A stretch of DNA of 64,000 nucleotides from Paraescarpia echinospica (taxonomy: Eukaryota > Annelida > Polychaeta > Sabellida > Siboglinidae): NCBI GenBank assembly GCA_020002185.1, contig CM034532.1, forward strand, positions 50,948,702 to 51,012,701, given 5' to 3'. The stretch's first letter is position 1, and every line of letters starts with the position of its first letter. The position numbers were made by a program, and so were the translations under genes. The notes below the pieces were generated by a model that saw nothing but the letters and a program-made list of their open reading frames with translations, had not been told where the DNA came from and made no database searches. Shown here one piece after another: positions 1 to 64,000 of this stretch.

Positions 1-128
1 CCCGCCTATGCATGTTTGGAATTACTTATGTTAATTTCCACCGGGCACTATATTCAGTGAGTTGTTGCATGCCGCATCCACATGCCGTATCCTGGAATCC
101 TAGCTTTACTGTCGTTTTCTGGAATATT

Positions 129-1400
129 TAACAAGATTTAACAAGATTGCCTCCCATAGTATTAACTCTAGCTAGTAGGTAGACAAGGAAGCCTTTTGGC
201 TTATCGAGAGTCCAACCCTTTTTATCTACGAGTATCCCGCCCTTCGGAAGTACGCGTCAATTTTCTTTTTAAACATATTCACGCTACTAGCACCCACACA
301 ATCATCAGATAATATGTTTCAATCATTTACAGTCCTTTGAGAAAATGAGAACTTTCTTATATGTAATCTACACTGCTCCTTTGCTAATGTAACTTCATGT
401 CCCCTAGTCCTTCTATCTTTCTTAACTGAGAAAAAACATTTCTATCAATATTTTTGTAACCATTCAATATTTCCAAAAAAATCTATCTGATCTCTCCTCA
501 ATCTCCTGGTCTCTAGTGTTGTCAAACCACATTCGTTTAGGCGTATTTCATAGTTTCAGTTTTGGTATAATTTTAGTCGCTCTCCTCTGTACTCTTTCTA
601 GCATATCTATGTCCTTCTTGCGATATGGCCTCCACGCTTGAATACAATATTCTAAATGAGGCCTAACTATTGTTTTGTAAAGCGGTATATTAGTTCTTTT
701 TCCTTATACGCTACATTTCGCCTAATTAATCCAATGATTTGATTTCCCTTTGAAGCTGCAATTCCACACTGCTCTGAAACCTTCATATCAGCACTAACTA
801 TTAACCCGAAGTCGTTTTCTTTTATAGTGGTACTTAGTACAGTACCCCCCCCCCATTGTATATTCTACATCTTCGTTCCTATGTCCTGTGTGGAGGTATT
901 TACAGTTCCCAAAATTGAACAACATCTGCCATTTTTCAGACCATTTGATCAAACTGTCAAGATCATCTTGTAAATGCTGTCTATCTCCATCACGTTTAAT
1001 CCTTTTAACTATTTTTGTATCATCCGCAAATTTCAACGCCTTACTTGTTATATCGTCGTCCAAATCGTTGATATATATTTAAAATAACATAGGTCCCGGT
1101 ACTGATCCCTGTGGTACCCCACTTTAAACCGATTTCTAATTTGAAGCCTCCCCATCAACTACTACCCGTTGTCTTCTGTCAATCAACCAGTTTTTCTATC
1201 CAGTTAATTACACCATCCGTTATGCCATGGGCCTTTAGTTTAAACAGTAATCTTTGATGTGGCACTTTGTTGAAAGCTTTCTAAAAATCTAAGTAGATAA
1301 TATCCACCGTTGATCCCTCGTCTACCCACTTAGTGATGTCTTCCAAAGACATAACATATTTGTTAAGCATGATCTCGATAAATATGGATTTATTAATCAA
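129..1400 (-). mobile_element. CR1-like LINE, 5'-truncated 3' part of ORF2
   Basis: Read on the minus strand, this is the second half of a non-LTR reverse transcriptase. The segment 1063-794 gives the catalytic block KALKFADDTKIV and then LIKWSEKWQMLFNFG, the usual downstream CR1 block. Further on (about 620-530) comes an [13 protein letters not shown] segment, typical of the C-terminal part of these ORF2 proteins. Several frameshifts and stops separate the blocks, so it is dead. The 3' end is two exact copies of the decamer AATCTTGTTA (148-129), as in the related copy ending at 22590. The family call rests on motif recognition; the CR1 clade is likely but not proven. Confidence 0.85.
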
Positions 1401-1784
1401 TCTTAACTTGGCAAGTATGGACGACTCCCAAACACTACTCGACTGGACGAGAAGATAATAAAATTTACAGGTTGTCTATGGCTGCTATAAATCTGTGTTT
1501 CTCCCATTTGGGGAATCAACTCCCGTCCCATAACACTTAATGTGTCACGTCTTCCAAACGTGTATTTAGAGCTGGTCAGGACGAGACGTAGAACACGTGC
1601 AGCGTTCATCAGCTTCTAGTAAATTTATCTCTGTGTATCGACGCCTAATCGAATCACCGTCCAATGGAATTTCTTGAAAGAACATTTAGTCGCATAATTT
1701 CTTGTTTTAATAACATTAGCTATACTTTTGTACCAAACCTTTAAAATAAGATCAAGCGTGTGACAAGTAATGCAGTAGTATATT

Positions 1785-2080
1785 GTCTTTAGGACTATTC
1801 AAAGCGCTTTGCACTTTACTCTCTGGCAGATCTGTTCAATGGAACACAATTTCGACTTTTCTGAAAAGCTTTCAGCCACGCTGCAATTAATGCGCGAATC
1901 CTATTCGAACACATATATCCACCACTGTCTATAGCCAGGTGCTCATTCATTCAGCTGAGTGAACTGAAGCAAAGTAGAGTGAACGAACTTGCCCAAGGTT
2001 CCACACGGCAGCACAAGATTCGAACCCGGGGTTCTCTCGATTGGAAATCCCATGCCTTAGCACTACGCCACTGCTCTCCA
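1785..2080 (-). mobile_element. tRNA-derived SINE with LINE-like tail
   Basis: On the minus strand, 2080-2060 reads like a tRNA A box (AGTGGCGTAGTGCTAAGG) and 2027-2016 like a B box (GGTTCGAATCTT), spaced about as in a tRNA promoter. The downstream part, to about 1785, contains a segment with GTAAAGTGCAAAGCGCTTTG that recurs at 26795-26825, and a middle part that recurs at 60610-60760. This arrangement (tRNA-like head, body, shared tail) is that of a Pol III-transcribed SINE. Exact ends and target duplication were not resolved. Confidence 0.7.
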
Positions 2081-2161
2081 CAACAATATAGTTAGACCTA
2101 TCTGTTGTTATATACTTACAATGTTGTTGGCGGTGACACACTATCCAGAATTACCCCCAAT

Positions 2162-2619
2162 GGGGTAAGACCACATTAAAGATTCGTCCACCAATACTCA
2201 CCGAAAGACTGCCCTTAAAAATACCGTTTTGGTGTGATGTGTGATTTTTTTTCGAGCACTTTGACATGGGACATTTTGATCTCGTGAATACTGAATGTAT
2301 TACTGCATTAGATCTTTCACGAGGTAGCAGTACATAAACGCTAATTGCTCGCGTATTCGCACAGTGGTTATTTTGCAGAACGCACCAATATTTTAAAATC
2401 CGTCACCAGATTGGGGGGGGAATTGAGGGGTATCAGGTTTAGGTGGATTTTTTTCTGAAAAATTAGGTTTGAGAAATTCACGAATTTTCCACAGCACTTG
2501 TGTCAATGGAGGTTAAATATGTTGTGAAATTTTCAAGAACATTTTAGGTTAAATTTTGCAGGAAATGAAGGAAACGCTATAATGGCCGCCTGTGTAAAAT
2601 CTAAATGTGGTCTTACCCC
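2162..2619. mobile_element. MITE with GGGGTAAGACCACATT ends
   Basis: The left end GGGGTAAGACCACATT (2162-2177) is matched exactly in inverse by the right end at 2604-2619. The 458-bp interior has no open frame of note, so this is a non-autonomous DNA transposon. No clear target-site duplication could be read, so the superfamily is undetermined. Confidence 0.8.
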
Positions 2620-3381
2620 TGATATGCATGCACTCCACAAACACAAACACGTTCGTTCTGGTTAGTGGGCGACCGTCAATTGTACATTTAACGGAGCGCG
2701 CGCCACTGGCTTAATGCACCGTTGCGCATCATCACATCCGGCTTGGGTTGATGAACAAAATGTCACATTACGTGGTCAGGAAGGACGAGCCTCAATTTCT
2801 TCCCTGAACGCTTCTGGGATTATTATTTAGATGTCTAGATCGAGCCACAAATTTTGCCCATCCCAAACAACACGCGTGTGCCCGTTCTCTTTAAGTAGTG
2901 CAACAATTTAATTCGTAATTATGGTCAAAGTGGCGTCCTCTGGACAGTGGGTCGCCGCCAACAACAAACACATTGTAAGTCAATAATACCAGGTAACGAT
3001 ATTTCTAATTTTGAAATGCATCGCCAGTTAGTAGTTGAGGCCAATGGTCGAATGAAGCAAGTGGACATACGAAAATGCGATACTTGTGAGGAAGGTACAC
3101 AATCAACGTTGGACAACGATGCACAATCACAACATAATATTATTATCGATAAATGAAGCAAGTGATAACTGAGAAAAACCTGACATAGAATCTAATAAAA
3201 ACAGTAGCGTACGTCACACGTTCCTATCATTTATTCGTGAGCTATTTCAGATGGTGGTAACGTTAGTGAATTCGAGTGATGCGTGTGTTTATAAATAAAC
3301 ACGCTTTGTGTTAATAATGGACATACACACCAACGTGCACACACAGATTAATAATTTATTATTTTGTTTCGAAAGTTAGGC
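2620..3381. other. No gene recognised
   Basis: Between the MITE and the next LINE fragment I see only short open frames (for example 2947-3156 plus, overlapped by one on the other strand) with no recognisable motif, splice pattern or repeat structure. Confidence 0.5.
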
Positions 3382-3720
3382 CAAGTTCTTTGCGGATGAC
3401 GCTCAATTATTTGGCGATACTAGCAAGAACATGACCCCGACCACCACAACCACGCACAGGCGTGGGCTGACAAATGAGTTCAACACTGAGAAGTGTACAT
3501 ATAAATATACACAGACCTGGGCACGACGAACGGTACGATACTGGAGAAGACAATTAAGAAGGATCTGGCTGTCACCATCGATGACGATGAGGAGGGATGG
3601 GCATTTCAATAAAAAATATAGCTGAATCAGGTGTATTCTAGACTAATTAACTCCGCTGGCCGCGATTGCACCACTGAGAACATTGCAAACACTAACGCTC
3701 GATACCAAAGACAATGCCAG
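3382..3720 (+). pseudogene. LINE reverse transcriptase fragment
   Basis: Translation at 3382-3420 gives AKFFADDAQLFGD, the catalytic FADD box of a non-LTR reverse transcriptase. About 50 codons later comes GTTNGTILEKTIKKDLAVTI (frame-shifted), the conserved 'L..KDLGVTID' region that follows the palm in jockey/CR1-type ORF2. The reading frame breaks at least twice. This is an old fragment with no visible 5' or 3' end. Confidence 0.7.
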
Positions 3721-4131
3721 CGAATAAATAAATAAGACTTCGTGAACCACACGTGACTCAATTTACCAGTGGTGAAGTCGGGCTACTTCGGAACTTTCGA
3801 GTTTACCACGCGATGGTATTCACGGTAAACACGGGGTGATCTAACGCAGCATACTTACCCGTTCGACCATTATCATTAGTTGAGTGGTATTATGTATTCA
3901 AATAATATCTTCTACTTTCCGAACATTAGGGCCTACATGTAAATGCCAAAACCCAAACAGCCGAATCTGAAAGGAAACGATATTAATTATTGACTGAGCT
4001 TAACTTCAGCATTTCCCAAAGAGTTCTGCAGGGAGGATTGAAACTGATGTAGACTCTAAACTGATGTAATTAGCAGCGCCCCTTGGCGCGCGAGGATGGC
4101 TGAGTTGAGAGATTCCATGTCAAAACATTTT

Positions 4132-4932
4132 TAACGTGGCACTAGGGGCAGCAAACTGCGGAAATTACACAATTCCTTGAAGCATCCTGGGGAAAATGTT
4201 ATGAAGCTACCAATTAAAAATAGGTGTATGTACGTACAAGAGACGCATGGAAATAAAACTGATACATATGAAACAATGATATACCAAGTTGTATATGTTA
4301 TTTTAAGATGAATGCATAACAACGAGAGTGCATATACCACCGGTAACCGATAACTTTAGCAACATTTGAAGTTACGTGGGGAATAAATTTATGAATTTAG
4401 CAAGTCAGAATTGGTTTATGGAGGTTTAAGTGATGTAGGCCCATACAAAAAGTGCAGGTAGAACGAAATTATGCCAAGTTTATTACATTTTTAACATGAC
4501 AACAGGGGCAGTAGAGTGCACACGAAATTACACAACTTCTTAAAGAATCCTGGGATAGTGTTATGAGTTTACTAATTCAAGATTAGTGTGTATATGTACT
4601 AGAGATGCAGAGAAATACAAAATAAACAATGGTATACCAAGGTTTCTATATTATTTTAACATGGTGCAGGGCAGTGAGAATGCATACATCTGGCAACACG
4701 TAAATATTGCAACAGTTGAAATTACGTGGGAAATTAAGCTATGTATCAACCAAGTCAAAATTGGCTTATGGAGGTATAAGTGATTGCAGGTAGAACAAAA
4801 ACATGCCAAGTTCATTGCCCTTGTTAAATGGCAACAGTGGCAGTAAAGTGCATACGAACGGGATAAGTACACAATTCCTTGAAGCAAGATGGAAACAAAA
4901 TGTTATGAGTCTACCAATTCAAAATTGGCGTT
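4132..4932. repeat. Tandem repeat, ~335-360 bp unit, 2.3 copies
   Basis: Units start near 4132, 4494 and 4828 (the last is partial). Each begins with GGCACTAGGGGCAG or a variant, then AAATTACACAATTCCTTGAAG, TGTTATGAGTCTACCAATTC and a GAAATTACGTGG-type block in the same order. Divergence between units is about 20-25% by eye. A partial copy of the same family lies at 22600-22890. No coding content was seen. Confidence 0.75.
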
Positions 4933-5309
4933 TTACAGTGACTCTGACTTTAGTTCAAAATCTTCCGACTCTTGCAGTGATGATACTATTGCTGTTGCCG
5001 CTGGCATTGACTGCGATTCTTAATTATATTTGCTAACAGAAGACCCATGAATGGTCAGAGCCTATCACTTGTTTCAATGAAATAAAACGAAGGAACATTT
5101 ACCAAGTCTCTTTGGTGCGTAATTATTTTAGAAGTAAGTTTGAAATAAGTTACCAGAATATTAACAGTCTGCGGATATATCACATGGGACGCCACACTTA
5201 TCAGATCTTATTGTACACTGTAGCTGATGCTGCAGTATGTTATTCTACAGTCTATTACACATCGTGCCATTTCTACATAACATTCACCCTATTTGGTTAG
5301 GATCCTTCG

Positions 5310-5650
5310 TTTTTCAGATATCCCCAGAAACCTGAGATCATCTGTTTCACAAAAAACTGTTTGTTCCTAAAACCAAGCTTAACATTAGCTTTCTCTGAAG
5401 TAGCACCCAAAGTCTGGACTCGACTCCCTATCACTTTAAAACCCTCTGAAGCTATAGCTATCTTTCGTAAAAAACTGAAGACGTATATGAAATTGCATTC
5501 CCACCCTAACCCCACTCTAACCTCCGGCAGTCCCTTGCTCTAATGATGACTCTTGCTCGTCCCTTATGATTCTGTCTAATGATTCTTGTACGTTGAGCTC
5601 AGATTCCTGGGGTTATAGGCGCTCTAGAAGTGTTATTATTATTAGTATTA
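5310..5650 (+). pseudogene. LINE ORF2 C-terminal fragment with 3' tail
   Basis: The frame 5361-5543 carries FSEVAPKVWTRLPITLKPSE followed by IAIFRKKLKTYM. This is the extreme C-terminus of L2/CR1-type ORF2 proteins (pattern 'F...AP..WN.LP..L......FK..LK..L'). After the stop the sequence runs into a GTTATTATTATTAG microsatellite near 5630-5650, the simple-repeat tail usual for this LINE type. It is a heavily 5'-truncated insertion. Confidence 0.75.
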
Positions 5651-5917
5651 TCACTGTGTGCATTGCTTGTCAGTTTGACCGAACTCGTGTTATTTTGCTT
5701 AAAGATATCGAATTTCTCCTAATTTTTTGGTGCACCAAAGCTAATTCTGACGGCTGTTGGTGTAGTTCATAATTTGAGTGACTAGCAACTTCAAGTGTAA
5801 AACTAAGTCACATCTTAATAACCAAATTACAATTTATGAACTTATACAATGATAACAAGGCTTATTACTGATATGTATAAAACAGTTATTCCACATTACT
5901 GAATTATACTAAGCCAA

Positions 5918-6010
5918 CTAAGGCGTTATAAGTTGTGCTCAACACAAATTATGTACAAAACTCAAACAGCCTAAACACATATTTTGTGGTAAAAAAATTA
6001 TTTCGGAGCA
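5918..6010. repeat. Dispersed repeat, copy 1
   Basis: AACTAAGGCGTTATAAGTTG and the following ~90 bp are repeated with about 80% identity at 46845-46975. Both are followed by a short stretch ending in TCCTTACACAG. Not coding; probably the remains of an interspersed element of unknown class. Confidence 0.6.
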
Positions 6011-7074
6011 GAATCATTTCCTTACACAGCGAACTTCGAACTTCTATTTCCGGACATACGCATTATGGGTCGGAACATCATTATTTTAGAACTGAAGTAT
6101 TTATGCTACGGCGCTACTAACGTCGGGCATGACCATGCCCGGAAATAACGTAAATGGTTTTGCGCATGTCCGTTCTCCAAGGTGAACGATCGAGGACGAG
6201 GCGCACTGGACAAGGCGCGTCTCTAAGCGGGAAGCAATATGGAGAGTCTTGGTGTCGCGGTAACAAAAAGAGAATGAGCCGAAACAAACGACCTGTTGTA
6301 AGTGTTAGCGATATTTTATCCGTCTTCAACTGCGAAAATTTTAAACATTACGACATTTCAAATAGAGTTGCTTTGTTACAATGTCACAGCAACGTTAACA
6401 GTTCTGAGAGCGGGCCGACAAAGCTAAGTGCGCTGTGACAAGTTTGCTGTTATTTAACACTTCGTATCATCACCTCAGTGTAGTAGTCGCTGGTTTCAAA
6501 TCACGTTTCCTATCTTATTGTTTAATAATGATACAAATAATGATTATTAGACTATACGTGGCCCATCTTTGATATGACGTCACTGTCGCGACATGTTACG
6601 TCACACCACAGTCGCTCTCTTCCCACACCGGAATTTCTGGTTTGCCATTTTATTTCAATGAATGGTTTGGGTTCACATCATTAAAAATAATATTATAATA
6701 GTCCCGTAGTAGAAAATTCAGGCTCTGTCCATCCCAATTGTTCTGACGCATATGTGTTTCCATTTAAATAGACTTAGGTGATTGTGAGTTGCTAGCGATT
6801 GGCGTAAACTGTAACATTAGACATACCAACTTGTTGTTTAATAATACACAGTTACGGCATCATGTAAGACATCGTGTATGTAGACAAGCTGTGTACGATA
6901 TAATCGGTGTGACTGTGCCTCGTTAATATCAACGACGAACGTGCAACAAACACACGATGGGTAGTTGATAGAGGGGTGGGGGGGGGGGTGAGTGACAGAC
7001 TTTAGTAACAAGTAATCGCGAGAATTGCAACATTGACCAGTTAAGGGAGTCCATGGTGCTCCCTAAAGCCGCCC
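6011..7074. other. No gene recognised
   Basis: This stretch contains a short hairpin (CGGGCATG/CATGCCCG at 6123-6142), an open frame at 6154-6438 with no recognisable domain, and a poly-G run near 6975-6990. I see nothing else supportable. Confidence 0.5.
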
Positions 7075-7276
7075 TTATATATATATATATATATATATAA
7101 CGTATTTAGTAATAGTAATTGTTTTAATGTTCGTCCCAGCAAGCTGGCAACAGCCGGAAAGAAGGATGTAACGGGCCAGGTTAAAATGATTTTTTGTCCT
7201 TTTAGACGTACGTATTTTACTGTTTTTATACACAATACATCAGCCGTGACATCCCGACAGACAGACAGACAGACAC
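7075..7276. repeat. (TA)n and (GACA)n microsatellites
   Basis: A TA dinucleotide tract lies at 7075-7100 and a GACA tetranucleotide tract at 7255-7276. Simple repeats only. Confidence 0.9.
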
Positions 7277-7319
7277 GTCTCTTAACGGTCTATGGTGCTT
7301 TCAGGTGACCTGACGCAGA

Positions 7320-7542
7320 GGAGGACGTAGGCCCAGAAGTGGACCCAGAAGAGGACGCAGAAGTGAATGCAGAAGAGGACGCAGAAGTGAGTGCAGAAGA
7401 GGACGTAGAAGAGAATGTAGAAGAGGACGCACAAGCGGACACAGAAGAGGACTCAGAAGAGAGTGTAGAAGAGAACGCAGAAGCGATCACAGAAGAAGAC
7501 ACAGAAAAGGACCCGGAAGAGGACGCAGAAGTACCCCAAGGT
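7320..7542 (+). repeat. Acidic-coding minisatellite, possible exon
   Basis: Degenerate 6/15/18-bp units of GAGGACGCAGAAGTG type run for ~220 bp. Read on plus they give an open run of Glu/Asp/Ala/Val (EEDAEVNAEEDAEV and similar); read on minus they give a Ser/Ala run. The block is preceded by possible acceptors (GCTTTCAG at 7296-7303, or GACGCAG just before 7320) and followed by CAAG|GTGATA at 7542, so it could be an internal exon of the unit that follows. With the first acceptor the acidic frame meets a TGA at once; with the second it is open. An acidic exon is possible but unproven. Confidence 0.4.
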
Positions 7543-9742
7543 GATAGGCCAGTTAACATTTTTCTTTTCGTTTCTGCTTTCTTCTTTCGCTAATTCTTAA
7601 CTAATCTGTATTGCCTTTCAGCTTCGAGCGTAGCAAGCTGCATAACGGTTTGCACTTTATTTATTATTTCGTTTAAATTTTGCTTGTTAATTGTGTATTG
7701 TATGGTATTGGTCGCAATATCTTCTTGCTACGATCTTATCAGTTTAATTGTCTTTTCTCTGTTTACATCTATGCCGCATCAGCCATGACGTCACTTCGCA
7801 TCACACGAATGAATACCGTGCAGCAGTAAACCTATCATTTGTTATTTTATATGCTGGTGCTAATTTGTAATTTGTCTTTGTTTTGATGCATGCATTAAGG
7901 TTGCAGACTTCCAAAGATGCGGTCATCACCGTCTGGAGCGAGCCAGTGGTGTTGCCGTCTTGATGCAGTCGATTTTGAAGGTAAGGCAAGTGTATAACAA
8001 TTATGTAGTGGTTGCATTAGGTTTTTGGGCTTAACTATGCGTATTTTCTATGTTTTGTGTGTTGAAGCCGCGTGAATTGTAGTTACCTGAAAGGTCGTCA
8101 AACAGAGCAGCCGACGCAACGATAACTGGTAATGGTGAGTTTAAGATGCATGTGTTAATGGTTGTCTTTACAAGCTCTGCATGGATTGCAATTGATGCGG
8201 TGTCATAACGCTTAGGGTTTGCCTGTTCAATGTATCAGTTTCAGCTTAATATCTTTGCCGTTCCAACTGCATGATGCCTTCCACCAGTTACACCGCCGCT
8301 GTCTTGACGAGGCATCAGACAGCGCGCGTCCGTAGTTCGTGTCGATCTCAAAGGTAAGTCACAAATACCCAGTCTGTTCGTGTTGATTACTATATAAGAA
8401 CTATAGTAAATGCAAGTACAGGGAATTTGCATTATATCGTTGATATTATTGTGATGCTGTTCCACGCTTGGTTTATTGTGATTTTTCTCTTTTTATGCGC
8501 GAAACATCAGTCGGGGATATCAGATACAGCATCGAGCAGCGTCGTTAGCGCTGGATGGAAGTAGAAACAGGTGCCTTCAAACTGCAATTACATACTATGT
8601 TGTTTAATTTGTCGTCTGATGTATATGATTCTAGATAACGTGATGTCGCACTATGCAAAGTTCAATTTGTGTATATTTTGTTGTTTATTCTAGACCATCC
8701 GTGGCGTCAGCCGACTTCACGCAGAAGGAATCTCGTTTGTCTGGATTAATCGTTATCCGATTTGTTCGTCTAATATTTTTTCTTCTTTCAGACGATAGGG
8801 TAGCTGGCTGCACAAAGAACTATGGCGCTGTGACTAAGGGCACGTATATCCGGATGCTCTTAGATTTTCATTTTTATTAATACTAGTTTATGTTTTCATT
8901 TTGGAAACTTCTCGATGTGAGGCGTGGCAGGACGTGACGTCACAAGAGAGAGCAACGAAACGAGCAGTTACACCAGCATCCGCAGGTAGGCCTAATCCTT
9001 CTTGTTCGTCACAGAGATGGCTAAATACAAAAGTGTAGGGCTACTTATAGAATTATTGTATGTTACAATGCATAGTTGGTTTGATGTTTAGATGTGATGA
9101 TTAGGCCCTATATTAGGCCCTAGACGTATTTTAGTCTTAGAACGCACACCATGGAAGGCCTTAAGGGTACTCTCGACGTTTTCCAGCTGAAGTGATGTTC
9201 TGATTTCACAGCTGATGCAGGTACATCAAAAGCACAAGATTTGTCGTGTTTACTTATCGTTTTTGTTTGTTTTAGGGCGGAAGTTGCTGAGAAGTGTCAC
9301 GTGACTTCGTCCGAGGATCCTAACAATCATCAGTGTGAGTGATCATTGTCAATCCAATTATATTTTTATAACTAATCCAGCTATATTTTTATTTGGTAGA
9401 CACCGTATCGTCTACGCAGTTCTGATGTAGTCTTAATGTAATTGTTGCTTTGGTTTCAGCGACGACAGGCGTCAAGGTGACGGCAGGCGGTAAGGTAACA
9501 ACAGGCAGCGACAGGAGGCAAAGTGTCGGCGTGCTACTGGGTGACGTCACGGCAACACGCGGGTGTTGACAGAAGATACGTTGACCACTGACAGAGCATT
9601 AAGCTGTTGTACGACAGTAGGCAATCGGTGTGGCAACTGTCAGTTCCAAGTGTGCCGCGTACTTTGTTGATTAGTGGAACAGTAATTAACTGTTGCATTT
9701 ACTGAGAGGCAAGCAAGAAGAAACATAATAACGGTAACTGTG

Positions 9743-9799
9743 AAACCACACGCGCGTGTTTAAACCACACGCGCGTGTTTAAACCACACGCGCGTGTTT
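9743..9799. repeat. Three perfect 19-bp palindromic units
   Basis: AAACCACACGCGCGTGTTT occurs three times head to tail without mismatch. Each unit centres on the perfect 12-bp palindrome ACACGCGCGTGT. It lies ~100 bp before the poly-A signal at 9906. It could bind a dimeric factor or be a young microsatellite; the sequence alone does not decide. Confidence 0.85.
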
Positions 9800-9905
9800 A
9801 AACCAAACAAAATGTCCAGTCAGTGATGACACGAATACACATTGACACATTAACATTTGGTTCGGTGTGCCGCCAGGATGGAGCAAAGTTGAACATTTGC
9901 CTTGA

Positions 9906-9911
9906 AATAAA
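9906..9911 (+). promoter_or_regulatory. Poly-A signal AATAAA
   Basis: AATAAA lies ~450 bp after the last strong acceptor (9459) of the candidate small-exon unit. A plausible 3' end signal for it, but the hexamer is common in AT-rich DNA. Confidence 0.35.
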
Positions 9912-10015
9912 AACGTTGAGACTACTTTCTTGCTACTTTCTTGACAACTAAATATCCTGGTATTGATTTCGTTTTGTTGCCGTCCATTAGCAGAATATAA
10001 AACTATTGTTGTTGG

Positions 10016-10053
<38 letters not shown>

Positions 10054-10057
10054 TGTT

Positions 10058-10443
10058 TTGGAGTTGCCTATTATGAGTCTACTAACTGTGAAACAGAAGA
10101 CTGAGAAGAAGACAGAGTGTTCAGCAAAAGACAGAAAACGTGAGAGGCGTGAAGGTGACAGGGAAGAAAGTGACCATAGAGAAGGAGATAGGAGGGGAAA
10201 GGGACGAGAGAGGGGAGAAACAAATGTGATGAGAGGAAAGATGAAGGGACGAAAGGAAGTGAGAGTAAATGTGCTAGAAGAGAAGATGACAGGAGGAAAG
10301 GGGATAGCAGGGGGGAAAGACAACAACCAGACAGATGCAAACTGGAGAAGGAGCTACTCTGAGGCAGTGATTGAGGGGGCAATGAGAAAAGGGAGGGTGG
10401 TCATGAGCGACTCTATTCTGAGAAAGACAGATAAGACACTATG
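10058..10443 (+). pseudogene. CR1-like LINE ORF1, first part (split by insertion)
   Basis: An open frame from 10058 encodes a very basic/acidic, low-complexity N-terminal region. It continues into RVVMSDSILRKTDKTLC, the first block of an SGNH/GDSL-type hydrolase domain (nucleophile Ser in SDS, usually GDS). The reading stops being LINE at 10443, where a terminal-inverted-repeat insertion begins, and resumes in register at 18011. ORF1 proteins with an esterase domain are known in CR1-group LINEs. The N-terminal limit is unclear because a TA microsatellite sits just upstream (10018-10050). Confidence 0.75.
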
Positions 10444-11639
10444 CAGGCCCATAGCCTGAAAATGTGACCCCCCCTCAAAATTGCATCTTTAAAATGTGAA
10501 CCATTAATTGTATTCCATGTTTCTCTAAAAGCTGCTGGATAGTGTTCAAGCATTACAAGGACTGCCAAAAAGCATGATTTGTACATATGTTAAAAGGAGA
10601 ACCCGTGTATATTAAGAGATCATCACTGAATGTATTGGAGCCTGGCTGAGGGGTATGTCTCCAATGCCATATGTTGAAAGGGCAGTCACTAGAGGAATGT
10701 GTGTCAAAGGACAATTGCATCCAATTAGCCATGCCGAAGGACTTCACACTATCCCAAGGTATCCTGTTATATAAACACGTGGGAAACAAATACACAAGAA
10801 TCCAGTTTTAAACCAAACGTAAAATTATGAGTCCTAATTGTAGTCATTCGGAGGTAACAGAAACAAAATACTGGTAAATGAACGGGGTGACGATGATTTA
10901 ATAATTATGAGCACATTGATTATGCCATATAAAATAATTCATTAATTAATTCATCCATTATCATTAAACGAGAGGTGCGCCTTTTTAATCTTAGTGTGCT
11001 GATTGAGGTTACTACCGACTGTCAAAGATGCTATTCTAAAAAATCAACAACTTAAGATGGGTAGCGAGTGTATTTCTTACAAGCTGCCAACCCGGTAGAC
11101 AAACTCATCTGGCTAATTAACACAAAGCATCATTTTAAACTATTGTGTTGGAATGCAAATTTCTGTGAATAGTTGTATTTAACCAATACACAATAAAGTT
11201 TAGCTTCACCTATTTTAAAATGTGCATGTTGCTGAAAAATCGTGAATTGTGTGGCCGAATGGTTGCCGAAATACTGTGGTTGCTAGTTGTATGTTTGTAG
11301 ATGTCAGAAAGGGGAGCCTTATAATAATAATAATGGTTTATTACAGAAACTATGATACATTCCAATCAATTACATACATAGATTGCCATGGTTTCTCTAA
11401 AGAGGGTGTAAATCCACAAATGGCTGATTAGCCCTTACAATACATGTGATACATATGTAAATTTCATGGTGCAAGATAACAATTTGTGTGATTGAAGAAA
11501 GAAGAAAAACAGCAACATGAATCACAGCAGTACTATTTTCATGAATACTTCATTTAAAATTACAACAAAGAATGCTATTTATATAAGTCATTAATATTAT
11601 TTACTAGCAAACATTTCTTGAGTTGACATTTAAACGTTG

Positions 11640-12170
11640 CTAACGCATAATTACAATTACACTCCACTGTTGTCGCCATATAGTTCCATAATTTACACCT
11701 CGATGTATATTGGTTTTATATAATACATTACTTTTTGAAATCGGCACATGTAGTAATTCTGCATTGCGTGTCCTATGTTCGTGTAGTTCGTTATTTCTAA
11801 TGAACATCCTTGTCATAACCGACGGAAACATATTCTTAACGATTGTGTACATAAACAGCACAACCGTGTATTCATAAATTTGTCTTATTGATAAAATGGA
11901 CAGCTTCTTGAAGAGTTGGTCTGTGTGCGCTCTGTATGGAGCTGACGTAATTAACCGAATTGGATACTTTTGTAATTTGAATAAAGAACTAAGATGTGTA
12001 TTATATGCTCCTCCCCACACTTCGACACAATACGTTAGATATGGATATAAAAATGTATAGTATAATGTTACAAGGGATGATCTACTCAGGGTTTTTCTAG
12101 CTTTACTTATAATTCCAACAGCTTTGGCTATTTTAGATTTTATATACTGTATATGAAAAGACCAGGACAA
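11640..12170 (-). pseudogene. LINE ORF2 C-terminal region
   Basis: The open frame on minus begins SWSFHIQYIKSKIAKAVGI and continues with LVTLYYTFLYPYLTYCVEVW and a stretch to GTIWR. This matches the order of conserved blocks after the palm in jockey/CR1 ORF2 ('H..Y...K..K..G......LY.....P.L.YC..VW'). It follows the RT segment of the same element after a frameshift. It would be the thumb and C-terminal domain of the polymerase and is not expected to work alone. Confidence 0.8.
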
Positions 12171-12426
12171 ATTAGCATCGATTAAAATTCCTAAGAATTT
12201 TGTGTTTTCTACTTGAATAATTTGTAGTCCATCAATAAGGATGGCAATTGGATTGGATACCTTTTTATTTACTGACTTGAAGACAATAAAATGTGTTTTA
12301 CTGATATTTAAAGATAGTTTATCACTGTTTAACCAAATAACTATTTTTTTTTAGTTCTTGATTCATCACAGTTTCTAGCTCGCTAAGACTGTTACCATTG
12401 TCAAAAACATTTGTATCATCAGCAAA

Positions 12427-15103
12427 TATAATAGGAAATAGGATATCTGATACGTTAACAATGTTGTTAATATAGATTAAGAATAACAGTGGCCCTATTA
12501 TTGACCTCTGTGGTCCACCACAGCATATAGACTGAATGTTTGATTTTATTCCATAAAATAAAACATATTGCGTTCTATTAAATAAATAACTTTCCAGTCA
12601 GACAAGTGCTCTTCCTCTAATGCCGTAATGTTCTAGTTTATTAAGTAATATTTTTATGGTCAACTGTATCGAAAGCTTTACTGAAGTCAAGAAAAACTCC
12701 TAGTACGTAGTCACCATTATTTATAGCTGTGGAAATGTTATCTACTAGTTGCACAAGAGCCATGTTTGCAGAATGCTTCTTCCTAAATCCAAACTGGGAA
12801 TCATATAAGATGTTATGTTTGTTTATGAAAGATGTTAATCTGTTGTACACTATTTTTTCTAGAACTTTAGAGAAAACTGGCAAAATCGATATTGGACGGT
12901 AATTGTTTACGAGTGTCTTGTCACCGCCTTTGTATATTGGGATCACTTTTGTTCTTTTCATGTCGTCTGGAAAAATGCCTTTAGTTAACAATAAGTTAAT
13001 AACATGTGTTGAAGGAAGTAGGAAAGTATGATATGTTAATTTAACAATAAATGGAGCTATTAAGTCCCAACCCGGATTTGATATTTTTAGATCTTTGATT
13101 ATAGTTTCTACTTCATTCAGTTCAACTGGGGAGATAAATATTGTAAGGAAGTTTCGATGCTTAATATATATTGACGGGTCAATAACATTTTTGGTAGTCT
13201 TTTCAGCCAACGATGGCCCAACCTTAACATACTAGTTATTGAAGTAATTGGCAATTACTTTTTTATCGGTTATTAATTGATTATTAATAGTTATCTTCGG
13301 AGATTGGGGAGGTTTTTTAAGCTCAGAAGTAACAAGAGACCAGTCACCGTTTGTTAGACTTGTTGCAAACTTTGCTATGTTCTGATCAGTATAAGGCCTT
13401 TTAGTTATGTACTTTGTGTTTACATATAAGTTGAACAACTATTGTTATCGTCATGGAAGACAGGAAAATGATCTGATATATCTGTATATAGTATACCAGA
13501 ACAGGTTTCTGTGCTATTTATAGTTAGGTTATTAGTAGAAATGTTGTCAATAAGTGTGGCAGAAGTAGCAGTTACTCTATTTGGTTTGCTAATGAGAGAA
13601 ATATATGACATGGTATACATACATTCAAGAAATTCTGAGCTAGGTACATGTTTATCCACATTTAGCAGATTGATATTGAAATCACCCATGAGATAACGCA
13701 GGCAATTCTCTTTATGGATATTTTTAAAGATAGCATACAAGATTTAGGTGAATACATTTATATCTTTGTCTGGTGGCCTGTACACAACTCCTGTAATAAC
13801 GTTCCTTTTATATGTAAATATACCTTTGTCCAACTCAATGAACACACACTCTATATCTTCATTACTTTTGTCTAAATCTTTTCTTCGTTTGTAAAGAAGC
13901 GAATTTTTTATGCAGCCCGCCACGCCACCACCCTTATTATTGTTTCTGTAGTTATAATAGGAAATAGGATATCTGATACGTTAACAATGTTGTTAATATA
14001 GATTAAGAATAACAGTGGCCCTATTATTGACCTCTGTGGTCCACCACAGCATATAGACTGAATGTTTGATTTTATTCCATAAAATAAAACATATTGCGTT
14101 CTATTAAATAAAAAACTTTCCAGTCAGACAAGTGCTCTTCCTCTAATGCCGTAATGTTCTAGTTTATTAAGTAATATTTTTATGGTCAACTGTATCGAAA
14201 GCTTTACTGAAGTCAAGAAAAACTCCTAGTACGTAGTCACCATTATTTATAGCTGTGGAAATGTTATCTACTAGTTGCACAAGAGCCATGTTTGCAGAAT
14301 GCTTCTTCCTAAATCCAAACTGGGAATCATATAAGATGTTATGTTTGTTTATGAAAGATGTTAATCTGTTGTACACTATTTTTTCTAGAACTTTAGAGAA
14401 AACTGGCAAAATCGATATTAATTAATTGATTATTAATAGTTATCTTCGGAGATTGGGGAGGTTTTTTAAGCTCAGAAGTAACAAGAGACCAGTCACCGTT
14501 TGTTAGACTTGTTGCAAACTTTGCTATGTTCTGATCAGTATAAGGCCTTTTAGTTATGTACTTTGTGTTTACATATAAGTTGAACAACTATTGTTATCGT
14601 CATGGAAGACAGGAAAATGATCTGATATATCTGTATATAGTATACCAGAACAGGTTTCTGTGCTATTTATAGTTAGGTTATTAGTAGAAATGTTGTCAAT
14701 AAGTGTGGCAGAAGTAGCAGTTACTCTATTTGGTTTGCTAATGAGAGAAATATATGACATGGTATACATACATTCAAGAAATTCTGAGCTAGGTACATGT
14801 TTATCCACATTTAGCAGATTGATATTGAAATCACCCATGAGATAACGCAGGCAATTCTCTTTATGGATATTTTTAAAGATAGCATACAAGATTTAGGTGA
14901 ATACATTTATATCTTTGTCTGGTGGCCTGTACACAACTCCTGTAATAACGTTCCTTTTATATGTAAATATACCTTTGTCCAACTCAATGAACACACACTC
15001 TATATCTTCATTACTTTTGTCTAAATCTTTTCTTCGTTTGTAAAGAAGCGAATTTTTTATGCAGCCCGCCACGCCACCACCCTTATTATTGTTTCTGTAG
15101 TTA
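12427..15103. repeat. Tandem duplication inside the LINE, one copy deleted
   Basis: Segment 12427-13952 (~1526 bp) is repeated as 13953-15103 (~1151 bp). The two are almost identical by eye (one obvious base difference, AATAACTTTCC against AAAAACTTTCC), except that the second lacks ~375 bp equivalent to 12894-13271. The junction at 13950-13954 has a few bases of microhomology (TTAT). The result is two copies of the endonuclease C-terminus and of part of the RT. The near-identity implies a recent event or an assembly error. Confidence 0.85.
12430..13210 (-). pseudogene. LINE ORF2 reverse transcriptase (undeleted copy)
   Basis: Frame 13210-12641 contains ISNPGWDLI, VIPIYKGGD, NNYRPISILPVFSKVLEK, SQFGFRKKHS and DFSKAFDTVDH: reverse transcriptase blocks 1 to A, with the first catalytic Asp. 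After a frameshift near 12640 the reading continues through GPQRSIIGPLLFLIYI (block B) to FADDTNVF near 12420, so the catalytic Asp pair is still encoded. The break between blocks A and B makes the copy inactive as it stands. Confidence 0.85.
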
Positions 15104-15255
15104 TTTACCACATGGTAACCTGCAATGTTATCAGTATCAAGATTGCTTTCCTGAAGCCACGTTTCAGAGAATCCAATTATTGAAAAAGAGATTGGCAAAG
15201 TAATTGTCAAATTGTTGGTGGTGGCGAGGCAGACGTCTGATATTGACATGAACAA
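14569..15255 (-). pseudogene. LINE ORF2 endonuclease domain
   Basis: Minus frame 15255-14893 carries IIGFSETWLQESNLDTDNI, GGGVAGCIKNSL and ITGVVYRPPDKDINVF, the N-terminal blocks of an apurinic-type LINE endonuclease (the catalytic Glu is in SETWL). After a frameshift, 14889-14569 carries YLMGDFNINLL and YTDISDHFPVF, the C-terminal blocks with the catalytic Asp-Asn and the SDH motif. All expected catalytic signatures can be seen, but in two frames. The second half is repeated at 13740-13420. Confidence 0.85.
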
Positions 15256-15980
15256 CAGAGAATGTGGTATCTGTTACACCAAGTTATATGCATGATTTAC
15301 TAAAGGTATCTTCTATATGGTAATTACACTTATTCATGTTTTGAGTGAATTCACAATAGTAATTTGTATCAGGATAATAATTAAATAGGATAATTAAATA
15401 GGATGTCTGTATCTGATTCACTGTTAATTTCAAACGGTATGAAAGCTTTCTTTTCTAGTACTTGGAAAGAGAAGGAAATATTAACATGCATCCAACTTTC
15501 AGAAATGACATCTATAAATTCACTGTCATTGTCGAGATGATTGTATGGAAAAATATTTTATAAAATACCAATACTCACAGTAATCTCGAATATTTTGTTT
15601 GTTCAATACTGTGATACAATTAACATGATAATACCCTTTACAAGTAATGCATTAGTACAGTGGAGCAACTCTTTTCACATATTTGGCAAAAGCCTTTATC
15701 TCTAACCATTATCGATCGATGTAAACATAGTTCTTGCTGTGATTCGAAGAGTGCTAAAATAATTAGTGAGTAATACATAGTACGTAACTCGTAGGAATAA
15801 AGCAAGGTGGATTTCATTACTATCAACATACCTGTATGTTAATTTCACCCATTTGCATTATAGTAATACAATCATGATCTCTATTAGTAGTGTATGTGCT
15901 GCGTGATAGACAAATACATATACACGTTGTGTAAATAATGACAAATATCATGCCATTAATGGCATACAGCGAGTCCAAAG

Positions 15981-16600
15981 TTAGACAGCCAGTTCGGCGA
16001 GTTCCGATCGGTTCTTAATTTGGACGACCCGGTTAGAAGTGTCCCGTATCAGGATATTTCCGTCAACAGTCCAAACGTCCTTTAGTTTGCCGGTCTTTTT
16101 GGCAATGCGGCACTCGTAAAGTAGGTGGGATATTTGCTTCGTGAGGTCATCGTTAATTTTGTTCGTAGTTAATTCGTGGCTGGTTGTTCGTAGTTAATGT
16201 GTTTCCGTGTCACGAAGACACGGCGTCTCAATCCGATATGTCGCGAACTTGATGAGGATCGGACGTGTGTTACCTGGGAGCTTTAGGCAACACGATGTAT
16301 GCGGTCTACTTCCTCCACCGTCAGTGGTGGTAGAAGCGCCGAATTCACCACACTTAGTGTCTCCTCGAGTACGTCCTTGTCTTCCCGTTCGGGAATCCCC
16401 GAAATGCGCAGAGAGTTGCGCCTGGAATATTGCTCAAGGGCGTCCGCCTTCTCTTCAAGGTCTACAACACGATCCCGGAGATCGGCGATCTGCTTGTCTT
16501 TCGCTCCGACTATTCTTCTGAGGTCAGCAACTTCCTGTCTCAGTTCGTTGACCAGGATTTCCTTGAGCTTATTTGTGCCTCAAAAAGACCAGATGAAAAG
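15981..16600 (-). pseudogene. LINE ORF1 protein (coiled coil + RRM-like)
   Basis: Minus reading from about 16570: ILVNELRQEVADLRRIVGAK and a heptad-rich stretch (coiled coil), then ALEQYSRRNSLRISGIPE, the hallmark start of the L1/jockey-type ORF1 RNA-binding module. LTVEEVDRIHRV and, after a frameshift near 16285, RPILIKFATYR follow. The C-terminal part is NDDLTKQISHLLYECR and GKLKDVWTVDGNILIRD, ending at the stop 15983-15981. It would coat the LINE RNA. At least one frameshift and an upstream in-frame stop make it non-functional. It lies ~730 bp before ORF2 of the same element. Confidence 0.85.
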
Positions 16601-16706
16601 GCGACTTCTTTTTCTGTAGCCGTCGACGACCCCCTAGATCGATCCATGTTTGATAGACCGTGACGAGGGAGTGTCGCAGTCTGTTATTACACAGTTGTTG
16701 ACATTA

Positions 16707-16865
16707 TCAAAGCATTTAAATTACCAAGCAGAGTCACTCAGCGATACGCCATTTTGAATTTATTTTGAACTAGTAGCGTATACAATAGCATTACAATCAC
16801 ACCTGAATAACAGAGGGCGCTGCGCGAGTGACTATGCTTGGTTATTTAAATGCTTTGATATTATC
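16707..16865. repeat. Short inverted repeat, 35-bp arms
   Basis: ATCAAAGCATTTAAATTACC with the following CAAGCAGAGTCACTC (16708-16741) is mirrored by GAGTGACTATGCTTGGTTAT with TTAAATGCTTTGAT (16829-16862), only a few mismatches over ~35 bp, with an ~88-bp loop. It lies just beyond the 5' end of the antisense LINE. It may be a tiny foldback/MITE or part of the host DNA transposon. Confidence 0.75.
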
Positions 16866-18010
16866 TAGCTGGTCTCTGTGCTGCGTTGCTTTGGTCGGTG
16901 GATTGCATAATTACAGGGCAATGACAGTGGTCACGGTCGACACCAAACATCATCGTAAAACTCAACATTCTACCTACCGCAGAAAGGTCACAACTTCAAT
17001 GGGTACTGCATTCTGAATCCACCTGCTATTATGAAGGCTCATATCATAACTCTTGAAGGAGTAATGTGTGCGTTCTGCCGATATTTGAAGTATTGTTGGA
17101 GTACGAACACAGGGCTGGTCAGGTCCAATCTCACACCACGTGACCAATCGCTTATGGGAGGCAATACTATGTGAAGGGCCTTTATTATCAATTATTATGT
17201 CCATTTTGTGATCATTATACTTCTTTACTGGAGTCAGTGTGGTGTAAAGCTAGGATACGTTACTTGACTGTTTGACACCTAGAATTTAAATTCAAATCTC
17301 ACAAGAGGACAATATTTTTTTCTAATCTAGCTTCTATTTAGTGGGCATGTTTTATAAAGGTTTGTTTATTTGCTAACTTAATTATGTTTATGATAAATTA
17401 TGGAACTTTTGCATATCATATAAATATAATGTATTAATTAAGTGAAAACCAGATTGTAAATGTCACACTTTATTCTAAACAATAACTTGAACACACACAC
17501 ACACTCCTCGGTGCCTCGTTTATTATATTAATATGAACATATTCAAAACAATTGCACACACGGCAAAGGGTTTCAAGTAAATAATTCAGTTATATTAACA
17601 ATATACTATTACTGCATGTAGCTTTTATGAATACAATTGGGTGTAAATTAGGCTTAATCAGGCAACAAAATGGGACCAATCTCCACAGACCTCGTATGGG
17701 TCCCACTTTGTCTGAAAACGCACCCCAAAATGACCTCGTTATGTGCCTGGTGGGGATAGTAATGTGGTGTTTGCATATATATATATATATATATATATAA
17801 GATGAAAGAATATAAGATGAAACCACATGGTCCACAGATCTCACACCCACTTCATCGTTCTTCAAGTTAGAAATGTAACCTTCTGCATTACAACGTGAAC
17901 ATGTGGGGCCCTCGGCATTGTGAAAAAAATATAACCCCATATGAGGCGCCCCTGGAGTCTGAATTGGTAAAATGTGAACCCCCCATTGCGAAAAGCTGGC
18001 TACGGGCCTG
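16866..18010. other. Right flank of TIR insertion, no gene
   Basis: Contains short CA and TA microsatellites (17493-17506 and 17776-17800) and AT-rich DNA. The minus open frame 18018-17590 has no recognisable domain and crosses the insertion boundary. Confidence 0.5.
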
Positions 18011-18480
18011 CTAAGCAAGGGGAGGACGTCGTTATTTGTCTACCGGGGGTTAGGATAGAGCATGTGACTGAAAAGGTAGAGAAGGTATTGGGACATGGCA
18101 AGGGAAGGTCCATACTAGTACACGTGGGGACAAATAATACAGACAGGCAGGAAATAACTGGGATAGTACATAAGTACAGACAGTTAGTGGGGAACCTAAA
18201 GAAGAGAAGAGTTGAACAGATTATTCTCTCAGGAATTTTGCCAGTAATGGGAGGAAGGGGGGGCAACATACAGAAACTGCAATAGGATGGCGATCAACGC
18301 ACTGGATGCGTAGATGTGTGGAGAAGAGGGGGTGGGATTCACAGATTTATGGAGGTACTTTGTTGGGAGGGAATATATGTACAAGAGAGATTGCCTCCAC
18401 CTAAGTGGAAAGGGGGCAGCAGTAATCTCAGAGAACCTGCTGCGATCTGTTGATAGTGGGACTGGTTGCTTCTATTTAAA
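18011..18480 (+). pseudogene. CR1-like LINE ORF1, SGNH hydrolase remainder
   Basis: Reading resumes as EDVVICLPGVRIEHVTEKV, then ILVHVGTNNTDRQ (the Gly-x-Asn block of SGNH hydrolases), IILSGILPVMG and, after a frameshift near 18280, DLWRYFVGREYMYKRDCLHL, whose DCLH is the catalytic Asp-x-x-His block. With SDS at 10405 on the other side of the insertion, all SGNH landmarks are present. The domain ends near 18480 with FYLN and a stop. In CR1-group elements this domain sits in ORF1; its role in retrotransposition is uncertain. Confidence 0.8.
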
Positions 18481-18594
18481 CTAGATTAGCAGGGGGGGCT
18501 CACATAGAAGCATGAAACTGGGGACATACATAAAGACAGCACAAATAAATCAGCAAAGAACAGTCTGGAAAACTGTTCTGAAGCTGGATATAAC

Positions 18595-20428
18595 TGTGTT
18601 TGTTTAAATGCAAGGAGTATAGTAAACAAAAGAAATGAACTACACATTATGGTAGAAGATATTGACCCTCACATAATAGGTATAACCGAATCATGGGTCA
18701 CCACCGATATAAGAGATGCCGAATTGGGACTGACAGGATATGTAATGTTTAGGAAAGATAGAATAGGAAGAAGGGGAGGTGGAGTTATTTTATATATTAA
18801 AGAATCTATCCAGGCTTATGAAATAAAATTAGAAAGAGAAGCAAATTGCGAAGAAGCTGTTTGGTGTAACATAGTTACAGGAAATTCAACGTTAACGGTT
18901 GGGTTAGTTTATCGAAGTCCAAACATTAGCTTAGAAGGGAATGAAAAATTACAAAATGCTATAAGGGAAGTGAACAAATGAGACTGTGTTTTTATGGGGG
19001 ATTTTAACCATGGGCATATACAATAGAAATGTTATCATCAATGTTAATCAGAAAGGAATGGCAAAAAGCAGTAAAGGAGAAATTTCCTCAAAGGAAGATA
19101 TAAGGACCTGGGGAAATATTTGGCAAAGATAGACTGGAATAATACACTGAAGAATAAGACAGCAACAGAATGCTGGAATATATGAAAGAGTGTAATTGAG
19201 TACGACGTCGATAAATTTGTTCCCTTGAAAAAACAAGGAAAACGGTCAAAAAGGAGACACTTATCGAAAGAAGCCATTAGAAAAATTAAGTACAAACAAA
19301 TGATGTGGAAGTCATATAGACATACTGGAAGTGATGAAGACTACAATATTTACAAAGAAGCACTAAACCAAGCTACAGTTGTAATTAGAAATTCAAAGAG
19401 AAGCTATAAACGAAAATTAGCTTGTAATATAAAACATGACAGCAAGAGTTTTTATGCGTATGTTCGAAGCAAACAGAAAGTTCGAGATAAGGTCGGTCCT
19501 CTAGAAGATAGTACTTGAAATATAATATCAGAGGGATTCTTAATGGCAGAAGACCTGAATGAGTTCAGTGTTTACCAGGGAAGATATTAGTTCACTGCCA
19601 GTACCAGAGGCTAAGTTCAAGGGGGCAGAATCAGACGATCTAGGACAGATAACTGTAACCCCAAAAACGGTAGCTAAAAAAATAAGGGCTATGACGGAAA
19701 ATAATTCACCTGGAGTGGATGGGATTCCGCCCAAACTACTTTGGAAATTGTAGAACAAATTAGCATGCCGTTTGCAACAGTTTTTAATTTGTCATTAGAA
19801 CAGGGAGTGGTTCCTTCAGAATGGAAAGAAGCAAACATAAAATGATACCATTATTTAAAAAAGGTTCGAGAAACAAGTCAGAGAACTATGGACCAGTGCG
19901 TTTAACATCGTGATTTACAAATTATTAGAAAGACTAATTAAAGATCACATGGTGGATTTTCTTGTTAAACCCATCTCAACATAGGTTTCTAAAAGAAAGG
20001 TCATGCTTAACAAATATGTTATGTTTTTTTTGAGGATATCATTAAGTGGGTAGATGAGGGGTCACCAGTATAGATATCTTCTACTTAGATTTTTAAAAAG
20101 CTTTCGACAAAGTGCACATCAAAATTTACTATTTAAACTAAAGACCCAAGGCATAGGAAATGGTATAATTAACTGGGTAGCAAAATGGCTGATTGACAGA
20201 AGACAACGGGTAGTTGTAGAATATACTATGGGGGTACTGCAATGCGTACTACTGTAAAAGAAAAGGACTTAGGGTTAACCACTAGTGCTGATATAGAGGT
20301 TTCAGAGCAGTGCCGAATTGAAGCTTCAAAGGGAAATCAAATCTTTGGATTAATTAGGCGAAATATAGCGTATAAGAAAAAATAACTAATAATACCGATG
20401 TACAAAACAATAGTTAGGCCTCATTTAG
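18595..20428 (+). pseudogene. CR1-like LINE ORF2: endonuclease and decayed RT
   Basis: From 18595: CVCLNARSIVNKRNELH, then IIGITESWVTTDIRDAELG, RRGGGVILYIKESI and LTVGLVYRSPN (endonuclease). After a stop at 18979 comes CVFMGDFNHGHI, with the catalytic Asp-Asn. The linker and N-terminal RT follow (ENNSPGVDGIPPKLLWKL near 19720; YKLLERL-like near 19920; FLKSFRQSAH block A remnant near 20100). The catalytic FADD region is absent: TDRRQRVVVEYTMG jumps from block A/B sequence straight to the post-palm EYTMG segment, a deletion relative to the copy at 129-1400. The hAT-like insertion at 20429 cuts it. Confidence 0.8.
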
Positions 20429-20886
20429 CAGCGATAGAAATAAGCCAGAATATTTACTTGTCCGCCTGACAAGTAAGTTTTGAAATCTACTTGTCCTCCA
20501 AAATATTTACTTGTCCGAGTGGTTGTGAAGGGGAATCGAAGCTTCGAAAAAAACATAAAAAGTCTGTCTTATTTTTATGACAACAACACAATGTTCCTGC
20601 TGCTTCGTTGCATGTACTTCTGAGTGAATTGTGATCAAAGACACAATTTGATTTAGTCTGCAAATTTCTAAATTGCAAAGATATATTTGCAACTATTTTC
20701 CGGTCCATTATTATTCCTCAGGAATATTGAAAGTAAACACGTTACATGACGTATAACAACATTTTAGTGATGCTGATATAAAAGCTTTTATTAATAACAA
20801 ATACTTATTACGATGATAGGAATGAGACAATTGTTTTCCTTCCTATTTGTTTTATAATGTTGCAAAAACTGTTTATGTTTAATATG

Positions 20887-20934
<48 letters not shown>

Positions 20935-22061
20935 CATACAACACTGCTGTACAATTTTTGCATCAGTTTATTATTGACGATGCCACTCCACCAGGAACAC
21001 GACCAATGCAAAGCCAGGAAATGTTGTCACCAAAATCATAAGAAACTATATAATCTGATAATATTTTGTTCAACTTCTATGAACTTCAATATTAACAAAG
21101 TTCTGTATGTTACAAACGAAGATAATATTAAATTGATCATCAGCAAACAAACGCATATTTTTCCTAAATGTTATATTACCATTTCAATGATGATTTCAGT
21201 TTTAACGGTGCCCGAATTACATTTACCAGGCGGAATTTAATTTATAGATTTAGTTACTTGGTTACGTCGTAACGTTGCTGCCGCGCCCAGACAGCCGCAG
21301 TTGGCGGAAGCTGACATGTCTACGGTGGTTGGCACCCCGTCCCCGGCCGAGCGTCTTACATAATTCGGTTTCGAAAACTCGCAATTTGTGGTTAAAATAA
21401 ATGTTACATAGATACAACAACACTCCTGAAATGTCATTAACATTCCGTTTATTAAGCAGCACCATAGATTTAGCGGAAAACCAGTTACAAGTTTTGAAAA
21501 TTTTCACTGATCTGGATCGGCTAACGTTCGATGACTGTCTTGGAAGACTGCCGAGTCCACGTGGGTTAGGCGTAATAATGATTAAAACAATATAATTATT
21601 CAAATACAGGTAGCGATACAAAGTCTACTATTTCCAAAGTTCATCAAATATGATCCGTGAGTGGAAGCAAGTTGTACGTCAGCCAAACTGAACGATTTAC
21701 GATTGTGTGAAATACAGCCTCAATCAACGATGGCTGATGCGGAGTCTGTCCTACGCGTATGATATAGCTAGGTCGGTGCGCTCAGCGGATGACCCTGTTA
21801 ACGCAGGCACTAAACTCGGTCGACGTACACTGGCGGCGGAACGACAAGACGCCGACACACTAACAACATTGGAACCCGCGCGATTGCTAGCGAACTTCAT
21901 TTACGTTTGAATTTCCTGAAATAAAAAGTTTGCAATGTTCACGCGTCACTATTTACTGTAAATTTTCACTTGTCCACCGGATAACCATGTAGAGTCATTT
22001 TACTTATCCGGGCCAAAAAGCACTTGTCCCGGACAAACGGACAAGTGCTATTTCAAACGCT
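20429..22061. mobile_element. hAT-like non-autonomous element, 1.6 kb
   Basis: It interrupts the LINE sequence GCCTCATTTAGAATATTG, which is uninterrupted in the related copy near 650-665. The left tip is CAGCGATAGAAATA and the right tip reads inward AAGCGTTTGAAATA, an imperfect hAT-style pair. TTAG flanks both ends. Subterminal ACTTGTCC motifs cluster in both orientations at 20456-20518 and 21968-22048, as expected for transposase binding sites. The interior has a long TA tract (20888-20934) and no transposase. A related end lies at 47290-47506. Confidence 0.75.
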
Positions 22062-22590
22062 TAGAATATTGTATACAAGCGTAGAGGCAATACCGCAAGG
22101 ACATAGATATGCTAGAAAGAGTACAGAAGAGAGCGACTAAAATGATACAAAAACTGAGGGATCTTAGTTATGAAAATCGCCTAAAAGAATGTGGTTTATT
22201 AACACTAGAGACCAGGAGATTGAGACGAGATCAGATAAAAGTGTTTAAAATATTGAATGGTTATGAAACTTTTGATAGAAATATTTGTGTCTCAGTTAAG
22301 AAAGATAGAAAGACTAGAGGACATGAAGTTACATTAATAAAGGAGAGTGTAGATTATATATAAAAAATATTCTCCTTTTCACAAAGGACTGTAATTGAAA
22401 AAACAGATTATCTGCTGATTGTGTGGGTGCTAGTAGTATGAATATGCTTAACAAATAAATCGACACATACCTTAGAAGGGCGGAATACATGTAGATTAAA
22501 AGTTTGGACTCTCGACAAGCCAAAAGGCTTCCTTGTCCACCTGCCATCTAGAGTTAATTCTCTGGGTGGCAATCTTGTTAAATCTTGTTA
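22062..22590 (+). pseudogene. CR1-like LINE ORF2 C-terminus and 3' end
   Basis: Resumes the interrupted LINE: MLERVQKRATKMIQKLRDLS, then RLKECGLLTLETRRLRRDQI and VFKILNGYETFDRNI, the C-terminal blocks of ORF2. The 3' UTR ends in exactly two AATCTTGTTA decamers (22571-22590), the same terminus as the minus copy at 129-148, so this end is the true LINE 3' end. Confidence 0.85.
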
Positions 22591-22599
22591 CTAACTTAA

Positions 22600-22890
22600 A
22601 ATTGGTTTGTGGAGGTACTAAAGATTTAGGGCAATAAAACTGATACAGGTAATGCGATGATATGCCAAGTTTGTTACACTATCTTAACATGAATGCAGGA
22701 CAATGAGAATGCATCCCACCGGTAACGAGTAATGTTCCCAGTATTTGAAGCTACGTGGAGAACTAAGTCATGAATCTACTATTTCAAAATTGGTTAATGG
22801 ATGTAACAGTGGTGGCAGTAAGGTGCATATCTGCGCGGAAATTACACGATTCCTTGAAGCATCCTGTGAAAATTATATGAGTCTACCAAT
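22600..22890. repeat. Dispersed copy of the 4132-4932 repeat family
   Basis: Shares AAATTGGTTTGTGGAGGT, ATGCCAAGTTTGTTACA, CACCGGTAACGAGTAA and ATTCCTTGAAGCATCCTG-type blocks in the same order as the tandem array at 4132-4932. It begins within ~10 bp of the LINE 3' end. Confidence 0.65.
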
Positions 22891-22959
22891 GCAACATTTT
22901 TTTTATCACCAGAGATATAGGGCAATAAAAACAGATAGGCCCTACACGTAAAACGATGA

Positions 22960-24602
22960 TATACTTGGGATTTACCAAAGGCTAATCGAAGACTATTATC
23001 CGGCAGGTGAACGGGACTCTGGGTGGGGATGTAGCTGACGCATGTCAACCGTCGTTATTGGCTACTGATAGTCCATTTTATTTTACAAATAAACTCCACA
23101 AAATATTGTGTAACCCACCACGAGTGACCGCGTATTCAAGTGCACAGTTGCTTACTTTGGTTAAGTCCTCAACCGATATCTGTTTGATAATCACGATTGT
23201 GTGATTCGGTGCAAGTCATTGTAACGAGATGATATCTTTAAACCTTCGAGTAGATATGCCGCACAAGCACACGAGTGCGCTCATGCCCTCCGGTCCTCCC
23301 GTCGCATGCCCGCACACACATGCGCACATTGCTTGCTTACAAAGAAATTCCTAATTACTGGAATCTTGTTCCTTCAGGTGTTGTATGATGCATTATATTT
23401 CAGGCCTAAAGACTCCATTAACTAACATAAATCAAGCTAGACACATCACACCATTTAGACATGTGAGGGTCATTTTAATTAAGAAACTGTGCGCAGCTCC
23501 TTTGAATAATTTACACTCAAGACATGCATTACTCTAATACACCAAGTAGTCTCAAAATCACAAACTGGTTCCTTGGAATACGTTCCTCGCAGAACACAGT
23601 ACCTGATTTTTGATAAAGGAGATGTGGGTTAAATTATGTCCTTAAAGATTGTAATAAAACGACCACCCGTGGCGTGCCTCGACCCCCCCCCCGCCCGACA
23701 CGCTTGACTGCCGACGGCGAGGCAATTTGCATAACGTTTCGGTGGAGCAGAACGAGTTATTTACGTAACAACGACACTGTGGTAATTGATTTGAACAAAC
23801 AGGACTCAAAGTGGGTCATGGTTGCGTTTATGCAATGCCACGTTTATGCAATGCCACGGTTTGAATGCACCCTGCTGAGAGAACTGCGTTCCAGAAAACT
23901 GCCCCCTGTCGCGATCTACTCATTGTTGACATTGGTTGATCACTCGGTGAATGCATGGCTGCCTGTTTGACAGTCAGGGGTTTAATATTATACAACTTCC
24001 ATTCTCGTGTGTCCGTTGAGTAGGTAGGATGCATACGCTTTCAACGAACCAACGCAGACACGAACCTATACAAACTACGACTGGAAGACATTTGTGAGTG
24101 AGTCAGCGAAAAATTTTTTCAAATAGTGTAAAAACACACAATGCTTCATACCATGTAAAGCACACACCCAGGCGCACCTTTGACCAATCCATATAACATG
24201 TTGATCTACGTCCACTCGAAATGAACCCTACGCCGTCAAACACCCACTTCTCATCAAAAAAGTTCATTTATGTATATTCAAAATTAACCCTAGCGCCTTC
24301 ACACGCCCTATGCTCGTGATCGTTGCTGTGGCATTGGTTGAAATTAAGACCGTCACCCTTGTCAAGTGTGAATGTCAGTCGTGTCGTGACGTTAAGGTTG
24401 CCATGACCGATCTACGCCGATTAGCCGTGATTCACGTACTGGACGGGTGCGCGGCGCTATGTGAAACATCCGCCAAGTCGACACAACGTCTAGCCCACCC
24501 GGATACCGCCACGACCGTGTAGTGTGATGGCGTGTGAGGGTTTTTAAGACGTGCGACATAGTGTCTTCGCTTATCCGTTGTCGCCTGCTACCATTAGAGC
24601 AA
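22960..24602. other. No gene recognised; possible promoter region
   Basis: The part from about 24290 is GC-richer than its surroundings and runs into the ATG at 24603. It may hold the promoter and 5' UTR of the signal-peptide exon. Elsewhere I see a direct duplication of CGTTTATGCAATGCCAC (23825-23858) and nothing else. Open frames in both strands have no recognisable domain. Confidence 0.4.
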
Positions 24603-24666
24603 ATGGCGAGTTTGCAGCGAGCACACCGCACCGCAGTTGTCGTCGCGGTGCTGTTGACGTACTCAG
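24603..24666 (+). CDS. Candidate first coding exon, signal peptide
   Basis: ATG at 24603 starts MASLQRAHRTAVVVAVLLTY followed by S and one base of the next codon; CAG|GTAAAC is the donor at 24667. The residues have a short basic N-region (R6, R9) and a hydrophobic core AVVVAVLL, a classical signal peptide. The exon ends in phase 1. The upstream ~300 bp are GC-richer than the neighbourhood, as for a promoter. I do not recognise the family. Confidence 0.5.
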
Positions 24667-24886
24667 GTAAACCACTCCGACAGTCCTTCTCAAAACACCT
24701 GCTTCAATCAACTATACACTTACTTACATTCACCCAGCAGCACACCTACTCAACTACACATTAACTTAAATACTCACTCATTACACATTCACTTAACTGC
24801 TCAGATACTCAGTAATACGTTGTACAGTTAGCTATGCATAGGGGGTTTGGTCAGCTACATGTCAACAACCAGTCGTTTATTTACAG

Positions 24887-24958
24887 GCGTCGACTGTCAT
24901 ATATCGTCGGGACACCACACTAAGGACCAGCACACGCTCAACAGCACAGTCAGCACAG
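24887..24958 (+). CDS. Candidate second exon (72 nt, phase 1-1)
   Basis: TTTATTTACAG precedes 24887 and CACAG|GTGGGT follows 24958. Joined in phase 1 to the signal-peptide exon it reads G-VDCHISSGHHTKDQHTLNS-TVST, a hydrophilic Ser/Thr/His-rich segment with one N-glycosylation site (NST) right after the signal peptide, as in a secreted or type I membrane protein. The next exon is not certain. A possible one starts after CTTAG at 25411. Confidence 0.45.
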
Positions 24959-25513
24959 GTGGGTATCACTCAGTATTAAATGACAAAATAAATGTCTACG
25001 CTTAAAGCATTATACTTTATACAAATACTTATGTTTCCGGTGTCGTTAAGTGTTGAGACAGAGTGTTGGTAGTTATTTTAATTAAAGTACAATCAGCGAA
25101 TTGTCATTTATGTGTTGTCGTTTGTTTCTGCGGTATAAACCATTTTAAATACAAGTTATTCAAACGTTACCCTTTACAAAAAAGGTAATCTATTTATAAT
25201 GTGTAGATAGGGAAATGACGACATCGTAGCACAATACTTCCGTCTACGCGTAACCAGGAAGGGGAGTGCCGCCCATGTCTACCCACTACACTGACAACAA
25301 ATACGTATCTTATCTATAGCTAAGGCGCCTATTATCGGGACTCTTGCATGCATAATCACAATTTAATAATATGTTAGATCTCAGTGTCCATTTGTTTCTA
25401 CTCAATACTTAGCAGACATACGTCGTCTACACCAGGCTGTGAAAGTTCGGCCACGACTACTGGTGTCAAAACTGTCGTGTGCTCGGTTTGTTCATAGATT
25501 GTATATGGCTATC

Positions 25514-25765
25514 ATAGGAGGAGTCAGGGGGCACGTGCCGCTGCTAGCCTTACGTGCCCCCTGGACCTTTGGAATGTGCCCCCATTTTGGCAAGCCTCAA
25601 TGGTGTACAATTGCGTCAAGGTGTTTTTTAGGCACAATGAGGGTGCTTTTGGAGGTTTTTGGAGAGCCTCAATGTGTGTTTGGCGTGCCTCAAGGGGGTA
25701 CAATTTGAAGGTTTTTGCCCCCCCCCAGGCTATCCTGTCTGGATCCGTCCCTGGCTATGCATAGA
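25514..25765. mobile_element. Probable MITE with C/G-rich ends
   Basis: A ~250-bp block rich in GGGGG/CCCCC, starting near CATAGGAGGAGTCAGGGGGC and ending near GGATCCGTCCCTGGCTATG. Its ends are loosely inverted and resemble those of the element at 61531-61779 (shared GGATCC and CTATG tips). A perfect 10-bp stem GGGGGCACGT/ACGTGCCCCC lies at 25528-25562. No coding potential. Confidence 0.5.
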
Positions 25766-25769
25766 CTAG

Positions 25770-26660
25770 TTTATCAACGCATGCAATCTATATGTTGCGA
25801 ATGTGTTAGCCCAACTTAGTGCTGACATTCGAATACATAATATAAATGCAGCGTCACCGTTTCTCTATACTCTCTATGCCTGACGCAGAAACACGACAAC
25901 TTGCAGCATAAATTAATGTTCCAACCTCATTAAACACTTGCATCCAGAAGCTAGAATCGTTCTTCAGTAAATACGTCGAATATATGGTCTAGCAATTTTC
26001 CATTGTTTCCGGACTTCCGGTACCTCGCTCCTTATACGCGTTGCTTATATAACTCTCATGTAGTATAATTAACGCTACAAAATTGTTATATAAGCACTAC
26101 CGTATGCCGACGTTCACCGAGCTCAGTAAAACAAATGTGGACGTGGAACATATCCGTTACCCATAGAAAACAAAATTGTAATATCAGGATCGTAAGCTTT
26201 TTTGTGGGCGTTTTTAGAGAAAGGTTAACTACTGGGTGATTTATCCCGATTTACACCCAGTTTTATTAACAAAACAATTTACACCCAATTTTATTAACAA
26301 AACAATTATGTTATTATGAAGTTAAATCTGATGATTAAATTGAATCCAATCGCCGTGTATTACAATGTATATACAATTAATATGAACGATTTAGTCCAGT
26401 TTCTGTCATAATTTACAGTGAAATGGTTGAGAAAATATGACGCTGTGAACTGGGAGTTGAACCTCTCTAGATGTGTTAATAGCACAGATATTTTAGATCG
26501 GCACTCCGAACGGTTACGGTCCAGCGAACATCGTGTAACGCTATAAGGTTTAAGAGGTAAGCTCAAATAATAGAGCGCACCGAATGCATCCCTGGCTTAC
26601 TCGTCTGAATATATAATTCATATAGATCAATTGTTCCCTAGATCTAAAAGCCGACTTTTG
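25770..26660. other. No gene recognised
   Basis: AT-rich DNA. A 28-bp direct duplication (TTTACACCCA...AACAAAACAATT) lies at 26250-26308. Nothing else that I can support. Confidence 0.5.
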
Positions 26661-26840
26661 TGACCAGTTAAAGTTGTTTAATTGTGAATTCTTCCCAGAG
26701 ATGACAAGATGGTGTTCAATTGAACCAGTTAAAGTTGTTTAATTGTGAATTCTTCCCAGAGATGTCAAGATGGTGTTCAATTGAACAGGTCTGCCAGGGA
26801 GTAAAGTGTAAAACGCTTTCAGTAATCCTGAGGATTGGGT
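26661..26840. repeat. 63-bp direct duplication plus SINE tail
   Basis: ACCAGTTAAAGTTGTTTAAT and the following ~43 bp occur twice head to tail (about 26661-26723 and 26724-26785) with one difference (GATGACAAG against GATGTCAAG). The sequence then continues as TCTGCCAGGGAGTAAAGTGT and AAACGCTTTC, matching the tail of the minus-strand SINE near 1795-1835. Confidence 0.7.
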
Positions 26841-27699
26841 ACTGCGATGAAAACTTACCTTTTATTTTTACTACATTCAAATTTGACCACATTTAAGCAG
26901 TTTCAGTTGGGTATTCAACCAGTGTTCGTAGACCTCATCGCAACTACTGTGTTCACTAGTGCCGAGCAAAGAAGGCGCCACGAATACCTTACACTTGGCC
27001 AGGCGGACAGGCAGCGTAAGAGCTCAATGAACACGTCACGAAACGACACGATACGTTTGCTCGCGGCGCAAGCCTCATGGTAGAAGCCAAGCCCAGACTT
27101 TAATCAGAGATTGCAATTATACAACGGCATAAGGCCAGGTCATGTATGCTATGACCCTGTCTAAATTATGGTACATTAATACATGCATAATTATAACGAA
27201 GGAAATTATATGTTCAGTGATACAGTCTGTATCTAACATACTGAATATAAAACACAAATAGGACAATGTTATAGTAGAACATAACGTGATGACATATAAA
27301 CAGAATATTGTTAATGTCAAACGTAAATGTTCAATGCTTAATGTTCATGTGACCACGACGCCGCGTGGCAATCGATCACTAAACATTACATGTTGAACGT
27401 GCATAGCGGCGTTTTACTAGGTTCACATTGTATTAGATGTTGGATCTCAGTTCAATTGTGGTTGACGATGATTGTCTTATGGACTTAATGCGACTCCCGT
27501 TTTATTACAGACGGGAAATATATCATGTTAAGAAATTTGATATACTATAAAAAGTGTACATAACTGAAATGTTTTATAATGGCTCCTATAATAACTGCAA
27601 ATGTTGGCCTTATTAGAGTCTAACTCATGTCCAATACGTTAACCTGTAATTAGATGTTTCGTACATTAACGCAATCCAAAGATAATTTGTTCAATTCAT
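26841..27699. other. No gene recognised
   Basis: An open frame at 26835-27083 has a basic, polar composition without recognisable domain or good splice context. The remainder is AT-rich with nothing supportable. Confidence 0.45.
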
Positions 27700-27800
27700 T
27701 AATAATCCTCGGTGAGAAATACTACTTACTTATATATAATTTACACTGTTCCACCACTAACGTCCCTTCGTGTCCTCTAGTATTTTTCTTTCTTGGGTTC
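27700..27800 (-). pseudogene. Small fragment of the CR1-like LINE
   Basis: The segment with TTACACTGTTCCACC, CTTCGTGTCCTCTAGT and TTTTTCTTTCTT matches, block for block, positions 345-425 of the minus-strand CR1-like LINE (3' part of ORF2). About 75-80% identity by eye. Confidence 0.6.
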
Positions 27801-28377
27801 CCTAGGTTCGAGTGAATTATAAACACAAAGTCGCATTTGATTCTATATCTTTCTTTAATGTCCAACAGAAAATTAAACTAATTTGAGGCCATAATAAAGA
27901 TACTCACTTCTAATGAATTTAAATGAAACAAACGTTTTTTACTCAGAATATGTTTTCAAAGTAGCAAGCCTATTGTCAAGAACCGCCATGTGAAACGGCC
28001 TTGCAAATAAATATCCGGGTTCTGAGATATATCCGAAGGGAAGTAGTTATACACAATTAAAGAATTTTCCAAATTTATTGGCCCATCTTCCAAACAACAA
28101 AACAAAATACAGCTATTCTTCAAGGAAGACTCGCCAGCCTCCATAGTCTCTTATCATACAAAGTCTTACATACATACATCTCTATCATAACATGTCATAG
28201 GTACACAAGGATTGACCAGTTCTTCAATCCTATACTATTTCATCAAAAGATTATATAGCATAATCGCCATATAGACACAAAAGTTCAACACCCTATGGCT
28301 GTCTGCGTGGCACTCGCAGTGTAAAGATACGAGAACATAATGTTTATAATGAACGATAACACATTTCGTCATCATCG

Positions 28378-28524
28378 TCAACTTGAGGATAATTTGTCCC
28401 TCAACAGTCGAGCGAAGTAGTTCTCACTCGGTTCGTCGGGAATTCCCTCTTCGGGTGTGAATTCTCCATTGTCGCGTAAGCCGTCTACTCTCGCACTGTT
28501 GTTACACGAGGTGTTACTCGGCGT
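28378..28524 (-). CDS. Candidate terminal exon, acidic cytoplasmic-type tail
   Basis: Minus reading from 28524 is open for 48 codons to the TGA at 28380-28378. It begins TPSNTSCNNSARVDGLRDNG, then gives EFTPEEGIPDEPSENYFARL and ends LRDKLSSS. GGCGGTAG immediately before could be an acceptor but its pyrimidine tract is poor. GC content and codon use are unlike the AT-rich flanks. The tail resembles in style the plus-strand one at 30450-30561 (both have Ser/Thr-Pro-Glu-acidic-Gly). Family not recognised. Confidence 0.35.
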   Translation of the reverse strand, partial: TPSNTSCNNSARVDGLRDNGEFTPEEGIPDEPSENYFARLLRDKLSSS

Positions 28525-29085
28525 CTACCGCCCTCGAGTGTACTTTGTCAGATTTCACCCCACCCCGACACTACAATAAATGATAACTATAATAATAACA
28601 ATATTCTTATTCCTTGGTGTGTAAGCTACACCCTTCATATCATATGTTTTCCATCGACACCACTTACAATCATAGTACCTACACACAAACATCTGTAACT
28701 AATGTTCACCATAGATATATACATATCCGGACCCAATATCCCATTAGTAATGACAACCCCACCACCTTACATAGTCTAAGTACCAACAAACTATACACCA
28801 ATAACCATTATCTGTGACACCGTAATACAACCTATGTTCGCTTCTTGTTACTATCTAACATTCACATAACAAAGCGTTGATTCGCCGCCCCGCATAAATC
28901 TCGCGATACCAGTATCATTACGCTGACCATATTTATTTATTATTGACCACACCCTTTGGCACAATTACAACAATGTAAAAAACAGATGTTTAAGCCAATA
29001 CCTCTAATCTAACATTCACTCATAATATATATATATATATATATATTCCACATACGTCCGGTATTTCTTCTACTCTATATATGCA

Positions 29086-29276
29086 TTATATTATACAACT
29101 GGGTATAAAGACTTCGTGTTTGCCAACCGCACCGTAATGGTTTCTCTCCACAGAAGAGACTAGATTACATGTCTTTGCTCTGTCGGGTTCTGGATTCGTC
29201 TGTTCTATCCTACCTTCAAACCTCAGTACCTCCACCCTATACCTAGCATCAGTCATGTGATCCCTGCTGATGCTGA
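29086..29276 (-). CDS. Candidate internal exon
   Basis: After a possible acceptor (ATGGAG, AG at 29278-29277) the minus strand is open from 29276: V-SISRDHMTDARYRVEVLRFE, then GRIEQTNPEPDRAKTCNLV and SSVERNHYGAVGKHEVFIP, with a stop near 29086. Starting with two bases (TC), it joins in phase to the exon 29664-29546. The amino-acid pattern (alternating hydrophobic residues, balanced charge) looks like a folded domain. The donor is uncertain (ACAT|GTAATC near 29169 would be phase 1). Function unknown. Confidence 0.4.
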
Positions 29277-29545
29277 CTCCATTGTAACAATTTCAATTTC
29301 ACAAACAAACATTCTCGCATACAGTTGTCACTTAAAAAAGTTTGGCTTTTGTTTTTTTTCGTAAAGAAACACTTTTGTGGCTAGAATTTCAACAAAATAT
29401 ACGCCGGAATGCACGAACGCACCACGTGTTCGGCATCCATTGTTCGATGACTTGACGGAGATTTTGCTAGGCAACAGGTCACGAGATGGATAGGTCAGTT
29501 ACATCGTTCACTACCAGGTTCGCTGTACCGGCTGTAAATATAAAC

Positions 29546-29664
29546 CTGTCACAACTAGCTTAATCGGAGCAACACACCAGGGGCAGCAGTTGTCACCATC
29601 ACAGTAGTTCGAACTGAAACCTGTTCCGATGACCATTTCATTTCTGCTGTAGGAAATTGCTGCA
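29546..29664 (-). CDS. Candidate internal exon, Cys-rich
   Basis: GTCTGCTGTGTGCAG precedes 29664 on minus and GACAG|GTTTAT follows 29546. The 119-nt exon (1 + 39 codons + 1) reads AAISYSRNEMVIGTGFSSNY, then CDGDNCCPWCVAPIKLVVT. A Cys-x4-Cys-Cys-x2-Cys cluster suggests an extracellular or disulfide-rich fold. It joins in phase to the exon at 29276. I do not recognise the domain. Confidence 0.4.
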
Positions 29665-30157
29665 CTGCACACAGCAGACAATGATGGTAACATAACTCCA
29701 CAGTAGCGCTATCTGAGGAATAATTGATAACTCAATTTACCCAATGAGAAAAGTAAATCACTGTAGGTAACTGCCTTTGCGTGTTTTAATAATGCACCGC
29801 CAATTGGTAGATAAGAGGCCAGTTGTCAAAGGGAGCAAATGAATATCGTAAAAAGCGAGTGGGCCTCGGCGTCTAGGAGGAGATACACTCACAACACTCT
29901 AAAGTTAACGATTAATGTAGAGATGGCATTGTCCGTGCAATTTAAATTCTGTTTGTTCAACAAGGTTTTTCTAGTACCCTACTGGCATGGTATTTTGTGG
30001 TAGTTGCAAGTGGTATGTTTTTCTTATTTTTTTTTAGATGCTAAGACACTCAGAATACCGCTTGTGGCCCTCTACATTATGTTTCGATAATGAATTAATG
30101 TATTTTTTGTAATATATAAATAAACACAATGCATGTAAGGCTCTAATACGTACAAAT

Positions 30158-30220
30158 TATATATATATATATATATATATGGGGGGCATATATATAATTA
30201 TATATATATATATATATATC
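30158..30220. repeat. TA tracts around a G6 core
   Basis: Two TA tracts are separated by GGGGGGCATATATATAATT. An unstable simple repeat 50 bp before the transmembrane exon. Confidence 0.85.
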
Positions 30221-30271
30221 CAATAGGTGAGCACTAACAACCTGTGTTTGACATGCCGCTGATATTTTTAG

Positions 30272-30561
30272 CCCGAGAAGACCGACTGCTAGACGGATTG
30301 CTGGCCGGCGCCGCCTTCTTGCTGTTGCTGGCGGGACTCGCCACGGCCGTCGTCTGCACCCTCACCAGTCGTTGTAAAGGACTCCGTGCCAGAGCCGCCA
30401 ACTGGCGCAATCGTAGCAACACAGACACGCCAGAAGACGCAGATGTGTGGCACAGCAGGATCACGACTTTCCTAAACCGACCTATATCATATAGCAGAGC
30501 AAACGTTCGTTCGCCAGAGGACGGTTTTGCCAATCCGGGCTTTGAAGATTTCGTACACTGA
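30272..30561 (+). CDS. Candidate last exon: transmembrane helix and cytoplasmic tail
   Basis: GATATTTTTAG ends at 30271; the exon starts with two bases (phase 1) and is open to TGA at 30559-30561. It reads REDRLLDG, then the hydrophobic run LLAGAAFLLLLAGLATAVVC, then TLTSRCKGLRARAANWRNRS (basic stop-transfer) and a ~50-residue tail ending SPEDGFANPGFEDFVH. This is a single-pass, probably type I, membrane anchor. Its phase matches the signal-peptide exon and the 72-nt exon at 24603-24958, so they may be one gene with further exons in between; they could also belong to different genes. The exon is clearly GC-richer than its flanks. Confidence 0.5.
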
Positions 30562-30638
30562 TTTTAGTTAATGTGATCAATATCAGGCGAATAAATATGG
30601 TCGAATGCAAAATCAGAATCCACTTCCTAAAACAAAGC

Positions 30639-30690
30639 ACGCACACACGCACACACGCACACACGCACACACGCACACACGCACACACGC
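30639..30690. repeat. (ACACACGC)n microsatellite
   Basis: Six to seven copies of an 8-bp CACACGCA unit in the 3' region of the transmembrane exon. Confidence 0.9.
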
Positions 30691-30839
30691 AGTTTCTAGT
30701 CAGTGCTGTTTACAAGTCGTTCTTTCTTAGTCCAAGGAACCAGTGTCTGCGTCGTTTAGACTACAACATGTGGACTGGCCTACATGGTTGTTGGTTCACT
30801 ATCGGCCTATTCTCGGCGTTTCTATAATTCAAACTGTCT

Positions 30840-31539
30840 ACCCACCCCTACGATATGGCAACTAGAAACTAGCCAAGAAAACAAAATAGACGCATTCAAC
30901 GCTAAATAATTGCACAAGATCTTGAGCATTCACTGGAGTGAAGATGTGAGGAATAAAGAGATCCGGATAGAACCAGGACAATGTTTGGCATCCTCAATTA
31001 TCTGCTGAAGAAGTATGAGCTGGCTCGGCCATGTCACGATGCTCACACCTACTAGACCTGCCCAACAAACACTATGGTGGACACCAGCTGGTCAGAGAAG
31101 AAGTCGACCGAGAAGATGACCGCGACATTACACAATGTCTTTGATGCCTGAAAGTACAGGAACACGAACAGATCAGGGTCGTACCAAACAAGAACAGTTT
31201 TCTTTCTGTCTGCTGGCAAAATAGTCGAGTCGTTTGCTCCATCAGAGCTTGACGTGCAGCATTTCAACAACATACTGTCTGAAATAGTCGCTCAGTAGAT
31301 TTTTTAATCGTTGTTTGTTGATTTAATTGGTTACAAAACCATCTTTCCTAATGATACAGTGCATGACTCGGGCGAAATGCAAAGGAACATTGACGCTTGA
31401 TCTGCCCCGTTTAACGTGTGTGTTAGTTTGGTGAGTGGCTAACTTTCACAACTGTCAACGACTACGATGGCATGGCCTGATCTACCGGCTAAAGGTTGCA
31501 CCAAAGGTCCGCCTCATTGGCATGATGTGTATGATAGTA
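30840..31539. other. No gene recognised
   Basis: A weakly open minus frame (31273-31052) has no recognisable domain. Nothing else supportable. Confidence 0.45.
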
Positions 31540-31690
31540 TGATAGGCAAACTAAGGTTTCCCTTGGAACAACTGTACCAACAAATTATGATTTGTTGGTG
31601 CAGTTGTTTTCCACGAGGTCCCCAGAACACCATACTAAAAGTCAGGAAATCCCTGCAAATATGTAAAATTAGCATAAATCCAATAGGTCC
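31540..31690. repeat. Dispersed repeat with strong hairpin, copy 1
   Basis: GGAACAACTGTACCAACAAA (31565-31584) and its near-perfect inverse (31590-31610) form a ~20-bp stem with a short loop. CCCAGAACACCATACTAAAA follows at 31621. The same flanking words (GACTTGGAACAA, CCAGAACACCACACTAAAAG) recur at 39865-39935, so this is an interspersed repeat. Confidence 0.6.
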
Positions 31691-31699
31691 GCTAAAAAC

Positions 31700-32151
31700 A
31701 AAAATGTTGCCATTTCTTTCCTGTCAGATGACATATTTTAGTAATTTTAATTCTAGTAAGGCGTTTTGGACAGAAGGATGCATTTGGAATATATTAAAAT
31801 GTGATTGGGTGAGTAACTCATTTGCATAAACCCAATATGGCCCAACATTTTATCATATATTTACTATAAAGCAGGCCCTCATTTAGGATACGGCAGACAG
31901 GGCAGTTGCCCAAATATTTAAACATATTTAGCGCCAATTTGCTCAGCAATATCTTTGTTATTTGTCAACACCCGCCACAATCGTTGATTTATATAAATAT
32001 CACCGTTAAGGTGGTAAGATTTGTACATTCCTACTACAGTTGGCCGCATAACCATTGAGTATTTCAAGATGCCTCCAACAAGGTCACCTCTCATTTATCT
32101 GCCATTTGCACGTACGCCTGCTGAAGGTCCCATGTCACAACTAGATGTGCT
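31700..32151. other. No gene recognised
   Basis: AT-rich sequence after the hairpin repeat; nothing supportable up to the next open frame. Confidence 0.45.
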
Positions 32152-32742
32152 TTGAAAGAGCTCCCTATTTCTTCACTTCCCAGGCCAGCATGGTCCGGTT
32201 TGTTGCAAATGCTGTATCAAGACCAACAACCAGGACAGTCTTCTGTAATGTTCTTCCCAATAGTTGACCTTGATGTCAGTAATACTGGATTCTGGAAAGC
32301 CTTGACAATTATCCGATCAAAGCCAGATAGCAGTGATCTCAAGCGCATGGTCTTCAGACTCGTAGGTTTTCACTTGGAGGTGAGTTTCATGAGCAGCATC
32401 GGGCACCTGATGGCAGGTTCAGGACTGCAAGGGTCCTTGGAAGTTGTATATGCCAGTAACAAAGTGAGCCACATGCTAACTGGCAAGGCTGTGTCTAGAG
32501 CTGTGCGTGGCCACATGGTGGTAGATGCTGCATTGAATACCATTATCGTGGTTAACGCATACAACATGATAGTACCAACCAAAGAGACTGTAGAGAAATC
32601 AGGAGTAAGCATTGCAAGTGCTGATCCTGAGGTAGATGGTGATGGGATACCAGTTGTACAACTAAATAATAATAATAGTAGAATAATGAGTCAACTTGTA
32701 GAGCGCCATAAATGTAGGCAAAAGTCCATTCAGAGGCGCTAA
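32152..32742 (+). pseudogene. 196-codon ORF, repeat-associated protein fragment
   Basis: Contains VMFFPIVDLDVSNTGFWKAL, then MVFRLVGFHLEVSFMSSIGH, LMAGSGLQGSLEVVYASNKV and HMLTGKAVSRAVRGHMVVDA. I recall this kind of sequence from multi-copy uncharacterised proteins of transposon-rich invertebrate genomes; I cannot name a function. The jump from 'DLDVSN' to 'FWKALTII' looks like an internal deletion of a longer domain, and the C-terminal part (NNNNSR...) looks non-domain. The frame is open, but no start context, promoter or splice sites stand out. Probably a remnant. Confidence 0.45.
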
Positions 32743-32939
32743 AATAGATTAATACATGAATGTTAAAACTAGCTAGTTAAATAAATGATCATAACAATAA
32801 ATAAATTGCTAAAACCGTGGTGCATAACGCATAGGCAATAATATTATGTGGTAAAAAGATATAACATTAATTAAAACGTGACATAATATGTGCATCATGA
32901 GACTTAATAAGTTAATTAAATGATAATAAATTATTTAAA

Positions 32940-35900
32940 AACACTACGTCATGTACGAGATCATGGACTAAACATGGAATACTACACGGAAGAGGTAGGT
33001 TTTTAAAAGTCGCTTTAATGTGGTTAGCGCTGTGACTGTCTTTGATGCTAACGGAATAGTGTTCCACATCCGCGGGGCCGAAACTAAGAAAGAGCGGTCG
33101 CCGTATCTGCTGTTGGATGGCGGCACGCGCAGGTCGTTGTTGTTGGCAGAACGTAGCCCACGCGCTGGACGTCGAGCAAGTCGATGATGTACGACGGAGC
33201 AATGCCACGTTGTGCTGGGAACGAAAGTATTTTGTAAACGATACGCTGTTTCACCGGAAGCCAATGGAGCTTCTTTATCACCGAGGTTATGTGCTCTCGC
33301 CTGTTGCAGCGGACTACCAATCGAGCTGCTGAGTTCTGCTCTCTCTGCAGTTTAAAGATAAGAACATCTGGGATACCGAACAGCAAAGCATTCCCGTAGT
33401 CGAGTCTCGAAATCACCAGTGATTGTATTATTCGAGCCGCTGCTTTCTCCAATAGACATGCACGATCGTATGGCAGCAATATTACCCAGGTGGTAGTATG
33501 CGGTACCATCGACATTTCAACGTGGAACACAACGCAGATGTTGTTGGCACTCGGACTAGGAGTGATGTCACAGTCGCCGATCTTTATCATGGTGATGTTG
33601 TGTTTCTTCTTGTTGGTGCGTGATGCCAAGACGAGCGCGACTGTTTTGTCCTCATTGACTTTCAGTAGATTGGTGTTCATCCACGCGCGGACGTAGTAGT
33701 GCGCTCGTCTTGGCATCACGATTGTGATAGTTCAAGTTGTGTTGTTTGATGATACCGCCGATTGGGGACGTGTAGATGGTGAAAAGCAATGGCCCCCACT
33801 GCTGAGCCTTGGGGGACACCGAAAGCGATATTTGAATGGTCGGAAGCACCGTCTGGTATTATCATGGATTGTGTTCGATCGGTCAAGTATGAGCGGACCC
33901 ATTCTAGCGCGGAGCCAGTCACACCGATGCGTTTTTCTAGACGCGAGATCAGGATGTCGTGGTCGACGGTGTCGAATGCGGCAGACATATCAAGTAGTAC
34001 GAGTAGGACCCGTACCGCCGGTCTAATGCCTGAAGAATATGATTCTGTACAAGCACTAGAGCAGTTTCAGTTGAGTAGTACGGTCGATAGGCCGACTGGT
34101 TCCTAGTTGTTTCCAGTACTCGGCAACGTTCTATTAACTGACTAGTCTGTATATATTGTGGTTACAATGTTATGAGGTATCATTCAACTAGTCAGCCTTT
34201 TTCAGAACATTATCGCCAAGCCGACCTTTCTATGCTGGCACTGAGGGTGGTCATTGCCAGGGTGCTTGTCGTCCTCAGTGGTTCTTTTACGTCCCAACTG
34301 GAGACGGGACCGACATTAACGTGATCTCCGAGTCACGAGGGATACACAGTCCCCAATGTTGAGAGCCAGGTTTTTACACCAAATATACCATATCTGCCCG
34401 GGTATTGAATGTCAGGCGGATGTGCTAACCACTACACTATCGCGCGCCCCCTAGTCGGTCGAGTAGGTCGTTCGCAGTTGCGTGATCGAGTAGGCACCGT
34501 GCGACGTATCTCTCAAACAACGTGGAGACAAATGGGAGATTCGAGACGAGTCTATAATGTGTCAAGTTGTCAACATCTAGATTAGGTTTCTTTAATATAA
34601 GGGGGTGCATGACGTCAGCATGTTTAGGTAACGAAGGACGACAGCATGTATGGTGGATGCGTTAGTCAGTTGCGTCAAAATTGACGCCAATCCGTCCGAA
34701 ACGTCTTTAAGTAGCCATGTTAGTGGGTCGATCGAGCGCGCAAGATGCCGTTGGCGAATTGGTGATGAGACTGGGAATATCAGATATCGACTCTGTCGCG
34801 AACGTGTGTAATCGTGGTACACTGGATGTCTGGTGCTTCTCGACATCTAGGCTAGGTGTGGCGGCGGGGTAGTCACCTAGCGTCCCACGAATCGTCGACA
34901 TTTTCTGAGAAGAAAGTGACGAAACGTGTTGCGAGTTCTTGCGTGTTGTCGTTTTGTGGTAAGTGAGCGGATTTCCGTCGCTGCAGGAACCCGTTCATCA
35001 AGCGGTACAGTCGTCTTGAATTGCCACCGCAATGATCAAGTTCGAATGTAAAGTAGACCCACTTTGCGGTGTTGATTAGTTTCTTGACGTATGCGCATTG
35101 TGTCTTGTATATCTCGCGATGTACAGTAAGAGATGTGCATCGCCATTTTCGTTCGAGTTGTCGTCGTGTTCTCTTGACGTCGGCCAGCTTCTCGTTGTAC
35201 TAAGGCACCAGTGGGCGGACAGCTGCACGACATGACAGTAAGGGTGCGTGTTTCTGGACGAGGTCGGACAACACGGTGTTGTATACACTGAGAAGTTCAT
35301 CTGCATCGCTGGCAAAGGGCATTGCGACCGATGTCGACGCTGCAATGTCGTCGCGAAACGCCGGCTTGTTGATGCTCGAATATTTCCGATACATTATTTG
35401 TTTCCTATGAACACATGGCTTTAAGATGTCAATAACGCATTCGATCCAAAAACGGTCAGAGAAAAGCGACGAAGTGTTCGTGGAAACAATTCAGTGGTTC
35501 ACCGCCCGTATGAGGATCAGGTCGATAGTGTGGCCATCGGTGTGTGTAAGCTCACGAACATGTTGGATTATGTTAACGGCGACAATTACCTCGATGACAC
35601 TGCAGTCGGATGGTCTGTCCCAGTGTATATTGAAGTCTCGGATATTCGCGAAACGGCACGACATCATGGCATAATCTTCAACGAAGGATGCAAACTCGGC
35701 AAGAAAGTCGGCATGAGAGAGTTTGTTTTTGTTTGACCAAGGTGGGCGATATTTAATGATGAGCTTGGTGAAGCTAGCGGGCGACATGACATCAATGTCC
35801 ATAGATTCGAATAATTGCATCGGCTGTTTGTTGTTGTTGACGGTAACTTTAAAGATCGATCTGTATAAGAAGCCACCCTCTCGCCAGTTTTTTTCTGGGC

Positions 35901-36300
35901 GCATGCACGAAGTTGTAGCCGATCGGTGATACATCTTTCACTGATTTCATGGCCTTATCTCCCGGGCTGAGCCAGGTCTCGGTAACTGCCACGAGATCAA
36001 AGTTGGCGTCAATGACGTGGTCAATAAAAACGTATGTTTTATTGCGAATGGAACAGGCGTTGACGAGGCCCAATATAACGAGTGATCTGGCGTTGCGTCG
36101 AGCATTTCGCAGAGCCCCATTGACCGATGGAGTATTGTGTGGAGTGGGCGAGTCCCATTGTGCTATGCCTATGTGTCTTAAATTGTTGTCACAATGGCGT
36201 GTGCATGGCCGGCCGTGGTATGGTCGATGTCCAACCACAAGTTCAATAGATCGTTGTTTCCAAGCGCCGCCTCGGCAGCCGCGTCTCGTAGGCAACCGGG
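32940..36300 (-). mobile_element. Antisense L2/CR1-like LINE, ORF2 pseudogene
   Basis: Minus reading: endonuclease blocks at about 36295-35500 (NACSIRNKTYVFIDHVIDAN, DLVAVTETWLSPGD, LIIKYRPPWSN, then DFNIHWD), RT block 'QSAYRPYYSTETALV' near 34070, SAAFDTVDHDILISRLEKRI (block A, 33985) and FGVPQGSAVG (block B, 33830). Then follow VNEDKTVALVLASR and LDYGNALLFGIPDVLI, and the C-terminus FLVSAPRMWNTIPLASKT with LLKTYLFRVVF ending near 32970. The YADD segment is lost around 33700, where a short duplication (GCGCGACT/GTGCGCTCGTCTTGGCATCACG) is visible. Frames change many times. A SINE sits inside at 34148-34450. Confidence 0.85.
34148..34450 (-). mobile_element. tRNA-derived SINE inserted in the LINE
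   Basis: The 303-bp insert is flanked by the direct repeat CTAGTC (34142-34147 and 34451-34456), and the LINE reading continues on both sides. On minus its head reads GGGGCGCGCGATAGTGTAGT then GGTTAGCACATCCGCCTGAC, a tRNA A-box region (TAGTGTAGTGGTTAGCA); a degenerate B box (ATTCAATACCC) lies ~30 bp on. It differs in sequence from the SINE at 1785-2080. Confidence 0.75.
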
Positions 36301-36827
36301 CGGCAATGCCGTGATTGACTAGTGTCCTCTAAGCATTGGCGTTCACGCGTGAAGCACAGGAATGGCGAAGCAATTGACTGGCAGTGTACCTGATCATGCT
36401 GTGTTCTACTGCTGCTGTTGTGTCACGTGGTCATGCTTGGTCGGCACATTGTTCTAGCTGCAACGGTCACGGCTGACTGAATCAGTATATCCACGTAAGC
36501 ATTCCCCTGCGAAATAATGACCTCTTTTTGTCTCAGATAGAGCGCGAGCGATGTGTGCGTCATTACTTCGTTAATACTAAAGTTGCATTATCCCTAAAAC
36601 CCGTTGGCCTTTACGCCCTCCGACGACTAATTGTATAATTGTCGTTTCGGTTGTTATCCGCAGTTGGCGTTATTGTTTGTTTACGTTGGTACTGAAACAC
36701 GTGTTTACGTACGGTTTTGAAGTTCTAAACGTGCGATAAACGTGACGTAACGCGTTGTAGTTATTACTTAAGACAAAGACAAACGAGGTAAGATTCGCGT
36801 TTCTTCCTGAACACTTGACGTATTAAG
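36301..36827. promoter_or_regulatory. Upstream region of the TASOR-like gene
   Basis: Between the LINE end and the ATG at 36828 there is no other gene. The ~250 bp before the ATG are relatively CG-dinucleotide-rich (several ACGT/CGTGACG words). A donor-like GAG|GTAAGA at 36786 could mark a 5' UTR intron. No TATA box was identified. Promoter role inferred from position. Confidence 0.35.
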
Positions 36828-39800
36828 ATGACATCAGGAAGAGGTGGACTACCTAAAATACAAAAGAAGAGAAACGGTAAGCAGCCCAATTGCAATGGCC
36901 AATAATAGCAATATAATTATTATGCTAAATGCATTGTTCCTCAAATTCCCCAAAACGACGGCGACGGTGTTGTTTTCCTAATAAATTTGCCACAGTAACC
37001 GCTTATGAAAAATACAATAAAAATCCTGTTACGGAGATCCTTCGATCGTTTGCGATGACGACATACGTGATTATTTACCATGTCCACGCCGTGAACAGTC
37101 TGCTGTGAAATAATTGTCATTGTTTTACCTGATTTGAAGAAAACATAAGTGTTAACCGTCTTAGTGCCTAGTCCTGGGCAAGGCCCTTCGCCTAAACTAT
37201 TGCCGTTGGGAAGTTAGCATAGGCAAGAATCCAGCAAGCTTGGAAAGCAACACATTTGAATTAACTTGACAAGCTAAACAAATACATAAACGCAACATGA
37301 AGGTGTTGTGCAACGCAAACGGAATACACACGTAAAACGGTTAGCGCGATTGAGTTTTTAAATGTTAAGTTATAATATAAATAGGCGACCAAAGCGGCCT
37401 CAAAAATCCGATACAAATTCGATCGCAGCTATGTATTAACATAGCTCGTTTTGGAGTATAGCTTTCCAAGCAAGCTGGATCGTCGACTATTCTGCGGTCG
37501 TTTCCCTATGGCTGCAGTATGCCTACTTAATTACTGCCCTACTATTTTAGGATATCATAACAAGTTGGAATTAAGACATTAAAATAATATTATTTCTGCA
37601 TTAGTTGTAAACCATAAAAAACCCTTAAACCCAGCTGTAGCTGTTCCTCTTTTTTAAATGTGTCTACTGCTCATCAAAATGCATTTAATATGCCCGATAC
37701 ATTGCTCGCAGTTTGGATGTTGCGCCCACGAAACGTTCTAACTATACCCAAGACATAAACAAATCTACACAATTGTAGTCTCTTTTGGCAGTACAGCGTA
37801 GGCAGGCGGTGCTAACAGCAAATACTTTGATGTTCCACGCAATAAAAATTATTTATTCATTGAATTTCCTGCTAAAAATTACCACACCAGTCCCCACTCT
37901 GGCACTCCAGGGGTTCCACCGGTTTCGAATTCCCGTTTGACTACGGTCGGCCCTGTGTGCCTTAATTTCTCCAATCGCAGAGTTGAAAGTGCGGAAAACA
38001 TACTATTTCAACAGTGCCAAAGAATGTCACAAGTGGTTCCTGACTGTCAGACTGAACACTAGCCAAGTTCAACCTACGACTGCCACAGCTGAGGAGCATT
38101 AATAGTTCATGTTAAACAACGATGTTGTCCGCTTGGTGGGTAGTTTATCGTCGACTCGGCGCCCTCCAGACCTTGGACACTACGCCGTTGCCAACAAGGT
38201 TATTCTAGTGAACCACTGACATACTAGTCTTGATTGCGGTTGCTTGGTTGTGGTGTTGCGTGTATTCTGGATATCCACGTTTAGGACAATGCGTAGATGG
38301 TTTTTGGGTGTATGACGTTGCAAGGTGGTAGACTGACGGCTTCCGTCTCTCGTAGAATTGTTGGTCACGGCCAACGACCACGAGCGGCATGAACTGATTC
38401 AACTGGTCACTCGGTCCTACTTACCGGTGCACACCAGTGACATGTGGCACGTCGTCGATGTTCACCTCGTCCACAACGACTCGCTTGCCGAACAGTTCAG
38501 GTAACGACAGCCGGGCAGTGTGCTGTCGCGCGTGTGTGTATGTGCGTGTTTGTGTGTGTATTTTTGTGTGCATGTGCGTGTTTGTGTGTATATTTTTGTG
38601 TGCATGTTTATTTGTGTGTGTGTGCGTGCGTGTTTGTGCGTTTGTGTGCGTGTGCGCGTGCCTGTTTGTGTGCGTGTACGCGCGCGTGCGTGTGCGCATG
38701 CATTTTATGTGTATGTATGTGCGTGTTTGTGTGTGTGTGCGTGTGCGCTTGCATGTGTGTGTGTGTGCGTGCATGTTTGTATGTGTGCGTGTTTGTGTGT
38801 GTGCGTGTGCGCGTGCATGTTTGTGTGTGTGTATGTGCGTGCGTGTGTGCGTGCATGTGCGTGTGTGTGTGCACTTGAGCCTGTGCGTGTGTGAACACAC
38901 GTTCTATGATGCCGCCAAAAATGAGTTAAAAAGTCCGGAAGGTCGGCATCGCTATGGAGTGAATCAAAAACGGCACCAATTTGCCAAGTATGCATACCAG
39001 CAAATGTTGTAATGGTCATGTGTATAAATCGCACGATCATCTCTGCTTTCGGTGTGCAAGAAGAATCCCCATTCTGTGTTGTTAAATCATTGACCGCGGT
39101 GCTGATTTGGTGATTCCTACATTTTATTCAATCAAGTTAAGCCTAATGTGTTCTCACTGATCAATTATTGATGTTATGTGTCTATTTATTTTATTCATTT
39201 CGTATCATTTATCACAAGTAGAACCTAGGCCGTAGGCTTATAACTGTATAAAAGGGTTGCTAACCACTCAGGCATTCAGCCTATGCTTGCCGTGATGCTG
39301 ACTTTACGCCTGTAACTGCAGACAACGGAAGTGTGCAATACGACAAGAGATGGGACAGCGGACACGCCGAGGACCACGCGACCGGCTGGAGTGCTACACC
39401 TTCACCGTCCCCGTAGACTTGGACAAGGCGTGCCTAGATGGCGTGTCGGTTCAACCAACGGCCTACAATTTGCTTGGCAATAGTCTGATGGGCGTCTACC
39501 TCTTCCGTCATGCTGACCTCTGTTTAGAAGCCTCCCGTTTTAAAAGCACACGCCGTACCAAAGACCTAGATATAGTAACACTACTCGTATGTAAGGTAAG
39601 CGCTAGACGTCAGACAGTATTAAGTTCCGTTTCAAACTGACGCATAGGCTACGTGAAGGTTGGGAGCTATGAGCCACTTTTCACGTTGTCAAAGATAAAC
39701 CAAAATATAAAACAGTTTTTAATATTAACATTGCACTGCCACATAAATATGAAAAGAGCGTCGTGAAGTTTGTGAGGCTGGAATATGTCAGTTTCCAAAT

Positions 39801-42800
39801 ATATGCAAATCAGTGGACGCATATGCAGTGTCTCAACCACAGTCCAGACAAACTTAGGTTTGACTTGGAACAAATGGCAACATATTTTAGCACAGTAGTT
39901 TTCTATCAGGTATCCAGAACACCACACTAAAAGTCCTAAGTAATCCCATGCGTGTAGTTTTTTTTAAACAATATCTGGTACAATTGTACTTTTTTCAATT
40001 AATTTACTTTTACGTTTATATGTATATTCTAGGCCTATATGGCTGGTTCATTGAGTGTTTTCTACAATCGCCTAAACGTTGTCGTGGTCGCCAGTGACGA
40101 ACTAAATCGCGTTCTGTGTCGTTGTGAAGGTGGTGCTGGGAAAGGTGAAGACGGTTCCTCTCAATGATGGCGGACTACCACTCGAACCGACTCCCAACTG
40201 TCACAGTCACGTGCTTTACGAGGTAGCTCGACCGACAGATGTCGCCGCTGAAGCACAGCGTCGGTCGCAGGTCTGTGGCAATGTCCCGAAGGTTGGCGTC
40301 TCATCATAACCCTCATATTGCTGTTTTTATTACGACACCAAGCCGTCCATCGAGAACTGCCCATTGGTCGGAAGCTTGGGCTGTCGCAGGGTATTTATAA
40401 TGTGACGTTTGTTTTGTCTCATAGTGCCCAAGATGATTGGCCCCCTTCAAAACACTATAATGGCTTGATAGTAAACAAAATGAAGCTTTATAAGCAAATC
40501 ATTCTTTTTCAAAATTACAATATCGTAGACCAAGGGCGAACGTTCGTTTGGCTGACCAGTTGGTGTCTGTCCGCAGGTCTACATCTACGAGTACGACGAT
40601 CACGGCGATCCGTCACCACGACCGAGACAGTGTCTACCATACGCCACGATGTCGTTTCGGCGTTCCCCAGTTTTAAGTATGGCTATATGTCAAATGACGT
40701 ACGGCGAGCTACGGTCGTCATCGAGGAAGGTCATTTCTGTTAGAGCCACGGTCAAGAGCAACACATCTTCTTGCCAGAGCGACCGTAGGCGTAAGCAGTG
40801 TCCGGCAGCTGACGCTAAGACACGCACCTGCAAGCGACATGGTAGGTCGGCCTTTGCGAACGCCACCTCACCCGGAACTGAAACTCCCGTACAACCGGGC
40901 TCCTGCGCACACGACACCGACGAAACACAGCGCTCCGAAATACCACAATATTCTGAAGTAGCACAGCGCACCAGTGTACCGCATGACTTCGAAGTAACAC
41001 AGTGTTCCGGTATACCACAGGACTCCGAAGTAATACAGTGCTTTGGCATGCCACACGACTCTGACGTAACAGAGCGCTCCGGTATACCACATGACTCCGA
41101 CGTAACACAGCGCTCCGGTGTACCACATGATTCTGAAGTAACACAGCGTTCCGGTATACCACAGGACACGGAAGTAATACAGTGCTCCGGTATGCCACAT
41201 GACTCTGACATAATACAACGCACCAGTGACCAACATGACTCCGATGTAACACAGTGTTCCGACTTAACACATGACTCTGAAGTAATGCAGAGCTCCGATG
41301 TAGCACATGATTCCAAAGTAACACAGTGTTCCGACTTAACACATGACTCTGAAGTAACGCAGAGTTCCGATGTAGCACATGACTCCGAACTAACACAGCG
41401 GTCCGGTTTATCACATGACGCCGAAGTAATACAGCGGTCCGATATACAAAATGACTCCGACGTAAGACAACAATCTGACATACGACAGGACTCTGGTGCA
41501 TCCGAGCACGTGAGCATGCCAGATGACGTTATACAGCACTCGGGCACAACACGGGACTCCGACGTCGAGAAGCATTCCGGGGTAGCACAACGCTCCCACA
41601 AACAGCATGACTCCGGCGTAACACAGGGCTACGGCACGACACGATGCTCTGACGACGCACAACACACCGATGTACCAGAGTGCACAGAAGTGACACAATG
41701 TTCCAGCATATTGAGAGAGTCCTGCCTTCTAAAGAGCTCCAGCAACCTAAGTAATTCCGTCATTTCCAATGACACAGACGTGTCACAGGCTGTCAGTGTA
41801 CTAAACGACTGTATCACACCAAGAGTACATCAAGGTTCGGCAGTTACACGCGGTTCCAGCCTAACCAAAGATTCCGACGATCCACACGTCTCTGGGATAC
41901 AAGAAGGTTCCATAACACACCACCGCTCTGTTACAGCCCGTGAACCCAGCGTACAGCAGGCCTTTGACGTATCCCAACGCTCTGGTGTACCAGAGGGTTT
42001 TGTCGTTCCCCATGGCTCTACAACCATATCATGTAGCTGTGGCAGCCAGCAGGGACACAGTGCACCCAACATACGATATGACTCCAGCAAAAGCATACAA
42101 CAAGGCTGTGATGTAGCAAAAGTCCCCGGAGAATCACATATGCACGGCACTGAAGTTGGGCAGAATACTAGCGTCGCCGCGTTAACCGGATATTTGACAC
42201 AGCGACTAGTACTCAACGATGTCGACGAAACTAATATTACTATTATAGACAATAAACGAAGTATATCGCGTTGTCATAGAAAGAACGCCCGTGGACTGGC
42301 AACAGTAGATACTGCATTTTTTAAATCTGACCTACCGTTGCCAACGGCTGTCGAGAGAGTGGCGTCTGTTACGAGTGCGGATAATGCTGAATTCCCTCAC
42401 CGCAGCTTTCAACCAACGCAAGTAAGTAGACGGTCGACAGTTGTATATGGTCCCCCCGGTGCCGACGTGTCCCCAGCATCGTGCGGTACACCGGGACACG
42501 CACGAGGATGCCCGCTGACCGACTCGGCGCGCGTGTTCACGGTACGTATCCCTCAGCTGCAATCGTCTCCCGTCGATGGAGACGTGGCGATGGACACCAG
42601 ACCGGACCCCCTCGCGTGGATCACCAAGCACATCACACCCAGACCGTCCCTCGACCAACACTTCTCGAATATATGTACCGCACAACACTGCGACGCGAGG
42701 GAAAATTTTTCCATGTCTCCGTCACCAAATATAACAGAGATGGCAAGAGTGACGTCTCCTGTAAGGACGGAAGCATCTGGAATAATGAAGCACACAGGGA

Positions 42801-44119
42801 CTAATGCAGGGACAGGTGATCGTAATGGGCACATGTGTGTATCGTCATTACAAATGGCAACTATGCCACCAGCGGTCGCAGCGGCGTCACGATCCCGCAG
42901 TGTTGCGGTAGCATCTGGGACAACAGCGGCTTCGCCAGTTTATGCAAACACAGCCAAGACAGCATTTAAAGGACACAGTGTAAGCCAACTAACACGTGAA
43001 ACAAACGAAGTTGTATCTAGTAAGACAAGTCCAGTGACATTTGTGTTAAATACAACGACAGCAGCAGCAACCAATACAACGGCAGTGGCAACCAAAACGA
43101 CAGCAGTGGCAACCAAAATGACGGCAGTGGCAACCAAAATGACGGCCGTACCAACCAAAACGACAGCAGTGGCAACCAAAACGACGAACGTTGCAACCAA
43201 AACAACAGCTGTGGCAACCAAAACGACAGCTGTGGCAACCAAAACGTCGGCAGTGGCAACCAAAACTACAGCTGTGGCAACCAAAACGACGGCAGTGACA
43301 TCCAGCACTTTCGCAAGAAGTACAACACGTGCAACACGTACGACAAACACGGATGACTGCTATCTACACGACATGCTCTCTCCCTGCAGCGGCAACCAAA
43401 GCGATGGCAGTGACATAGTGACATATCCAGCTAACGAGCACTTATCCACCCAAGTGATGCGGGTTGACAGAAGCCTCCCACCTGATCATCCAGTCATCGA
43501 AGATCGCCCGCAGAAACCCGCCACTCAGTCAACCAGCAACATATCTAGCAGCTCAGTTATGTCGGCTTTGCCGGCGTCGACCGAGCTGCTGACGCCAGCA
43601 GGATTTCGTCAGCTTGACCGCAATGTTTGTCGGGCATACGCCAAGTACATCCGCGCGTACACCTCTTGGCTGCAACAGCCGGTGCACGGTGAACGCTTGG
43701 CCTTGCTACTCGCCACGCTCAGAGTCGAGATCGAATACTACGTTGCGCTGTACAAAGCCGCTGCCGACATTGACCAAGCTGCCGATGTTGACATCCCCGT
43801 GCCCCTATCACTCAGCACGTGGCAAACCAACGAGCTCTCCGCTATCGATGCACATTTGAGGGCACTGCGTTCGGCGCCCATCGAGTCAGTCCGCGCCGTC
43901 GCGCTAACGACGCGTCTGCAGTCGTGTAGAGCTGAAGTCAGTGCAACGACACTTGTACCGGAGCTGCCGGCTTCGTGTCCCGGCAACAACCTCTACTGTC
44001 TGCTGAAGCTGCTGCGAGATGGATGCCGGCGACCGACCAAAGCGTCCTACCTAAAGAAGAAGATAGCCGCGTTACTTAATCTGGACGATAAGACTGACGA
44101 AGTGTCACGTGATGCATAA
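36828..44119 (+). CDS. TASOR/TEX15-family protein with DUF3715 domain
   Basis: Proposed join: 36828-36876, 38356-38500, 39322-39595, 40130-40270, 40577-44119 (1383 residues). All introns are GT-AG and all phases agree (1, 2, 0, 0). Exon 1: MTSGRGGLPKIQKKRN. Residues ~17-230 are the DUF3715 (TASOR pseudo-PARP) domain: ELIQLVTRSYLPV, VHLVHNDSLAEQFRQRK, NLLGNSLMGVYLFRHADLCL, VVLGKVKTVPLND, LEPTPNCHSHVLYE, VYIYEYDD and RPRQCLPYATMSF. The last exon adds ~1150 residues: 12-residue repeats (~318-581), Ser/Thr-rich linker, 7-residue repeats (~1031-1111) and a helical C-terminal domain (~1198-1383). Vertebrate TASOR scaffolds the HUSH silencing complex; TEX15 acts in germline transposon silencing. No SPOC or TEX15 repeat was recognised, so the subfamily is open. 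The upstream start is chosen because its donor joins in phase. Confidence 0.85.
36877..38355 (+). other. Intron 1 of the TASOR-like gene
   Basis: Starts GTAAGC and ends CTTCCGTCTCTCGTAG. It contains a possible alternative exon after CCAATCGCAG (37980): entered in the same phase it reads ELKVRKTYYFNSAKECHKWF and then LTVRLNTSQVQ before a stop at 38100. No good in-phase donor follows, so it would be a terminal alternative exon or chance. Otherwise nothing is seen. Confidence 0.6.
38521..38895. repeat. 375-bp TG-rich microsatellite in intron 2
   Basis: Degenerate (TGTGTGCG)n / (TGTGTGTT)n tract starting 20 bp after the exon 2 donor and filling nearly half of intron 2. It makes long artefactual open frames on both strands. 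Such tracts can affect splicing or form Z-DNA, but nothing here proves it. Confidence 0.9.
39660..39935. repeat. Dispersed repeat in intron 3, copy 2
   Basis: Shares GTTTGACTTGGAACAA and CCAGAACACCACACTAAAAG with the repeat at 31540-31690, in the same order and orientation, but lacks its hairpin. It lies within the intron between 39595 and 40130. Confidence 0.55.
40920..41710 (+). repeat. 36-bp/12-residue tandem repeat in the TASOR-like ORF
   Basis: About 16 regular units (to ~41500), then degenerate ones, of a 36-bp unit encoding TQRSGIPHDSDV with variants (TQCSDLTHDSEV, IQCSGMPHDSDI). The phase is kept throughout. Polar, with Asp-Ser-Asp/Glu acidic sites that resemble CK2 targets; probably disordered. 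The opposite strand is also open across most of it (41601-40690). Confidence 0.9.
43060..43300 (+). repeat. 21-bp/7-residue tandem repeat in the TASOR-like ORF
   Basis: Ten to eleven units of a 21-bp repeat encoding TTAVATK with small variants (MTAVATK, TTNVATK, TSAVATK). No frame-breaking unit. A Thr/Ala/Val/Lys-rich, likely disordered linker just before the C-terminal domain. Confidence 0.9.
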
Positions 44120-44469
44120 CTATGGATATGTGGGCCGATTTCGTATATGGTGGACTTTCGGTGTAATTTGGCTCAATGGTGTGACGTCTTGTGGCTGAAG
44201 AGACGACACGCTTGCCGAGAACAACACGTGAATCACTTCAAGCGTCCGTGCATTTAATACTTACTCTCATCTGTTTTACTACTTGTAATGTCATATTTCA
44301 TTAACTTTCCATTCGCTTGCAAGACTGCAACATATTCAACAGCCCCACCCCCTCTTCCGATGCCATGATCAGACACCGAGCGATGTCCTGCTGCTGAAGC
44401 TCCGGCTCAGCCCACCCAATATTCATTTTGTTTTGGCGCCAGTGGAGGTTTTGGCAAGCTTCAAGGGTG
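44120..44469. other. Downstream of the TASOR-like gene
   Basis: No AATAAA is visible in the first 350 bp after the stop, so the 3' end of the transcript is not located. No other feature is seen. Confidence 0.4.
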
Positions 44470-46125
44470 CCAGCTTAGTACATTACCGAGGTAACTTCGT
44501 TAAAATTTAGCTGACCAACACGGTAGACTTGTACAACTGTCTTACTTTAACACGTGGGTGTCGTAAATTCGTGCCAGTGCAGTGCATTACCGAGGTAACT
44601 TATTAGAATTTACCTGACCAACACGGTAGACTTGTACAAGTGTCTTACTTTAACACGTGGGTGTCGTAAATTCGTGCCAGTGCAGTGCATTACCGAGGTA
44701 ACTTCGTTAGAATTTACCTGACCAACACGGTAGACTTGTACAACTGTCTTACTTTAACACGTGGGTGTCGTAAATTCGTGCCAGTGCAGTGCATTACCGA
44801 GGTAACTTATTAGAATTTTAGCGTATGAACGCGTGAACGTCGTACATTCTTGCCTGCTTAGTACATTGCCGAGTAATTTTTCCGTTATGTTCATGTCGTA
44901 ACTTAGAATATTCTTCTAAGTCGAAGAATATTTTTCAAAGTCGAAACTTAGAATATTTTTTTTTAAAGTTGATACTTACTTTTTTCAAAGTCAGAACTTT
45001 CAAAGTTGAAGAATATTTTTCAAAGACGAAGAATATTTTTCAATGTTGGTACTTAGAATATTTTTTCAAAGTTGAAACTCACAATATTGTTTTCAAAGTT
45101 GAGACTTAGAATATTGTTCCGTTATATTCAAGTCGTAACGTAGAATATTTTTCAAAGTCGGAACTTAGTTATTTTTCCATAATGTTCAAGTCGGGACTTA
45201 AAATATTGTTCTGTCGTGTTCAAGTTGGTACTTAGAACATTTGTCAAACTCAGGACTTAGAATATTTTCCCTTTATGTTCAAGACGTAACTTAGAATATT
45301 TTTTCTAAGTTGATACTTGGAATATTTTTCAAAGTTGAAGAATATTTTTCAAGTTGGGACTTAGAATAGTTTTCAAAGTCAGGACTTAGTAATTTTTTGT
45401 TATGTTCAAGTCGTAAATTAGACAATATTTTTCGTCGGAACTTAGACATTTTTACGAAGTTAACTCAGTAATGTACTAAGCTGGCAAGAATTTACAACGT
45501 TCATATGCTAAAATTCTAAGAAGTTTCCTCGGCAATGCAATACACTGGCACGAATTTACGACACATATTCGTTAAAGTAAGAAAGTTGTACAAGTCTACC
45601 GTATTGGTCAGCTAAATTCTAACGAAGTTACCTCGGTAATGTATTAAGCTGGCAAGAATTTACGACGTTCACGCGTTCATATGCTAAAATTCTAAGAAGT
45701 TACCTCGATAATGCACTACACTGGCACGAATTTACGACAACCACGCATTAAAGTAAGAAAGTTGTACAAGTCTTCCGCGTTGGTCAGCTAAATTTTAACG
45801 AAGTTATCTCGGTAGTGTAATAATAATAATAATGTATTTATTTCAGACAATCATCGTGTCCATATATAAAAATACATCAATAAAAGTATGTAAATAAATA
45901 AAAATACATCAATAAGAACAATGTTTAAAAATTGTACAAATCCCGGACGCACTGGTGCCGCAGATTCGAAGTACAATGCACGTCGCTAGTTTTAATGCTA
46001 TAATGTATTAGGCTGGCAGGAATTTACGACGTTCACGCGTTCATACGCTAAAATTCTAAGAAGTTACCTCGATAATGCACTACACTGGCACGAATTTACG
46101 ACACATACACGTTCAGGTAAGAAAG
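44470..46125. mobile_element. Foldback-type element with repetitive long inverted arms
   Basis: The left arm (44470-44880) consists of a 104-bp unit repeated three times (CATTACCGAGG at 44481, 44585, 44688, 44792) and a distal part with GCGTATGAACGCGTGAACGT. The right arm (45450-46125) carries the same units inverted: CAAGAATTTACGACGTTCAC, TACCTCGATAATGCACTACA, AGAAAGTTGTACAAGTCT and others. The centre (44880-45440) is a different array of ~30-60-bp units (CTTAGAATATTTTTCAAAGT). Arms of internal tandem repeats around a central region are the structure of foldback (FB-like) transposons. The right arm is interrupted at 45815-46005. No transposase. Confidence 0.75.
45815..46005. mobile_element. 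Insertion in the foldback right arm, LINE/SINE-tail-like
   Basis: Begins with TAATAATAATAATG, continues AT-rich with two partial repeats of AAATACATCAATAA, then unique sequence to about 46005, where the arm sequence (GTATTAGGCTGGCAGGAATT) returns. The (TAA)n start suggests the 3' tail of a minus-strand retroelement. Family unknown. Confidence 0.5.
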
Positions 46126-46234
46126 TGTCGTTGTGATACGAATAACGATGCGACTGGCAGAGCACCGCACTTATATAGGAATATGAAGGTCACGTGAGCG
46201 TGCCGAAAGGTCAAGTGGCCGTGCCAAATAAACA

Positions 46235-46329
46235 CGGACCTCAGAGTAGAAAATAGACGCGCGGACTGCATAGTAGAAAGTACAAGCACGGACTACAGAG
46301 TAGAAACTACACGCACGGACTGCAGAGTA
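46235..46329. repeat. 27-bp tandem repeat, 3.5 copies
   Basis: ACGGACTGCAGAGTAGAAAC and 7 more bases repeat with small changes (GCGGACTGCATAGTAGAAAG, ACGGACTACAGAGTAGAAAC). Confidence 0.8.
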
Positions 46330-46844
46330 CATACCCTCATGAAAAAAACACATAAGTGAGTATGCGCAATGACCTATTTAACGATGTGATTTACTTATTT
46401 TTGTCGTTCACCACATAAGAGACACGGATTGAAGTCTTTCACACACGTTCCGTCAGGGGGCGTTACTTAACCTACTTGTTTAGTTCAACACATATTCGCC
46501 AGGGGCGCCACGTGGCCGTTGACCTTTGATCTTGACTTTTTGACATAGAAGTGACGTCATTTGTCTCTTCCTCCAATCAAAATCATTCCATGCGTTGAGA
46601 AGGACATACATTACAACTTAGGTTTATCCGAATGATTCTAAGTCCCAAACCTAAGCTTCAATCCAGGGAAATACCTACCCGGCAGATGATACTAATAATG
46701 TAGGCCAGTTAAGTAAAAGATCGCCAAAATATGAATCTAAGCGTTATTATGAATACTAGCGATGGGTTGGGTGTAAAATGGTTAGAATGTTGCTCATTTG
46801 AAACATTGGGAAGAAGGATATATATGTGGAAATATTTATGTTAT

Positions 46845-46975
46845 GTAACTAAGGTGTTGTAAGTTGTGTTCAGCACAAATTTTCAACAAACTAACAAAAC
46901 ACATATTTGGTGCTAAAATAATTAATGTTTCGAAGGAGGATATAATATTATTTCCTTACACAGTGAACTTTCAAA
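46845..46975. repeat. Dispersed repeat, copy 2
   Basis: Matches 5918-6060: AACTAAGGTGTTGTAAGTTG and AAAACACATATTTGGTGC, then ATTTCCTTACACAGTGAACT. See copy 1. Confidence 0.6.
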
Positions 46976-47289
46976 ACCCCCAAAACGGGCCGTTTACCTA
47001 CCGCGTACTGGCGACGGCGCCACAGCCAGGTAAATTACCCGGGTCCTGGCTCTTGACAAAAACCATGATTAGATTTTTATAGAATGAATGATATTTTGTT
47101 CGAACAACTTCAGCCAACAACAAAATAAAAACAGGCAGAAATTACCTTACGTTTCGAAGTCTACAGACTACACGCCATAGACAAAGTGCGCCAACGCAGG
47201 CCGATTTGGCGGCAAACGGTGGCGCCTCAGCATGGTGACTGTGGCTTTCATATTCAAAATGGCAGACGGTGTCAGCTTTATTTTTTGCG

Positions 47290-47506
47290 GTTTATTTAAC
47301 GTCATTAGAGAACAACATTTACTGAAGAAAGTTACTGTTTGACAGATGTTTTAGAGAACGGACAACTTAGTACTAATGTTCTAGTTGTCCTGGCTGTAAA
47401 TAGCTATAGATAGATTGTCCCACGGACAACAATTAGTAGCAATTTTAGTTGTCCGGTGGCAAATCCATTTGCCTCGGGTTAACGGTCAAGCGGAATTTCA
47501 AACCCT
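47290..47506. mobile_element. hAT-like element end (solo)
   Basis: Ends AGCGGAATTTCAAACCCTG (47488-47506), which read inward is CAGGGTTTGAAATTCCGCT, a hAT-type tip related to the right tip of the element at 20429-22061. TTGTCC motifs repeat in both orientations in the preceding 150 bp. The other end was not found. Confidence 0.6.
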
Positions 47507-48839
47507 GCCTAGTTCCCTACTCATATGTACTTCAAATTAATACATTTTATTTAAAAAATAAATATTATTACTGTTAGGGCATGGATAGTTGTCATAAAAT
47601 ACAGTATATTGCAATTAGGGCATGAACAGTTGTCCTAAAATACAGTTTTTATATTAGCCTTCTGGGTAATTTATTTATTATTTATTTAGTTACATAAATA
47701 GTCCCAACACGTTTTACTATGCGTATTACATGAACTTAATATAGCACGTTTAATGACATTGGAACAATTACAAAAAATCCTGATCTATTTCATATTTCTT
47801 GAGGTATCATTTTGCTACAAATATCCACCATCTTAATCAAAGTTGTTAACCTGTCTACCTGAAAGGCCTGGTCAATGAATGCCTGTGAAAAGTGATTATG
47901 TTCGTGCTCCTTCCCCGATGCAGTCAGTGTGCAGGGGGTAGTACTTCCGTGCCCCTAGCACCCATTGTACAACATAGTATGCCGTGCGATACGTGTCATC
48001 GTAGAGGTTGGTAGTTTTCCCTCCGAGCCATCCAGGGAAACCCGTAGAGTTTAATGTCACGATTCCTCTGAAACATCGCTTTGAATTAAGTCACCATGAC
48101 TGAGAATTATGGACGCTGACAAAACACTCAAGAAAACACTTGACGGCTCATACGTATTTTTACTTTTATTATTATACATATATGATGCTGGACACGCAAT
48201 ATAGCTATTGTGTTTACGTTTCCTATATATTTGTAGTTTGCCTTTTCCGTCGATGACGCTGGACACGCAGTTAAAATGCCACCATATTTTGTATTTTAAT
48301 GTGTTATATTTACCTCAAATTTGGATATAGCCCCTTCATTTGTTTCAGGTTTCCTTCACTAACTTTGTAAGAAAAGAATACAAGTCGAAATACTTACAAT
48401 CTTATTATCCGACCTTGCGTATGTAGATTGTAGATGATCTGTTAAACGTATTGAATCTCCAACGCCAAACTTTCATGGACTGATCTACGACCCCTAGAAT
48501 AGGACGTGCCCCCATATCAGCGTTCCGCAAACTTTTTGAGCTAGGAGCCATTTTTTCTCCAGCTAGGTCTGTGCGGGCCTACAGAGACTTATGTTTGTAT
48601 TAAATACACCCAGACAATTAACAAATCACACTCTCTAAAAGTCATATCCAGAAAGTACACTGTCAATGTCGACTGTCCAGCACACCGACACGAACCAGTT
48701 AGGGAGAAGGGTGGTGTTGCATGTACTTCGATAATCGACTGAATAGTCGCAGACGCGCATCCAATCGTTTGTCCGTCAATCGGCCCCGAAGTGATTTCTT
48801 GATATGATTCGTGGACGAGAATCCCAACTCTCTCGACCA
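47507..48839. other. No gene recognised
   Basis: AT-rich. A ~55-bp motif (TTAGGGCATGGATAGTTGTC) repeats once at 47575-47650. Nothing else supportable. Confidence 0.45.
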
Positions 48840-49850
48840 CGTGCTACCGAAGAGTAGGCCTACTAGGAACCTTTACGCAGCCTCTCGTAAAGATAGAAAC
48901 CGGACCGGCACTTTTGTAGACCAGAACAGCACCAGGTCGTCCTTTTCAGCGAGAAACTCTTCTTTCAAGCTCGGCACAGCTTGGAAATCGATGACGTCCT
49001 CTTGCAATACAGCTTGTTCAAGTGTCCAAAAATATGTCTGCCTAGACGCAGAGCCGAATTTGAAACTGAGTGTCCAGCTTAGCAACAGGACGACCGATTT
49101 CTTCAAGAAAGCTGATGGTTTGAGGAAACAGTGCAACAAATCTCTCCAGAACGGCACCACGGCTAAGCCAGCATATACACTGTTATAAAACAGAACATCG
49201 CCGTATTCTGCGTCAAATGCGGCCAAATGATTCTGGAATCTTCGGTGGTTCAGAGCACGGGCGCAAATGACGTTCACAATCTCAACAACAGTTTGCATCG
49301 TCTCCAGAACGCCGCAACCTCCTTTTGCACATAAAGCTTGCTGGTGAATAATGCAATGATAAGAAAGCAGGTTCAGCTATCGGAACATCGTAGCGAATCC
49401 AGCTCGACGTCCAAGCATAATTGGGGCACCATCCGTGCAAATTGAACCAAGGTTGTCCCATGTCAACTCGTTCTCTTCACCAAACTGCAGTAATGCATTG
49501 CAAATGCCCGCAGCTGTCGTTGTGTTTTGCCTGCCAATGGAATAAGGCACAGGAAGTCTTCCGAAACGCCATTGTCGAAGTATTGAACAGATACCAGCAT
49601 CTGAGCAATATCATTTTTGTCTGTGCTCTCGTCAATTACAATCGACCAAGCAGGGCAGGCTCGCAGCTTACTCTACAGTTATTCGAAGGCGGTATGGTTT
49701 ACGGGAGGGGCCCCTGAAAAACGCCAACGACTGAAGTCGGAGATGCAGGACCGCCAAGTACCCAACTCCTGCATCACGCACTATTCACTATATGACGGAT
49801 ATAGTTGTTTGCTTCACGGCGTGGTTCTCGTCCTTTGAAATCCCGCCGGG
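48840..49850 (-). pseudogene. ZBED-type hAT transposase remnant (minus)
   Basis: Minus reading from 49730: SIVIDESTDKNDIAQMLVSV (with the conserved D-E-S-T-D), QYFDNGVSEDFLCLIPL, then CTDGAPIMLGRRAGF (catalytic Asp region), CIIHQQALCAK (Cys/His block), VVEIVNVICARALNHRRFQN and DAEYGDVLFYNSV. These follow the order seen in hAT transposases of the ZBED5/GTF2IRD2 kind (RNase H-like core). Stops and frame changes are frequent and the 'EVRWLSRG' block is lost, so it is dead. The open plus frame 48811-49188 is its shadow. Confidence 0.8.
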
Positions 49851-49979
49851 AGGAAAAGTGCCGGGCCTCCAGCCTCGAAGGGGCTCATAATCAGCTATTG
49901 GAGGTCACCACACCTCGTGTTGTACAGCCAGCAGACGAAGACTAAGGGTACATGCTACTGGCCCGGAAAAGACAGCGCC

Positions 49980-52080
49980 AAGACAGGTCAACATTATGCA
50001 GTGGAATGCAGAGGGAATGTATAACGAAAAGGTTCCCCTTGCAGAGGAACTCCACCAGGAACAAATCGAAATTGTCTGTCTAAAGGAAACACATCTGAAG
50101 GAGACCCAGCGCTTCAACACGAGAGGATTCCATGTGTGCATACTCGACAGAAACGGTAGAATCAAGGCGGAGTGGCTATTCTTGTCAATAATTCCACCCC
50201 AGCTCAATAATTCCTCGTCAACACAAATGATGAAGCAGAAATCCATGGTGTCTGCCTCACAGTAGACGCGCAAGAGCTGAAGATCTATCTACAACATATA
50301 CTGCCCGTCAGACAGATATTTATGCCTGGACCAGATTGAACTCCCAGATAGTCTATGCCTCATCATTGGCGACTTCAATAGTCATTCAGAAACCTAGGGA
50401 TACTTAGATGCTGACAGGAGAGGAGAAGAAGTTAAAGACTGGCAAGCTGAAAACAACATTCACCTTGTAAATGACCATGAAGACCCATCAACGTTCTTCT
50501 CAAGCAGATGGCTGACAACAACGACACCTGACCTGGCCTTTGCTACTGGTGACATGTTAAAAAAGATCATCAGAACGGTATAAAATCAGCTTGGAGGGAG
50601 CGACCACAGACCAGTGAAGATCTCTCTGGACATTAACTTCAAACTGCAGGACGCCAATACATTTACACGATGGAACTACAAGAAGGCTAACTGGAAGAAA
50701 TTTGCCATGCTGACTGATCAGTACACAGGATAAATTCACAAAAAACAACAGAACCTGAATGTGAAAGTGAAGGCTCTAAAGCAAACTATACTCAAAGCTG
50801 CCAAAAATATATCCCTCGATGTGCCAGAAAGAACTACAGACCTTACGGGACTGAGGAGCTTCAAGAGCTCGACGATCGCGTCACTGAAGCCAGAGCACAA
50901 GTTGAAGAATACCCCACAGTGGATAACAACATTACACTCAAGGAAGGTACAGCAAGGCACAGGAGAACCTTCGTTCAAGAAGCACGAAGAAGTTTGAAAG
51001 AAAAGAAAAAACAAAGCATCTCAACTTGGACAAAGATTGCAACAAATTGTGGAAACTGACACACGCCATGAATGACGAAAACAGAAAACGCCGTTGAAGA
51101 CAACCAGGTGGAATTCACAATGAACACGTCCTTCAACAAGAAAGATCTTGAGGAAGCAATGTCAAAACTAAAACTTAAGAAGTCCCCAGGACCAGACGAG
51201 ATCACAAATGAGATGTTGCTTCATCTCGGTCCAAAATCAAAGAAGAAGCTCCTTCAACTGTGCAATGACAGTTGGAGAACAGGAGTCGTACCACAAGTAT
51301 GGAGAGAATCCATCATGATCCCTGTATACAAGAATGGAAAGGACAAGTTGAAAGCTGAGAGCTACCGACCTATCAGTGTTACCAGTTGCGTTGGAAAGCT
51401 GATGGAACGTCTCATCAACACCAGCTTAATGTGGCACCTAGAAGAAAAACAGCACATCAGTCCTGAGCAAGCAGCCTTTAGAGATAATCGGTCCACTGAG
51501 AATCAAGCCACCTACATCTCCCAAGCAATAGAAGATGCCTTCCAAGAAAAGAAACACACTCTTGCAGAACTGCCAAAGTTTGTACGGGGAGTCATCTACG
51601 CAGATGTCCCTGTCCTATGGAGCAATGAAGAATACATCTCAATAGCAAACTACTGACTTCAACTAGCACTCAAAGAGATAGAGGCATGGACCAAAACCTG
51701 GCTTGTGAAGATCAACGAAAATAAAACAGCGTACACTCTCTTCACACTTTCGCCCCAAGAACAGAAGGTCACGTTACTGATCAACTCACAGAAACTACAG
51801 GCTGAGGATACAACAACCTACTTTGGAATCACACTTGACCGTAGACTGACCCAGAAAAGTCAGTTGAACAAGTCCCAAGCAAGAGCAAAGATACGGCTGT
51901 CCCTCATGAGTAAACTTTCTGGCACAAATTGGGGCGCATACCAAAGTGTACTGAAGAAACTATATGTGGGAAGAGTCCATCCATTCTTGGAATATGGCAT
52001 GACAGCTAGTTTTACAGCTGCCAAATCAAACACTGACAAGATTGCCAGAATCCAGAATCAGGTCATGAGAATGGCGCGCG
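49980..52080 (+). mobile_element. Jockey/RTE-like LINE ORF2, inactive
   Basis: Endonuclease: MQWNAEGMYNEKVPLAEELH, IEIVCLKETHLKETQRF, then near 50370 IIGDFNSHSE and near 50590 GGSDHRPVKISL. RT (51072-51656): LKLKKSPGPDEITNEML, IMIPVYKNGKDKLKAESYRP, EQAAFRDNRSTENQ. The expected block A (D...AFD) is missing: EKKHTLA runs directly into ELPKFVRGVIYADVPVLWS. The catalytic Y-A-D-D is YADV. The C-terminal part is 51705-52080 (TTYFGITLDRRLTQ, LYVGRVHPFLEYGM). Internal deletion plus a lost catalytic Asp make it inactive. No 3' tail: it stops at the edge of the satellite near 52100. Confidence 0.85.
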
Positions 52081-52139
52081 AGGATGCCTTCCTTGTCGTG
52101 CACTCGTAAACAGCGACGCCGTCTCGCAGCGACAGAGTT

Positions 52140-53345
52140 AATTAATAATTGTAAGAGCAACAAATTACGTTAGTAGAATACGTGTATACGACGTAAACAA
52201 CGTAATTTCCGACTCGTTGTAGGATGGTCACGCGCGGACGTGGACATAACGTAATGTCGTTACGTTGTTGCTACGTGCAGGCACTATTTTGGCAGAATAC
52301 GTTTATGTAATGTATACAAAACATTATTCTTGAAATCTTGCTGCATTGTCTCCGGCGGACGTGAAAATAACGTAATATCGTTACGTTGTTATTACGTATT
52401 GACATTACGTTGACAGAATACGTTTCTACAACGTAAATACAACGTAATCCCGGACACGTTAGTGGATGGTCACAAGCTGCCGTGGACACAACGTAATGTC
52501 ATAACGTTGTTGTTATGTTTATTAGGTTTATACAACGTATATAAAACGTTATTCTTAAAACGTTGCTGGATGGTCTCAGGCGGACGTGTTACAATGTAAT
52601 ATCGTAACGTTGTTATTAAGTAGTGGCACTGCGTTGGTAGAATACGTTTATATGGCGTAAGAACAACGTAAATTCCAACTCGTTGTAGGATGGTCAAGCG
52701 CAGACATATATATATATACACTGGCACTACGTTGGTAGAATACGAGTATACAACGTACATAAAACGTAATTCCTGACACGTTGCTGGATAGTATCCGGCG
52801 GACGTGGATACAACGTAGTATCGTAACGTTGTTGTTGCGTTGGTAGAATACGTTTCTACAACGTACAGAAAACGTAATTCCTGAAACGTTGCTGGATGAT
52901 ATCAGGCGGATATCGACAAAACGTAATACTGTAACGTTATTGTTACGTAGTGACATTACGGTGGCAGAATACGTTTATACGACGTAAGAACAATGTATTT
53001 TCCGATTCGATCGTGATAGGATGGTAACGCGCAGACGTGGATATTACGTAATGACCTTACGTTTTTGTTACGAAGAGGCACTTGTTGGTAGGATACGTTT
53101 ACGCAACGTATACAAAACGTAATTTCCTAAACGTTGCTGGATGGTCTCTGGTGTGTGGACGTAACGTAATATGGTTATGTTGTTATTACGTATTGGCGCT
53201 ACGTTGATTATACAACGTAATCCCGGACACGTTGGTGGGTGGTCTCAGGCTGACGTGGCCACAACGGATTATCGTTACGTTGTTGCTAATTATTGGTACG
53301 ACGATGACAGAATACGTGTATACAACGTACATAAAACGTAATTCC
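52140..53345. repeat. ACGT-rich satellite, ~105-125-bp unit, ~10 copies
   Basis: Units contain, in order, AACGTAATATCGTTACGTTG, TTATTACGTAGTGGCACTAC, GTTGGTAGAATACGTTTATA, CAACGTAAATACAACGTAAT and GCTGGATGGTCTCAGGCGGA. Unit starts are near 52247, 52370, 52488, 52593, 52810, 52917, 53043, 53163 and 53260, with one truncated copy at ~52690 where a TA tract intrudes. By eye units are 75-85% alike, so it is old. The palindromic words AACGTT and ACGT are strikingly frequent. No open frame. Confidence 0.85.
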
Positions 53346-54329
53346 TGACGATACCAAACCACTACCTCCCAGCAACGTCGTAAATACGCAGCGTGTTTGC
53401 TGGATTAAAACTGTTAAACATGCTAAATAGTAACCAGTAAAAATAAGGCAAGTTAACACAAATAATAATATCCATTCATAGATATGCTTATATATATATA
53501 TACACAGACAATCGTCTGCCTGCACGGATGCATGTATGCAAATACATACACAAAAAACAAGTCCAACACAGTATTAATTTAGTGCAACATCTAAGAACAT
53601 CCGACCTTGACGCGTAACACCAGTCATCTCATTCTTATTTTAACATGTCAAATTCAACATTATACTTAATGCTTTGACATGCATTGCATAACTGTAATGA
53701 TTTTGATAAATTGTCTAAATGAAATCACCAGCTATATTTGGACAATTAAGAATTGAATCCCTAAAAAAACGACTTTAAATGTTACGTTAAACAGATAGTC
53801 AAAGATCTGGCATCTCTGTGGTTCAGGATAGTTCACCAACAGCTTTGATGTAGTCTGTTAATACAAACACAAATTTGGGCAGAATTTCATTTACACACCT
53901 GATCTGAGGTGTTTCTGTTGGGAATTTTTCGCCGCTAAGCCACTGTAACTTCATCTTCTCCGCTGTTTCGGCTGTGAACTCATGACATCCGAATACGGGG
54001 GAGGGGGCAATGCTGTTAAAAAATGTAATTTTTTACGTCGCGCCGTTGCTGTCAATTTACCTTCTCCAGCTTTTGTCTCGGTTGAAATGATGACATCCGA
54101 AAACGGAGGGGAGGGGAGGGATGCTTTGCAAAATGTTTTCATATTTCTGGGAGAGCTAGGGGCAGAAAACCATATGTCTGCCCTCCAATTACACACACCT
54201 TTCACATTAATCGTCTCATAAATTACATTTCCACACGCCATTGACGCTCGCCACAAAAACAAACATTCACGCTCACATTTAACGGGGACAGAACCATTAT
54301 ATCCCCCCGGAGAAATCCACCCCTGTTCC
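53346..54329. other. No gene; ~105-bp imperfect duplication
   Basis: 53960-54030 and 54075-54140 share CATGACATCCGAATACGG / GATGACATCCGAAAACGG followed by a GGGGAGGG run and AAAATGT; the open minus frame 54367-53951 comes from this duplication. The rest is AT-rich with nothing supportable. Confidence 0.5.
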
Positions 54330-54995
54330 GAGTCTATGGACAGCTCAACAATCTGAACGTTGAACATATTATATTGATCATTGGGTCTGTTGAAAAAAAC
54401 AAAGCTTTCACGGGCAAGCTGGAGAACTGGAGGCGCAACATTGACTTAGACAACTTTGCAATGTTGGAAACGGTATCAGAAGTCGCCGAAGACTGTGATG
54501 ACACAACACAGAGTTTGATAATTGAGCACCTGAAAGCACTGGAGATGGAATTCACAAGATACTTCTCGTAGATATCTAGTCAAACAACTCGGTTGTTGAG
54601 GAATCCATTCACCGTACCAGTTCGAAGCACAAACAGTTAGAGCTTCTTGGTCTCCAAGAAGATCTAGGTGCTAATTAAGATGAAGTTCGAATCAGTGTTC
54701 TGGTTATCCATGGAAGTTACCTACCCTAACTAGTGAGACTTTGCCCTACGTCACCTGCTACCATTCGCTTCCATCTACCGCTGTGAAGCTGCGTTCTCTG
54801 ATCTCGTGCACATTAATTAAGACAAAATGTCGCAACAAGCTAAAGGTAGAACGTGATCTCCGGTGCATGTGCACTCGCTATAACGAAATCCAGAACCATT
54901 ATAAGCCTGTTGATGCATTGCAACATCATCCGGCCATCCCATTAAAAGTTGAGCCAACCAACACGGACAGTCCTTTGTGCAACGTCAGTAAGATA
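54330..54995 (+). pseudogene. ZBED-type hAT transposase C-terminal remnant (plus)
   Basis: 54374-54571 reads AFTGKLENWRRNIDLDNFAM, LETVSEVAEDCDDTTQ and LIIEHLKALEMEFTRYFS. 54741-54998 includes HSLPSTAVKLRSLISC and LIKTKCRNKLKVERDLRC with a His/Glu-rich end. This is the C-terminal third of ZBED5/SCAND3-like hAT transposases, up to the dimerisation region ('KTK.RN.L..E.DLR'). A ~170-bp non-matching stretch and frameshifts separate the two parts. It is on the opposite strand to the remnant at 48840-49850 and covers a different part of the protein. Confidence 0.75.
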
Positions 54996-55345
54996 TGACT
55001 TCAAATAATTGTTGGTGTAAAGCGTCGATCACCCATCTGATTGGACGAATAAAAACAGACGTTTCTTTAAGCAGCATCAGAAAGATAAATAATTCACAAC
55101 CATGAAGCTTGTTGGTGTTATGCAACATCACCTATTTGATTGAATGGACCAAAACGGACATTACTTTGTGAAATGTCAGTAAGATATACGGCTTTAAATA
55201 ATTCACAATCATGAAGCTTGTTGGTGTTATATGCAACGTACGTCACCTATTTGATTGAATGGACCAAAACGGACATTTCTTTGTGAAGTGTCAGTAAGAT
55301 ACGACTTTAGATAATTTACCATCACGAAGCTTGTTGGTGTTATGC
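54975..55345. repeat. ~125-bp tandem repeat, 3 copies
   Basis: GTCAGTAAGATATGACTTCA, AAGCTTGTTGGTGTTATGCA and ATTTGATTGAATGGACCAAA recur in order at ~54975, ~55070-55190 and ~55190-55310. It starts at the end of the hAT remnant, so it may have grown from the element's 3' region. A last piece (CACCTATTTGATAG-like, AAATATGACTTCAAATAA) lies at 55797-55840, beyond the MITE. Confidence 0.7.
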
Positions 55346-55352
55346 AGATATC

Positions 55353-55794
55353 TGTCGCGCTTACATTTATCCGGGCGTTAAATAATATCCGGGTGACGTT
55401 TCTGCGCGTGCGCGTATCTAGTGGAATGTATTTAGCATCAGCCACGACTGTCGCGCGTTCATTTATCCGGGCGTTATGTATGTTTATACATATATGTCTA
55501 TAAATATATACATAAATTATAAAATGTTTGCTTCCCACAGACATAAACAATTTCTGTTGTAAAACAGTTTCCTCTCCACGCACACGTCACGCGACGTACT
55601 CTTATACTTGGTCACAAATCTGAAACAGCAAATTATATAATTATGTACTCTAACTATAACGCTCGTATTACGACAACAAACGAAACTACTGGATATTAGT
55701 TATGTGAACTACTGGTGCCAAATAGTATGCCTTACATACGCATATAAACATCACACGGATAAAATTTAACGCCCGGATAAATGTAAACGCGATA
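55353..55794. mobile_element. MITE with ~28-bp inverted ends
   Basis: The left end CGCGCTTACATTTATCCGGG plus CGTTAAAT (55357-55384) is matched in inverse by the right end ATTTAACGCCCGGATAAATG plus TAAACGCG (55766-55793), one mismatch. The motif CATTTATCCGGGCGTTA is also present internally (55459-55475). The element splits the 125-bp tandem repeat array. No coding content. Confidence 0.85.
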
Positions 55795-56209
55795 GCGTTA
55801 CCTATTTGATAGCATCTTTTAAATATGACTTCAAATAAAGGTGTATTAATCTCTAACTGGCTTTTAGACTTTATAGTAAACATTGGTTATTTTAGATTTA
55901 TTGTGGTTAGTGAGGGGGCGCTGTGATGATTGTCTGAAAAAAGGGGTCGCAGAGCAAAGAATTAAAGGTCCTCAACCAATTCGTTTGCCCATCGCCAATC
56001 CGGTTCTTTTAGGTCCAGACGTATAATGTGTGAATAGTTTAACTAGTGCGCACAGTCGGTTTAATAAAAAAATGCATACTTGTTTTTTAATCGTCAAAAA
56101 GAAAAGATTTGTCGTTACACCGGGTATGGCTGACGAAAGCCAATTGCGCTGTCGACCTCCTGCGCCATTTCGGTCACGTGCTTTACGCGAGATCGGCATC
56201 CCACGTATT

Positions 56210-57660
56210 CATCATCATCATCATCATCATCCTTTTGGCGGCCACAATCAACTTGCTGATTATTCTGCCGCTCTTTGGGGGTTGCGAGGAGGTAGAATTT
56301 GATTTTGTTAAGAGAAGAATATCTAGAGTGACAGACCTATGGAGAACATTCGATCGCTATAAAAGTTTTAAATTAATAATAAAATAAACCCAAATAAAAC
56401 AAATTAAAAACAAACAACAACAACAAACAAACGCAAGTGAAATCAAATGTAAAACAATTAAATAAATAATGAAATGAAAATTTAAATCCATACCCCTATA
56501 CCTAGTCTAACCATGTAATGTCTATTTTTGTGGCACCCTTGCTTTGAAAGTGTCAAGGGTGCTGGCAGCTACAGCTGTTTCAGGCAGATCGTTCCAGTCT
56601 TTGATGGTATTGGGGAGGAAAGAATGTTGTCTGTACTTGGTTCTGCACTGGATCTGGCAGAGCTGCTGTGAGTGCCCTCTTCTTTGTCTGATCGGAGCAG
56701 GATGGAGTTTGGAGCGATCGACTACAGCTTGGTTCTTAATGATTTTATGTAACATGGTCAATCTTGCCACCTTTCTGCGGTACTGGAGGGAAGGCCATTT
56801 GAGTATGTTGATCATTGTGGTGACGCTAGATGTCTTCTGGTACTGGTTGACCACAAACCGAGCGGCTCTTCTCTGGACTGCCTCGATCTTGTCAATGTTG
56901 CGCTGTGTGTAAGGGTCCCAGACTGAGCAGGCATACTCCAGTATGGGACGAACGAAGGTCTTGTATGCTGTCTCCTTCAGCTTGGTGGCGCTGATCTTGA
57001 TGTTGCGACGTAAGAAACCTAGGGTCTTGTTGGCTTTAGCACAGATGTTGTCAATGTGCTGGTCCCAGCTGAGGTCTCGGGTGATGGTAACTCCGAGGTA
57101 CTTGGCAGAGGTGATCGTTGCCAATGTACGGCCATGGAGTACGTATTGGCACTCCACTATGGTCCTCTTGCGGGTGACAGGGAGAGTCATACATTTCCAT
57201 GGGTGGAAAGCCATGTCCCATCGTTGTTCCCAGTTTTCCAGTCGGTGGAGGTCGAGTTGTAGCTGGTGTTGGTCAGTGGAGGAGAGGCGATAGACAGCGG
57301 TGTCATCAGCAAATAGGCGTGTCCGCGAAGTGAGTTGTTCTGGGAGGTCATTGATGTAGGCCAGGAATAGTGCTGGGTCGACAACTGACCCCTGTGGTAC
57401 ACCTGAGCGCACACTGACGTAGCCTGAGGTAGCATCGTTAACCACTACTGCTTGCCGCCGATTCCTGAGGAAAGCCCCGAGCCACTGGTTGACTTTGCCT
57501 TGGACTCCATAGTGGTGTAGCTTATGTAGTAGGAGACTATGGTTAACCCGGTCGAAGGCTTTCGCAAAGTCCATTATTATGATGTCGGCTTGGTGGCCTT
57601 GTTCCAAGTTCTCGCCGAGTTCTTCAGTGAAGTCCAGTAGTTGTGTTTTATTCGAAAACA
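56210..57660 (-). mobile_element. 5'-truncated LINE with intact RT core
   Basis: One open frame (57691-56522) covers reverse transcriptase block A (IIIMDFAKAFDRVNHSLLLH), block B (RSGVPQGSVVDPALFLAYIN), the catalytic LFADDTAVYRL, TSAKYLGVTITRDLSWDQHI, LEYACSVWDPYTQRNI and the C-terminal NTIKDWNDLPETAVAASTL. The 3' UTR runs to a (GAT)n tail at 56210-56231. The endonuclease and first RT blocks are missing: LINE sequence stops near 57660. A jockey/CR1-superfamily element. Compared with the other LINEs here, it has the fewest lesions, so it is probably the youngest. Confidence 0.85.
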
Positions 57661-58081
57661 ATAACAACAGACACGTACTTTGGTGTATCAAGACGAAGAT
57701 TCCAAAGTGGTTGTACGAAGGTACGTATTACACTATCGCATTTAGCAACAAGAATGCGTAGCCGTGTATTAATTCAACGAGAATTGCAACTTGCGAACGT
57801 CTACACTCGACTCGACGCTGACTTAGTCTAACTTAGATTCGTTAGCAGGATTCGTTGAAGTGCCTACTCTAAGTCTAAGCCTAAGCCAGTCACCAGGTCC
57901 ATGACGATATCAGCCAGAGATTCAGTCAGAGGCTGTGACAACGAGTATAATATTTGATATGCATTGTATTTGGTTACGTAGGATCTTGTTAATAAGCTAT
58001 GTTATTGCGACAATACATATAGAGAATAGATGACGTGAGGGTGCGAAATGACAAGTAACATTGGTTTGGCACCTATTGGTT
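57661..58081. other. No gene recognised
   Basis: Sequence between two LINE fragments; nothing supportable. Confidence 0.45.
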
Positions 58082-58514
58082 TTGCTCACCTATGTATACT
58101 GCCCATCTATGGTGGAATTTTCATAACTATGCAATCAGGAAATTGTATGTCTCTTACAACAATATATTTCGAATGGTATTAGGTTATGACAGATACTGTA
58201 GTACTAGTGAAATGTTTGTTAACAATAATTTACCTAACTGTGCTGCTGTTATTATAAATTGGACATATAGGTTTATATGCCGACTGCAGTTCTCAAAAAA
58301 CATATTGATTTGTAACATTATTAATAGTGACGTGAAATACATGTCAAGAATATGGAAATACTGGTTCAATTCCCTGTATATACATTTTGTTGACGGGTGA
58401 TGTTTCATTCTGTACATTGTAACTATTGTTTATAACACAACTATAGAACCATGATAATGTACTTGTATGTTGCATGGAGTCTGTGAATAAAGCAATTATT
58501 ATTATTATTATTGG
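58082..58514 (+). mobile_element. 5'-truncated LINE, C-terminal domain and tail
   Basis: 58092-58400 reads TAHLWWNFHNYAIRKLYVSY, NNIFRMVLGYDRYCSTSEMF and TYRFICRLQFSKNIL, the C-terminal domain of a LINE ORF2 in which a 'L.V.YNN.FR.L.G..R..S.S.MF' motif is typical. A short 3' UTR ends AATAAAGCAATTATTATTATT. A small, rather clean insertion. Confidence 0.75.
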
Positions 58515-60600
58515 CAGTAGGCCCCTTTTGATCGTGCAAGTAACTTAGACTGTCAGGGAGCATCCGTAATTTCGTGCAACAGAGCGTCAAACACGGGAGT
58601 ATAATATTGGTGATCATAATTATTAAAACAGTGTTTTGTGACTCACATATTGATACTATTACTGCTGAATGTTGTTGATTTGCATTATAGTTTATGCAAA
58701 ATGAGATGTTTATATGACAACCATGTCCATAATGGTGATTTTATTCAATATAAAAATGTAAACGTGTAAATACATAACATATAAATACAGCTAGAGACAG
58801 AGTACACCATATATAAGGATTACACAAGATTATGCTCGCACTTGTTTCCATTGTGGTCCTTGGTGCCTGGCTATAGTTTATGTAATTGGTATCCTGTGAT
58901 ACCTTTCAACTGACATATGCCAGCTATTCTTGTGTATTTACCAATGTGTATATATTCTCACCACAGCAATATATGAATGCATAATACGTAACTTGAATTA
59001 TGATTTTGCTAGAGGCCACACTGCAACCCAAGAATGGGAATGAGACGAGGCAGAAGAGGAGCGAAGGAGGTCACCTGGGTCAGGCAGACACAGGGAGGAT
59101 ACATAGTCTGCGGGAGGCCCACATTTGATAAATCCAGGTAATTTCAAATTTATAACAATCAACCATGTATAAGTTGTCAACAAATTTTAATGTGCACATT
59201 TACATATATATTTGTTTTCATACACATTTTAATAATAACATCTTGGACATGGAAAACTAAGTTGACTTCTGCACTTATATTAGAGGCATATTAACACACC
59301 TTTAAAAGTATTTAGCATATGGCGATGACTCAGAAATAAGTTTATAAAATATATGATTAATTTTTTAAGAAGGTAAACATACATGTTATGAACCTTTGAA
59401 TACTTGGCGAGGAAAATATACTGTTAGCATCACAATAACACCTCATTTTGTCATTTCCAACATTCACCTTGACCATTCAACCTCAGACAGAACCTTAAAA
59501 TGTCAAACATGAATATGTGTAGTAGGTACACATGGCAGACACTGACATGAATTTGTATACTGAAAACGAAACATATAAATGCGCTTTACTGATTAGCAGA
59601 ATTCAAATCAGTCTATAAAGATCAGGCATCACTGTAATGAAATTGAACAATTTGTAATTCATGTAATAACAATGAACACCTTGTAAAGAAAAAATAGTTA
59701 AAATGTTTCACCGTTTTGAAAAAGAGCATATTTTACTAATGTCTGCATGTTGTATCAACCCGCCCCCTCCCTCCTCTGGAACAACCCCGGTAAACACTGA
59801 CTATTCCTAAGATATAAACATGTATAGATGCAGCTGTAGTAGCACATTTCTTGCTGCCGTTTTTCTTGTGAAATGCTGCAGGTCACACATAAAACATTAT
59901 TTTATATTTACCGATTATGAGAATGAACATTCCATAATTATTTAATCTCAACACTACAATGATACCTATTTTTTTTTACTGAAAGTATGCTTTTCTTTAC
60001 AGGAGATTGGACTAGTGTGCTTAGTACCACTAGTTCTCCAAGTTAATATGGCATACTGGGCAGTTGTATTTGTCCAGGATCTCGGACAAGATTGTACAGC
60101 CATGCAGCATGCTGCATATTAATGGTTTGTCATGTGAATGCCCACCGATTGATCCCAACTGTGTCATGTGTTGCATCCGTGACAGATTCCCCAGTGCCGA
60201 TGGGGTGTGCACTGGCTTCCAGGTCAGTCAGTTAGCTTAACTGACTAAAAACCAATGTAGAATGTAGGTTGCTCGACATACGAATATGGTGACGCCTGAC
60301 TAGCTCGGCAGTTGGTGATGGAACGGTGGGTGCCAAGGTCTGGCAGATATAGCATGAGTCTTCGGGCAACAACTCTTGATGTTGTGAGACAGGTTCAGTG
60401 TCGAGCATTCTTCGGTGAACTACATCGGTTTGGATATCGATGACATCACTGTATGTGTTTGCTGTCTTCGATGGTACTGCATACCAGCCTCCTGACATTT
60501 TGCTGTACATCCGCATCTACCTATCTGACATGTAGGATATTTTATATGTGATGACACATTTATCGAAAGTCGATAATACATGGTATTTGTATTCAATTAA
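58515..60600. other. No gene proved; one candidate exon
   Basis: 59012-59134 on plus lies between GATTTTGCTAG and CCAG|GTAATT and is open (RPHCNPRMGMRRGRRGAKEV, then TWVRQTQGGYIVCGRPTFDK). A strong acceptor CTTTTCTTTACAG ends at 60001, but joining the two gives an early stop. Minus open frames at 60516-60232 and 60212-60030 (the latter with CPVC) have no recognised domain. Treated as unresolved. Confidence 0.3.
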
Positions 60601-60604
60601 ACTT

Positions 60605-60770
60605 TAACTTTTAGCAGTGTCCATAATCGAACACCATCTCGACTTATGTGGGAAGCATTCAGCCACACTTAAATTAATATGCGGAGACTATTCATACAAA
60701 ATATTGCGGTCTGTAGCCGGTACTCTTCATACAGCTGAGTAAACTTGAGCAATGTAGCACGTAGTGATTG
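60605..60770 (+). repeat. Fragment related to the SINE body
   Basis: Blocks such as ATCGAACACCATCTCGACTT, CATTCAGCCACAC and ATACAGCTGAGTAAACTTGA match, with ~70-75% identity, the segment 1836-1975 next to the minus-strand SINE head. A decayed copy without its own tRNA-like head. Confidence 0.5.
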
Positions 60771-60839
60771 TACATGTAATTCTCAGTCACATGGCGATGA
60801 CCCTGACTAGTCTAGTCACTATTATTTGCGAGTTGTAAA

Positions 60840-61240
60840 CATACATACCAAGCATTGCATAAACTACAAAATTTTCGAATGTTATATCATATTGATGTTT
60901 TTTTAACAAAGAACCATAAATTATGATTCTTTGTTAAAAAAACAATTATGATTCTTAATAGTTATTTTTATTTTAATATGTACAGCCCATGTACATAGTA
61001 CATTTATTCAACTAAACATCTTCCTAAGTAATTTTTTCTCATTGGTTTACATTTTATGGGCATGCGATATTAAACAAATTTGTTAAATAAACATAATTGT
61101 TTAGTCACTAAGTTGTAAACGTACAAGGCACGTATAAACTACAACTAGCATTTGACATCACGTGTACTAGTGTTGTTTTTTTTGTAACAAAGAATCTTGA
61201 TAAAAGTTTATGTTTTTTTTTTATATATACCTGACATTTT
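60840..61240. repeat. Diverged ~250-bp tandem duplication
   Basis: AGTTGTAAACATACATACCA... to TTTTAACAAAGAA (60832-60912) resembles AGTTGTAAACGTACAAGGCA... to TTGTAACAAAGAATC (61111-61197), and the sequences that follow are also alike. The first copy contains a hairpin TTTTTTTAACAAAGAA/ATTCTTTGTTAAAAAAA (60898-60942). Confidence 0.5.
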
Positions 61241-61530
61241 TTCAACCTCTTCCTAATTTTTGTTTCTATTGTTGTTTTGCATTTTATGTACATGTGATAT
61301 GTATATGATGTTAAAAATTATTACATTATACACATCAAGTGTAGTGATTGTACCTGTAGTTGTATTGTACTTTTCATTATTTTGTAGTCAATCTCATCAA
61401 ATAGTATCAATAAAATGTTTTTACTTTATATTGTCTTTACTTTAATTCACATGCATTTTTAACAACAATATACAATTTAACGAGGACACACATTACTGCA
61501 AAATCCTCATGCAGACAAACAAAATTATCA

Positions 61531-61779
61531 CATACGGGGATGGATCCAGAAATCGAGTCGGGGGGGGGCACAAAAACCTCCACTGGCGGCCGAACCAAAT
61601 GGTGTAATCTAAATTTTGTTGCTACCACGCTGCCATAACTTCAACCGCTCCACTGGAGTGGTAATGTTGGTAAATGCCATAACTTTCAGATTATCACCTA
61701 AACTGAGGCCCATTATAAAAGATTTGCAGACATGCCAAATTCTTAAGGTCTAAAGGGGCCCGTCTGGATCCGCCTATGA
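61531..61779. mobile_element. Probable MITE, CATA-GGATCCAG ends
   Basis: The left tip CATACGGGGATGGATCCAGA and the right tip read inward CATAGGCGGATCCAGACGGG share CATA and GGATCCAG in inverse orientation. A G9 run lies near the left end (61560). ~250 bp, no coding content. Ends resemble those of 25514-25765. Confidence 0.55.
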
Positions 61780-62639
61780 GACTTGTTTATTGCTTGTATT
61801 TATAATTTTGATAACAGGTTTGGTGACCGAGTAACCACATTTGACAACACTCATTTACCTGAAGGTGAAGAGCTTTGAAGCACACATCTGCATGTGGTGT
61901 TGACACACCTTGAGTTCTGAAAATATAGTACATGTATTAATAAAAATAACAATAATCATTTTAATGTACACTGTACTTGCAAAAGTTGCAGTGCAGTGAA
62001 CGACTACCTGCCAAATGCAACCAATGCCAACGGTCAAAAGTTATCTATATATATATACATGTTATGGACATTAAATTTCAGAGGGGCGCTGGTTTTCTGA
62101 ACATAATAAAAACTCACAGAAGGGGCAATCAAAAAACCTGGTGAAATTACTGGAATAATCTTTTCCTTGTAAATAATTAAATACCAAGATTACACACAAT
62201 TACAATTGAATTCATATTAAATTTGTTAATATCCAATAATAGTAATTTTTTATATAAAAGTAATAGATTAGTTAAATTAATTACTATTACATTACTGTTG
62301 TTAGTCAATTATGTACATATTGTTTTTGTTCAACCTATTACTATTGGTTCAATAATTCTAATCGTTACGGATCATTTATAATGCATTTACACCGTTACTA
62401 TTATCCCAAGCCTACTTAGGCTACTACCATATACGTCATAGACATAATATAGTCACTATCATTGACAGGTATATGCCATAGCGTCATACTGTTAGCTGAT
62501 ATTAGTCGATACTATAGTAAACAGGGCCCAACCAGGCCGCCCATACCGCCATTGGCTATGACTAAAAGGTAAACAATTAAATAAATTTAGTACAAGCAAC
62601 ATTAATATACGTGACTATAGCTTAATAATGTTAAATTAC
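61780..62639. other. No gene recognised
   Basis: AT-rich; a short TA tract at 62046-62056. Nothing else supportable. Confidence 0.45.
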
Positions 62640-62820
62640 TAACCTGTCTGGAAGAACCTTTGCAAATGCTGCATCTCATTTGTTCATGTTGTGACTGACC
62701 CCTGGGGTGGCTCCTGTGCTAGCGATATTGTATATCTTAATGGGAGTCTCCCGACCTGATCTAGTACTCATGTTATTCATTGTGTATATATCGTCAAATA
62801 AACTGATTCTGATTCTGACC
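62640..62820 (+). repeat. LINE 3' UTR-like tail
   Basis: AAATAAACTGATTCTGATTC then TGACC at 62798-62820: AATAAA followed by (TGATTC)n, the terminal pattern of some LINEs. The preceding ~150 bp (CCCCTGGGGTGGCTCCTGTG...) have no open frame. Probably an extremely 5'-truncated copy. Confidence 0.45.
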
Positions 62821-64000
62821 CCACGGCACGGGCAACGGCCCACGGCCACTGGCACTGTCGCCAACTCCTGTTTACTTTGTTTCGTTCCATAGTCGTTCCC
62901 AAATAGAAATACACCTTTATGCGTGGGTACTGTTTTTGTCTGTCTAATTTAGCCCATTTTGTTGTGTCGGTGGCATATATGTTCGTGGACGTCCACACAT
63001 TGCCTAAACTCGGAATTCCATAACATCAACAGCGCCAAAGGGTGGGGGTCAAAGGTCAATATCGCCCACAATTCGCGATCACGAGAAGACAAGAACGCGA
63101 TTCCACGCAAAGTTCAATGTCCATACTCAGCTAAAATGGAAGCAAAAAACCGGATCCGGTTTTTACTAAAAACGAAAGAGTTCGCAGTTTTTTTTAAAGT
63201 TTTTTAAACGAACTAATATGTATGCATCAACGAACTAGGATATAATTGGGGAGTACTTGATTCCTCTGTTTTTTTGTGTGAAATTACTAAGAAACGCGAG
63301 GAGCAAAACAATCGAATTGGTTGAGTACCTTTAAGTTTGAGAAACACATTGGCTAGATTCTTAAACTGAATGCATCAACAGCAGTGCCACCTGGCGCGTG
63401 AGGATGGTAGCTCCCCATCCCAGATATGCGACTTTCATACCATTAACATGGTAACCTCTATAAACATGTTATTTGACAAACCATGAAGTGGAAATCTTAA
63501 TAAATTAAACATTCGAATATTATGTTCTGCTGTTTGGTGGTATATGATTAGGAATTTATGTTGCTTGATTTCAGGTGTCCACATTAGTAACTCCCCATTC
63601 GCTAGGTGGCAGGATAATTATTCGAATGTGTGAATTACGGAATTGTCCCTCCGTAACCCAGAAATTAGGTCTAAGGTCACGTGAGGGAGGAACTTCCTGA
63701 GCAAGAAAAGACTTATAAAAAAGATGGAAACTAAATTAAACATCATATTTCTGGCAAACTTCTTGCTTTTCCTCCACCAGAGAAACGTGTCAGGTATGTG
63801 AGATACTATTGTACACACCGTTCATGGTTGCAGAATTGAGTAGCTCGTCTAACTTGAAGAAACGTCCTTTAAGATTTTACCAAGTTAGTTTCGAAGTTAG
63901 CACCGGACGTTTGGCACGGTTTGCATTCTTGAGATTTGACGTTTGGCAGATGCTATGTCAGTATCTGACTTAATTTTTTTATGGGCTATCACTATCAAGA
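62821..64000. other. No gene recognised
   Basis: Short open frames only. CAGTGCCACCTGGCGCG at 63381-63397 with GAGGATGG resembles 4071-4100 (CAGCGCCCCTTGGCGCGCGA), perhaps an old shared repeat. Nothing else supportable. Confidence 0.45.

Follow-up and report, generated by a model that had tools for sequence, protein, structure and literature searches.

A predicted, fast-evolving DUF3715 gene with a long repeat-bearing tail

The window, the whole stretch of 64,000 nucleotides analysed here, contains what looks like a genuine protein-coding gene, and we infer that the animal it comes from is not a vertebrate. Five exons, joined across four GT-AG introns, give a single open frame that encodes 1,383 residues and closes with a stop, with a DUF3715 domain at its amino-terminus. 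The gene looks like a modest new branch of the known DUF3715 family rather than a wholly new thing. Judging by the domain alone, its product is probably a fast-evolving pseudo-PARP adaptor of RNA-directed transposon silencing.

Gene structure

The exons and introns of the predicted gene are as follows.

36828..36876, + strand: exon 1, 49 nt, start codon and residues 1-16 (MTSGRGGLPKIQKKR...)
36877..38355, + strand: intron 1, 1479 nt, GT..AG, phase 1
38356..38500, + strand: exon 2, residues 17-65, first part of DUF3715
38501..39321, + strand: intron 2, 821 nt, GT..AG, phase 2
39322..39595, + strand: exon 3, residues 65-156, core of DUF3715
39596..40129, + strand: intron 3, 534 nt, phase 0
40130..40270, + strand: exon 4, residues 157-203, DUF3715
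40271..40576, + strand: intron 4, 306 nt, phase 0 (between SQ and VYIYEY)
40577..44119, + strand: exon 5, residues 204-1383 and stop, last part of DUF3715 (as far as about residue 231) and the remaining protein

An earlier, sequence-only reading had proposed five exons with correct phases, and the single frame, with phases 1, 2, 0 and 0 for introns 1 to 4, bears this out. On the upstream side of exon 1, an in-frame stop lies four codons before the ATG. The donor of intron 4 is GTCTGT, with another in-frame GT 21 nt downstream, and CGCAGGTCT is present at both junctions of this intron. Exon 1 and the intron 4 donor are the weak spots of the gene model. The LPKI of exon 1 aligns with the IPKI of TEX15 N-termini, which is suggestive only, and intron 2 includes a (GT)n-rich stretch (38532-38871).

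For the window the observed/expected ratio of CpG is 0.96, and for exon 5 it is 1.1; such ratios are not vertebrate-like. Together with the lack of any TEX15 domain match, in searches in which the controls were also silent, this suggests a non-vertebrate host. Rfam and tRNA searches of the window gave no match, nor did a cytochrome oxidase I search of the assembly, which found matches in eight of 14 control genomes.

The DUF3715 domain

The joined N-terminus matches Pfam DUF3715 (PF12509) with an E-value of 7.7e-19 and 68.6 bits, above the curated Pfam cut-off of 28.5 bits, and residues 21-231 match the human TASOR structure 6tl1 (E 7.6e-16, 61.4 bits). A TEX15 profile scores residues 43-229 at 120 bits, and exon 3 by itself reached 31.5 bits in a DUF3715 search of the genome. 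A TEX15-derived HMM, which does not cover exon 1, was run against 3,659 stop-to-stop open reading frames, taken on both strands from the window and two further DUF3715 loci. Its matches in the window, at profile positions 7-47, 49-137, 126-179 and 179-205 (11.5, 39.3, 22.8 and 23.8 bits), are collinear, lie on one strand and correspond to exons 2, 3, 4 and the start of exon 5, while the next-best match in the window has 7.4 bits. The continuous domain with its blocks in order, which the sequence-only reading had described, was thus recovered by the HMM check.

In the columns of the PARP His-Tyr-Glu triad, assigned using the motif table of PMC7955679, the window domain has T-Y-Q when the alignment is read by eye; on this reading the triad is lost, as in a pseudo-PARP. 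The domain is fast-evolving, with a terminal branch of 1.91 in the tree, and shares 28.6-33.3% of its residues with each of 14 other full domains in the alignment.

With the window protein as query, protein searches returned frog TEX15 (P0001 and P0002, a near-copy of it) and P0121 and nothing else. In the first search, frog TEX15 was the single match among 772 scored candidates (E 1.5e-17); the query of the second included a piece of P0001. The first search admitted proteins of about 760-2,420 residues, a length that 101 of the 120 TEX15 sequences listed later exceed, so the scarcity of matches says little. P0121, an open reading frame on an ENA contig of which a single exon is known, shares 68 of the 92 residues of exon 3 without gaps; the likeness is confined to exon 3, and the sequences diverge past both exon edges. 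Exon 3 was also used to scan contigs of viruses and of prokaryotes, which gave 5 and 146 pattern matches, respectively, and zero confirmed relatives.

Other DUF3715 genes of the genome

Three DUF3715 genes, including that of the window, were found in the 1.08-Gb assembly. A TASOR-like gene at C2:17.03-17.05 Mb groups with human TASOR (split 99/98) and matches it with 176.5 bits and 44% identity, compared with 59.0 bits and about 29% for the window gene. On these sequence scores, a comparison limited to the DUF3715 domain and to a single human TASOR, with TASOR2 not represented, TASOR has a closer counterpart in this genome than the window gene, which speaks against one-to-one orthology.

The third gene, at C6:70.83 Mb (L001/L004), matches the window domain with 84.4 bits and 32% identity. 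Its introns 3 (between K and xxxGK) and 4 (between SQ and VY) match those of the window gene in position and phase, and here too the rest of the frame is contained in the last exon. However, that exon is limited to about 460 codons and encodes another tail, and intron 2 is in phase 1 instead of phase 2. The grouping of the two genes in the tree is weak (76/49) and unites two long branches. In the C2 gene, intron 4 has the same position as in the window gene, whereas intron 3 lies 9 nt further downstream. The intron 4 position is common to the window, C6 and C2 genes, and probably also to human TEX15 (c.699/700). A search for splice variants of human TEX15 at the place of intron 3 found none.

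Placement between TASOR and TEX15

Of the earlier assignment to a TASOR/TEX15 family, membership of the DUF3715 family stands, but the assignment needs narrowing, as by DUF3715 alone another gene of the genome is closest to human TASOR. In the tree neither placement is rejected, with p-AU values of 0.35 when the window gene is forced with TEX15 and 0.31 when it is forced with TASOR. Each of the 82 vertebrate TEX15 DUF3715 sequences tested gives the window domain a higher score (78.5-99.4 bits) than human TASOR (59.0) or the C2 gene (72.6) does. With the C2 gene the TEX15 sequences score still higher, however (mean 100.3 bits), and a lower divergence of TEX15 domains may be all that their preference reflects. 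Identities of the window domain do not separate the candidates either, being 28.6-33.3% to 11 TEX15, 29.4% to TASOR and 31.3% to the C2 gene.

Vertebrate TEX15 consists of DUF3715 and one or two TEX15 domains (PF15326); the window protein likewise has an N-terminal DUF3715 and a long, poorly conserved middle, but lacks a PF15326 match in exon 5. With TASOR (DUF3715-SPOC-DomI), part of the HUSH complex, it has in common a DUF3715 domain that has lost the PARP triad, whereas at the expected place of SPOC-DomI it has a repeat array, starting about 90 residues after DUF3715 (around residue 320).

The exon 5 tail

Exon 5 encodes 1,180 residues and, in agreement with the sequence-only reading, is a large single last exon with two tandem arrays. 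Its features beyond DUF3715 are:

40924..41469, + strand: coding array of a 12-residue repeat, 36 bp, 15.2 copies, about residues 320-501
43054..43304, + strand: coding array of a 7-residue repeat, mostly TTAVATK, 21 bp, 12.0 copies
43553..44116, + strand: C-terminal region, residues 1196-1383, modelled as helices with unusable confidence

Both repeat units are divisible by three. Among the 11 units of the 21-bp array, adjacent copies disagree at 8.6% of first, 7.1% of second and 35.7% of third codon positions, a third-position bias typical of a frame that is maintained as protein. For the 36-bp array (15 units) the values are 29.8%, 11.9% and 34.5%, a weaker protein-frame signal.

No partner domain was recognised in the tail, and the C-terminal region belongs to no recognised family, consistent with the earlier failure to match it to SPOC or other TASOR parts. 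Exon 5 contains no Pfam SPOC at E-values up to 10, in a search without a TASOR SPOC-DomI profile as positive control, and no PF15326 at E-values up to 10. In the genome, PF15326 gave no match at E-values up to 0.001, with the positive controls silent too. A homemade TEX15 C-terminal profile reached at best -3.9 bits, in the repeats, and residues 1199-1383 had no second match in the genome. Structure prediction of the C-terminus, which the sequence-only reading had suggested, did produce helices, but at a mean pLDDT of 41.5 for residues 1196-1383 the AlphaFold model is of unusable confidence. By eye, this low-confidence model shows a pair of long helices followed by a loop and two further helices, and resembles the TEX15 stretch after PF15326.

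A TEX15 repeat in the C-terminus, first seen by eye, was not supported by HMMER, hhalign or shuffled profile alignment. The hhalign score against TEX15 was 14.1, where 60 shuffles gave a mean of 15.1 and a maximum of 23.0. In profile alignment to TEX15 repeat 1, 3 full and 4 local shuffles out of 100 each attained the score of the real sequence; for repeat 2, 90 and 84 of 100, respectively, did so. As positive control, TEX15 repeat 1 scored 41.3 against repeat 2 (shuffle mean 28.1, maximum 51.7), which is weak, so the power of this last test is low. A BLASTP comparison of the C-terminus with frog TEX15 yielded chance matches only, and the best match among PDB sequences, a transporter (E 1.5), is also due to chance. 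That the window gene would encode a non-vertebrate TEX15-lineage protein, with C-terminal helices representing a TEX15 repeat diverged past recognition, is distinctly unlikely. If true, it would make a TEX15-type nuclear silencing arm older than vertebrates, contrary to the published vertebrate-specific view.

It is plausible that the architecture of the window protein is undescribed, as had been claimed. According to its figure legend, the published DUF3715 tree marks the sequences carrying SPOC-DomI (PMC10578480), which suggests that DUF3715 sequences lacking them are probably already part of that tree.

Possible function

As a silencing adaptor, the predicted protein would bring silencing machinery to transposon transcripts. 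The DUF3715 part would fold as a catalytically dead PARP (H-Y-E changed to T-Y-Q) and serve as the silencing module, the long low-complexity tail with its repeats may be a disordered linker, and the C-terminal helices may form a partner-binding site. According to PMC10578480, the DUF3715 domain of TASOR is replaceable by that of TEX15 in transposon silencing, suggesting that the role of the domain is portable. On the other hand, SPOC and DomI are required for repression by TASOR (PMC7532188), and their not being seen in the window protein counts against a silencing adaptor; with the low identity of this fast-evolving domain to others, its function may also have shifted.

The DUF3715 domain is a link between HUSH and nuclear piRNA, the two pathways by which vertebrates silence transposons under the direction of RNA. 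With its TASOR-like gene and two more DUF3715 genes that have no recognised partner domain, the genome offers material on the ancestral role of the domain, i.e., what it did before the present forms of TASOR and TEX15.

The protein might instead represent the TEX15 lineage in invertebrates; it would then be an adaptor of nuclear silencing, and its C-terminal helices would be a TEX15 repeat that has diverged. The uniform preference of the 82 TEX15 domains, the TEX15 as sole match of the first protein search and the by-eye likeness of the low-confidence helix model all point this way. We nevertheless consider it rather unlikely: the high TEX15 scores extend to the C2 gene, the identities do not discriminate and the tree does not favour it. 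Furthermore, the genome is without a PF15326 match (although controls were silent), the hhalign score of the C-terminus is below the shuffle mean, and shuffles reach the repeat alignments, above all that of repeat 2. If true, it would make a TEX15-type nuclear silencing arm older than vertebrates, contrary to the published vertebrate-specific view.

A decaying pseudogene or a chance joining of frames is highly improbable. The intron 4 donor is weak and the gene is predicted from sequence, but 1,383 codons are free of stops, the domain exons are collinear, the cross-species match ends at the edges of exon 3 and the differences in the 21-bp array are biased to third positions. A diverged duplicate that retained DUF3715 for a lineage-specific role unrelated to transposons, such as another germline or immune pseudo-PARP function, would fit the long branch, the repeat-rich tail, the lack of a recognised SPOC or TEX15 domain and a C-terminus with no second match in the genome. 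Such a role is unlikely, as the members of known role, TASOR and TEX15, both act in silencing (PMC10578480, PMC7532188), and the 74% identity of exon 3 to P0121 suggests that the domain is still constrained.

Gene structure and DUF3715 domain

The five exons proposed by the sequence-only reading (36828..44119, forward strand) join into a single open frame that encodes 1,383 residues and ends in a stop codon; all four introns are GT-AG, with phases 1, 2, 0 and 0. The joined amino-terminus (residues 1–258), said to carry a continuous DUF3715 domain, indeed matches that Pfam family (68.6 bits, E 7.7e-19; the curated cut-off is 28.5). Human TASOR (structure 6tl1) aligned with residues 21–231 (E 7.6e-16), and frog TEX15 was the sole match in a first protein search that scored 772 candidates (E 1.5e-17). 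A TEX15 DUF3715 profile scored 120 bits over residues 43–229; for it, 120 listed proteins had yielded 82 vertebrate sequences, of which 52 were non-redundant and used. When this profile was run on 3,659 stop-to-stop open reading frames, taken from two further DUF3715 loci as well as the window, those matching in the window covered profile positions 7–47, 49–137, 126–179 and 179–205, collinear and on the same strand; the window's runner-up scored 7.4 bits.

A further protein search, this time with a profile, scored 7,996 candidates and yielded a 131-residue open reading frame, P0121, on a 1.58-Mb ENA contig, identical to exon 3 (39322..39595) at 68 of 92 residues without gaps. Beyond the exon edges it does not resemble the unspliced sequence of the window (compared by eye), as expected if that relative keeps both exon 3 splice sites. 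Established for the gene are its DUF3715 domain, its coding constraint and, through homology, its exon structure. Among the DUF3715 papers listed, none was seen to describe it, judged by titles and abstract openings.

Conservation of intron positions

A DUF3715 search of the whole 1,083,790,144-base assembly found three places: exon 3 of the window gene, C6:70834542-70834787 and C2:17046611-17046760. The exons of the latter two genes were read from about 50 kb around each locus. The DUF3715 domain of the C2 gene, at 17 Mb, groups with human TASOR (99/98; 44% identity, 176.5 bits), and on these grounds, judged on DUF3715 alone, we take it as the TASOR orthologue. The C6 gene (70.83 Mb; L001/L004) resembles the window gene in having its tail in the last exon, there of about 460 codons and ending in KKPKYC.

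Intron 4 (SQ|VYIYEY, phase 0) is present in both other genes. The human TEX15 splice-region variant c.700-6T>C, named in PMC10206016, implies that an exon begins at c.700. We placed this boundary via the chimpanzee protein P0068 (3,172 residues; human TEX15 has 3,176). For the six residues named in that paper, no single offset suits at least five: the four later sites suit 7 alone, and the two amino-terminal sites suit −301, −251 or 4. Only the last of these is small; under it the codon preceding VYFYEY ends at c.699, making it probable that intron 4 lies at the human TEX15 intron position. The donor, GTCTGT, is weak, and splicing from another GT, 21 nt farther downstream, would lengthen the protein in frame by seven residues; conservation of the intron position speaks for the donor originally chosen. 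The same 9 bases (CGCAGGTCT) stand at both junctions (40266-40274 and 40572-40580), which leaves the precise splice point ambiguous and the product unchanged.

The intron 2 positions of the three genes are a few bases apart at most, but the phases differ: 2 for the window gene, 1 for C6 and 0 for C2 (read by eye). The match is thus not exact. The phase 0 intron K|xxxGK is common to the window and C6 genes, whereas the corresponding intron of the C2 gene lies 9 nt later.

Placement between TASOR and TEX15

All 82 single TEX15 sequences matched the window domain, with 78.5–99.4 bits (mean 90.0), compared with 59.0 for human TASOR, 72.6 for the TASOR-like C2 gene and 84.4 for the C6 gene. The C2 gene itself averages 100.3 bits against TEX15, so TEX15 sequences score all relatives well. 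Identities (28.6–33.3% to 11 TEX15 sequences, 29.4% to TASOR) do not discriminate. In a 15-row tree the window and C6 genes pair weakly (76/49) on long branches. Of the proposed TASOR/TEX15-family assignment, DUF3715 membership holds; when the window gene was forced into a group with TASOR (p-AU 0.31) or with TEX15 (p-AU 0.35), neither tree was rejected. The lean towards TEX15 is a preference in scores rather than demonstrated kinship.

Exon 5

Exon 5 (40577..44119) encodes residues 204–1383 and contains two arrays. Neighbouring copies of the 21-bp array (43054..43304) differ by 8.6%, 7.1% and 35.7% at codon positions 1, 2 and 3, a clear protein-level signature; in the 36-bp array (40924..41469) the values are 29.8%, 11.9% and 34.5%, a weaker one.

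Pfam (E up to 10) gave three families on exon 5, all far under their cut-offs, and neither SPOC nor TEX15. The TEX15 domain was not found genome-wide (E up to 0.001), with controls likewise silent, and the last 185 residues had no other genome match (E up to 1). Structure prediction of the C-terminal region (residues 1196–1383) gave helices at unusable confidence, and hhalign against TEX15 gave no alignment above shuffles. In profile alignment, 3 of 100 shuffles equalled the score to repeat 1 and 90 of 100 the score to repeat 2, in a test whose positive control was weak too. The region may still, with low probability, be a far-diverged TEX15 repeat.

Possible function

According to PMC10578480, DUF3715 originated in early eukaryotes, TEX15 is vertebrate-specific, and the DUF3715 of TASOR can be replaced by that of TEX15. 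PMC7532188 describes the TASOR domain as a dead PARP, with repression requiring DUF3715, SPOC and DomI. At the aligned triad positions the window domain has T-Y-Q, as read from our tree alignment against the motif table of PMC7955679; we therefore expect the fold of a catalytically dead PARP. We infer that the protein is an adaptor, in which the pseudo-PARP head would engage a silencing step common to TASOR and TEX15, the repeat-bearing tail would serve as a flexible linker, and a partner would be bound by the helices at the C-terminus.

Surroundings of the gene

Exon 5 has an observed/expected CpG ratio of 1.1 and the window as a whole one of 0.96; vertebrate genomes are strongly depleted in CpG, so the source is probably a non-vertebrate animal. 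Cytochrome oxidase I was searched for in the assembly and gave no match, whereas 8 of 14 control genomes did. The window also contains stretches resembling non-LTR retrotransposon remnants:

11640-15273 (-), putative remnant
18508-18981 (+), putative remnant
33084-36328 (-), putative remnant, by eye only; head to head with the gene, 500 bp upstream
51072-52109 (+), putative remnant
56522-57727 (-), putative remnant

A domain scan of ten window open reading frames found RVT_1 in three and Exo_endo_phos in one, the latter under its cut-off. About 350 bp 3' of the stop codon lies a large imperfect fold-back element (44467-46126), with tandem 104-bp units (44477-44818), inverted counterparts and arms of up to 186 nt, 90% complementary. 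At 7334-7531 there is a 12-bp minisatellite (CAGAAGAGGACG) of 16.5 copies, possibly coding, its unit being a multiple of three.
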